From IMG/VR virus record IMGVR_UViG_3300010885_061060, positions 1-43,411 of that record: DNA of 43,411 bases. One strand, written 5' to 3'. Shown here one piece after another: positions 1 to 43,411 of the stretch (position 1 is its first letter; each line of letters starts with the position of its first letter). The notes under the pieces were generated by a model. That model saw only the letters and a program-made list of their open reading frames with translations. It did not search any database and had not been told where the DNA came from. Origin of the DNA: a virus. A program made the position numbers and the translations under genes.

Positions 1-1953
1 AGTCATTTTCTTCAACAGCGCCAAACTGGCTTCCACACCTTGTGTGTCTAGACCAGAGTCAATCATTTCGTCAATGAACAAGATGTTGATAGGGTGATAC
101 AAACTTTCCCACACATCACGGAACGCCCAACTCATGCTAAGTATCAACCTGTTGCGTTCACCACGACTCAAGTTGTCAAAGTCCAGTTCACGTCCCAGTT
201 CTTCAATGCTCACACTCAAGTCGTTTTGGAACTTCACAGTGTGTGGCAATCCAATACGATCCAAATAGTGTGTAAGGCGTGCGTTCAAGTAGCTCAAGTT
301 CTGATCAATGATCTTCTTGCGAACAAATGAATCTTTGCTTGTGAGCAGTTTCAACAAGAACTCTTGATGGTCCTGCACTTTGGTCAACTCATTGATCCGG
401 TTGTAGTCAACAACTTGTAATGCCTGTTGTTGCATGTCCTCGATCTGTTCGCTGTAAGGATCAGTTTCGGCGTGTTTACTAGTAATCTGTTGTAGTAAAT
501 TATTTACCTGGGTAGAGTGCTTGATGGCCTGTGCTTCTGTGTCGTAGTGTGTGGCAGGCTGTGCGCCCAGTTCTACAGGTACATAGCCTGCAAGTTGTTC
601 AACATAAGGATCTGTTTCTGCAGACTTGTCTTCAATCTTTTGCTGAATGTTTTCGATTTCGCTACTGTGTCGAATTGCTTCTGCTTCGGTCTTGTAATGT
701 GTTGTGGGCTTGATGCCCAGTTCACCCAAGGCCGTTAATGCATCAGTATTTTCCATCCACTGACCATTTGTGGCCAAGGCTTGTAGCACAGACTCTTGCA
801 GACTTTTGCGTTTGGCTTCCAGCACTTGCTCGTGTTTGGCATCGTGCATTTCCTGTCCACAAGCATAACACTTGTGATCTTCTAGCTGTGCAATTTCTGC
901 TTTTAGTTTTTCAATGGTCTTTTGTTCCTTGGCCTCATCAGTGACACAACGGGCAATGAGTCGTTCAAGTTCGGCAATGTCTTTGGCCCGTTGATTGTAT
1001 GCTGCCAAGTCTTGATGTGCTTGCAGTTCTGCTCCAATATCAATATGACTGAGTTGATGGTAACTGGCTTGTAAGGCAGAGATCTCTTTGGTTTGTGTTT
1101 GTTGCCATGCAGTTTGATAAGCCAGCAATCGATCATGTGCGTCTGCTTGTTTCTTGCGTTCGGTCCACAGTGCAAGTTCTTTGTGGGCCAGCAACTCTGC
1201 TTCGATGTTTACTCGGGCCAGTTCATCATACTGTCCCACAAGATATGCGAGGTCGCTGTCGTATTTCTTTTGCCACAGGCCTTGTCTGCGTCTAAGACTC
1301 TCAATCTGTTCTTCAATGCGCTTGTTGGCTTCTTGCACAGCACGTACTCTAAACTCTTCGGCCGTGATTGAATCCTTGGTCACTTTGTTTAGTTCTTTGA
1401 TGCGTTCAGCACGTTCACTCAACACAGTGATACCCAGCAACTGCTCAATGATGGTACGCTGTTCGTTGGCTTTTAAACTCAAGAACGGCTCTGTGTAAGT
1501 GTTCAAAGCCAAGATATGTTTGAACATGTCGTGACTCATGCCAAACACATGTTCAATAGCATCCTGTGTTTCACGGCTGTCGCCTTGTGCATCGTCTGTG
1601 GCAGTTTGTTGTTCGCTGTCTACATAGAAGCGCAACACATTGGGCTTGCGTCCACGTTCAATCTTGTATGTTTTACCGTTGACAGAAAAGTCTAGGCTCA
1701 CCATCATGCCCTTGGCATTGGTTTTGTTTACCAAGTTGTCCTTGCGAATGTTGCTGAGTGCTTGCCCGTACATGGCATAACTCAAGGCATTGATAATTGT
1801 GGTCTTGCCTGTGCCGTTACGGCTACCATCGCCGCCCAAGTCCAAGTTCTCACCCAATACTAGTGTAAGGTCTTGACGGTCAAAGTCAATGCCTTGCGTG
1901 GCATTGCCCACACTCATAAAGTTCTTGACAGTGAGATTTTTAATTTGGATCAT
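1..1953 (-). CDS. gp46: gp46-like recombination nuclease ATPase subunit (SbcC/Rad50 family), 3' end cut by window
   Basis: ATPase partner of gp47 in the Mre11/Rad50-type complex that processes DNA ends for phage recombination-dependent replication. The frame is open from the ATG at 1953 to the left edge (651 codons, no stop). The N-terminus has a Walker A loop (GENLDLGG...GTGKTT, about residues 30-50). Long coiled-coil halves flank a zinc-hook CxxC (CYAC, Cys362/Cys365). The C-terminal part has an ABC signature-like LSRGERNRL and a Walker B motif (NILFIDEM), followed by a D-loop-like SGLDT. The coiled coil contains two tandem 50-residue repeats (about residues 411-510). The start overlaps the gp47 stop by 4 bases (ATGA), implying translational coupling. 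Only a short C-terminal tail should be missing. Family assignment is secure. Confidence 0.95.
   Translation of the reverse strand, partial: MIQIKNLTVKNFMSVGNATQGIDFDRQDLTLVLGENLDLGGDGSRNGTGKTTIINALSYAMYGQALSNIRKDNLVNKTNAKGMMVSLDFSVNGKTYKIERGRKPNVLRFYVDSEQQTATDDAQGDSRETQDAIEHVFGMSHDMFKHILALNTYTEPFLSLKANEQRTIIEQLLGITVLSERAERIKELNKVTKDSITAEEFRVRAVQEANKRIEEQIESLRRRQGLWQKKYDSDLAYLVGQYDELARVNIEAELLAHKELALWTERKKQADAHDRLLAYQTAWQQTQTKEISALQASYHQLSHIDIGAELQAHQDLAAYNQRAKDIAELERLIARCVTDEAKEQKTIEKLKAEIAQLEDHKCYACGQEMHDAKHEQVLEAKRKSLQESVLQALATNGQWMENTDALTALGELGIKPTTHYKTEAEAIRHSSEIENIQQKIEDKSAETDPYVEQLAGYVPVELGAQPATHYDTEAQAIKHSTQVNNLLQQITSKHAETDPYSEQIEDMQQQALQVVDYNRINELTKVQDHQEFLLKLLTSKDSFVRKKIIDQNLSYLNARLTHYLDRIGLPHTVKFQNDLSVSIEELGRELDFDNLSRGERNRLILSMSWAFRDVWESLYHPINILFIDEMIDSGLDTQGVEASLALLKKMT
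420..720 (-). repeat. Tandem 50-residue repeat inside the gp46 coiled coil
   Basis: Two adjacent copies with a 150-base period. Both begin LG-x-x-P-x-THY-x-TEA-x-AI and both carry the string AETDPY about 35 residues later. The DNA copies have diverged clearly, so the duplication is old. The repeat lies after the zinc hook, in the returning arm of the coiled coil. Confidence 0.8.
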
Positions 1954-2966
1954 AGGTTTTGATATATTTGCAACAGCAATTTGTTGTCGTAGAATTCTGA
2001 TTCAATGTTGGTCAGTTGATCGGTAACAATTTGATCCACTGACTCAAATTTCACATCGCCCGGCGCAAGGTCCACATCCACACCTGAAGTTTTGTTGGGG
2101 ATCAAGGCCATTTCACGAAGACCATAATCTCGGATAAAAGTTTCTTTGATAAAGTTGGCTTCTTCGTATGAGATTTCAATGTCTAAGTTTACACGAACAT
2201 GCATCCGGGGTGCAAGCAGTGTGGCTGCATTGTCAATCAAGTTGGCCAGACCGTACACTCGATATCGGGGTTGATCAGGCCAAGCATGATACTCTGGCTC
2301 CTTACCCCACTCCAGTATCATCATGCCACGTTCATCGTCCCCGGCATCGGCATAGTTGTGCGGAAAGCAGTTGCCAATGTAGGTGATGTTGTTGGCAGTT
2401 TGACGTTTGTGAAAGTGTCCGGTAAACACATGGTCAAACCCATGAAAATCGTTGCGTTGTATAGTGCCATGATCCGGCATCTGTACCATGGCATTCATGT
2501 AGTAACCTGGCAGTTCAAAATGTCCAAACATGTATCGGCCGGTCAGCTTTGGAATACGTTTGTGATCATCACCGCACAGCCAAGGAGCAATGACAACGTC
2601 ACCATGACTGAACCAGTCATTGCAAATGTTAACTTTCGGCAAATGTTTGGCCCACTCCACACTTTGAATATCGCGCTTGTCTCGATAATAAAGATCGTGA
2701 TTGCCAGGAATAAAATATACCTGATCAAAGTTGTCGTTCATGTGCTCCAGGGCCCGGAGACTGTAACTCAAGGTAACAATATTTAAGCTGGCCCTGTTGT
2801 TGTGCCAGTCGCCAAGAAACATGCAGGTTTCGCAACCCTCTTCTCGTGCCTTGGCAGTGGCCCATTTGACGAAATCCAAACAGTCGTCGTTGTGTGTTTG
2901 ACTGTTAGATTTCAATCCAAAATGTATGTCTGTGAAGACCGCGGCTTTCTTGAATAGATTTGTCAT
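1950..2966 (-). CDS. gp47: gp47-like recombination nuclease (SbcD/Mre11 family)
   Basis: Metallophosphoesterase nuclease subunit working with gp46 on DNA ends. At 338 residues it is about the usual phage length. All five metal-binding motifs can be read in order: D-x-H (Asp13, His15 in TDIHFG), GDWHN (Asp53), GNHD (89-91), GHFE (His149) and GHFHK (His184, His186). The catalytic set appears intact. It lies 26 bases downstream of the radical SAM gene and overlaps gp46 by 4 bases. There is no Shine-Dalgarno sequence before the ATG. Instead a promoter-like TACAAT ends 5 bases before it, suggesting an additional, possibly leaderless, start of transcription. Assignment is secure. Confidence 0.96.
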   Translation of the reverse strand: MTNLFKKAAVFTDIHFGLKSNSQTHNDDCLDFVKWATAKAREEGCETCMFLGDWHNNRASLNIVTLSYSLRALEHMNDNFDQVYFIPGNHDLYYRDKRDIQSVEWAKHLPKVNICNDWFSHGDVVIAPWLCGDDHKRIPKLTGRYMFGHFELPGYYMNAMVQMPDHGTIQRNDFHGFDHVFTGHFHKRQTANNITYIGNCFPHNYADAGDDERGMMILEWGKEPEYHAWPDQPRYRVYGLANLIDNAATLLAPRMHVRVNLDIEISYEEANFIKETFIRDYGLREMALIPNKTSGVDVDLAPGDVKFESVDQIVTDQLTNIESEFYDNKLLLQIYQNL

Positions 2967-2971
2967 TCGCT

Positions 2972-3000
2972 ATTGTACACTATACCAAACAGTTATTCAA
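2972..3000 (-). promoter_or_regulatory. Putative sigma70-type promoter directly in front of gp47
   Basis: On the minus strand, TTGAAT (2995-3000) is followed by 17 bases and TACAAT (2972-2977). The gp47 ATG begins 5 bases after the -10, so the predicted +1 falls on or next to the start codon. No ribosome-binding site is visible. The -35 element overlaps the end of the radical SAM gene. Prediction from sequence only. Confidence 0.5.
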
Positions 3001-4132
3001 GATGCAATTCAACCAAATCAATCACATGCGGCCACAAGTCTTTAAATTTGCGATTGGACCATTTATCATACCATGCAATTTGATTATAGAATTCTTTTTT
3101 TGAACAAGATTTTCCTTGTGCCTGTGCTAGTTTTGTTTTGATCAAATCTAAATTGGCCAACGGATAAAAATCTCTATCTTCTGGATGAATAGTTTCGTAG
3201 TGTGTTTGCACAACGTCGTTGAGAATTTGCTCAGCCAACACTTGTATAGCAGCTGGCATACTAAAAACATCTATAGCCGATGGGCCAAAGTATGGTTGAA
3301 AATTAAATTTCTTAATGCCAAATTCGTGAAATCGCTTGACAGTTTCAATCAAGTCAAATGCACCAAACACACTGTACACCATGTTGATAGTAACATCATC
3401 TGGCCAGTGTTGAGTTAAAAATTTTAAATTTGTTTCCAGTTGATCCCATTTGGCACCATTCCTGACATACTCAAATTGTTGATTGATATTTTCACAACTT
3501 ATATTCCAGATGGTGTTTTCTCTCGGACGACTCAGTAGTTTTGGCGTACATGGCAATCTTTCCAAGTCATAAGACAAATTGGTTAAAATACTGATTCTAA
3601 CAGAGTCGGGCAATTTAGCAATCAACTCATAGTTTTGTTTCATCAACATGGGCTCGCCGCCCACTAGTGAAATTTCATCTATTTCATCTACATGTCGCAA
3701 TATAAAATTCAACAGGTCGTCTTGGTAACTTTTTACTGGACTGATAGAGTGGGTGTTTAATCGATCAGCCCAGGTACTACTAAACATTGGACTACAATAC
3801 AAACAGCCCAAGTTACAACTGTTATTCCATCGAACATCAATGTTTTTTAATTGAAACCCTTTGTAACTTGGATAGAATTTTAAATAGTGCTCTCTCAACG
3901 ATGACAGCCCGCTTGAATGTTCTAGACTCACACAGGTTTTGCAATTTTCGTGAAAATTGTTTTTGAGCATAGACTCGCGAATTTGATTCAATACTGGCGA
4001 GTGTTGAATATTTTCTATGGACTCATGGTTGAGGTTGCCAAGACTGGTAAGTCCGCTACAGCATGTTCGTACATGTCCATCTTCTCTAATGGTTAATCCA
4101 TTAAATGGCGCTGTACAATATACTGAACTCAT
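2993..4132 (-). CDS. Radical SAM protein with N-terminal twitch/SPASM-like module (copy 1)
   Basis: Predicted iron-sulfur enzyme that cleaves S-adenosylmethionine; substrate unknown. The start is taken at 4132 because its ATG overlaps the gp55 TGA in an ATGA junction. A longer reading from 4204 would run 76 bases into gp55. In the 379-residue protein, Cys6, Cys24/25, Cys64 and Cys67 form a SPASM/twitch-like pattern (C..P...IR-DG, CC, GNL..ES, C..C) before the core. The radical SAM motif CNLGCLYC (Cys106, 110, 113) is followed by FSSTWAD, and a GGEP motif lies at 158-161. Family knowledge: such N-terminal-twitch radical SAM proteins occur in marine T4-like phages without known function. The gene is visibly AT-rich (bases 3061-3120 hold only 15 G+C by hand count) and sits between core genes gp55 and gp47, which suggests insertion. 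Two relatives lie at 40440 and 42914. Confidence 0.9.
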   Translation of the reverse strand: MSSVYCTAPFNGLTIREDGHVRTCCSGLTSLGNLNHESIENIQHSPVLNQIRESMLKNNFHENCKTCVSLEHSSGLSSLREHYLKFYPSYKGFQLKNIDVRWNNSCNLGCLYCSPMFSSTWADRLNTHSISPVKSYQDDLLNFILRHVDEIDEISLVGGEPMLMKQNYELIAKLPDSVRISILTNLSYDLERLPCTPKLLSRPRENTIWNISCENINQQFEYVRNGAKWDQLETNLKFLTQHWPDDVTINMVYSVFGAFDLIETVKRFHEFGIKKFNFQPYFGPSAIDVFSMPAAIQVLAEQILNDVVQTHYETIHPEDRDFYPLANLDLIKTKLAQAQGKSCSKKEFYNQIAWYDKWSNRKFKDLWPHVIDLVELHLE

Positions 4133-5025
4133 TCTTCGTAAGTGGTAGTAACTGGTCCGCTCATGGCGGCCATGCCAGCTTTGCCGGAGTTCTGTCGTGT
4201 CCATGATGGGTTCAGTCCGTTCATTTCCAGTATGTCATCACGAATGTTTTGATTTTTCTTTTCAATGTTCAGGATGCGAGTAAAACTATTAGTGATAGCG
4301 GCAGTATAATACGCAAAAGGGTTCTGCGATTTGGACTCGTCAAATTGCAAGCCAATTTGGCTGAGTTGTAGCAGGGCTTGTCCGCGCATTTCTTCATTGT
4401 AGGTGTATCCTCTCCAGTTTGATCGGGTGGCATAGCGTTCGCACAGTTTCATAAACATCATGGCCAGTTTGCGTGTCATGTTGCCATGATCCTTGCAGAA
4501 CTCGCCAGAGTCCAGGTCACCACGCCAGTGGCTTTTGCCTATCAACACAGGCGTTTTGTTTTCGTCTAATCTATAATGCCAGAACGGGGGAAAGTTAACT
4601 CTCATGTGTGTGGGATCCAGCACCACGTCCTCAACCAGGTCTGCTAATGGATCTTCTGTTACATCATCCAGGTCCAAGATGTCTTCAATTTTTTTCTTTT
4701 TGGCAGCAGTTTTGGGCACTTTCTTGGGAGCCATGGGTATGTGTTCCCAGGTCATGATGCGGAAAACCACTTCTGTATTGGGTATTTTTTTGGGATCAAG
4801 AACTTCACCGGTTTCACGTTTGTGACGGTCTGCACGATTGCGGCGTGCTTCGGCCACAGTTTTTTGATTGATTTTGCTTACACTGGGCAGGATCATGTCA
4901 AACTGATGATCAGTCACACGGTCCAGGAATGAGCAGTAGGTGTTTTTGCTGAGATGTATTTCTTTAAGAATATCTCTGTTGTTGAGATAGTTAACACGCG
5001 GCGCAGTCTTTGCGATTAGGGTCAT
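4129..5025 (-). CDS. gp55: gp55-like late-transcription sigma factor
   Basis: Redirects host RNA polymerase to TATAAATA-type late promoters, several of which precede the structural genes in this window. The protein has 298 residues, longer than T4 gp55 (185). The N-terminus (VNYLNNRDIL) and a C-terminal sigma region 2-like helical block (about 183-270, including NWRGYTY..EM, QFDESKS-NPFAYYT and IEKKNQNIRDDIL) are typical of marine phage gp55. Between them is a long middle segment with a Lys-rich stretch (about 101-112) and an acidic stretch (114-135). An SD-like GGAGAC lies 8 bases before the ATG. The gene ends in a 4-base overlap with the radical SAM gene and is first in the minus-strand unit. 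Confidence 0.93.
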   Translation of the reverse strand: MTLIAKTAPRVNYLNNRDILKEIHLSKNTYCSFLDRVTDHQFDMILPSVSKINQKTVAEARRNRADRHKRETGEVLDPKKIPNTEVVFRIMTWEHIPMAPKKVPKTAAKKKKIEDILDLDDVTEDPLADLVEDVVLDPTHMRVNFPPFWHYRLDENKTPVLIGKSHWRGDLDSGEFCKDHGNMTRKLAMMFMKLCERYATRSNWRGYTYNEEMRGQALLQLSQIGLQFDESKSQNPFAYYTAAITNSFTRILNIEKKNQNIRDDILEMNGLNPSWTRQNSGKAGMAAMSGPVTTTYEE

Positions 5026-5049
5026 TGATAAGTCTCCAAGTATGTACTT

Positions 5050-5077
5050 ATTGTAGCATATCTACAACAGTTGTCAA
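5050..5077 (-). promoter_or_regulatory. Strong sigma70-type (early) promoter of the gp55 operon
   Basis: Minus strand: perfect -35 TTGACA (5072-5077), 16-base spacer, -10 TACAAT (5050-5055) preceded by TG one base upstream (extended -10). The predicted transcript starts near 5043, about 18 bases before the gp55 ATG, leaving room for the GGAGAC site at 5032-5037. This is the best host-type promoter in the window and implies early expression of the late sigma factor and the gp46/47 nuclease. Confidence 0.8.
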
Positions 5078-5108
5078 CCTCTTCTTAAACTGCGTGGTTA
5101 AAAAATTT

Positions 5109-5116
5109 GTTAAATA
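5109..5116 (+). promoter_or_regulatory. Possible late promoter element before the gp48-like gene
   Basis: GTTAAATA matches the T4 late octamer TATAAATA at 6 of 8 positions and lies 20 bases before the ATG at 5137, with an AGGA ribosome site (5125-5128) between them. The arrangement (short leader, SD) fits a late promoter for the baseplate block. The match is weaker than those at 13692 and 33896. Confidence 0.45.
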
Positions 5117-5136
5117 ACACATACAGGAATAAAAAC

Positions 5137-6945
5137 ATGGCACTCAGATCCGTCGACGACCCAGATTACACCAACCCCTATGGCATTGGTGCCCAAGAAC
5201 AGGACGTTGCAATAAGCAAAAAACTCATAGCAGAACGCAATGCCAACGAATTACAGTTAATTGCAGAACAGGCCAAGTATTCCCGCCAAGAACAAAAACG
5301 CCTGGAAGCAGAGGCAGCGGCTGCTGCTGCTCGAGGCGATTCAGATGCGGCTGCCAAGGCAACCGCAGCCAAACAATACGCAGATGAAAAAGCCAGTATT
5401 GCTGCCGATCTTGAACGAAATGGTCGATTGCGTCAACAGACTGAACAAGGACTACAAGAACACGAAGCAACTCTTGCTCGAATGCGAGCCAAGGAAGCCG
5501 CTACCCCGCCCAACGTTAAGATTGTGAATGCTGGATCTGACCCAGCAGCTCAATCTCCTCCCACAGTGCCCACGCTGAGTGAATCTACTGCGTCTTCATA
5601 TTCGCCTGCAACAGTAGAACCAAATAATAGTCCATATGCATCACAACGAGCACAGCAAAACGAACAGATACAATCTGCGGAACCTGCGCCAATCTCTCAA
5701 GGCAACAGCCCATATGCATCACAACGAGCACAGCAAAACGAACAGATACAATCTGCGGAACCTGCGCCGGTAGAGCCAGGGTCACTGGCGGAAACACAAA
5801 ACAATGTGTTGAGCACAATACAAACCAATCCGGTGTCAACACCTGGTGCAGTTCCAGATACTCCAGCTGCCACTGGCGTCTTTGCCAATCCCAATTTTTC
5901 TCAAGAAGCCATAAGTGGCGTAACAGAACCTGCAGCAGTGTCAGCAGGAACGCCAGGAGCTGAAAGTGCCTTTAATCAAGGAGCTTTAGGAACTAGAGCA
6001 CCGGCACCAGTAGATGATCCCACAGCAGCGGCAGCAGCAACCCCTGCAGTACCACCAGTCGAAACAGCAGCACAACAAGCAGAACGAGAAGCTAGAGATG
6101 CCGCAGCCGCTGAACAAGCTGCCAAGCTACGAGCACAACAACAAGCAGCCATACAAGCTGAGTTTCAAACTCCGGCCAACGGCGACTGGCGTGTGCGACT
6201 GCGTCTGGCTCCAGGTGCCACTTATTTGTACAAAGATACTGACAACAAACTGCTGGCTCCACTGGCAGCCAGTGACGGAGTGGTATTTCCATACATGCCT
6301 ACTATCGGTACCACCTACTCAGCCAACTACGATCAAACTGATCTGGTGCACAGCAACTACAAAGGTTATTTTTATCGCAATAGTGCAGTGGACGCTGTCA
6401 GCATCACTGGCAAATTCACAGCACAAGACACATTTGAAGCCACTTACATGTTGGCAGTGATACATTTTTTCAGATCAGTGACCAAAATGTTTTATGGACA
6501 AGACTGGCAACGAGGTGCTCCTCCTCCATTGGTGTTCTTGTCGGGACTGGGCGAGTACCAGTTCAACAATCATCCTTGTGTGGTCAGCAGTTTCAACTAC
6601 AGCCTGCCCAATGATGTGGACTACATCAGAACCAAGCCCAACAACTACAATGTGGATTTGAGTTCTCGTGAAACCAAACCTGACAGCGGCCCATTCAGTG
6701 AAATTCTTGGCGTGGTCCAGCGTTTGAAAAACGCAGCCCTGCCCAGAGGAGCTCAGCGTCCGGTACCAGAACAAGGCCTGGTCACTGCGCAGAGTGTGAA
6801 CAACACTCAAAACAGTACCTATGTGCCCACCAGCTTGGATATCACCATTTCATTGCTGCCGATAAACACTCGAAAACAAATCAGTCAAGGGTTTAGTGTG
6901 CAAGAATTCAGCAAAGGCACACTGTTGAGAAAAGGATTCTGGTAA
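5137..6945 (+). CDS. gp48: gp48-like tail-tube cap/baseplate protein with long N-terminal extension
   Basis: Caps the baseplate and starts the tail tube. The start is placed at the ATG at 5137, which has AGGA 8 bases upstream; a TTG at 5107 gives a 10-residue longer reading without a ribosome site. In the 602-residue protein about 345 N-terminal residues are an Ala/Gln/Glu-rich helical stretch followed by a Pro/Ser/Gln linker that holds a 26-residue tandem repeat. The C-terminal part (from about DWRVRLRLAPGA) has the strings typical of marine gp48: FPYMPTIG, SNYKGYFYRNSAVD, FTAQDTFEATYMLAVIHFFRSVTKMFYGQD and YSLPNDVDYIRT. T4 gp48 is 364 residues, so the extension is extra. gp54, its paralogue, is the alternative name. 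It overlaps gp53 by one base (TAATG). Confidence 0.85.
   Translation: MALRSVDDPDYTNPYGIGAQEQDVAISKKLIAERNANELQLIAEQAKYSRQEQKRLEAEAAAAAARGDSDAAAKATAAKQYADEKASIAADLERNGRLRQQTEQGLQEHEATLARMRAKEAATPPNVKIVNAGSDPAAQSPPTVPTLSESTASSYSPATVEPNNSPYASQRAQQNEQIQSAEPAPISQGNSPYASQRAQQNEQIQSAEPAPVEPGSLAETQNNVLSTIQTNPVSTPGAVPDTPAATGVFANPNFSQEAISGVTEPAAVSAGTPGAESAFNQGALGTRAPAPVDDPTAAAAATPAVPPVETAAQQAEREARDAAAAEQAAKLRAQQQAAIQAEFQTPANGDWRVRLRLAPGATYLYKDTDNKLLAPLAASDGVVFPYMPTIGTTYSANYDQTDLVHSNYKGYFYRNSAVDAVSITGKFTAQDTFEATYMLAVIHFFRSVTKMFYGQDWQRGAPPPLVFLSGLGEYQFNNHPCVVSSFNYSLPNDVDYIRTKPNNYNVDLSSRETKPDSGPFSEILGVVQRLKNAALPRGAQRPVPEQGLVTAQSVNNTQNSTYVPTSLDITISLLPINTRKQISQGFSVQEFSKGTLLRKGFW
5632..5768 (+). repeat. 78-base tandem repeat in the gp48 linker
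   Basis: A 59-base stretch at 5632-5690 recurs base for base at 5710-5768 (period 78 bases, 26 codons, reading SPYASQRAQQNEQIQSAEPAP). The frame is kept. Complete identity at the DNA level indicates a recent duplication and a site likely to vary in copy number between relatives. Confidence 0.95.
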
Positions 6946-7244
6946 TGGCCAATTATGATCCCACAAGCCCGTACTACTTGACCGGTGTGAGTCAATTTTT
7001 CCTTGACGTCATGGTCAATAGACCCATACCCAAAGAAACTGATGACTTGCCGTTTGAAATAAACTTGACTTATCAATACAGGCCAGATCTGCTGGCCAAT
7101 GACCTGTATGGCAATGGCGCTTTGTGGTGGGTGTTTTATCAGCGCAATCCCAACACACTCACAAAACCCCCACTGGATTTTGTACAAGGCACGTTGATCT
7201 ATTTGCCCAAGATCAACACTTTGAAATCAGCTCTGGGATTCTAA
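6945..7244 (+). CDS. gp53: gp53-like baseplate wedge protein
   Basis: Small baseplate wedge component (99 residues, shorter than T4 gp53 of 196). Recognised by YRPDLLANDLYGNGALWWVF followed by QRNPN and a C-terminal GTLIYLPKI segment, the LysM-like end typical of gp53. The start codon overlaps the gp48 stop (TAATG). The next gene starts 1 base after its stop. Position between gp48 and gp5 agrees with the call. Confidence 0.88.
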   Translation: MANYDPTSPYYLTGVSQFFLDVMVNRPIPKETDDLPFEINLTYQYRPDLLANDLYGNGALWWVFYQRNPNTLTKPPLDFVQGTLIYLPKINTLKSALGF

Positions 7245-7245
7245 T

Positions 7246-10200
7246 ATGGCCACAGTAGCAGAGATTGAACAACAAATAGCAGAACTCCGGGCTCGACTGG
7301 GCGGCCTTGAGGCTGCAAAGAACGCAGTTCTACAAGAAATCAATACATTAACGGCAGAAATGAACGAGTTAAGAGCTGCCGCTCGAAGACAAGCCGCCGG
7401 CGGCGACCAAGCTGGTGCAGCGGATTTGCGAGCTCAAGCAGCTCAGATAGAAGCAAGGATTGGACAACTGTACCAAAGCCCGGCATTTGCCAATTTGACC
7501 GAGGCTCAACTGCAAATTCAAAAACTTGAAGCAGAGTTGTATAACGCACAACAGAAAGCAAAGTTTGAAGAACAACAAGCAAAGCAGCCGCCGGCTACTA
7601 CGGAGCGCACTGCAGAGCAAAAGGCAGAAAGTGACAAAACCACTCCTGTGGTTGACAAGCCAGCGCCTGTGCCACCAGAAGGTGGTGACAATGCAAATAC
7701 TGCCCCTACTGCTGAAAATCCATCGCAGACGAAACAGACAGTGGCACAGGACGACAAACCACCACCATCAGCTGCCACAACACAAACAGCCGCCAATCAA
7801 GTCAATGCCAACACTGCTGATCCATCCAATGGTTTTGTGAAACCACAGCCCAATGTGTTGGATTCATTTGCCAGCACCACCTGGTCAGCCAGTGTGTATT
7901 TGTTGGCACCGTACCTATACAAAGAACTGGTCACTGGTTTAGAGTCAGGAATTCCGGGAGCATACCTGTTGTTTCAAACTGCTGGTGCAGGTGCTCAAGC
8001 TGGTACCATAGGCAACCGTACTACTCAAACTGGTACTGCTGGTGTTGACCCAGTAAAAGTTGGTGGCGCCGGTGGCGGCGTTGCCAGAAATGCATTTTTT
8101 ACAGAAGACTTTTACATTGATTCACTCACACTGGAAACTGTATTGCCAGGTGGTGGCACAGGTGCTGCCCACAGTGCTACAACTTTGAAATTCACAGTGA
8201 TTGAACCAGGCAATATCAGTCTGTTGGATCGACTGTACTTGGCAGTGCAAGATGCCAACCAAGGCAGCGTGGACAACAGCATAGTCAACTATTCTGCTGC
8301 ACAATACCTGTTGGTCATCAGCTGGTTTGGTTATGACATAGCAGGTAACTTGATCAAAAACAGCACCATAACAGAAGATGCCAAGACCAAACTAATCAAT
8401 CCCAACGCAGCCTTGCAAAAGCTCATACCATTCACAATCAATAACATTGACTTCAGTGTGGGCGGCAAACTGGTGTCATATGATTTTGACTGTTCCCCGG
8501 TGGGACAGATCATTGCTGGTGGAACTCGCAGAAGTACCATACCCAGAGACATACAGCTCACAGCTGGCACAGTGGGACAACTGCTGCGAGGTGGCGGCGC
8601 AGATGTCACTAACTCCGCAGCTTCTGCTCCGGGAGCCAACACAACCAATACAACCAATACTCAGCCAGCCAAAAGCCCTTCCAAGGCCAATAATGCTCCA
8701 GCAGGCAAGATCACTCTCAAGCAAGGTCTGGCCACTGTCATGAATGAAACTGCTCAAGAACCAGTGAGCAAAAATATCTATACCATAGCAGATCAGTATG
8801 AAATTGTTTTTGTGGGACCAGGCTCTGATGAAATAGAAAATGCCACGTTGATTTTGCCCGGGTCCATTGTGAATCAGTCTACCAGTCCCATGGCCACATC
8901 CGCGTCTGAGAATGCCAACACCGCGTTGAACCCCAATGCCAGTGCCATGCAAACCAAGTACAAAAATTGGAGTATTACAGCAGGCATGCAGATTGTGCAG
9001 GTGATTGATTTGGCCATACGCAACAGCAGTTACATCTACAACCAAAGTCTCACAGTGCTCAATGCTCAAGGCAAAGAGCAAGTAAACGCTTCGGTAGCCA
9101 ACAAAATAAGTGATAGCAAGCCCATGAAATGGTTCAAGATCAATTTTGTGGCCATTCCCATTGCCAATGACCCTGCTCGCAATGACTATGCTTACAAACT
9201 GCGATTTGAAATAAGTACTTACACACTACGACAATTTGACAGCAGATACTTTCCATTGACTCCATTTCGCGGAGTGCATAAAAGTTATCCTTATTGGTTC
9301 ACCGGCCAAAATACCGCAGTGTTGGACTATACAGCCAAGTTCAGCAATCTATACAATCTCACAGTAACTGGCGGTCCTGGCCAAGAAAACAACGTGAACA
9401 AGGCCCGTCGTGCTGCCACTGCCAACATGCGTGAACTGGTAAAAATTAATTATTTTCCAACCAGCACAGAAAGCAACAAAGGCGCAGCCAACAACGCCAA
9501 TGAAGTGGGAGCCAATGCGTCTGAATATCTATACCAAGAAGACAATCCAGGCGGTACTGACCTACGTATCATTGGTGATCCGGCTTGGATACAGCAAGGC
9601 AGTCTCACTGGCAGATTGACCAATGGCAAAGACTTCAGCATACTGCCTTTTTTGCCCGACGGCACTATAAATTTTGATTCCTCACAGGTGATGTTTGAAG
9701 TGAGTTGGCAACGTCCCGAAGACTATGATCTCACCACTGGACTGGCTGACCCTTATGCCAGACCAGGCAATGCCAGCCGACAGCCACAACAAAGCAATGT
9801 GTATGTGGCCACCAAGGTCATGCATGAATTCCGTGGGGGCAAATTTGAACAAGTGGTCAATGGTGCATTGTTCAATTATCCAAAACCTGATGGACTCAAC
9901 ACTGTGAATGGTGGTGCAACAGTTGGCAAATCCACAGACAAAGCAGCCGCGGCAGCCGGCACAGCCAGCAATGCAGTGTCTAGCAACGGCGCAGTAGAAC
10001 GAGACAATGCCGCAGTGTCTGGTGTAAGGAGTAGTGCGGACGGTGCTGGACCTAACCCCATCTCAGCCACGGCCAGTGGACCCAATGGATTCTTGGACAG
10101 CGCACAAAAACAATTGCAAGGTGCAGGTGCTATGGTAGCCAGCAGTTTGAATACATCAACAGTACAGGATTTCAGCAACAGCATTGCACCATTTGCCGCA

Positions 10201-10389
10201 GTCAACAATGTGGTGCCTGCCAGTTACCCACGTGCGCCCACAGGATCCGGAGTTGGGCCTGCGCCATTGCCCAATCTGGCCGACGCAGGGTTGCCAGACG
10301 TGCTGCGGACCGCGGTGAAAAAAATCAACGACAACCCGTTGGCCACAGCCGTGTATGGACGAACACAATTGATATCTAAAGATGCATAA
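7246..10389 (+). CDS. Large baseplate structural protein, hub candidate
   Basis: 1047 residues. Residues 1-105 form a heptad-rich coiled coil (IEQQIAELRARLGGLEAAK), followed by a Pro/Thr/Gln/Asp-rich linker to about 195. A structured body begins at FASTTWSASVYLLAPY, with TLETVLPGGGTGAAHSATTL and a YLLVISWFGYD segment. An Ala/Ser/Gly-rich low-complexity region follows from about 880, before the last 60 residues. Large proteins of this kind lie between gp53 and gp5 in marine T4-like phages. Position and partner genes suggest a baseplate hub protein (perhaps a functional equivalent of gp27), but I cannot show homology to gp27 by eye. The coiled-coil plus linker N-terminus resembles that of the gp48-like protein in style. 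Confidence 0.7.
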   Translation: MATVAEIEQQIAELRARLGGLEAAKNAVLQEINTLTAEMNELRAAARRQAAGGDQAGAADLRAQAAQIEARIGQLYQSPAFANLTEAQLQIQKLEAELYNAQQKAKFEEQQAKQPPATTERTAEQKAESDKTTPVVDKPAPVPPEGGDNANTAPTAENPSQTKQTVAQDDKPPPSAATTQTAANQVNANTADPSNGFVKPQPNVLDSFASTTWSASVYLLAPYLYKELVTGLESGIPGAYLLFQTAGAGAQAGTIGNRTTQTGTAGVDPVKVGGAGGGVARNAFFTEDFYIDSLTLETVLPGGGTGAAHSATTLKFTVIEPGNISLLDRLYLAVQDANQGSVDNSIVNYSAAQYLLVISWFGYDIAGNLIKNSTITEDAKTKLINPNAALQKLIPFTINNIDFSVGGKLVSYDFDCSPVGQIIAGGTRRSTIPRDIQLTAGTVGQLLRGGGADVTNSAASAPGANTTNTTNTQPAKSPSKANNAPAGKITLKQGLATVMNETAQEPVSKNIYTIADQYEIVFVGPGSDEIENATLILPGSIVNQSTSPMATSASENANTALNPNASAMQTKYKNWSITAGMQIVQVIDLAIRNSSYIYNQSLTVLNAQGKEQVNASVANKISDSKPMKWFKINFVAIPIANDPARNDYAYKLRFEISTYTLRQFDSRYFPLTPFRGVHKSYPYWFTGQNTAVLDYTAKFSNLYNLTVTGGPGQENNVNKARRAATANMRELVKINYFPTSTESNKGAANNANEVGANASEYLYQEDNPGGTDLRIIGDPAWIQQGSLTGRLTNGKDFSILPFLPDGTINFDSSQVMFEVSWQRPEDYDLTTGLADPYARPGNASRQPQQSNVYVATKVMHEFRGGKFEQVVNGALFNYPKPDGLNTVNGGATVGKSTDKAAAAAGTASNAVSSNGAVERDNAAVSGVRSSADGAGPNPISATASGPNGFLDSAQKQLQGAGAMVASSLNTSTVQDFSNSIAPFAAVNNVVPASYPRAPTGSGVGPAPLPNLADAGLPDVLRTAVKKINDNPLATAVYGRTQLISKDA

Positions 10390-10397
10390 GGACTGAC

Positions 10398-11903
10398 ATG
10401 TCAGAAGAAATACTCCGCAGTAGAGGAAGACCGCAAAATTTCAAACAAGATCGTGGTGGTGTGGCCACAGAGTTTGGACCTTTTACTGCTGTGGTAAAAA
10501 ACAATGTGGACCCCACTAGATCTGGACGCTTGCAGGTGTTCATTGAAAATTTCAACAGTGGTGCTGATGAAAACGACAATCGATTCTGGACCACAGTGGG
10601 ATACTTGCCTGGATTTTATGGCTCAACCCCCGCGGGGCTGGCACCAGACAACGCAGTGGGCAGCTACCTTACCAATCAAAGCTCTTATGGCATGTGGCTG
10701 ACGCCACCTGATATTGGTATCACTGTGGTAGTGGTGTTTGTGAACGGTGACAGAGACCTGGGCTATTACATTGGTGCTGTGCCAGACCAAGGCACCGGTC
10801 ACATGATACCAGCCATAGGCGGCAGTGCAAATTATCGCACAGACAACAAAAATCAAGAAACTTACTATGTAGATTCAGCTTTGTTGCCTGTGACAGAAAT
10901 CAATACCAGCAACCCTGAAGTGATCAACGATGCAAGATTCTTTGATAAGGCCAAGCCTGTGCATGCAGTAGTAGCTGGTGCTATGTTTCAGCAAGGACTC
11001 AACACTGATCGCGAACGCGGACCCATAAGAAGCAGCAGTCAACGAGAAAGTCCCAGTAGAGTATTTGGAGTATCTACTCCGGGTGTACCTGTGTATCAAG
11101 GTGGCCTCAAACCTAACGACATAGCACAAAAAATAGCCAGTGGAGAGATCAAACCCGCAGACGCTCAGGTCATAGGACGCATGGGCGGACACACCCTGGT
11201 CATGGATGACGGTGATTTAAACGGTGAAAATGCCTTGTTTAGACTGCGTACCCCCAAGGGTCATCAGATCACCATGAACGACTCCGGCAACTTCTTTTAC
11301 ATCACTCATGCCAATGGACAAACATGGCTGGAGTTTGGTCAAGAAGGCACTGTGGATGTGTTTAGCACCAACTCCATCAACATGCGCACACAGGGCGATA
11401 TGAATTTTCATGCTGATCGTGACATCAACATGTTTGCTGGGGGCAACATACAGGTCAAAAGCACGTTGGCCACCACAATTGAAAGTGTGACTGATCTTTC
11501 AATCTCAGCTCAACGAAATTTTAAAATTTACAGCAAAGACACCATTGGCATCAAAGCTGACGGCAGCCTGGCTTTGCAAAGTGCCACTGGCACATGGAAC
11601 GGTGGCGGATCACTGTTGTTTACCGCAGGCGGCATTGATCTCAACGGACCAGCAGCACCTACAGTGACCAAGCCCGCGCCCATTATCACACGCAAGCTGG
11701 ATGACACCTCATTCAGCACGGCTCAAGGCTGGACTGTGGCTGCTGGCAATCTTGAAAGCATTGTGAACCGAGCTCCCACACACGAACCTTATCCTTATCA
11801 CAACAAAGGAGTCAATATCAAAGTTAATCTTGAACCAGGACAACCATCTCCTCCGCCAGGTGCTATACCTGTACCAGCTGGCGTGGTCATTAGAGCAAAA
11901 TGA
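10398..11903 (+). CDS. gp5: gp5-like baseplate central spike (OB-fold and beta-helix, no lysozyme domain)
   Basis: Forms the central puncturing spike below the hub. 501 residues. An N-terminal OB-fold (about 25-150) reads TRSGRLQVFI, FWTTVGYLPGF, WLTPPDIGITVVVVFVNGD and YYIGAVPD. The C-terminal half (about 255-425) is a repeating beta-helix of the gp5C/VgrG type (GGHTLVMDDGD, FRLRTPKGHQITMNDSGN, then INMRTQGDMNFHADRDINMFAGGNI). Unlike T4 gp5 (575 residues) no lysozyme domain with its E..D..T triad is seen between the two. AAGGA at 10388-10392 is a good ribosome site. It overlaps the next gene by 4 bases (ATGA). Confidence 0.88.
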   Translation: MSEEILRSRGRPQNFKQDRGGVATEFGPFTAVVKNNVDPTRSGRLQVFIENFNSGADENDNRFWTTVGYLPGFYGSTPAGLAPDNAVGSYLTNQSSYGMWLTPPDIGITVVVVFVNGDRDLGYYIGAVPDQGTGHMIPAIGGSANYRTDNKNQETYYVDSALLPVTEINTSNPEVINDARFFDKAKPVHAVVAGAMFQQGLNTDRERGPIRSSSQRESPSRVFGVSTPGVPVYQGGLKPNDIAQKIASGEIKPADAQVIGRMGGHTLVMDDGDLNGENALFRLRTPKGHQITMNDSGNFFYITHANGQTWLEFGQEGTVDVFSTNSINMRTQGDMNFHADRDINMFAGGNIQVKSTLATTIESVTDLSISAQRNFKIYSKDTIGIKADGSLALQSATGTWNGGGSLLFTAGGIDLNGPAAPTVTKPAPIITRKLDDTSFSTAQGWTVAAGNLESIVNRAPTHEPYPYHNKGVNIKVNLEPGQPSPPPGAIPVPAGVVIRAK

Positions 11904-13282
11904 ACCAATATTCATTTACTTTTGGGGGCAAAACTTTTCAAGTTGATGTACCCGTCGGACTGACTGAAGCTCAGGCACGACAAATATTTGACCAACAGTC
12001 CAAGACTGGTGCATTGGTGGGACTCAAACCCGGAGACATAATTGATGCTGCCAGTCAAGCAGCCGCTGCGGTGCCTGGTGCCACAGCACAATTCACACAG
12101 GCTCTCAGCGGCATCCCGGGCGGTTTGCAAGGTGCGTTGACATCACCAGACGCCAAGGCTGCACTGTCCGGTGCAATTGATCAAGGCAAACAAATTTTGT
12201 CCAACATCACCAAAACACTGTCTTCCACCCCAGTGACCAATGGAATGAGCATACCAGAATTTGCCAAACAGGCAGAAGCCTTGGTACCAATTCAAGGACT
12301 CAGCAGTGTGGATGTACGAGCAGGATTGAGTCAGGCAGCGGCTCTGGTGGGGCAAGCGTCCACAGAAATCAGCAATGCACTGGGTGTGGGCAAGTTTGGA
12401 TTTGATGCTTCACAATTAGAAACAGCTGGCCTGCTCAAACCAGGCACTGCCAGCACATTTTTGTCACAGGGTGCCAATGAACTGACATCAATACTGCAAA
12501 GTCCCACGGTGTGGACTGGCGCTGGAGGCATCAGCAACTTGGATAGTTTTTTGTCCAACCCAGCAGCACAAAATTTAACACAACAAAACTTGATGGATTC
12601 AGGACTGTCAGCAGTGAAACAACTGGGCCTTCCCTTGGACAAACTTGATAGCAAGGCATTGGCTGGTGTGGCACTGAATGCAGCCAAATCAATTGAAACC
12701 ACACTGGATTGGGCCAAAGGACAAGCCTTGTCTGCAGACATCAAAGCCGAATACGATACCTTGGCCAAAGATGCAGCATTTGCAATAGGAACAGCACAAG
12801 AAAAATTAAATGATGCACTGAAACAAGAAGAATTTGCTTTGCCCTCAGAGAACACAGTGGATCGAGCCACGCTGGATGCCGCAGTCACCAGATTGTTCGG
12901 TAACGACAAAATTCCATCTTTTGAGTACGGCAGCGGTGAACGCGACGAAGCACTGGATGCACAGTACAAAGATCTACAAAAACAATGGGCAGATATTGGT
13001 GACAATATTGCTGCTGCAAAAATTAGAAGTACCTCAACAGCAGAAAATGCACAGGCCAATCTCAGCAAAGCCAATGGTTTCCTAGCACAGAGTCGAGCAA
13101 TAGAAGGCCAGCTGAAAACTCTACAGCAACAGGCCGCTGCCAAACTCAATGTTGGTCTTGCGTTTGATATTGGAGTATTGTTGGCCGACGTTCAATCCAT
13201 TATTGATAAACTTCTCTATGCCACCATACCGTGGCTGCGCAGTTTGTTAAATCCCGATGCGGCGCCAGCCACACCTTTTTAA
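11900..13282 (+). CDS. Conserved baseplate-region protein of unknown function
   Basis: 460 residues, function not recognised. A short N-terminal beta segment (YSFTFGGKTFQVDVPVGLTEAQARQIFDQQ) is followed by a mainly Ala/Leu/Gln-rich helical protein with coiled-coil potential (for example 285-420) and a hydrophobic C-terminal helix (DIGVLLADVQSIIDKLL...IPWLRSLLN). No signal peptide. Coupled to gp5 by an ATGA overlap and followed by gp25, so it is probably a baseplate or tail-tip component, or an assembly factor. The helical make-up would suit a tape-measure or hub-associated role, but this is inference. Confidence 0.65.
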   Translation: MNQYSFTFGGKTFQVDVPVGLTEAQARQIFDQQSKTGALVGLKPGDIIDAASQAAAAVPGATAQFTQALSGIPGGLQGALTSPDAKAALSGAIDQGKQILSNITKTLSSTPVTNGMSIPEFAKQAEALVPIQGLSSVDVRAGLSQAAALVGQASTEISNALGVGKFGFDASQLETAGLLKPGTASTFLSQGANELTSILQSPTVWTGAGGISNLDSFLSNPAAQNLTQQNLMDSGLSAVKQLGLPLDKLDSKALAGVALNAAKSIETTLDWAKGQALSADIKAEYDTLAKDAAFAIGTAQEKLNDALKQEEFALPSENTVDRATLDAAVTRLFGNDKIPSFEYGSGERDEALDAQYKDLQKQWADIGDNIAAAKIRSTSTAENAQANLSKANGFLAQSRAIEGQLKTLQQQAAAKLNVGLAFDIGVLLADVQSIIDKLLYATIPWLRSLLNPDAAPATPF

Positions 13283-13284
13283 GC

Positions 13285-13292
13285 CATAAATA
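13285..13292 (+). promoter_or_regulatory. Late promoter-like octamer abutting gp25
   Basis: CATAAATA matches 7 of 8 bases of the T4 late element. It ends 5 bases before the gp25 ATG, so a transcript from it would begin at or next to the start codon. No Shine-Dalgarno sequence precedes gp25. Confidence 0.5.
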
Positions 13293-13297
13293 TCGGT

Positions 13298-13672
13298 ATG
13301 ACCACATACATTGGCTTTAATACCATCAACCAAAATAAAAAATTCACGCTCACAGATTTTGAGTTGATTCAACGTGATCTCTTGAACGCATTTAGTATTC
13401 GCCAGGGAGAACTGCCTGGCAGACCCAGTTATGGCACCACAGTGTATGAATATCTTTTTGAGAATCAATCAAGCCAAATGCAACAGGCCATCAAGGACGA
13501 AATACAGCGTGTGGCCTCAGGGGATCCACGGTTGTTTCTCAATGACATACAGGTATTCCCACAGAACAATGGTATTTTGATACAATTAGAAATCACAATA
13601 GTACAGACCACTGAAGCCAAGATACTTGCTATCTTTTTTGATGCGCAACAACAAACTGCTGGCTATGTATAA
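13298..13672 (+). CDS. gp25: gp25-like baseplate wedge protein (lysozyme-like fold family)
   Basis: Wedge protein that links the inner baseplate to the first sheath ring. 124 residues, close to T4 gp25 (132). Shows the family pattern: an N-terminal segment with LIQRDLLNAFSIRQGELPGRP, then YGTTVYEYLFE, then an alternating strand region ending ILAIFFDAQQQ. The EPR-like core is here G-E-L-P-G-R-P. It follows the 460-residue gene by 15 bases and precedes gp6, the usual order. Confidence 0.92.
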   Translation: MTTYIGFNTINQNKKFTLTDFELIQRDLLNAFSIRQGELPGRPSYGTTVYEYLFENQSSQMQQAIKDEIQRVASGDPRLFLNDIQVFPQNNGILIQLEITIVQTTEAKILAIFFDAQQQTAGYV

Positions 13673-13691
13673 CTGCGCCGTTTTCTTTGTC

Positions 13692-13699
13692 AATAAATA
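13692..13699 (+). promoter_or_regulatory. Late promoter of gp6
   Basis: AATAAATA, 7 of 8 matches to the T4 late octamer, in the 48-base gap between gp25 and gp6. It is followed by AGAGG (13705-13709) and the ATG at 13721. The predicted +1 falls near 13705. Confidence 0.6.
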
Positions 13700-13720
13700 A
13701 CTCTAGAGGCACAGAGATCA

Positions 13721-16700
13721 ATGGCAACCACCACAAGACAGACCGCAGTATTTGGCGTAGAAGACTGGAAACAGATCTATCAAACTTATCGCGAAGCGGA
13801 CTTTCAAAGCTACGACTTTGAAACACTACGCAAGAGCTTTATTGATTATCTACGCTTGTATTATCCTGAAACATTCAATGACTATATTGAATCCAGTGAG
13901 TTTATTGCGCTGTTGGATGTTATGGCTTTTATGGGTCAGGCACTGGCATTCCGTACTGACCTAAACACTCGTGAAAACTACATTGACACTGCTGAACGTA
14001 GAGATTCAGTGGTGCGCCTGGCAGATCTAGTCAGCTATTCAGCCAAACGCAACACTGCGGCTGAAGGGTATCTCAAAGTTTTCAATGTCAGTACCACAGA
14101 AAACGTGGTTGACTACAACGGAATCAATCTCAGCAACGTCACTGTGAACTGGGCCGATCCCACCAACCCTGATTGGCAAGAACAGTTCACTGCTATTATC
14201 AATGCCAGCCTGGTAGACAGTCAAAAGATTGGCCGTCCAGGCAATCGACAAAGCATATTGGGTGTGCTTACTGATGAGTATGCTGTGAATCTCGTGCCAG
14301 GATTTTTGCCAGTTATTCCATATTCGTCCACAGTGGATGGCATCAACATGCAGTTTGAAGCAGTGACTTCTACGTCAGTGGGCCAAGACTATGTGTACGA
14401 ACCTGCACCTGTACCCAGCACAGCATTCAACATACTGTTCAGAAACGATCAACTGGGATTTCAATCAGCCAACAACGGCTATTTCTTCTTGTTCAAGCAG
14501 GGTGTATTACAAAATCAAGACTTTAATTTGAGTGAACGCATTGCCAACCGCACTGTGGACATCAACATCGAAGGTGTCAACAATGAAGATCGTTGGTTGT
14601 TTCAGTTGGATAATCTAGGCAACATTGCTCAGGAATGGCAGTATGTTGAGAATATCTATCAAGCAGCAGCTGAAAGATCCACTCAACTGTTGCCCACTTA
14701 TGCTGTGACTTCAAGAGCCAATGATCAGATTACTTTGGTATTTGGTGATGGTGTGTTCTCACAAATTCCAGTGGGCATATTCCGTGCGTATGTGCGAGCT
14801 TCAAATGGCTTGCAGTACATTATTAATCCTGAAGAAATGCAAAACGTTGTGTTGCCCATCAGCTACACTGACCGCAACGGCAACCTGCAGACCATCACAT
14901 TCACTTGTGGCATCACACGTCCTGTGAGCAATAGTCAGGCACGTGAGCCCATTGGGGAAATCAAACAACGTGCGCCAGGCAGATACTACACACAAAATCG
15001 CATGGTCAACGGCGAAGACTACAATATATTTCCTTACACACAGTACAACAGTATTATCAAGTCAAAAGCCCTGAACCGTGCCAGTATTGGTACCAGCCGG
15101 TACCTTGACTTGATTGACAACACTGGCAAGTATTCGTCAACCAACACATTTTCAAGTGATGGAGGCATGTGGCGTAGTTTGGTATTGCCTACCATATTGT
15201 TCAGCTTTATCAATAGAAATGATGTGGCTGATTTGATTGCCAATCAAGTACAACCAAACATAGCGTCGGCTATTGTGCGCCAATTCTACTATTCGTATTT
15301 TCCACGTGAGTCTACCAACACAGGCAGCACTGCAGGTACTACCTGGAATCAAAGCACCACTTTGGCCAACGAAACCACTGGATATTTTGTGAATGCAGCA
15401 GGGCAGCCCACTCCTATCGGCAGCGCAGTTTCGTCAATATTCAAATATGTGGTAGTAGGCAGCCTAATCAAGTTTGTGCCTCCCACTGGATACTTTTTTG
15501 ACCGTAACAATCGACTGGTACAAGGAGTGCCAACACGAGCCGACGAAACGCTGCAGATATGGGCTACCCCTCAACAGATTGTAGGCGATGGATACAACAG
15601 CGGAACAGGCAACTTGCCATCGGGTGCTGGCCCAATTACTATCAACAATTTTGTGCCTACTGGTGCTATTGTAGACACAGTGATACCGGCGTTCATTACT
15701 GATCTACCCACAGTGTTGCAAGTACAAATGGCTGATCAAATTTTGCTGTTACGAAATTTTGGACTGGGCTATGACAGTGAAGGTACCATAACAGGCACAC
15801 CAGCCACTTGGTATTTGATAACTGGTTCCAACTTGGATCAAGACGCTCCCTGGAGCCAACAATATGCTGGCAACACCTCAGGAGCAGGATTAGATGCTTC
15901 GTGGTTGGTACAATTTGTAGTTGTTAATCAAAATTATACTATTACTTTGCGAGGACTGGCCTATAATTTTGGTTCAGTGTTACAGACTCGCTTTTTCTTC
16001 TATGAAAATCAGCTGGTCTATGACAGCCGTACTGGCAGTGTGATCAAAGATTTTATCAATATTTTGTCTGTCAACTCACAACCTGACAGTACTGATCCAT
16101 TGCCTGGTGACATCTATACCACCATCATTGGTCAACCTGTGGAAAGCGATGGCTATGTGGATGACTTCCAGGTACTGATCAGCTATAGAGATAGTGACAA
16201 TGATGGTGTGCCTGACAATCCTGATTTCTTTGAAGAAATTGTAGGAACTGCTACCAACCCAGGCAATTTGGTTTTTTTACAACGCACATTGGATTTTGAC
16301 AATCTACAAAGATATCTGTTGACTGAACCAGACTTGGTGAATTATGATTACGGCACACTTGAAGAAATAGAATTGGTGAAAACTGCCTGGAGTCCAGGAC
16401 AAGTTTTTTATGCCTATCAACAAGGCACATTTTACTTGTTGGTCATCAGCTTGACCGGAGTCAGAAGTCTGGTATTGCAAACCGCCGGTGACTACATAGC
16501 AAGAACAGGTCGTCAAAGTTTGTATTTTCAATACCGACATAACAGTCCGTTGACCAATCGCATTGATCCAGGCAGTACCAACATCATTGACCTCTATGTG
16601 GTCACCCAGAGTTACTACACTGCATATCAAAACTGGCTGCGTGACACCACAGGCACAGTGCTGGAACCGGCCATGCCTACCATCAACGAACTCAGCACCG

Positions 16701-17152
16701 AGTACCAAAATCTACAAGACTATAAAATGATTTCTGACAATATGGTAATTAATTCTGTAATTTTTAAACCTTTGTTTGGTGCCAAAGCAGCACAACAACT
16801 TCGTGCCACCATCAAAGTCATTCGTGCTCAAAACAGCACAGCCAGCACCACAGAAATCAAGAGTTCTGTACTGGCCGAGATGAACACGTATTTCAGCATT
16901 GACAAATGGAATTTTGGAGATACATTTTATTTCTCAGAATTGGCAGCATACTTGCACAAGCAATTGGGAACAATTATTAGTTCTGTGGTTTTGGTGCCCT
17001 TGGACCAACAAAAAAGTTTTGGTGACCTGTACGAGATACGCAGTCAGCCTAGTGAAATTTTTGCCAATGCAGCCACCATAGACAACATTGATGTGATTGA
17101 AGCTTTGACCAGTTCTAATCTGCGCACTGCACCCGGCAGCGGGGTAATATAA
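13721..17152 (+). CDS. gp6: gp6-like baseplate wedge protein, much enlarged
   Basis: Forms the ring that holds the baseplate wedges together. 1143 residues against 660 in T4. The N-terminus is highly characteristic: DWKQIYQTYREADFQSYDFETLRKSF..YL, then ESSEFIALLDVMAFMGQALAFRTDLNTRENYIDTAERRDSV-RLA-LVSYSAKRN. The C-terminus (IKVIRAQNSTASTTEIKSSVLAEMNTYFSIDKWNFGDTFYFSEL) also fits the gp6/gpJ family. The extra length lies in the middle (about 520-960) and includes a calcium-site-like run, Asp824-S-D-N-D-G-V-P-D-N-P-Asp835. The stop overlaps the next start by one base (TAATG). Confidence 0.92.
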   Translation: MATTTRQTAVFGVEDWKQIYQTYREADFQSYDFETLRKSFIDYLRLYYPETFNDYIESSEFIALLDVMAFMGQALAFRTDLNTRENYIDTAERRDSVVRLADLVSYSAKRNTAAEGYLKVFNVSTTENVVDYNGINLSNVTVNWADPTNPDWQEQFTAIINASLVDSQKIGRPGNRQSILGVLTDEYAVNLVPGFLPVIPYSSTVDGINMQFEAVTSTSVGQDYVYEPAPVPSTAFNILFRNDQLGFQSANNGYFFLFKQGVLQNQDFNLSERIANRTVDINIEGVNNEDRWLFQLDNLGNIAQEWQYVENIYQAAAERSTQLLPTYAVTSRANDQITLVFGDGVFSQIPVGIFRAYVRASNGLQYIINPEEMQNVVLPISYTDRNGNLQTITFTCGITRPVSNSQAREPIGEIKQRAPGRYYTQNRMVNGEDYNIFPYTQYNSIIKSKALNRASIGTSRYLDLIDNTGKYSSTNTFSSDGGMWRSLVLPTILFSFINRNDVADLIANQVQPNIASAIVRQFYYSYFPRESTNTGSTAGTTWNQSTTLANETTGYFVNAAGQPTPIGSAVSSIFKYVVVGSLIKFVPPTGYFFDRNNRLVQGVPTRADETLQIWATPQQIVGDGYNSGTGNLPSGAGPITINNFVPTGAIVDTVIPAFITDLPTVLQVQMADQILLLRNFGLGYDSEGTITGTPATWYLITGSNLDQDAPWSQQYAGNTSGAGLDASWLVQFVVVNQNYTITLRGLAYNFGSVLQTRFFFYENQLVYDSRTGSVIKDFINILSVNSQPDSTDPLPGDIYTTIIGQPVESDGYVDDFQVLISYRDSDNDGVPDNPDFFEEIVGTATNPGNLVFLQRTLDFDNLQRYLLTEPDLVNYDYGTLEEIELVKTAWSPGQVFYAYQQGTFYLLVISLTGVRSLVLQTAGDYIARTGRQSLYFQYRHNSPLTNRIDPGSTNIIDLYVVTQSYYTAYQNWLRDTTGTVLEPAMPTINELSTEYQNLQDYKMISDNMVINSVIFKPLFGAKAAQQLRATIKVIRAQNSTASTTEIKSSVLAEMNTYFSIDKWNFGDTFYFSELAAYLHKQLGTIISSVVLVPLDQQKSFGDLYEIRSQPSEIFANAATIDNIDVIEALTSSNLRTAPGSGVI

Positions 17153-20100
17153 TGGCACGACAACGTTCAGTTGATTTTTTACCAGCCATTTTTCAAACAC
17201 CAGTCAACAAGCAATTTTTGGCTGCCACGCTTGACACCATGGTGCAGGAACCCAAGTTCAAGAAAACTCAAGGGTTTATTGGTCGCACAGTAGGCCCTGG
17301 GGTAAACCCCAAAGACAGTTATGTGGTAGAGCCTGACAAAATCCGTCAGGAATATCAACTGGAGCCAGGTGTGGTCATTCTTGAACCAGGCACTAAAAAA
17401 GTCAAAGATGCCATCACTTACCCCGGCATAAATGATGCCATTGAATTCGAAGGTGGTGATTCCGGCAGACCTGATTTGTTGTATCAAAGTGATTACTACA
17501 CCTGGGATCCATTTATAAATTATGATGCATTCATAAATTTCAGTCAATACTATTGGTTGCCCAGCGGACCTGATGTGGTATCAGTGGCAGCACTGGGAGT
17601 GCCCAGTGAGTACAATTTCACAGTCACACGTGAAGACGGTGTGTATTCGTTCTCAGGACAACCTGGCACCAATCCCACGTTGGATCTTGTGCGTGGAGGC
17701 AGTTACACTTTTCAAGTGGCACAAAACACCAAGGAAACTGAAAATTTCCGTGTGACCAACATAGGCACCACCAGTTATCAAATTGATTTCCAGTCCAACC
17801 CTACTCTGGTGTTGACTCGAGGCAACACATACGTTTTCAACCTTAACCTCAATGGCGACTACCCATTCTGGATCAAAACTCAGCTGAGTCTGGGCACTGG
17901 CGACGCCTACAACTCAGGAGTCAGTAGAAATGGCAGTGCATTTGGTTTGGTAACGTTTGTTGTGCCCCAAGATGCTCCGGATATTCTTTATTATGTCAGT
18001 CAAAATCAAACCAATCTACGTGGCACAATCAATATAATTGACGGCACACCTGGCACCGGTCCTGGATTTTTTATACAGACCAATCCTGGAGTCGATGGCA
18101 CGGTGGCTGCAACTCCCAATATCAGTGCCAGAGATGTGCTGGGGGTCAGCAACAACGGTGAAGATCTTGGCACAGTTACTTTTGAAGTGCCGCTGAAAAA
18201 CGCACAACAATTTTATTACACACTGCCTGACGTGGGCCCAATTGATCTCATGACTGAACTACGTTTTGATCAAATCAACAACAAGCCATTGCAACAATTC
18301 ATCATTGACAACAATGGCATTGACGGAATTACCTATCTTACCAGCAGAACATTGGTATTCATCAATCCAACCCTGGATGCTGACGCCGGTGGCTGGTTGG
18401 AAACCACATTGTTTGATCCATTGGTCAGACTAGATTCATTGAACGGACAACCAGGCAGTTTTGACACTGAGGAATTTGATCAAGCCACTCCAATTCCATT
18501 CAACAACAGATACCAACGCTGGCAGATCAACATTGTCAACCGACAAGGGGTGGACTACATCAGTCTGGCCAACATTGGCAATATCAATGTGAATGAAAAA
18601 TTCACAGTGGCCTATGGTAATCAATACAGCAATACTTCGTGGTACAAAGGCGGCAGCGGATACTTTGAACAAATTCCTCTGTTGACTGCCACACTAGACA
18701 CCTTGTACTATCAAGATGGCACTGACCCTGAAATGTTTGGACGCATTAGATTGCTGGATCAAACTCAGATAGACACTATTTTTATTGATCAAATACTAGG
18801 TCAAGCCAACTACACAGCACCCAACGGTGTTGAATTTACAAATGGGCTCAAGGTTAAATTTACAGGACAAGTTGAGCCAGCAAGTTACGGGTCTGGCAAT
18901 ACTACAATCACATACACTGCTACCATATCTGGCGGCAATCTCATTACTTGTAACAGCACAGCTGGTTTGTATGTAGGCCAACCCATTGTGTTCACGGGCA
19001 CCACACTTGGTGGTATCGTGGCAGGCCAAACTTATTACATTGACATACTCACTGCCAATGGTTTGCAATTTGCTATTGCTCTGCAACCAGGCGGAGCTCG
19101 GGTACAGTTGACCACAGCCAGCAGTGCAGGTTTCTCCGCAGTGGCCATCAGTGACAAACAATACTACGTCAGCGGTGTGGGCACTGCTATTGAACTATTG
19201 CCTGTGACAGATTTTGTGTGTCCAGAAACTTACATTGTTGATGCCAACGACAGTACCATTGCCACAGAACCAGGAGAAATAGACTATATTACCATCAACC
19301 GTGCCAGCAAAGATCTCAATGCCTGGACACGCAGCAACAGATGGTTCCACCTGGAAGTGATTCAGGCCACTGCACAGTACAATAACACAGTGGCTCAGTT
19401 GGACAATCAGTATCGAGCCAAGCGTCCCATTGTTGAGTTCCGTCCTGGTATTCGACTGTTTAACATGGGCACTGAGAGCAAAGCGCCGGTTGACATAGTT
19501 GATTTTGAAGAGACTGATGCACTCAGCAACATTGAAGGATCAACTGGTTACACAGTCGATGGTGTTACATTCATTGACGGCACACGAGTGATCTTTGCCG
19601 CTGACACTGATCCAGAAGTAAGAAACAAAATTTATCAAGTACAGTTGATCAGTCCAGATACATCGCCACCCATGGGAGCACCTTATGCTGGTCCACAACC
19701 CATAATTCACCTGGTACCAGCCAGTGATGCTGAAGTGTTGATTGACCAAAGTGTGGTGTGTCTTGAAGGAACAACATCAAAAGGGCTGAGCTTTTGGTAC
19801 AACGGCAGTGCATGGACACTGGCACAGCAGAAAACATCAGTACAACAACCGCCTTTGTTTGATGTGTACAATCTTGACGGTGTAAGTTTTGCCAATACCA
19901 ACACATATCCTTCTACTACTTTTACAGGATCAAAATTGTTCAGCTACGCCATTGGAGACAGTGGTATACTAGATCCAATTCTACAGTTTCCTTTGCAATA
20001 TCTCAACATCAACAACATTGGTGATATTGTGTTTGACAACAATCTTTTCACTGACACATTTGTATACGTGATAGACAATGTCAGCGAGGTGCTGGCAATC

Positions 20101-23100
20101 AGCACAGGCACACCAAGAGAATACACATCACGTGCTAGTTTTCAACGCTTGCTGGGCTGGAAATCAGCAGTGGCCACCAGTCAAGTTTATCAGCAGTTCA
20201 AGTTTTTCTTTCCACAACAAACATTGCAGTTGGATGTATCAGTGGCCACAAGCCTTGGCAACAACACTGCTCAAGCCTCGCATGTGACACTGCCAGCGTT
20301 GAAAGTATATGTGGGTTCTGAATTCATTCAACCCACAGACTATACTTTTACAACCACAGCCAATTCTACCACCATTCAGTTGTCTCGCACCTATGCACCC
20401 ACTGACATTATTGAAGTATTGGCTCTGAGTGATCAAACCAGTTCAGTGGCGTTTTATCAAGTGCCGGGCAATTTGCAAAGCAACCCACTCAACGGCAACA
20501 GCCCATCATTTACTCTGGGTACCATACGAACTCACTACGAAAGCATTTGTGAAAATCTAGTGGACTTGCTGGGTCCTGTGGCAGGTTCCAACAACAGTAG
20601 AGACCTGGGCGACATATCTAGATTTGGACTGGTTATATTGCAACAAAGCTCACCATTGACCTTGGCTGGATATTTTTTACGCAGTGAAAAGTTCAATATT
20701 TTTGCCAGTTTGCAATACAACATGCAAGAGTATTTGAAGTTCAAAGGACAGTTGCTCAATGCAGTCACACAACAGACCATACAATATCAAACTGTAGCAA
20801 GTGTGCTCGACACTGCACTGGCAGATATCACTCTGGGACGCATATCCTCACAGCCGTTTTATTGGTCTGACATGTTGCCAAGTGGAAGTTTGTATTCTAC
20901 TTTGACCTACCAAATTACCAACACCAGTGGCAACACTTTTGACATTGGATCAGTGTACAACTACACCACTGCTAACTATCAAGGCATGAATGTGTATCTA
21001 AACAATGTGATACTCACCAGAGATCATGACTATGTTGTGGCCACTGACGGTCCACGGATCACAGTGCTTGCTACCTTGGCAGTAAACGATGTGTTGACCA
21101 TCAACGAGTACTCTGCTACCTACGGCAACTTTGTGCCCAACACCCCAACAAAATTGGGATTGTATCCAGCCTATCAGCCCGAACAAGTGTTACAAACCAC
21201 CAGTACTGGCACACAGAGTGTGATCATTGGGCATGATGGATCAGTCACTCGGGCATTTGGCGACATCAGAGATGCAGTGTTGTTGGAATTCGAAACACGA
21301 ATCTATAACAACATAAAGTTAGACGGAAATCCTGTTCCTATAAATTTGGTGGACGTGATACCTGGCCAGTTCAGAACCACTGGATACAGTGTTGCTGAAG
21401 TTGACAACATACTTGATAAAGATTTTTTGAGTTATGTGGCCTGGAACAAACTGGATTATCGCACACAAGACTATCGTGCAACCAATGAGTTCACATGGAA
21501 CTACAGTGGCAGCAAAAACAAACTAAATGACGAGTCATTGCCTGGCAGTTGGCGCGGCATATATCGTTATTTTTACGACACAGAACAACCAGAAATAACA
21601 CCCTGGCAAATGCTGGGATTCTCTATCAAACCCACTTGGTGGGACATTGTATACGGTGCCGGACCCTACACTCAGGACAACTTGGTTTTATGGGACGATT
21701 TGGAAGCTGGATATGTGGCTGACCCAGTGGCACCTTATTACTTGCCGGCTTATGCTAGATCTGGCCTGACCACAGTAATTCCCACCAGCGACGAAGGCAC
21801 ATTGCTGAGTCCATTTGATGCAGTTGTGGGCAATTACAATGATCAAACATTCCGCAAGAGCTGGGCCTTGGGTGACGGCGGTCCTGTTGAAGCGTCTTGG
21901 TACAACAGCAGTGCATATCCGTTTGCGGCCATGAGATTGTTGGCCTTGACTCAACCAGCCAAGTTCTTTGCATTGTTTGCCGACAGAGATGAGTATAGAT
22001 ATCAAGCAGAGTTTGGACAGTATCTCTACAACTTCCGCTATCGTCTAGACGCCAATGGCGTTCAAGTCTACGGCAATGGCACCAGCAAAGCCAGTTATAT
22101 CAACTGGATTGTGGACTACAATCGTAATTCTGGGCTGGACACCACGGCCGAGCTCACATCTGACCTGGCCAGTTTGGATGTACGCCTGTGCTATAGAATG
22201 GCCAGCTTCTCTGACAAACAATACATAAAAATTTACACAGAAAAGTCCAGCCCCAACAGCGATAATACCACATTCTTGATTCCTGACGAGAGCTATGATT
22301 TGCTGTTGTACAAAAATCAACCATTTGCCAAAGCCAGTTATTCCAGTGTGGTCATACAGCAGGTGCCGGGTGGTTACGCAGTGTACGGATACAGTACCAG
22401 TCAGCCTTATTTTAGTATTCTAACCAGCGTCAATGCAGGACAACTACAGACCTTTACCAGTGGCGGTACTTCAGTAAGTGTGCCTACCAGCTACACCAAT
22501 CAAGTAGCACAAATTCCTTATGGGTATATCTTCAGCAATCAAACTGCTGTGAGTGATTTTTTACTGAGTTACGGACAGTATCTTGACCGTCAGGGTCTAG
22601 TGTTTGATGATACCACCAATGGTTACATGTTGAGTTGGGGACAAATGGTCAATGAATTCCTTTACTGGAGTGAACAAGGATGGGACAACAATGCATTGAT
22701 CAACCTCAATCCCCTGGCCTTCCGACTCAGCGTGACCAGACCACAGGCCATTGTGGACAGCATAGTTGCGCAGACCAGTGAAAACATCTTGTTGGATCAA
22801 AATCGCAATGAATTGCCCACACGCAATCTGTTGATCACACGCTTGGATAACACATTCACAATAGAACCGGTGACTGATCAGACCTTGAGCTACATTGATT
22901 TGAAATACACTGCCTACGAACACATGATAGTGTTGAACAATGCCAGCAGTTTTGGAGATTTGATTTATTCTCCCATAACTGGTGCCAGACAAAGCAGATT
23001 GAATTTGATAGCAGCCACATCAACTGAATGGAACGGATCAGTTGATGCTCAGGGCTTTATTCTCAATCAAAACAATGTTACACAATGGGACTCGGCTCGT

Positions 23101-26100
23101 ACCTATGCCAAGGGTGAAATTGTGTTGTACAAAGGCACCTACTGGTCCGCAGCACAAATTGTGCAGCCAAGTATCTTGTTCAATGCCAACGACTGGTTCC
23201 AAAGTGATTACACACAAATTGAGTTGGGTCTGTTGCCTAACTTGGCCAACAAAGCTGATCAGTTGCAAAACAGTTACAACATCAACACTGCTAACCTGGA
23301 ACAAGACAATGATTTGTTGAGCTACGGACTGATTGGATTTAGACCCAGACAGTATCTTACCAGTTTGAATCTTGATGATGTCAGTCAAGTCAACATCTAC
23401 AAACAATACCTGGGAACCAAAGGTACCATTCTCAGTGCAGAACTGCTGGCACAGGCCAATCTAGGCAAGGAAATTGCAGATTACAACATCTACGAAAACT
23501 GGGCAGTACAACGTGCAGTATACGGAGCCAATGCCAATCGCAGTTTCTTTCAATTGAGATTGAATCGTGCATTGTTGAACAGCAACCCCAGCTTGGTCCA
23601 GGTCATAGCAGCCGGCCAGCCCAGTCAAGCTGATCAACCCATATTGTTTGCTGACATATGGCGTCAGAGTTACAAACTTACATCACCAAATATTCTGCCA
23701 GTGACCACAACATTGCCAACTGACATTGGGTTTCCCACTGCAGGTTATGTAAATTTCCAAGATGCAGATATCACAGTGTTTGACATCACTGACATAGCCA
23801 GCTTGGCTGCAAATATAGATCAAATTCAAGCAGGATCCACAGTGTGGGTGGCCAAGACCAATGAATATGATTGGGATGTGTTCCGAGCAGAAGCTGTGCC
23901 AGGCACAGTACAACATGTGTGTGACAATCTTGATGGCACCAGTCTAGTGTTGTTTTCACAACAACACGGACTAGTTCAAGGCCAGCAGCTGATTATCAAA
24001 CAATTTGATGCCGAAGTCAATGGGGTGTACACAGTGATTGCTGTGCCCAATCTTACCAAAATCACTATCGCGTTTAGTTTTACAGGTGATCGGACCATTG
24101 TGGATGGCACAGGCCTGGCGTTTACACTACAAACTCAACGTGTGGCTCAGGCCAGCGACATCATTAACCTGCCATATGCCAACACCATTGAACCAGGTGC
24201 CAAAGTATGGGTAGACAACAACGGCAACGATCGTTGGGTTGTGTTGCAAAAACAAGAAGTATTTTCCAGCATCACTGAACTAGCACCAACCGTGACCGAT
24301 GTTGGTGAACAGTACAGTTCCAGCGTGGCTCAGGCCGGCAGAGGTTTTGCAGCCATTGTGGGCAGTCCTAGATACAGATTCCCTGCAGGTGCTACAGAAT
24401 GGAGCGAGGCAGAACAATACTTGCCAGGTGACATAGTGTTTGTGCTTGACCCATATGAAACACAATTTTATCAGTGTATTCTCGGCACTCCATTGCCACC
24501 AGGACCTGATCCCAGCAATACCACTTATTGGGCCAGTTATTCACTTGCAACATTGCCACGCAAAGGTGGCATATATGTGTACGTCAAAACTGATGCAGTT
24601 GACTACACAGTGGTCAGTCCGTTGTCACCATTGGATGCAGTGATCACACTCAACGGTACAGGGGTACTGAGCCTGGGATCGTCTGTGGCCTTTGGCAATC
24701 AAGACTGGGCAGTGGCTGGCGCACCCAACAGCCTGGGCAGTGTTGGTCAAGCCAACAATGGCTATTCATGTGTAATTTATAGAGATCCTGAGCTGGCAGC
24801 ACCGGGCAGTATTCCTTATGGTGCATGGCAGTTGTTGACTACACCTGACAGTGTGAGTGTGGACCAAGGCCAATTTGGATCATCAGTGACCATGAGTCAA
24901 GATGAGCGTTGGTTGTATATTGGTGCTCCTGGTGTAAACAAAGTTTATGCATATGGCCGAGTGGACTGGCAAAAGCAGTTCGTAAGAATATTTGCAGATG
25001 GTGCTACCACAGAATATTTCATCGGCGATGTAATACAAATTGACGCGGCCACACAGTTGCAAATTGGTGTGGGTGGCGTCACTCAAATTCTCAACACAGA
25101 TTATACTGTAAACAACGATTTCAATACTGTGACATTTTTCACTGCTCCTGCAGACGATGAACAAATAGAAATCCAGCGTATCAATCGCAAAATTTTAGAT
25201 TTTGATGTGTACTACAACGTGCCAGCTTCGGGAGGTACTGGCACCGGAGCTACCTTTGTGGTCACTAGACTGCGTAACACTGTGACAGTTTCGGTTTTTG
25301 CCGGTGGGTCAGGCTATGCCAATGGTAACCCCAGTGCTGGCACACTGACTATTTTGGCTGCTGCTTTTGACGGCACAGCCAACATCACTTTGCAAGTGAT
25401 AGTGTCTGGAGGCACAGTGACCGGGGTGTTTGGTACACCAGTATATGCCCCGCCTAGTCTAACCAACACATTCTCCTTGAATGAATTTTTCTTCACAGTA
25501 GATGTGATTGACAGTTTTAGCGTACTTGTAGATGATGTGTTACAAAGACCCAACATTGATTACACATTCAATGCGTTGACCAGCGATCTGACTTTTTTGC
25601 CAACCACTGCTGGCAATTTTGGCGTTGGCATCAAGTACACCATTATCACTGTGGGCACAACTGATTTCACAGCCATTGGTGCCATATCAAACACACCTGG
25701 CATAACGTTCACAGCAACTGGTGCGGGCACAGGCACAGGAACTGCTCAGAATCCAGCCACAGGCACTGAAATACTGGTACGAGCAGAAGGATATTTTGAA
25801 TACTGCGACACCATCAGTTACCCTGGCAGCACAGCTGGCGACAATTTTGGCAGTGCTGTCAGCACCAGCTCTGACGGCAGACAAGTGTTGATTGCAGCAG
25901 AAGATTGTCAGGTGTCAGGCACAATTGCCACAACGTCTAGTTCTGGACTGGCAGCCGTTGGCACCAACACTTATCTTGGCCTAGCACAAAACAGCACATC
26001 CGGCTCAGGACAAGGTGCTAGATTTACTGTGACCAAACAAAACAGCACTTACACTGTGACTGTGACTTCACCTGGACAAGACTACACAGTGGGCGATACC

Positions 26101-29100
26101 ATTACCATACTGGGCACTGTACTGGGCGGAAGTGTGTTGTACAACAACTTGATCATAACAGTCACCGCTGTGGAATCTTATGCCAAAGCTGGCACAGTGT
26201 ACGTGTTCAACAGAAACGTACAACAATTCATTTATGGTACAGACACATCATCAGTTGACTTTACTGTGTTGGGAACACCAATATCACCAGTCAGTGTGAG
26301 TGTGAATGGAACATTTTTACTGAATGCTGTTGCCGCTGCACCCAACGCCACTAACACTTTCACAGTGAGTGGTTCTACAGTGACCATCAATGGTGATCTG
26401 CAGACTGGTGATATAATTGAAATTGAAACCAATCAATTCAGCCAAACTCAGATCATACAACAGAATACTGTAGAAGAGTTTGCCAACTTTGGTCAGGCAC
26501 TGGATCTGTGCAGTTACGATTGCAGTTTGTATGTGGGCGCTCCGCAGAGTAGCATACAAGTGATCAAAGGCGGCGTGGTTGAACGTACAGTAAATCAAAG
26601 CCGTGCCTATGGCATAATTACCAGCACAGTGGGCAACCCCACTCTGGACAATGGCGACACCATAAACATAGACAACATAGAAGTGGCAGTGCCCGGCGGT
26701 GTAAATCAAAATGTCACTGGACTGGCTGCGGCAATAAATGTAGCAGTACCAAATTGCAGTGCCACAGTTGATAATTCAGGACGATTGGTGTTGGCTGTAA
26801 AAAATTCTGCTGCTGCACCCACAGGCAACAAACTAAAGGTAGCACCAGGTGCAGTGGGCACAACATTTGCTGATCTTGGATTTGATGTTTATGCATTTAC
26901 GCAGACCATACTCAGCCCTAATCCACAAGAATTTGCATCATTTGGCGCCAGTATCAGTCTTGACGAATCTGCCATTGCGTTGATAGTAGGTGCACCTCAA
27001 GGCACGTTGTATCTAGTGGTGTTGTTTGATCTTGGTACAACAGTGTTTGATGACAATGTGACAGAATTTTTTGATCAAATATTACAAAGTGGCAGCGTGT
27101 ACACATACGACTTGCTGGTCAGTGATTCAATCACCTTGAGCAATCCCGACAAGTTTGTGTTTGGACAACAGATTCAAAACAGCAACGTGGCTTCTTATGA
27201 TCAATTTGGTTCAGCTGTGGACTATCGTTCAGGTCTGCTGTGGGCAGGTGCTCCAGGAAATGAACTGGGCGATAGCACACTGGGCGGCAATTACGGTCGC
27301 GTGTTCATCAGTGAAAATGCCAATGGGTTGCCTGCCTGGACTGTGTTGAGAGAACAGCAGCCAGTGGTAGATGTAAAATTGATAAACTCTGTGTATGCAT
27401 ATGATCGATTGACATCAGCCACAGCAGCTTATTTTGATTTCTTCAACCCATTGCAAGGTAAAATTTTGGGTGCCGCCAAACAGAATCTTGATTATATTGG
27501 GGCAGTGGATCCTGCAGGATACAATGTGGGACCTCGCAATATCACAGGCAGCAGTTGGCAAACAGCCAATGTGGGTGAGACCTGGTGGGATACCAGCACA
27601 GTGAGATTCATTGATCCCAACCAAGACGACATCTTGTACGCCAGTCGTCGTTGGGGGCAAACATTCCCAGGCAGTTCAGTTGACGTGTATCAGTGGGTGA
27701 AAAGTGCTGTGCCTCCAGCAGATTATGTTGGACCCGGTACAGCAAGAAACACATCAAACTACACTGTGAATACCACACTGACCAGAGCTGGTACTTTTAT
27801 ACCAGAGTACTACTTCTGGGTGCGTGGAATAACCACCACAGCTCCTGGTAAAACACTCCCAATCAGCACAGTGGCCAATTACATCACAGATCCTCGTGCC
27901 AGTGGCATAGCCTACATAGCACCACTCAATGCCAGCACATTTGCCATATACAATGCACTGGATATCATATCTGCCGAAGACACAATCATAAGCATTGAAT
28001 TTGATCGTGAATACACAGACAGTGCAGTACACGCAGAATACGAATTGATTGCACAGGATCAAGCAGATGGATTTCTCAGTGACAATCTTTATCGCAAGTT
28101 GTTGGATAGTTTTTGCGGAGTAGACATTTCTGGCAGTTTGGTCCCTGACATCAACCTCAGCGTAGCACAACGTTATGGCGTGCAATTCCGTCCGCGTCAG
28201 AGCATGTTTGTTGACAGATTCAACGCATTGGAAAATTATCTACAACGATGCAACACAGTTTGTGCCAGATATCCCATTGCAGAAAGCAGAGCATTGACCT
28301 TGTTGCTCAGTCAAGAACCACAACCCAGTGCTACCTCAGGACTGTGGGACAAGCGTGTGGCCAATTTAGAAGTACTGGGCTTTCAAAATATCAATGCTGT
28401 GACATTGGGCTACAGATACCTTGTGGACACTGACAGCAACAACCGTGGACTGTGGACCATTTACACTGTGCAGTTGATCACTCAAACATCATCTACTCGT
28501 CAACTGACCTTGACCAGAGTTCAGAATTTTGACACTAGACAATATTGGTCTTATATCAACTGGGTACGCCCAGGTTACAACACCAGTTCTCAAGTCATAG
28601 CCGAGGTTCCAAACTTTGCAGGACTTAACACCACAACTGCACCAGTCGGCAGCAGTGTCAGAGTCACAGCCAATGCTCAAGGTAAATTTGAAGTATACTT
28701 GCGCACCACAATTGGATGGGATCGTGTGATATTGCAAGATGGCACCATTGAATTTTCTGCACAGCTATATGATTATGCCTTGGGAAGATTTGGATTTGAC
28801 AACGAAGTATTTGACGCACAATATTTTGACCAAGAGCCAGTGATTGAAACACGCAAAGTGCTGCAGGCCATCAATCAAGAAATTTTCATCGATGAACTGC
28901 TGATTGAACGCAATAGAGCATTGACCCTGATGTTCAACTATGTTCTCAGCGAGTTTGCTGCTCCTGAATGGTTGATCAAAACCAGTTTGGTAGATGTTGA
29001 ACACAGAATTCGTTCGCTACTGCCATTCCAGAATTTCAGCAGAGACAATCAAGAATTTGTATTGGATTACATTCAAGAAGTCAAACCGTATCATGTGCAG

Positions 29101-32100
29101 ATCCGAACGTTTAGTTTGCTGTATGATGGTAGTGATCAATGGCCTGGGGATATCAGCGATTTTGATGTACCAGCATACTACAACACTGATCTTGATGTGC
29201 CACAATACACCAGTCCAATTTTGTTGCCTTATGAGGCCGGTACTGCATTTAATTCTGAACTGAACATTCTAAGCAACTTGCCCAGCAACAGCACTGTATG
29301 GGACACATGGCCTTACAGTTCATGGTACAACACTTATCTAATGACCATTGATACCATTGATGTTATCGAAACTGGATCAGGATACACAGAACCTCCCTTG
29401 GTCATAATCACTGCCAACTCAGGAGATCCTGCACCCACCACGCCAGCACAAGCAGTGGCTCTGTTGAACAGTTTGGGACAAGTGTATGCCATCAACGTAA
29501 CAAATGCAGGTGCTGGATATCGCAGTACTCCTACTGTGTCGTTTGACGGCGGTAACGGATCTGGAGCAGTGGCATATGCAAGGTTGATCAACGGTCTCAC
29601 TAGATCGTTCAAGACTGTGATTAGATATGACAGATATCAATACAACTCTAGTATCACTGACTGGAATGGTTCTTCATTGTACGTAAATGGAACACTGGTG
29701 CGATATGATGATCGAGTATGGTCAGCCAGCAGTGCTGACGGCAGCAGTGCTGTGACTGGTCCTAATTTTGATCTTGAAAACTGGACTTTGGTCAACGCCG
29801 GTAATTACACCTATCCAGGTGCCAGCCAGCCCACTGGACTGAGTGGTATAGATCGCACACGAGGATTGTATGTGGCCGCGGCCAACAGTCCGGGCCTAGA
29901 GTTGCCATTGCTGATTGACGGTCTTGACTATCCTGGTGTGCAAGTTTACGGCAACTATTTCTTGGGCAGTAGCAGTACTGATCCCACAATCAATTGTTCG
30001 GCTACTAGTGCGCAAGGCAACATAATCACCTGCGCAGGCACTTTGCCACTGCAAGTGGGATCAACAATAAAATTTTCAGGTGCGACATTTGGTGGTATTG
30101 TAACAGGAACTACATATTTTGTAACTTCTATTCCCAGTTCAAACACCTTCACAGTTACCACAATACAAGGCGGCATCAACACCCCATTGACCGACGCCAC
30201 TGGCAGCATGACTGCACAAACTTTACCACTGTTGGATGCTCAGTATGAAAGTGCTTTTTTAGATTCATACCTTGGCACACAACCCAGTGACATCATTGTA
30301 GATGGCGGCGAGTTTATAGGACCGTACGAAGGCCATGCGCCAGAAGAGCTGGTCAACGGCAGTGAATTTGACACCTTGGATCTGCGAGTGTACACCAGAC
30401 CAGGTGCAGACTGGCAGAATGATGGGCATGGTTTCCAAATTGTATCTGTTAGATACACTTATGATCCAGCTGAGACCAACTTTTACAGTTGGGCCAATGT
30501 GGTTGACTTTCCTGTACAAGTATTGGTCAGTAATTTGACCACTGGACAAGATCTCATTGAGAATATCCAATACTTTGTGGACTGGGCTGCTCAATACATT
30601 GTGATTACATCTTCGGTCACCCCCGGGGACATCATCAACATCAATGTGTATGAAGTCGGCGGCGGCAGCCAGCTGTATAGAAAAAATTATACAGGGGCTG
30701 AGTTAGATTTATTGGACAATAAAGTTATTGTGCCAGTGAGTCTTGCGCAGATTGCACAGGTGGCAGTGTTTGTAGATGGCACCATTATACAACAAGTCCC
30801 AGTGGTCACTGCTTATTCAGCCAGTGTGCCTTGGGCCATAACGTCTGAATTCCCTGCACTGTCTGTGATTTACAACAACAACGTGATAACTTGTACTAGC
30901 ACTGCTGGTGGTGGATTCAACGTGATAATTTGTACAGACACTACCAGTTTGACAGCAGGGCAACCCATTGTGTTCTCTGGCACTGTGTTTGGTAGCATTG
31001 TGGCTGGTGTTGAATACTATGTGCTGTCTGTAGCCAATGCCACACAGTTCTTTATCACTGCGGTGTCAGGATCTACTACACCAGTAACGTTGACCACTGC
31101 CAGTGGCTCCATGACAGGTCAACCAGCTGGTACTTACTATCGTGCCACACAGGCAGTGCCAGCTGGTATACAGTTGACCAACACTGCGTATTGGTTGCCG
31201 TTTGTGCCTTCTCAACGCAGTGAAGTCTTTATTCCTGCCACACTGGGACTTGCTGATTTGGTTTCAATATTGATACTGGGAGACGCTCTCAGCATACCAG
31301 TCACTGATGTTGTGAGTGAAAGCAATGCGGTGATATTGTTGGGAGACCTTGCAACACTGAGTGTGGGACAAACTGTGACGTTTTCAGGATATGGCCTGGG
31401 CGGTATCGAAACTGCAGTCAACTACCAGATATTCAGCGTGGTTTCGGATTCTATCAACGCCATCACACTCACACTGGATGGAGTCACCGAAGTTGACTTG
31501 ATCGATGACCAAGCAGCTTGGTCGGGCGAACTCACAGCCAAGTTCATACCAGTTGGTCTTGCCAGCTGGAGCACACCAGTGGTTGAGCAGTTTGAAGCAG
31601 TGGACAATGTGCTGGTCACCAACTCAGTCACGCTGAGTGTTCCAATAATTGGCACCAATCCTGCCAACATGGTGGTTGAAATAAATGGTTTCAGACAACA
31701 ACCTGCAGAAGGAATAGAATGGATTGGGGATGACAGTTCTGTAAGTTTTGGTTTGCCGCAACGTGGCAACTACTCACAGAGCATTATTAGTCCTCCCAGC
31801 GATGTGGTGGTGTATGTAGACAATGTACTGCAGGTACAAAGCGTTGGCGCTACCCTAGGAACCTACAGCGTCACAAATTATCCCGGCAGCAACACACCAG
31901 GACGACAAGTGGTGTTCAATGTACCACCACCAGCTGGCGCAAGAATTCTGATCACAGTCAGCACCATAGCTGACTACAATGTCATAGGAAACACAATACA
32001 ATTTAACAATTTGTTGAATTTTCAAGACCGTATCTCAGTGGTGACCTGGAATGATACTTTGCAACAAAATGCATTGACTCTTGTGTTTGTTGGACCTATT

Positions 32101-33129
32101 ACCACTGGTCTTACTGTGGAAGAACCATATGACAGCACCACTTATGATGTGGGTGTAATTGATTTTCAACCTGGTTCGTTTGATTACAGTGTAGGTACCA
32201 GCATACCCGTAAACAATTTTGATTTGTTAAGAGAAGGCATATCTGCCAACCGTTTGTGGGTCACACTGGATGGAACAAGATTGTTTGAAGGTTCAGACTA
32301 CACAATATCAGGCCAGTTTTTGATACTGGCCACAGGTGCTATTGGTGCCAATCAAGTCATGGTTATCACAGAATTTACCAACAGCGTGGTGCCAGATGCT
32401 GTGGCATTTGGTATTTTCCAAGACATGCGCGGAGTGCAAGTCACTTATCGTATCACTGCTGCAACTACCACCACGCTGACTCAACCACTGTCGGCCACTG
32501 CTGATGTGATACATGTACAGGACGCAACCAAACTGACCTTGCCTAATCTCTCAACTGGTGTGTTTGGCATCATCACCATCAATGGTGAACGTATTTCATA
32601 TCGCAATAGAATTCTTGCAAACAACACCTTGACTGGTCTCAGACGTGGCACAGCCGGTACTGCTGCTGCCGATCATCCTGTGACATCTGAAGTGTATGAT
32701 CTTGGATTGGGCAACTTGCTGGACGAACGTTATCAGAATTACACTGTGTCTGACTCAGTTATAGCCGATGGTAGTAGTTCTTTGTACTATGCTCCCAGCA
32801 TTGACATCAGTGATTTTGGGGACAGCAGTTCAGCGTATGTTGAAAGTATTGAAGTTTATGTGGGCGGCGCCCGACAGTACAACTACAGTGAAACTCAAAG
32901 TACCAGTCAATATCGTTACATTGTGACTGATTTTGCACCGCTGGCCATTGAATTTATTGTGGACAATGATCCTGAAACTCCATTGCTGCCACCGGCTGCA
33001 GGCAGTGAAGTTACCATACTACAACGCCGTGCTCTTGGATGGTACCTGCCAGGCAACGGTAGCCCCAGTGACGGTGTAGCACTGCAAGAAACTGATACAG
33101 AAGCCGCAAGGTTTTTGTGTGACCGATAA
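17152..33129 (+). CDS. Giant (5325-residue) baseplate/adhesin structural protein
   Basis: Uninterrupted frame of 5325 residues, predicted mass well above 500 kDa. It sits just after gp6, where T4 has gp7, but is five times longer than T4 gp7 (1032); gp7 homology is not shown. Order seen: conserved N-terminus (SVDFLPAIFQTPVNKQFL); cupredoxin-like domain 174-297; a repeat near 594-665; strand-rich modules; a Trp-rich block near 1470-1570 (PGSWRGIYRYFYDTE, KPTWWDIVYG); CBM5/12-like modules at 1979, 2417 and 4171; seven FG-GAP-like blades 2385-3390; a helical block with FVLDYIQEVKPYH near 3965; further repeat copies 4277-4803; and a C-terminal module with ITINGERISYRN..LTGLRRGTAG (about 5140-5175). 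No signal peptide or membrane helix, as expected for a virion protein. Likely role: baseplate periphery plus receptor binding (inference). Confidence 0.85.
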   Translation: MARQRSVDFLPAIFQTPVNKQFLAATLDTMVQEPKFKKTQGFIGRTVGPGVNPKDSYVVEPDKIRQEYQLEPGVVILEPGTKKVKDAITYPGINDAIEFEGGDSGRPDLLYQSDYYTWDPFINYDAFINFSQYYWLPSGPDVVSVAALGVPSEYNFTVTREDGVYSFSGQPGTNPTLDLVRGGSYTFQVAQNTKETENFRVTNIGTTSYQIDFQSNPTLVLTRGNTYVFNLNLNGDYPFWIKTQLSLGTGDAYNSGVSRNGSAFGLVTFVVPQDAPDILYYVSQNQTNLRGTINIIDGTPGTGPGFFIQTNPGVDGTVAATPNISARDVLGVSNNGEDLGTVTFEVPLKNAQQFYYTLPDVGPIDLMTELRFDQINNKPLQQFIIDNNGIDGITYLTSRTLVFINPTLDADAGGWLETTLFDPLVRLDSLNGQPGSFDTEEFDQATPIPFNNRYQRWQINIVNRQGVDYISLANIGNINVNEKFTVAYGNQYSNTSWYKGGSGYFEQIPLLTATLDTLYYQDGTDPEMFGRIRLLDQTQIDTIFIDQILGQANYTAPNGVEFTNGLKVKFTGQVEPASYGSGNTTITYTATISGGNLITCNSTAGLYVGQPIVFTGTTLGGIVAGQTYYIDILTANGLQFAIALQPGGARVQLTTASSAGFSAVAISDKQYYVSGVGTAIELLPVTDFVCPETYIVDANDSTIATEPGEIDYITINRASKDLNAWTRSNRWFHLEVIQATAQYNNTVAQLDNQYRAKRPIVEFRPGIRLFNMGTESKAPVDIVDFEETDALSNIEGSTGYTVDGVTFIDGTRVIFAADTDPEVRNKIYQVQLISPDTSPPMGAPYAGPQPIIHLVPASDAEVLIDQSVVCLEGTTSKGLSFWYNGSAWTLAQQKTSVQQPPLFDVYNLDGVSFANTNTYPSTTFTGSKLFSYAIGDSGILDPILQFPLQYLNINNIGDIVFDNNLFTDTFVYVIDNVSEVLAISTGTPREYTSRASFQRLLGWKSAVATSQVYQQFKFFFPQQTLQLDVSVATSLGNNTAQASHVTLPALKVYVGSEFIQPTDYTFTTTANSTTIQLSRTYAPTDIIEVLALSDQTSSVAFYQVPGNLQSNPLNGNSPSFTLGTIRTHYESICENLVDLLGPVAGSNNSRDLGDISRFGLVILQQSSPLTLAGYFLRSEKFNIFASLQYNMQEYLKFKGQLLNAVTQQTIQYQTVASVLDTALADITLGRISSQPFYWSDMLPSGSLYSTLTYQITNTSGNTFDIGSVYNYTTANYQGMNVYLNNVILTRDHDYVVATDGPRITVLATLAVNDVLTINEYSATYGNFVPNTPTKLGLYPAYQPEQVLQTTSTGTQSVIIGHDGSVTRAFGDIRDAVLLEFETRIYNNIKLDGNPVPINLVDVIPGQFRTTGYSVAEVDNILDKDFLSYVAWNKLDYRTQDYRATNEFTWNYSGSKNKLNDESLPGSWRGIYRYFYDTEQPEITPWQMLGFSIKPTWWDIVYGAGPYTQDNLVLWDDLEAGYVADPVAPYYLPAYARSGLTTVIPTSDEGTLLSPFDAVVGNYNDQTFRKSWALGDGGPVEASWYNSSAYPFAAMRLLALTQPAKFFALFADRDEYRYQAEFGQYLYNFRYRLDANGVQVYGNGTSKASYINWIVDYNRNSGLDTTAELTSDLASLDVRLCYRMASFSDKQYIKIYTEKSSPNSDNTTFLIPDESYDLLLYKNQPFAKASYSSVVIQQVPGGYAVYGYSTSQPYFSILTSVNAGQLQTFTSGGTSVSVPTSYTNQVAQIPYGYIFSNQTAVSDFLLSYGQYLDRQGLVFDDTTNGYMLSWGQMVNEFLYWSEQGWDNNALINLNPLAFRLSVTRPQAIVDSIVAQTSENILLDQNRNELPTRNLLITRLDNTFTIEPVTDQTLSYIDLKYTAYEHMIVLNNASSFGDLIYSPITGARQSRLNLIAATSTEWNGSVDAQGFILNQNNVTQWDSARTYAKGEIVLYKGTYWSAAQIVQPSILFNANDWFQSDYTQIELGLLPNLANKADQLQNSYNINTANLEQDNDLLSYGLIGFRPRQYLTSLNLDDVSQVNIYKQYLGTKGTILSAELLAQANLGKEIADYNIYENWAVQRAVYGANANRSFFQLRLNRALLNSNPSLVQVIAAGQPSQADQPILFADIWRQSYKLTSPNILPVTTTLPTDIGFPTAGYVNFQDADITVFDITDIASLAANIDQIQAGSTVWVAKTNEYDWDVFRAEAVPGTVQHVCDNLDGTSLVLFSQQHGLVQGQQLIIKQFDAEVNGVYTVIAVPNLTKITIAFSFTGDRTIVDGTGLAFTLQTQRVAQASDIINLPYANTIEPGAKVWVDNNGNDRWVVLQKQEVFSSITELAPTVTDVGEQYSSSVAQAGRGFAAIVGSPRYRFPAGATEWSEAEQYLPGDIVFVLDPYETQFYQCILGTPLPPGPDPSNTTYWASYSLATLPRKGGIYVYVKTDAVDYTVVSPLSPLDAVITLNGTGVLSLGSSVAFGNQDWAVAGAPNSLGSVGQANNGYSCVIYRDPELAAPGSIPYGAWQLLTTPDSVSVDQGQFGSSVTMSQDERWLYIGAPGVNKVYAYGRVDWQKQFVRIFADGATTEYFIGDVIQIDAATQLQIGVGGVTQILNTDYTVNNDFNTVTFFTAPADDEQIEIQRINRKILDFDVYYNVPASGGTGTGATFVVTRLRNTVTVSVFAGGSGYANGNPSAGTLTILAAAFDGTANITLQVIVSGGTVTGVFGTPVYAPPSLTNTFSLNEFFFTVDVIDSFSVLVDDVLQRPNIDYTFNALTSDLTFLPTTAGNFGVGIKYTIITVGTTDFTAIGAISNTPGITFTATGAGTGTGTAQNPATGTEILVRAEGYFEYCDTISYPGSTAGDNFGSAVSTSSDGRQVLIAAEDCQVSGTIATTSSSGLAAVGTNTYLGLAQNSTSGSGQGARFTVTKQNSTYTVTVTSPGQDYTVGDTITILGTVLGGSVLYNNLIITVTAVESYAKAGTVYVFNRNVQQFIYGTDTSSVDFTVLGTPISPVSVSVNGTFLLNAVAAAPNATNTFTVSGSTVTINGDLQTGDIIEIETNQFSQTQIIQQNTVEEFANFGQALDLCSYDCSLYVGAPQSSIQVIKGGVVERTVNQSRAYGIITSTVGNPTLDNGDTINIDNIEVAVPGGVNQNVTGLAAAINVAVPNCSATVDNSGRLVLAVKNSAAAPTGNKLKVAPGAVGTTFADLGFDVYAFTQTILSPNPQEFASFGASISLDESAIALIVGAPQGTLYLVVLFDLGTTVFDDNVTEFFDQILQSGSVYTYDLLVSDSITLSNPDKFVFGQQIQNSNVASYDQFGSAVDYRSGLLWAGAPGNELGDSTLGGNYGRVFISENANGLPAWTVLREQQPVVDVKLINSVYAYDRLTSATAAYFDFFNPLQGKILGAAKQNLDYIGAVDPAGYNVGPRNITGSSWQTANVGETWWDTSTVRFIDPNQDDILYASRRWGQTFPGSSVDVYQWVKSAVPPADYVGPGTARNTSNYTVNTTLTRAGTFIPEYYFWVRGITTTAPGKTLPISTVANYITDPRASGIAYIAPLNASTFAIYNALDIISAEDTIISIEFDREYTDSAVHAEYELIAQDQADGFLSDNLYRKLLDSFCGVDISGSLVPDINLSVAQRYGVQFRPRQSMFVDRFNALENYLQRCNTVCARYPIAESRALTLLLSQEPQPSATSGLWDKRVANLEVLGFQNINAVTLGYRYLVDTDSNNRGLWTIYTVQLITQTSSTRQLTLTRVQNFDTRQYWSYINWVRPGYNTSSQVIAEVPNFAGLNTTTAPVGSSVRVTANAQGKFEVYLRTTIGWDRVILQDGTIEFSAQLYDYALGRFGFDNEVFDAQYFDQEPVIETRKVLQAINQEIFIDELLIERNRALTLMFNYVLSEFAAPEWLIKTSLVDVEHRIRSLLPFQNFSRDNQEFVLDYIQEVKPYHVQIRTFSLLYDGSDQWPGDISDFDVPAYYNTDLDVPQYTSPILLPYEAGTAFNSELNILSNLPSNSTVWDTWPYSSWYNTYLMTIDTIDVIETGSGYTEPPLVIITANSGDPAPTTPAQAVALLNSLGQVYAINVTNAGAGYRSTPTVSFDGGNGSGAVAYARLINGLTRSFKTVIRYDRYQYNSSITDWNGSSLYVNGTLVRYDDRVWSASSADGSSAVTGPNFDLENWTLVNAGNYTYPGASQPTGLSGIDRTRGLYVAAANSPGLELPLLIDGLDYPGVQVYGNYFLGSSSTDPTINCSATSAQGNIITCAGTLPLQVGSTIKFSGATFGGIVTGTTYFVTSIPSSNTFTVTTIQGGINTPLTDATGSMTAQTLPLLDAQYESAFLDSYLGTQPSDIIVDGGEFIGPYEGHAPEELVNGSEFDTLDLRVYTRPGADWQNDGHGFQIVSVRYTYDPAETNFYSWANVVDFPVQVLVSNLTTGQDLIENIQYFVDWAAQYIVITSSVTPGDIININVYEVGGGSQLYRKNYTGAELDLLDNKVIVPVSLAQIAQVAVFVDGTIIQQVPVVTAYSASVPWAITSEFPALSVIYNNNVITCTSTAGGGFNVIICTDTTSLTAGQPIVFSGTVFGSIVAGVEYYVLSVANATQFFITAVSGSTTPVTLTTASGSMTGQPAGTYYRATQAVPAGIQLTNTAYWLPFVPSQRSEVFIPATLGLADLVSILILGDALSIPVTDVVSESNAVILLGDLATLSVGQTVTFSGYGLGGIETAVNYQIFSVVSDSINAITLTLDGVTEVDLIDDQAAWSGELTAKFIPVGLASWSTPVVEQFEAVDNVLVTNSVTLSVPIIGTNPANMVVEINGFRQQPAEGIEWIGDDSSVSFGLPQRGNYSQSIISPPSDVVVYVDNVLQVQSVGATLGTYSVTNYPGSNTPGRQVVFNVPPPAGARILITVSTIADYNVIGNTIQFNNLLNFQDRISVVTWNDTLQQNALTLVFVGPITTGLTVEEPYDSTTYDVGVIDFQPGSFDYSVGTSIPVNNFDLLREGISANRLWVTLDGTRLFEGSDYTISGQFLILATGAIGANQVMVITEFTNSVVPDAVAFGIFQDMRGVQVTYRITAATTTTLTQPLSATADVIHVQDATKLTLPNLSTGVFGIITINGERISYRNRILANNTLTGLRRGTAGTAAADHPVTSEVYDLGLGNLLDERYQNYTVSDSVIADGSSSLYYAPSIDISDFGDSSSAYVESIEVYVGGARQYNYSETQSTSQYRYIVTDFAPLAIEFIVDNDPETPLLPPAAGSEVTILQRRALGWYLPGNGSPSDGVALQETDTEAARFLCDR
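17671..18042 (+). other. Cupredoxin-like domain without copper ligands (in giant protein)
   Basis: Residues 174-297. The pattern NP-x-L-x-L-x-RG-x-x-Y-x-F occurs twice, followed by YPFWIKT, GTGDAYNSGV, TFVVPQDAP and LYYV, then RGTINIID. This is the plastocyanin-like arrangement found in marine virion proteins. The expected ligand positions are replaced (Tyr237 in place of the usual His before PFW; SQNQTNL where a C..H..M loop would be), so copper binding is unlikely. Confidence 0.6.
18931..19146 (+). repeat. GGIV-type repeat, copy A of four (giant protein)
   Basis: Residues 594-665: pattern N-x-ITC-x-ST-x-x-L-x-VGQPIVFTG-TLGGIVAG-x-x-YYI, ending in a Thr/Ala/Ser-rich strand. Three further copies lie near the C-terminus (29980, 30880, 31321). 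Confidence 0.75.
23080..23202 (+). other. CBM5/12 (chitin-binding type 3)-like module 1 (giant protein)
   Basis: Residues 1977-2017. W1979-DSARTYAKGEIVLYKGTYWSA followed by N-A-N-D-W2015: the W...Y..GD.V.Y.G..Y.A.....P...W layout of small carbohydrate-binding modules. Family call by eye. Confidence 0.55.
24400..24540 (+). other. CBM5/12-like module 2 (giant protein)
   Basis: Residues 2417-2463. W2417-SEAEQYLPGDIVF, then Y-x-C and PDPSNTTYW2460. Inserted between blades 1 and 2 of the FG-GAP-like region. Confidence 0.5.
25228..25356 (+). repeat. GSGY-type repeat, copy 1 (giant protein)
   Basis: G-x-GTGATF-x-V followed by a strand and GGSGYANG. A similar unit occurs at 25990-26130 (GQGARFTV, then PGQDYTVGD) and a double one at 29353-29586 (TGSGYTEPPLV; NAGAGYRSTPTVSFDGGNGSGA). 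This kind of repeat is common in marine phage virion proteins. Confidence 0.6.
25624..25749 (+). repeat. TTDFTAIGA-type module (giant protein)
   Basis: GVGIKYTIITVGTTDFTAIGA then PGITFTATGAGTGTGTA, a short beta module that I know as a recurrent unit in many marine phage structural proteins. It is inserted between FG-GAP-like blades 3 and 4. Confidence 0.65.
25990..26130 (+). repeat. GSGY-type repeat, copy 2 (giant protein)
   Basis: GSGQGARFTVTKQ..., then PGQDYTVGDTITI. Second copy of the unit at 25228, lying in the insertion between blades 4 and 5. Confidence 0.55.
29353..29586 (+). repeat. GSGY-type repeat, double copy 3 (giant protein)
   Basis: Two GxGY units (ETGSGYTEPPLVIIT and TNAGAGYRSTPTVSF) followed by GNGSGAVAYA, downstream of the helical EVKPYH block. 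Confidence 0.6.
29662..29796 (+). other. CBM5/12-like module 3 (giant protein)
   Basis: Residues 4171-4215. W4171-NGSSLYVNGTLVRYDDRVWSAS, then FDLENW4211. Third module of the same layout, near the C-terminal third. Confidence 0.5.
29980..30228 (+). repeat. GGIV-type repeat, copy B (giant protein)
   Basis: Residues 4277-4359: GNIITCAGTLPLQVGSTIKFSGATFGGIVTGTTYFV split over two strands, then a GSMTAQ ending. Copy of the units at 18931, 30880 and 31321. Confidence 0.75.
30880..31122 (+). repeat. GGIV-type repeat, copy C (giant protein)
   Basis: Residues 4577-4657: ITCTSTAGG, LTAGQPIVFSGTVFGSIVAG and YYVLSV, ending ASGSMTGQ. The closest match is to copy B (shared GSMT ending). Confidence 0.75.
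31321..31560 (+). repeat. GGIV-type repeat, copy D, diverged (giant protein)
   Basis: Residues 4724-4803: SNAVILLGDLATLSVGQTVTFSG then GLGGIETAVNYQI. The Cys seen in copies A-C is absent, so this is the most diverged copy. Confidence 0.6.
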
Positions 33130-33133
33130 CACA

Positions 33134-33141
33134 GGTAAATA
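33134..33141 (+). promoter_or_regulatory. Weak late promoter-like element after the giant gene
   Basis: GGTAAATA matches the late octamer at 6 of 8 positions, in the 19-base gap before the 49-residue ORF, whose ATG is 7 bases further on. No good ribosome site precedes that ATG. Low certainty. Confidence 0.35.
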
Positions 33142-33148
33142 AAAGACT

Positions 33149-33298
33149 ATGGAAAAGTCAACATCCGCCCCCAACACTGTGCCTCCCAAAACGGCTGCGC
33201 CCAAACGTCCCAATGAAACAGGGTCAATTTCAGTACAAGCGCACATGCGAATTTTTGACCCAAAAACTCAAAAAACTTATGTGGAGGGACGAGCATGA
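33149..33298 (+). CDS. Small conserved-looking protein, 49 residues
   Basis: Short ORF filling the gap between the giant gene and the 201-residue gene. Its stop overlaps the next ATG by 4 bases (ATGA), which supports its being real. The N-terminal half is Pro/Lys/Ala-rich and probably disordered. The C-terminal half, VQAHMRIFDPKTQKTYVEGRA, resembles the N-terminus of the next protein (FVKIHDPNTGEILVDKKNA): a strand, D-P-x-T turn and second strand. Function unknown; a virion-attachment peptide is a guess. Confidence 0.7.
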   Translation: MEKSTSAPNTVPPKTAAPKRPNETGSISVQAHMRIFDPKTQKTYVEGRA

Positions 33299-33900
33299 TT
33301 CAGCCTGGACTGTGTAAAATTGAAGGCTTTGTCAAGATACATGACCCCAACACTGGCGAAATTTTGGTAGACAAGAAAAACGCCATTCATTACGAAAACA
33401 TCAGTTTGGCCATGGCCCAGACCCTAAGTGATCGCAACACTGGATACATCTATCTCATGGCATTTGGCAATGGCGGCAGTAGTGTGGATCCAACTGGGGT
33501 TATTACGTACTTGCCCCCAAACACCACTGGTCAAAACGCCGACTTGTACAATGAAACCTATGCCAAAGTGGTTGATGACAATTCAGCAGCCAACATTGAT
33601 CCAGAAAACAACAAAATGACTGCATTGCACACCAGTGGCAATGTTTACAGTGATATTCTTGTGACCTGTTTGTTGGATTATGGTGAACCTCCCACACAAC
33701 AGGCATTTGACAACTCAACCAATTTTGACGGAGAATTTGTGTTTGATGAGCTAGGATTAAAAACCTGGAATGGATCAGCAAATGATCTAAGACTGATCAC
33801 ACACGTGATTTTTCACCCGGTGCAAAAAAGTTTGAATAGACAAATTCAAATTGATTACACCCTGCGTATACAGACGCTGAGTAACATAAACGCTGTATAA
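33295..33900 (+). CDS. Putative virion structural protein, 201 residues
   Basis: Function not recognised. The N-terminus reads CKIEGFVKIHDPNTGEILVDKKNAIHYENIS, followed by an ALS-like helix, then GYIYLMAFGNGGSSVDPTG. The C-terminal half has FVFDELGLKTW and alternating strands to the end. A predicted mixed alpha/beta virion protein lacking signal peptide or membrane helix. GGAGG lies 7 bases before the ATG. It is coupled to the 49-residue ORF and followed by a perfect late promoter and the fibre genes, so a baseplate or fibre-attachment role is likely by position. Confidence 0.75.
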   Translation: MIQPGLCKIEGFVKIHDPNTGEILVDKKNAIHYENISLAMAQTLSDRNTGYIYLMAFGNGGSSVDPTGVITYLPPNTTGQNADLYNETYAKVVDDNSAANIDPENNKMTALHTSGNVYSDILVTCLLDYGEPPTQQAFDNSTNFDGEFVFDELGLKTWNGSANDLRLITHVIFHPVQKSLNRQIQIDYTLRIQTLSNINAV

Positions 33901-33903
33901 ATA
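33896..33903 (+). promoter_or_regulatory. Perfect T4-type late promoter of the fibre genes
   Basis: TATAAATA, 8 of 8 matches, overlapping the stop codon of the 201-residue gene. The predicted +1 is near 33909, with AGGA and AGG sites before the ATG at 33929. Recognised by gp55 with its partners in T4-like phages. Confidence 0.85.
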
Positions 33904-33928
33904 TTGAAACTAGGAACAGGTAACTGAC

Positions 33929-35731
33929 ATGGCATATACAATCAATCTAACAGACGGCACAGTTTTTGCCACCATCAACGATGGTACTGTAAACACCGCT
34001 GCAGGTTTTGCAACCGGCGCACCACTTACATTAGTGGGCAAAAACTACGCTGGCTACGGTGAATTTTTAGATGAAAACTTTATTAGACTGATGGAAAATG
34101 GGTCTAGTGTTAACCAACCACCAGCACCGCTCACTGGACAATTATGGTGGGACAAGCTGAACAATTTGTTGAAGGTTTACAATGGCACCACATTCAAGAC
34201 CATTTCAGCTGCTACAGCTTCTGCTAGCCAACCTGCCAGCAACGTTGCTGGAGATTTGTGGTACGACACAGTAAATGCACAATTGAAAGTGTACACTGGT
34301 TCTACGTTTTTAGTGGTTGGACCTGGATACACCGCAGCTCAAGGCACGTCGGGTGCTGTGCCTGAAACTATTCTTGACAACGTGGGTGCAACCAAATACA
34401 TCACCAGTTTGTATGTGAACAATGTGCGAGTGGGCGTGATCTACAACAGTGTGGCATTTACACCTCAAGCATCATTGGTCTCAGCGTTTCCCACTATCTT
34501 CCCAGGATTCACACTGTCAAGCACAGTGTCCAGTGCGGTATTTGCTGGATCAGCAACCAATGCGCAACTGTTGGACAATCTTGACTCAACTGACTTCATG
34601 CGAGCCACAGCCAACACCACAACAACTGGCACAGTCAACATTTTAAACAACACAGGATTGAGCGTGGGCGTGGCCAATGTGTTCAACGTCAATACCACTA
34701 CTACAGATGCCAACATCAAGAGTGCAATTTCTGGCGGTAACCTAAACATACAGGCCAATGTCAGCGGCACAACTTTTGTGGTAGCACAAGCATTAGGAGC
34801 CAGTGGCACTTTTGCAGTAAGCAATGCCTTGGTTGTGGGTTCCACAGCTTCGGCAGTGGGCAACATCACTGGCGCCAACTTCAACACCGGCGGTTTGATC
34901 ACCGCAGTGGGCAACATCATCGGTGGCAACATCAATACTGGGGCACTGGTATCAGCTGCCAACGTTTCTGTTACTGGCAACGTTCAAGGCGGCAACTTGC
35001 GTACAGGCGGATTGATTTCGGCCACAGGTAACATTACCGCGGCTGCCAACGTGGCAGGTACATATTTCATTGGTAACGGCTCACAGCTGACTGGATTGAG
35101 CCTGGGTGTTAGCGTTACCAAGTTTGAAAACGGAACATCCAAAGGTGAAATTAACACACCCAACGGCAACATCACCTTCAACGTTGCCGGCACAGCCAAC
35201 GTGGTTGTAATTGACACCAGCACATTGTATGCCAACATACTGAGCGCAAACTCAATTTCCAAGACAGGCTCCAACGCCATTGGCAACATTGGCTCAAGCA
35301 GCAACTACTTCAACCAAGTGTTTGCCACTGCTACCACAGCCCTGTACGCTGACGTGGCAGAACGCTTTGCTGCTGATGAATTGCTAGAGCCAGGCACTGT
35401 GGTCGAACTGGGCGGTGTCAAAGAAATCACCCGATCAAACCAAGATCTAAGTGAAAATGTATTTGGCGTTATAAGTACAAGACCAGCCTACACCATGAAT
35501 GGTGGCGCAGGTGAAGATGATACTCACCCCAAAGTGGCCATGACCGGTAGAGTACCAGTCAAGGTTGTGGGCTATGTTCGCAAAGGCGACAGATTGGTCA
35601 GTGCCGGAGCAGGTATTGCCCGTGCTGCTCAACCTGGCGAAGCCACAGCATTCAATGTGATTGGACGAAGTCTGGTTGACAAACCCACCCCTGAACCAGG
35701 TACAATTGAAGCTATAGTTACTATTAAATAA
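33929..35731 (+). CDS. Tail-fibre-like protein with repeat shaft and C-terminal G2-like domain
   Basis: 600 residues. The N-terminal part has two related units, TGQLWWDKLNNLLKVYNGTTFK and AGDLWYDTVNAQLKVYTGSTF, about 45 residues apart, typical of marine phage fibres. The middle (about 300-385) has repeats of the form GNI-x-G-x-N-x-x-TGGLI-x-A, expected of a trimeric beta-helical shaft. The C-terminal 130 residues (from YADVAERFAADELLEPGTVVELGG, with FGVISTRPAYTMN) resemble the Peptidase_G2 (intramolecular chaperone autocleavage) domain of phage appendages. Role: host-contact fibre, possibly self-processed. Transcribed from the late promoter at 33896. Confidence 0.82.
   Translation: MAYTINLTDGTVFATINDGTVNTAAGFATGAPLTLVGKNYAGYGEFLDENFIRLMENGSSVNQPPAPLTGQLWWDKLNNLLKVYNGTTFKTISAATASASQPASNVAGDLWYDTVNAQLKVYTGSTFLVVGPGYTAAQGTSGAVPETILDNVGATKYITSLYVNNVRVGVIYNSVAFTPQASLVSAFPTIFPGFTLSSTVSSAVFAGSATNAQLLDNLDSTDFMRATANTTTTGTVNILNNTGLSVGVANVFNVNTTTTDANIKSAISGGNLNIQANVSGTTFVVAQALGASGTFAVSNALVVGSTASAVGNITGANFNTGGLITAVGNIIGGNINTGALVSAANVSVTGNVQGGNLRTGGLISATGNITAAANVAGTYFIGNGSQLTGLSLGVSVTKFENGTSKGEINTPNGNITFNVAGTANVVVIDTSTLYANILSANSISKTGSNAIGNIGSSSNYFNQVFATATTALYADVAERFAADELLEPGTVVELGGVKEITRSNQDLSENVFGVISTRPAYTMNGGAGEDDTHPKVAMTGRVPVKVVGYVRKGDRLVSAGAGIARAAQPGEATAFNVIGRSLVDKPTPEPGTIEAIVTIK
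34855..35052 (+). repeat. Short repeat shaft in the fibre gene
   Basis: About 18-22-residue units: AVGNITGANFNTGGLIT, AVGNIIGGNINTGALVS, VTGNVQGGNLRTGGLIS, ATGNITAAANVAG. Regular spacing fits a triple beta-helix. Confidence 0.85.
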
Positions 35732-35744
35732 AGGACACACAGAT

Positions 35745-36725
35745 ATGACATACGTAAGCACAGGGGTGATACAAGCCGCAGACTACAACGGGTTTGTAAC
35801 TCTCACAGCTGGTGCCAATGTCAACGCTACCTGGAGCACTGGAACTACCAGCGCCGGGTACGGACAAACAGCAATTGCAAGTGTGGGCGGTCCAAGTCCG
35901 GGTCCTGCTGGTACAGTTACCGCAGTAAATTGGGCAACATTGGTCAATACCATTGCCAGCATGGCTTCTCATCAAGGTACAGCAATCACTGCTAGAACAG
36001 CACCAGTCACAGGCAACACTGTGTCAATATTGACAGCATTGAACACTGATATTACCAACTGCTACAACAACCGAGGCAATGCTGTGGCAACTGGAACACA
36101 GTTTACTGGTTGGACTGGTACCAACAGCTTGACTGCTGGTCGCGGCGCCGGCGCCTGGAGTATTGCATTTACCAACACTGTGACTTTTGCCTCAGCTGAC
36201 GCGGCCAGATATTTTTTCAATGCTGGCGGCATAGTCAAAGTTGATGTGAGCAAAACTGCTACCGGCAACACAGGAGACCCTGAATGGAATGACTTGGCCA
36301 ACACCTTGTGCGGCGACATATACATCAGTGGTGGTGCTTTTAGTCAGACCATTGCTGGCACAGTGTATACTGGAACCACCAAAGTTGGTGGATCTGGCAC
36401 ACCCAACACCTTGGCCACTACCACAGGCTTTTTTGACCTTACCCCCGGCGGTGCCGCAGTCATAGTATACAAACAGTTTGCTGACACAGCACCGTACACG
36501 GCCAATTTCATACAACACAGTTTGACTCTTGACGCAACCAGTGCGGTGTTGACCATATCCACATTGTGGTCAGCCAGTGATGGTGACCCTATTTCTGGTG
36601 GATCGGCCAGTGTTGGAGCCACGCCAGGCACAGCACCCACAACCATTGTGACATACTTTCCACCCAGCACCACTTATCTTTCAGCAAGTTGGGGCACACC
36701 CTCGGTGGCTGCCACAACAACTTAA
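35745..36725 (+). CDS. Putative fibre or virion structural protein, 326 residues
   Basis: Gly/Thr/Ala-rich beta protein with no recognised enzyme motif. N-terminus MTYVSTGVIQAADYNGFV, then GPAGTVTAVNWATLVNTI. Middle NAGGIVKVDVSKTATGNTGDPEWNDLA resembles virion proteins of unknown role in other marine myoviruses. AAGGA lies 9 bases before the ATG, 13 bases after the fibre stop. Last gene of the late block, closed by the terminator at 36729. A fibre tip, adhesin or decoration protein are all possible. Confidence 0.75.
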   Translation: MTYVSTGVIQAADYNGFVTLTAGANVNATWSTGTTSAGYGQTAIASVGGPSPGPAGTVTAVNWATLVNTIASMASHQGTAITARTAPVTGNTVSILTALNTDITNCYNNRGNAVATGTQFTGWTGTNSLTAGRGAGAWSIAFTNTVTFASADAARYFFNAGGIVKVDVSKTATGNTGDPEWNDLANTLCGDIYISGGAFSQTIAGTVYTGTTKVGGSGTPNTLATTTGFFDLTPGGAAVIVYKQFADTAPYTANFIQHSLTLDATSAVLTISTLWSASDGDPISGGSASVGATPGTAPTTIVTYFPPSTTYLSASWGTPSVAATTT

Positions 36726-36728
36726 TCA

Positions 36729-36756
36729 AAAGGGGCTGTTGCCCCTTTACTTTTCT
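36729..36756 (+). terminator. Intrinsic terminator closing the late block
   Basis: Perfect 8-base-pair stem AAAGGGGC / GCCCCTTT with a TGTT loop (36729-36748), then a T-rich tail (ACTTTTCT). It starts 4 bases after the stop of the preceding gene. Confidence 0.85.
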
Positions 36757-36774
36757 CCGCTGTTCCTATATAAT
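36746..36774 (+). promoter_or_regulatory. Sigma70-type promoter of the glycosyltransferase/radical SAM operon
   Basis: -35 TTTACT (36746-36751, 4 of 6), 17-base spacer, perfect -10 TATAAT (36769-36774). The -35 overlaps the terminator's downstream arm. The next ATG (36780) is 5 bases after the -10, so the mRNA may be leaderless. Implies host-polymerase (early or middle) expression of the following genes. Confidence 0.7.
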
Positions 36775-36779
36775 ACACT

Positions 36780-37088
36780 ATGGACACTGAAGCCTTGGTT
36801 GCTCACGCACGAGCAAGATTTGATCACGCAGCCGCCCGACGGGTGCTAAAAGAAAAATACGAAGCACGTATGGTGTTTGCTTATGGTGGCGGAATGTGGC
36901 GTGCCGGCCCAGAATTGTTGACTGTGTTGTTGGCCTGCGCACAAGACAAGGATGTGGTGATATTGGACTTGTATGAAACACCAGTGCAAATTGTTGTAAC
37001 AGACTTGTTTGCTCGAGCACACGAACGCTGGCAAGAGCAAATGAACGCATGGAAAGTGGAATGGGACGAACTAAACAAAAAACGATAA
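36780..37088 (+). CDS. Hypothetical protein, 102 residues, first gene of the modification operon
   Basis: Not recognised. Arg/Ala-rich N-terminal helix (ALVAHARARFDHAAARRVLKEKY), then YGGGMWRAGPELLTVLLAC, a strand pair (DVVILDLYETPVQIV) and a C-terminal charged helix. Looks like a small soluble alpha/beta protein. No ribosome site precedes the ATG, and the promoter lies immediately upstream. The frame overlaps the next gene by about 28 bases. An internal ATG at 36870 would give a 72-residue product but also lacks a ribosome site. Confidence 0.65.
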   Translation: MDTEALVAHARARFDHAAARRVLKEKYEARMVFAYGGGMWRAGPELLTVLLACAQDKDVVILDLYETPVQIVVTDLFARAHERWQEQMNAWKVEWDELNKKR

Positions 37089-37879
37089 CTCAAGGTGTGC
37101 TAATCTTTGCCTTTAACAATGAGGCAACGGATTACATTGCCATGGCAGCATGGAATGCAAAGAACATTCGCAGGCACCTAAACTTGCCTGTGGCTGTGGT
37201 CACAGACAATCCTGCGGCTGCCGCCGAGCACAAATTTGAACACATCGTTGTCACAGCACCAGACACTGGTGGTTTTCGACATTTTGCTGATTACGGAGCC
37301 ACTGTGACTTGGCACAATGCCGGACGCATCACGGCCTACGAACTGTCACCATTTGATCAAACCTTGGTACTGGATGCTGACTATGTGATAGCCAGTGATA
37401 GGTTATTGCAAGTACTAGAACTACCACAGCAGTTTGCAGCCTTCAAGGATGGATTTGATCCCAGCAGTATGACCAATCTTGATACATTTGGTGCGTATAA
37501 TATGCCCATGTGGTGGGCCACTGTGATGATGTTCCGTCGTGGCAATATCAGCCAATACATATTTGATTCAATGCAAATGATACGCAACAACTGGCAGCAC
37601 TATCGAGACTTGTATGGCATTCACCAAAGCAACTATCGCAATGACTATGCCCTGAGCATTGCACTGGGACTGGTAGCAGGTGCGGAACAATCAGTGCATG
37701 AGATATTTTTCCCCATGCTCAATGTCATGCCAGAACACGGATTGACTCGTGTGGCGCAAGATCATTATGAAATCGAATACACCAACACCGAAGGCCGACT
37801 CAAAACTCTGAGTTGGGCCGGATTAGACTTTCATGCCATGTGTAAACGACACCTGGAGGCCATAGTTGCAGCCCATTGA
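37061..37879 (+). CDS. Putative glycosyltransferase (DxD type), copy 1
   Basis: Start chosen at 37061, where GGAAAG stands a few bases upstream; ATG 37049 is in frame and 4 codons longer. 272 residues. Core: GVLIFAFNNEATDYIAMA near the N-terminus, LPVAVVTDNP, then SPFDQTLVLDADYVIAS with Asp105-Ala-Asp107 as likely nucleotide-sugar/metal site, and MWWATVMMFRR downstream. The layout resembles GT-A enzymes of the GT8 kind. The next gene has the same order of motifs, suggesting an old duplication. Donor and acceptor are unknown. Confidence 0.7.
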   Translation: MGRTKQKTITQGVLIFAFNNEATDYIAMAAWNAKNIRRHLNLPVAVVTDNPAAAAEHKFEHIVVTAPDTGGFRHFADYGATVTWHNAGRITAYELSPFDQTLVLDADYVIASDRLLQVLELPQQFAAFKDGFDPSSMTNLDTFGAYNMPMWWATVMMFRRGNISQYIFDSMQMIRNNWQHYRDLYGIHQSNYRNDYALSIALGLVAGAEQSVHEIFFPMLNVMPEHGLTRVAQDHYEIEYTNTEGRLKTLSWAGLDFHAMCKRHLEAIVAAH

Positions 37880-38633
37880 CGAACAAGGTTATGTGATTGT
37901 TGCTGTGAACAGCGACACTGTGGATTATCTTGACTGCGCTAAAATGTTGGCCACGACCATACGCTACTGGGATCCGTCGGCACGGATATGCCTGGTCACA
38001 GATAGTTCCTACGCTCATCCCATATACGACCATCATAGACAACTTGTGCCTGAAGCCAACCCCTATGCCAATGATGCACAGTTATTCAAACTATCCCCAT
38101 TTCGTGAAACCATCAAACTAGAAGCAGACATGTTTGTTGTTTCACCTATCTCACACTGGTGGACACAGTTTAGAAACAGAGATGTTGTGATTAGCACAGG
38201 GTGTAGAGATTGGCAGGATAATGTTAGCACAGCAAGGCATTATCGTCGTGTGTTTGATGTGAACCATTTGCCAGACGTGTACAACGCTGTGACATACTGG
38301 CGCCGTAGTGAAACTGCTCGGGAGTTCTTTGGCTGGGTGCGAGACATATTTGCCAACTGGACCGAGTTTCGAAAACTCATAAAATTTCCTGATGAAACAC
38401 CATCAACTGATCTTGTGTATGCTATGGCAGCAGAGATCATGGGCAGAGATCGGGTCACAATGCCATTCAGCACATACCCAAAGATAGTGCATATGAAACG
38501 ACACATAGCAGGAACACAAACTGAACACTGGTTGGATGAGCTAGTGTGGGAATATCAAGACTTACGACTGCGCATACAAACTGTGGCACAAACAGGTGCG
38601 TTTCATTACCATGTTAAAGATTGGCAAGCATGA
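37866..38633 (+). CDS. Putative glycosyltransferase-like protein, copy 2 (TTG start)
   Basis: 255 residues. The TTG start at 37866 is supported by a perfect GGAGG (37855-37859) 6 bases upstream. It overlaps the previous gene by 14 bases. Motif order matches the preceding protein: [50 protein letters not shown]. The acidic site is E-A-D rather than D-x-D, which may alter or reduce activity. A W-rich C-terminal half ([12 protein letters not shown]) follows. Probably a GT-A-fold enzyme acting in the same pathway. Confidence 0.65.
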
Positions 38634-38965
38634 CACCTGAAGAGTTTTGGTCTATACTGCACAACATGCCAGAACCCAGTCCGGTGTGTTATCGTTTGTA
38701 TCACGACGACCAAGGGCACCCGTTATTCTATAGCATGGAAGACGAGCCTGGTACATACATTGAGATTGACCAGGTGACTTTTGCTCGCAGTGCCTCCAAC
38801 GTGCGTGTGCGAGATGGTCAACTGGTAGAAATAACATGGGCAACCACAACAAAATTGGTCCCTGGCAACTGTGGCACACCTTGTCATCCCAACAATGTTG
38901 CTGTCGTTGTTGCCGAGAACCAACCTCATACCCGCTGGAGTAAAAAAACATATGAATCAAATTGA
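38630..38965 (+). CDS. Conserved phage protein of unknown function, 111 residues
   Basis: Starts in an ATGA overlap with the preceding stop, which excludes a 3-codon longer reading. Core: [29 protein letters not shown] followed by [17 protein letters not shown], probably a small all-beta domain. I believe similar proteins occur near radical SAM/glycosyltransferase genes of marine T4-like phages, but no function is known to me. The C-terminal 30 residues contain two Cys ([10 protein letters not shown]). Confidence 0.65.
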
Positions 38966-39878
38966 CATTGCAGACCTAGACTGTGTATACCTAAGTTATG
39001 ATGAACCTGAAAAAGAAGAGTTTTGGATACGGATCAAAAACATGGTGCCTTGGGCTACCAGAGTAGACGGTATCAAAGGGTCAGACGCTGCTCATAAGGC
39101 AGCTGCTTCTGTCAGTACCACTGAACGTTTCATATTGATTGACGGTGATAACATTCCTGACGCTGCGTTCTTTAATCAGACATTAAAATTTGAAACACCA
39201 GACTGGGAACAGGCAGTGTTTCGTTGGCGTGCTAGAAATCACATCAATGGCCTGATGTATGGCAACGGCGGGTTAAGTTCATGGACACGTGAGTTTGTGT
39301 TCAACATGCGCACACACGAAGCCACGGACGGACGTACAGAAACAGAAGTAGAGTTTTGTTTTGATCCCATGTACTGGCCCATGTACGACTGTTACTCAAC
39401 CACATACCCTAATGGGAGTGCATTTCAAGCCTGGCGTGCCGGCTTTCGTGAAGGTGTAAAAATGTGCTTGAACAAGGGCGCTCGACCCACGGTGGAAGAA
39501 TTCCAACAACAGGTACACAAACGTAATCTAGATCATTTGACCATATGGCACAACATTGGAGCGGACGTCAACAACGGGCAGTGGGCCATGGCCGGAGCAA
39601 GGCAGGGCACATACATGACCATGCTCACAAACTGGGATCATAAGCAAGTACAAGACTTTGATGCGTTGGCTGAAATCTGGGAAACAGTAAAAGATGCTGA
39701 ACCAAGATTGTTAGGCGGACGTGTGGCAGATGAGTTGCATAATCAGTTGGACTTGCCTATGGCCATCTTTGAAGGTGAACAAAGCCGATTTTTCAAACAA
39801 CATTATCAATCAAACTGGCACAATCGTGGCATCATGGTCAGAGAGATTGATGTTATTAGACAGCAAGAAGGCTGGTAA
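38952..39878 (+). CDS. Putative glycosyltransferase (DGD motif)
   Basis: Start at ATG 38952 (GGAG 11 bases upstream, 14-base overlap with the previous gene); a 27-codon longer reading is unlikely. 308 residues. VYLSYDEPE at the N-terminus, then [19 protein letters not shown] and [11 protein letters not shown] with Asp64-Gly-Asp66. The pattern fits phage GT-A-like glycosyltransferases, whose DxD binds the metal and nucleotide sugar. Later segments include [15 protein letters not shown] and [11 protein letters not shown]. Its stop overlaps the next start by one base. Confidence 0.72.
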
Positions 39879-40453
39879 TGGCCAAACTTTATTTAGATGG
39901 ATGCAGCTTTACGTTTGGACTGGGATTAGAAAGTCATGATACATTGGCTGGTCGCTGGGTGTCTGAATATGAAGTAATAAACAAAACACGTCCAGGCAAA
40001 TCTAATTTGGCCATTGCACTTGATGCTTTTGAAAATATTCAGAATTGTGACATAGTAGTTATTGGTTGGACATATTCTTCCAGGAGCTATCTAAAATATC
40101 AAGAGTACGACATTGATTTGCTGCCATCTAGAACAGTTGTAGAATTGCCATTCGAAAGAGATACCAAAACAATCTCAGACATTTATACAGATTTGCATAG
40201 AAATTTTTACGCACTGCATGACACAGCATTTGCCAAGCACCATAGTGATTTTTTAGTTTCCAGCATAAAATACATGTGTGAAAAATATCAGAAAAAATCA
40301 GTATTTTTTTCTTGGGAACGTCGAAAAACAGATTTTGACATATACTATCCTACTATATCTCCAAAAATGCGGTTACCCGATGGACACTTAAATGCCGACG
40401 GAACTTTACACCTATATAATAATTTACAACAACTAATATATGAACAAAGGTGA
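39878..40453 (+). CDS. SGNH/GDSL-like hydrolase
   Basis: 191 residues. Block I is DGCSFTFG with Ser10 as likely nucleophile. Gly40 and Asn43 (RPGKSN) could be the oxyanion residues. A C-terminal DGHLN (Asp168, His170) completes the triad. SGNH enzymes often remove or move acyl groups on sugars, so this may trim or modify glycans made by neighbouring enzymes (inference). AAGAAGG lies 6 bases before the ATG. The second half of the gene is AT-rich (40261-40320 has 17 G+C), suggesting recent acquisition. Confidence 0.7.
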   Translation: MAKLYLDGCSFTFGLGLESHDTLAGRWVSEYEVINKTRPGKSNLAIALDAFENIQNCDIVVIGWTYSSRSYLKYQEYDIDLLPSRTVVELPFERDTKTISDIYTDLHRNFYALHDTAFAKHHSDFLVSSIKYMCEKYQKKSVFFSWERRKTDFDIYYPTISPKMRLPDGHLNADGTLHLYNNLQQLIYEQR

Positions 40454-41837
40454 CGAGTCAGTAGACAACAAGAGTAAATTTCTTGGCTCTGCTGAGCAAA
40501 TGAAACAACAACTAGGACCTGCACTTTGTCTAGCAAAGTGGAAGCAGGTCAGCCTACACTTGACCACAGGCATGAACAACTCATGCTACCATCCTCCGCT
40601 ACACCCAATCGACCCTGCAGAGATTGCTGTAGATGTTTCGGCTTTGCACAACACTGCATATAAAAAACAACAACGCCAAAAGATGTTGGCAGGTAAAAAG
40701 CCCGGTGAATGTCAGTACTGCTGGAACATGGAAGATCAAGGCAAACTAAGCGATAGACATTATCGGTCCGGCGAACCTTGGGCCGCTGTAGATTTTGAAT
40801 CAATAAAGAATAGCACAGGAGCGGAAAATGTCATTCCCAGTTATGTTGAAGTTAATTTTAATCACGCTTGCAATCTGCGGTGTAGTTATTGCAGCCCTCA
40901 GTTTAGTAGTTCATGGGCAGATGAAGTCGCTAGACACGGAGCATATCCTACCTTGGTGCCTCATAATGCTCCTGAGCATTTCACTGGCAGTCGCCGTGCT
41001 ATTCCCGTTCGAGACACCAACCCTTATGTTGAGGCCTTCTGGAAGTGGTGGCCAGACTTGTACCCTCACCTAGAGCATTTCCGCATGACTGGTGGCGAGC
41101 CGTTGATGGATCGGAACACTTATCGTGTGTTTGACTATGTGTTGGAGAACCCCAGTCCCAAGTTGCACTTAAATGTCACAAGCAACTTTTCAGTAGATGA
41201 AAAGAGTTGGCAGAAATATTTAGGCTACGTAAAACAAATTTGCGATGGACGTATTGAGCATTTCATGCAGTATGTGAGCCTGGACGGCTGGGACGATCAA
41301 GCCGAATACATGCGCAACGGATTAGATTTTAATCTGCTGTGGGACAGAGTAAATCAGTTTTTGACAGAAGTACCCAACTATTCGAGCCTTACGTTTATTA
41401 TCACCATGAACAATTTAAGTGTGACCAGTTTGGACAAACTGTTTGCTGGCATCTTGGGATTGCGCAAAGTGTACAGCAAAGACTATCAACGTGTGTGGTT
41501 CGACACACCTGTGTTGCGTGACCCTGCCTGGCAAAGCCTGCAAATATTACCCGAAAGTTATGCTGAAAAACTGGAATGGCTGTGGGCCTGGATGATACGT
41601 CAGATTGAAACAGAAGAAGCACCGTTCAAAGGATTCAAAGACTATGAACTGCATAGACTGGACCGTGACATTGCCTGGATGAGATCGGCACAGTTGACAG
41701 ATCACAGTCGTGCAAAAGCAGACTTCTATCGTTTCTTCAGCGAACATGATCGTCGTCGTGGCACAGACTTCTTGAAGACATTTCCAGAGATGAGGTCATG
41801 GTGGGAGGAGTGCGCATATCATGCTAGGCAATCGTAA
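40440..41837 (+). CDS. Radical SAM protein with N-terminal twitch-like module (copy 2)
   Basis: 465 residues. The N-terminal module holds Cys30 (CLAKW), Cys49 (SCYHPP), Cys91 and Cys94 (CQYCW), likely ligands of an auxiliary iron-sulfur cluster. The radical SAM core follows with CNLRCSYC (Cys144, 148, 151), FSSSWADE, and GGEP at 218-221. Strings LHNTAYKK and KMLAGKKP recur almost unchanged in the protein starting at 42914. No clear ribosome site precedes the ATG; translation may depend on coupling to the overlapping hydrolase gene. Substrate unknown; co-operonic glycosyltransferases suggest sugar, lipid-carrier or peptide modification. Confidence 0.9.
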   Translation: MNKGDESVDNKSKFLGSAEQMKQQLGPALCLAKWKQVSLHLTTGMNNSCYHPPLHPIDPAEIAVDVSALHNTAYKKQQRQKMLAGKKPGECQYCWNMEDQGKLSDRHYRSGEPWAAVDFESIKNSTGAENVIPSYVEVNFNHACNLRCSYCSPQFSSSWADEVARHGAYPTLVPHNAPEHFTGSRRAIPVRDTNPYVEAFWKWWPDLYPHLEHFRMTGGEPLMDRNTYRVFDYVLENPSPKLHLNVTSNFSVDEKSWQKYLGYVKQICDGRIEHFMQYVSLDGWDDQAEYMRNGLDFNLLWDRVNQFLTEVPNYSSLTFIITMNNLSVTSLDKLFAGILGLRKVYSKDYQRVWFDTPVLRDPAWQSLQILPESYAEKLEWLWAWMIRQIETEEAPFKGFKDYELHRLDRDIAWMRSAQLTDHSRAKADFYRFFSEHDRRRGTDFLKTFPEMRSWWEECAYHARQS

Positions 41838-42921
41838 AATCATTGTGGATGAGTGGGCCGAAGTTTGGGATCTACTGAAACCCTATGCTGATGACAGTTT
41901 CTGGCAGTGGCCTGAACAACTAGATCCTGGGGCTGTATACATTGTAGGCAGAGTTGTGCTCAAAGAAAACTGGGTAGCCATAACCGAATGGGCTACAAAA
42001 TATCCTGGGCACATTGTATTTTCCAATCCTGCTGAAGGTAGTGAAACCATATTGTTGCAATTACGCAGATTAGTAATAAAAGAATACGTGCTGGATGGTC
42101 GAATTGGACTGTTGACATCAGGTGACATGGAACCTGGTTGGCGTTATTGTAAAACAGACTGCTACTTCTCCAACATTGTGGAGTACTTGGAAAACTTACG
42201 TGCGCACGAGTCTTACCCCGAAGTGTATCACAAACCGAACAAACCCTATGACTTCCTATTTTTAAACGGACGACTGCGCCCGCATCGCAAGTATCTAATA
42301 GATGCCATGCGTGATCGCCAGTTGTTGGATCGAGCACTGTGGACCAATCTCAATGACCGTGTGGAAATGGCCTGGAGCAGTCGATTGCAAACTGGCAATG
42401 CTGAACCTGTGCGACTTTTGCCACGACAATACGAAATTGATCGCGCATTGCCCAACATGGATAATGTGCCTGAGGGATTCATAAAGCACCACTTGTTTGG
42501 CAACACCTGGGGTGATGCTGAAATCAATCCTGCACCCTATATTGACACATACTTCTCAGTGGTAACAGAAACCATATTTGATTATCCATACACATTCCGC
42601 ACAGAGAAGATTTGGAAACCCATGATCATGGGTCATCCGTTTGTGGCAGCAGCCAACCGCGGCTACTATAAGGATTTGCACTCAGCAGGATTTCAAACAT
42701 TCGGGCACTTGATTGATGAAACATTTGATCAGATCGATGATCCCACTGATCGTGCCAATAGAATAGTTGACGTTGTGGCAGATATATGTTATAATGGTGC
42801 TGCCAGTTTCTTGGAGTCAGCCAGATCAGTTTGTAAATACAACTATCAACAACTTCGCGAACACAATCGTCGTGAACGTGCAGAACTCCCAGAACGTTTG
42901 GCCCAATACATAAATGAATGA
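41821..42921 (+). CDS. Putative glycosyltransferase, fucosyltransferase/exostosin-like C-terminus
   Basis: 366 residues. The C-terminal block at about 247-275, VVTETIFDYPYTFRTEKIWKPMIMGHPFV split into TETIF and FRTEKIWKP..MGHPF, resembles the nucleotide-sugar site (TEK..P..G) of GT10 fucosyltransferases and related GT-B enzymes. Mid-protein FLFLNGRLRPHRKYLIDAM is typical of this phage group. It has no DxD site of the sort seen in the upstream enzymes. GGGAGGAG stands 10 bases before the ATG. It overlaps radical SAM genes on both sides (17 and 8 bases), so all three are probably translated together. Confidence 0.72.
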   Translation: MLGNRKIIVDEWAEVWDLLKPYADDSFWQWPEQLDPGAVYIVGRVVLKENWVAITEWATKYPGHIVFSNPAEGSETILLQLRRLVIKEYVLDGRIGLLTSGDMEPGWRYCKTDCYFSNIVEYLENLRAHESYPEVYHKPNKPYDFLFLNGRLRPHRKYLIDAMRDRQLLDRALWTNLNDRVEMAWSSRLQTGNAEPVRLLPRQYEIDRALPNMDNVPEGFIKHHLFGNTWGDAEINPAPYIDTYFSVVTETIFDYPYTFRTEKIWKPMIMGHPFVAAANRGYYKDLHSAGFQTFGHLIDETFDQIDDPTDRANRIVDVVADICYNGAASFLESARSVCKYNYQQLREHNRRERAELPERLAQYINE

Positions 42922-43411
42922 TATAGAATTTAAACAACAAGTGTTGGACCCTGTGTCCTCAAGTTTTTGTGCAGCGAAGTGGTACAATGCTACCATTTGG
43001 TTAGGAAGTGGGCAGACCACAAGTTGCCATCACCCGCCAGCCCATTTGATTGACATTGATAAAGTCAATAACAACTCTAGGCTGCTGCACAATACTGATC
43101 AAAAGAAAGAAGACCGGCGTAAAATGCTGGCAGGCGAACGTCCAGCAGGCTGTGAATACTGCTGGAAGATTGAGGACATGCACACTGACGCTGTGAGTGA
43201 CCGTGTGTACAAATCAAAAATTTATCCCATAAAGGCTCTACATGAAGCAGTCAACACCCCCGTCCAAGATGATGTCAATCTTAGAACACTGGAAATCAGT
43301 TTCGATCGCACTTGTCAATTTGCTTGTTCTTATTGCAATCCTGCTTTTAGTTCCACTTGGGTCAATGATATACGCCGGCATGGACCCTACAACGGGCTGG
43401 TTAGCGATGGC
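42914..43411 (+). CDS. Radical SAM protein with N-terminal twitch-like module (copy 3), 3' part cut by window
   Basis: Open to the right edge (166 codons seen). It starts with an 8-base overlap (ATGAATGA) with the previous gene. Cys19, Cys38, Cys80 and Cys83 have exactly the spacing of copy 2 (C-x18-C-x41-C-x2-C). CxAKW, SCHHPPAH, LHNTDQKK and KMLAGERP repeat its motifs. The core motif is CQFACSYC (Cys134, 138, 141) followed by NPAFSSTW. The GGEP region lies beyond the window. A paralogue of copy 2, separated from it by one glycosyltransferase gene. Confidence 0.9.
   Translation, partial: MNDIEFKQQVLDPVSSSFCAAKWYNATIWLGSGQTTSCHHPPAHLIDIDKVNNNSRLLHNTDQKKEDRRKMLAGERPAGCEYCWKIEDMHTDAVSDRVYKSKIYPIKALHEAVNTPVQDDVNLRTLEISFDRTCQFACSYCNPAFSSTWVNDIRRHGPYNGLVSDG

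Follow-up and report, generated by a model that had tools for sequence, protein, structure and literature searches.

Five types of radical SAM enzyme that occur together in phage and in Bdellovibrio-type bacteria point to one shared pathway, and this pathway probably makes or modifies a surface sugar. The phage genes lie in an operon at the right end of the window, by which we mean the whole 43,411-nucleotide stretch of the record IMGVR_UViG_3300010885_061060; its source is a large T4-like water phage. In our best explanation, to which we give about an even chance, the operon is expressed early, tailors a glycan, most likely that of the host surface, and came from bacteria (Bdellovibrionota-type). 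The target and chemistry of the pathway are what we infer, and the model is least certain in its final step, which concerns the target and the purpose.

Gene content and order of the operon

Nine open reading frames on the + strand fill positions 36780–43411 and overlap at all eight junctions, by 1–40 bp (from g1 to g9: 40, 14, 13, 14, 1, 14, 17 and 8 bp), so that the single overlapping operon described in the initial annotation is real. Listing it to the right edge, as was then proposed, gives nine genes and no end: g9 is truncated, and the operon runs off the contig without finishing within the window. Beyond this limit, the operon of relatives goes on with three further genes for N-twitch radical SAM enzymes, in most cases together with a carbamoyltransferase gene. 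Far from being scattered and unlinked in related phages, the genes keep a constant order (two GT8-like genes, g5, radical SAM) in 77 of 79 related viral loci, and the divergence of g1 to g5 is correlated among relatives. In IMG/VR, at least 597 stretches carry a gene related to g7.

Two of the nine are conserved unknowns: g1 (36780..37088, +; 102 aa), with an invariant WQEQM and no Pfam or NCBIfam match, and the small g4 (38621..38965, +), of 114 aa, or 111 if translation starts at ATG 38630. Gene g6 (39878..40453, +) is optional cargo in a variable slot, present in 11 of 81 loci. Its earlier reading as an SGNH hydrolase survives as far as the SGNH-like blocks DGCS...GWT...DGHLN, seen by eye only; a family match is absent in Pfam. 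In relatives, this slot and the region downstream hold four Epimerase and two Hexapep genes together with DegT, PfkB, carbamoyltransferase and FkbM methyltransferase genes. The presence of glycosyltransferases and sugar-nucleotide enzymes in one unit is thus true of the relatives, and not of the window itself, in which no sugar-nucleotide enzyme was found.

The four glycosyltransferases originally proposed are not equally secure. A strong AF2 model (pLDDT 93.5) predicts a GT-B fold for g8 (41821..42921, +; motif FRTEKIWKPMIMGHPF): GT-B enzymes head its list of fold matches (2nzx first, with Z 12.4, rmsd 4.1 and 267 residues aligned), and its nearest fold is that of an alpha-1,3-fucosyltransferase (GT10). 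We file it as GT-B and not GT10 because its sequence matches no named glycosyltransferase family at E ≤ 1 in Pfam, NCBIfam or PHROGs. Gene g5 (38952..39878, +; 308 aa), found in 79 of 80 relatives and correctly started at ATG 38952 and not at GTG 38871, is probably a GT-A glycosyltransferase, with modest confidence. Its invariant DGD (residues 64–66) follows a strand at 59–64, and nearly all top fold matches of its model are GT-A enzymes or nucleotidyltransferases, the best Z of 7.4 being within the range of common arrangements. Both modelled proteins resemble glycosyltransferases, g8 clearly and g5 modestly. The paralogues g2 (37049..37879, +) and g3 (37866..38633, +; TTG start with GGAGG upstream) are candidates by motif only (hhalign for the pair, 98.8%, E 6e-17). 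The former is GT-A-like with an invariant DAD (D109, D111); the latter has invariant E86 and D88 and matches phrog_1903 at 1.5e-11. The GT8-like label they had been given is kept as a matter of motifs and fails in Pfam: PF01501 (Glyco_transf_8) was matched at E ≤ 1 by neither the window proteins nor g2 family members, and among four large relatives three had no match and the fourth had one outside the cassette. PDB sequence searches with profiles of g2, g3, g7 and g8 gave no credible match. In a comparison with 50,697 phage records, under the limits applied, g3 found only cyanophage hypothetical proteins, g5 and g8 no homologue, and g7 two distant homologues in Vibrio phages (24.5% identity).

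Radical SAM types and their bacterial counterparts

The twitch-type radical SAM assignment made at the outset is upheld for both genes concerned. Against NF033640 ('twitch domain-containing radical SAM', N_Twi_rSAM; cut-off 170 bits), g7 (40440..41837, +) scores 319.7 bits, and g9 (42914..43411, +), of which the contig end leaves only the N-terminal part, scores 128.7 bits over 144 residues; full-length copies in large relatives pass the cut-off. In g7 the twitch cysteines C30, C49, C91 and C94 and the SAM-cluster cysteines C144-x3-C148-x2-C151 are invariant in 25 sequences, and a similar pattern, CxxxCxxC with N-terminal twitch cysteines, is present in all five types. As members of the N-twitch family, both proteins are predicted to carry Fe–S clusters and to cleave SAM. 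The five phage radical SAM genes represent five orthologous types, separated by wide margins with type HMMs; g7 is T1 by type HMM and trees, and g9 aligns with T2 relatives. In IQ-TREE phylogenies each phage type forms one clade (SH-aLRT 92–100) beside its own bacterial type, and that bacterial type comes from Bdellovibrionota chromosomes.

Of the 97 genomes sampled for Bdellovibrionota, 24 have N-twitch radical SAM genes (E ≤ 1e-45). The corresponding figures for two other phyla are 3 of 200 and 1 of 145, and every one of these counts contains a centre genome that had been selected beforehand. The bacterial clusters (L085, L106 and L135) share the same five types with the phage and differ from its cassette in gene order. 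A Bacteriovoracaceae contig (L085) has all five, arranged T2-T5-T4-T3-T4-x-T1-T2 between obg and lgt. Carbamoyltransferase, DegT and GT4 genes are neighbours in some clusters, as at L106, where the T1 gene lies near two GT4 genes, a carbamoyltransferase, a DegT aminotransferase and a SPASM radical SAM gene; another Bdellovibrionota genome has a g5-g5'-radical SAM operon on its chromosome. No glycosyltransferase was recognised beside the arrays of contigs L085, L083 and L114, so the radical SAM set may not need glycosyltransferases or may have a different kind of target, and HMM scans of the bacterial loci revealed no homologues of g1 to g4 or g8. Four marine MAG contigs (L082, L084, L086, L092) carry the fibre-cassette block; they were left out as host evidence because they probably belong to phages and came into the MAGs by binning.

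The claim that these genes form one pathway is well supported by the constant order in the 77 loci, the correlated divergence of g1 to g5, the occurrence of the five-type set in phages and Bdellovibrionota, and the chromosomal g5-g5'-radical SAM adjacency. We would suggest, at somewhat less than even odds, that the five types and the g5-type transferase constitute an undescribed radical-based glycan or glycoconjugate pathway of predatory Bdellovibrionota, taken over whole by T4-like phages, perhaps through infecting Bdellovibrionota or sharing prey cells.

Twitch radical SAM enzymes act on peptides and aminocyclitols, and the carbamoyltransferase, DegT and amidinotransferase-like (c26) genes near the array would also suit a pathway in which the five types modify a peptide or an aminocyclitol-like metabolite, such as an antibiotic or signal, with the glycosyltransferases as tailoring enzymes. 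We consider this unlikely: the cassette lacks a precursor-like small open reading frame, g1 and g4 being conserved along their whole length, and no resistance or export gene was recognised among the annotated genes. A search for a RiPP precursor yielded no candidate in the window. In favour of such a pathway, a secondary-metabolite cluster with carbamoyltransferases has been proposed for cyanophages (PMC7824862).

Transcription and the likely target

The tail-fibre unit upstream ends in an intrinsic terminator whose stem (36729..36748, +; AAGGGGC-TGTT-GCCCCTT region; RNAfold −14.2 kcal/mol) is kept in relatives, and the 3' end of the stem overlaps the −35 element of the cassette promoter. This promoter is of sigma-70 type (TTTACT-17-TATAAT; 36746..36774, +) and ends 5 nt 5' of the g1 ATG, so near that a leaderless mRNA is predicted. 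Comparison bears out the host-type promoter of the initial annotation, the assignment being one of sequence conservation: a TATAAT-like −10 (≤ 1 mismatch) lies 5–10 nt before the ATG in 56 of 61 distinct upstream regions, and in 52 of these 56 the spacer to the −35, mostly TTTACT, is exactly 17 bp. The late motif TATAAATA is found at g1 in 0 of 54 cases, compared with 36 of 52 at the tail-fibre gene, whose promoter is of the T4 late type. A host sigma-70 promoter in place of the late type of the fibre gene suggests an early product, most likely on host surface glycan; such a promoter is also compatible with activity late in infection.

The cassette is always directly downstream of fib600 and f326, as might be expected if its enzymes glycosylated and radically modified tail-fibre or other neighbouring virion proteins. 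This reading is quite unlikely, however. The terminator closes the fibre unit, the two promoters differ in type, and the same radical SAM set occurs on bacterial chromosomes without the fibre gene. Nor is there special coupling between fibre and cassette, whose divergence follows that of the fibre (r 0.56–0.77) no more closely than that of p201, a structural gene (r 0.62–0.77). The promoter and the surrounding sugar enzymes favour host surface glycan or a sugar carrier over virion decoration. Decoration of phage DNA by the glycosyltransferases and radical SAM enzymes is highly improbable: g8 resembles T4 BGT (alignment Z 11.9) and AGT (alignment Z 10.9), and relatives have carbamoyltransferase and DegT genes, but the GT-B fold is common to many non-DNA glycosyltransferases and the ThyA-type (dCMP/dUMP hydroxymethylase) family was found in 0 of 8 large relatives, the control being positive in 9 of 14 genomes. 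For TET/JBP dioxygenases, neither the 8 relatives nor the controls gave a signal.

In the glycan-tailoring model, host sigma-70 polymerase would transcribe the cassette and its product would be made early. Proteins g2, g3, g5 and g8 would assemble or extend a sugar chain, and the N-twitch enzymes may alter a sugar or sugar-carrier intermediate in a series of radical reactions (of oxidation, epimerization or deoxygenation type), with a different step for each enzyme type. Further groups could be added by the products of genes seen in relatives, namely those for carbamoyltransferase, methyltransferase, epimerase, aminotransferase and acyl/acetyl functions. The product would most likely be put on host surface glycan, for example blocking competing phages.

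Relation to known phage clusters and implications

T4-like phages with multiple radical SAM genes, and cassettes of glycosyltransferase and radical SAM genes, have already been reported; we found no literature that describes the array of five types or its counterpart in bacteria. The pelagimyophage host-recognition cluster, for which O-chain modification was proposed, is also carried by T4-like phages and is described as hypervariable and non-syntenic (PMC7029224), whereas the cassette has g1–g5 in a fixed order, radical SAM genes of five orthologous types, a conserved promoter predicting leaderless mRNA and a Bdellovibrionota counterpart; the freshwater SAR11 myophages of that study are reported to lack radical SAM genes. 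The T4-like genome TARA_ERS488813_N000010 resembles this phage in its many radical SAM genes, of which there are 12, interpreted as Fe–S metabolism; in the section consulted, a glycosyltransferase operon and orthologue types are not described (PMC5332604). Jumbo cyanophage clusters for LPS or capsule modification share glycosyltransferases, epimerases, PfkB kinases and carbamoyltransferases with the relatives of the cassette, and the main text describing them mentions no radical SAM enzyme (PMC7824862).

Phages with many radical SAM genes have thus been noted before, without a tested explanation of the role of these enzymes. The cassette offers a defined, conserved set of five enzyme types and transferases with a chromosomal counterpart, which makes the chemistry testable with a few expressed proteins. 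Should the pathway prove to make a host surface glycan, it would be a case of radical chemistry used in competition between phages. The Bdellovibrionota link also supplies a first hypothesis on the host of these uncultured phages, which form a very common group.

A conserved cassette behind a host-type promoter

The record is a T4-like phage virus of 43.4 kb, with a gp55-type late sigma factor, gp46/gp47-like genes, and baseplate wedge and hub genes. Nine plus-strand genes (g1–g9) lie at 36780–43411 and, as the initial annotation had stated, overlap at every junction; g5 starts at ATG 38952, and the window's right end falls within g9. The assignment of twitch-type radical SAM (rSAM) enzymes also stands, with g7 and g9 both belonging to NF033640 (N-terminal-twitch radical SAM). 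A third gene of this family (215 bits) is found at 2993–4204 on the minus strand, between gp47/gp46 and the sigma factor gene gp55, which it overlaps by 76 nt. Elsewhere, a single ORF of 5325 aa, longer than phage structural proteins usually are, occupies 17152–33129 (plus strand), with the baseplate wedge gene on one side and the fibre genes on the other.

The terminator of the fibre unit upstream of g1 passes directly into TTTACT-17-TATAAT, and in the window 5 nt separate the end of the −10 from the g1 ATG. The proposed host-type promoter is borne out by its retention across relatives: a −10 with at most one mismatch lies 5–10 nt from the g1 ATG in 56 of 61 distinct upstream regions, with a spacer of exactly 17 bp in 52 of the 56. 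The T4 late motif TATAAATA occurs within 75 nt of the fibre gene in 36/52 distinct regions and before g1 in 0/54; its sole copy in the window is at 33896, ahead of the tail-fibre gene fib600. Assuming a normal distance from −10 to transcription start, the g1 mRNA is predicted to begin at its own ATG. A second exact CTATATAATA at 40412–40421, 18 nt upstream of g7 (40440), is a candidate internal promoter.

Scanning IMG/VR with g7 gave at least 597 confirmed relatives; 80 loci were retained, making a set of 81 with the window. The recurring order is fib600, f326 (the gene between fibre and g1), g1 to g5, a variable slot, g7, (g8), g9 and three further rSAM genes. All three marker families are present in 79/81 loci, and the order g2-g3-g5-g7 in 77. 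Among the 60 loci reaching far enough right, 53 have at least five rSAM genes, 47 have c11 (unknown) and 39 a carbamoyltransferase (c12). Anywhere from 0 to 5 genes separate g5 from g7. One occupant of this slot is the SGNH-like g6 (11/81 loci); the others are epimerases, hexapeptide acyltransferases, an AMP-binding ligase, a DegT aminotransferase and additional rSAM genes. Protein distances correlate at 0.78–0.89 among g1–g5, compared with 0.56–0.77 against the fibre and f326 genes and 0.68–0.77 against the structural gene p201. Eight large relatives (123–347 kb) have 7 to 21 NF033640 matches per genome; in large relatives the five rSAM genes are followed by c11, the carbamoyltransferase and an FkbM methyltransferase. 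Beyond these lies a second sugar block in convergent orientation, with genes for an NDP-sugar epimerase and a DegT aminotransferase and a large ORF, part of which resembles the g5 transferase (865 aa at L122:6518–9112; 1784 aa at L123:6212–11563).

Multi-rSAM T4-like genomes (PMC5332604), glycosyltransferase/rSAM cassettes in pelagimyophages (PMC7029224) and jumbo-phage capsule clusters (PMC7824862) are already known. We found no paper on the five-type rSAM array or its bacterial counterpart described below, in a literature search covering few of the subscription journals.

Proteins of the cassette

The AlphaFold2 model of g8 (pLDDT 93.5) best matches GT-B enzymes, headed by the GT10 alpha-1,3-fucosyltransferase 2nzx (Z 12.4, rmsd 4.1, 267 aligned), which is tied with runners-up within 1 Z unit, including a glycosyltransferase from phage HY126 (12.2) and the beta-glucosyltransferase of T4 (11.9). 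For g5 (pLDDT 80.3) nearly all matches are GT-A or nucleotidyltransferase folds; because the best Z is only 7.4 (rmsd 4.9, 216 aligned), we assign it with moderate confidence as a GT-A-type glycosyltransferase. Its DGD is invariant, and mean column identity is 78%. The two proteins initially annotated as GT8-like, g2 and g3, are paralogues of each other (hhalign probability 98.8, E 6e-17). They carry DAD and ExD motifs, yet neither matched a glycosyltransferase family. In g7, the CxxxCxxC triad is accompanied by four invariant twitch cysteines. No family was found for g1 or g4.

Counterparts in Bdellovibrionota

Searching the genomes of bacteria and archaea returned 40 loci, the majority Bdellovibrionota by title. 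Fibre and f326 homologues were also found on four marine MAG contigs, which are taken as probable phage contigs. These contigs, L082, L084, L086 and L092 (bins: Betaproteobacteria, Rickettsiales, Pelagibacter, Verrucomicrobia), bear fibre genes and the same cassette.

When HMMs built from the five phage rSAM types (T1–T5; g7 is T1 and g9 is T2) were applied to the bacterial genes, many were assigned to the same types with wide margins. Locus L085 (Bacteriovoracaceae UBA6144) reads T2-T5-T4-T3-T4-x-T1-T2 and is chromosomal, since obg and lgt lie on either side; L118 reads T2-T3/T1-T2, and L114 T2-T4-T5-T2. A phage-type integrase gene (L114:7984–9078) about 1 kb upstream of the latter array is a possible mobility route. 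In both L085 (9461–9889) and L083 (415–762), T1 is preceded by a gene for a small protein whose N terminus resembles a signal peptide; this protein has no Pfam match and may be a substrate or partner. About 36 kb of a Bdellovibrionia chromosome (L128 and L129) holds about a dozen NF033640 copies and an amidinotransferase-like gene.

At E<=1e-45, NF033640 was found in 24/97 sampled genomes from the phylum to which L106 belongs (titled Bdellovibrionota), 3/200 from that of L084 and 1/145 from that of L092, each sample counting its pre-selected centre genome. At E<=0.001 the number of matches exceeded 20 in some sampled genomes, and the 36-kb stretch described above comes from one of these genomes.

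In an IQ-TREE phylogeny of 61 proteins, every phage type forms one clade (SH-aLRT 92–100) beside the corresponding bacterial type. This tree can be explained with five label changes, and a FastTree of 122 rows needs six. By this topology, the five types predate the divergence of phage and bacterial sets. In T1 and T2 the phage clade is nested among bacterial sequences, suggesting that phages acquired these genes from bacteria.

Pathway and target

The proposal that the cassette encodes one glycan pathway is supported by independent bacterial linkages of glycosyltransferase and rSAM genes. In L106, T1 accompanies two GT4 transferases, a carbamoyltransferase, a DegT aminotransferase and a SPASM rSAM; in the Bacteriovorax-type L097 and L099, a GT4 gene immediately follows T1; and in another Bdellovibrionota genome g5 forms an operon with one more gene of its kind and an N-twitch rSAM gene. 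However, no recognised glycosyltransferase lies beside the arrays of L085, L083 and L114, and the rSAM set may therefore act on a non-glycan substrate. DNA modification by the operon enzymes is disfavoured: the ThyA-type hydroxymethylase family was found in 0/8 relatives with a working control. A TET search gave 0/8, with no signal in its controls either. The early-type promoter fits a product directed at the host better than decoration of the virion.
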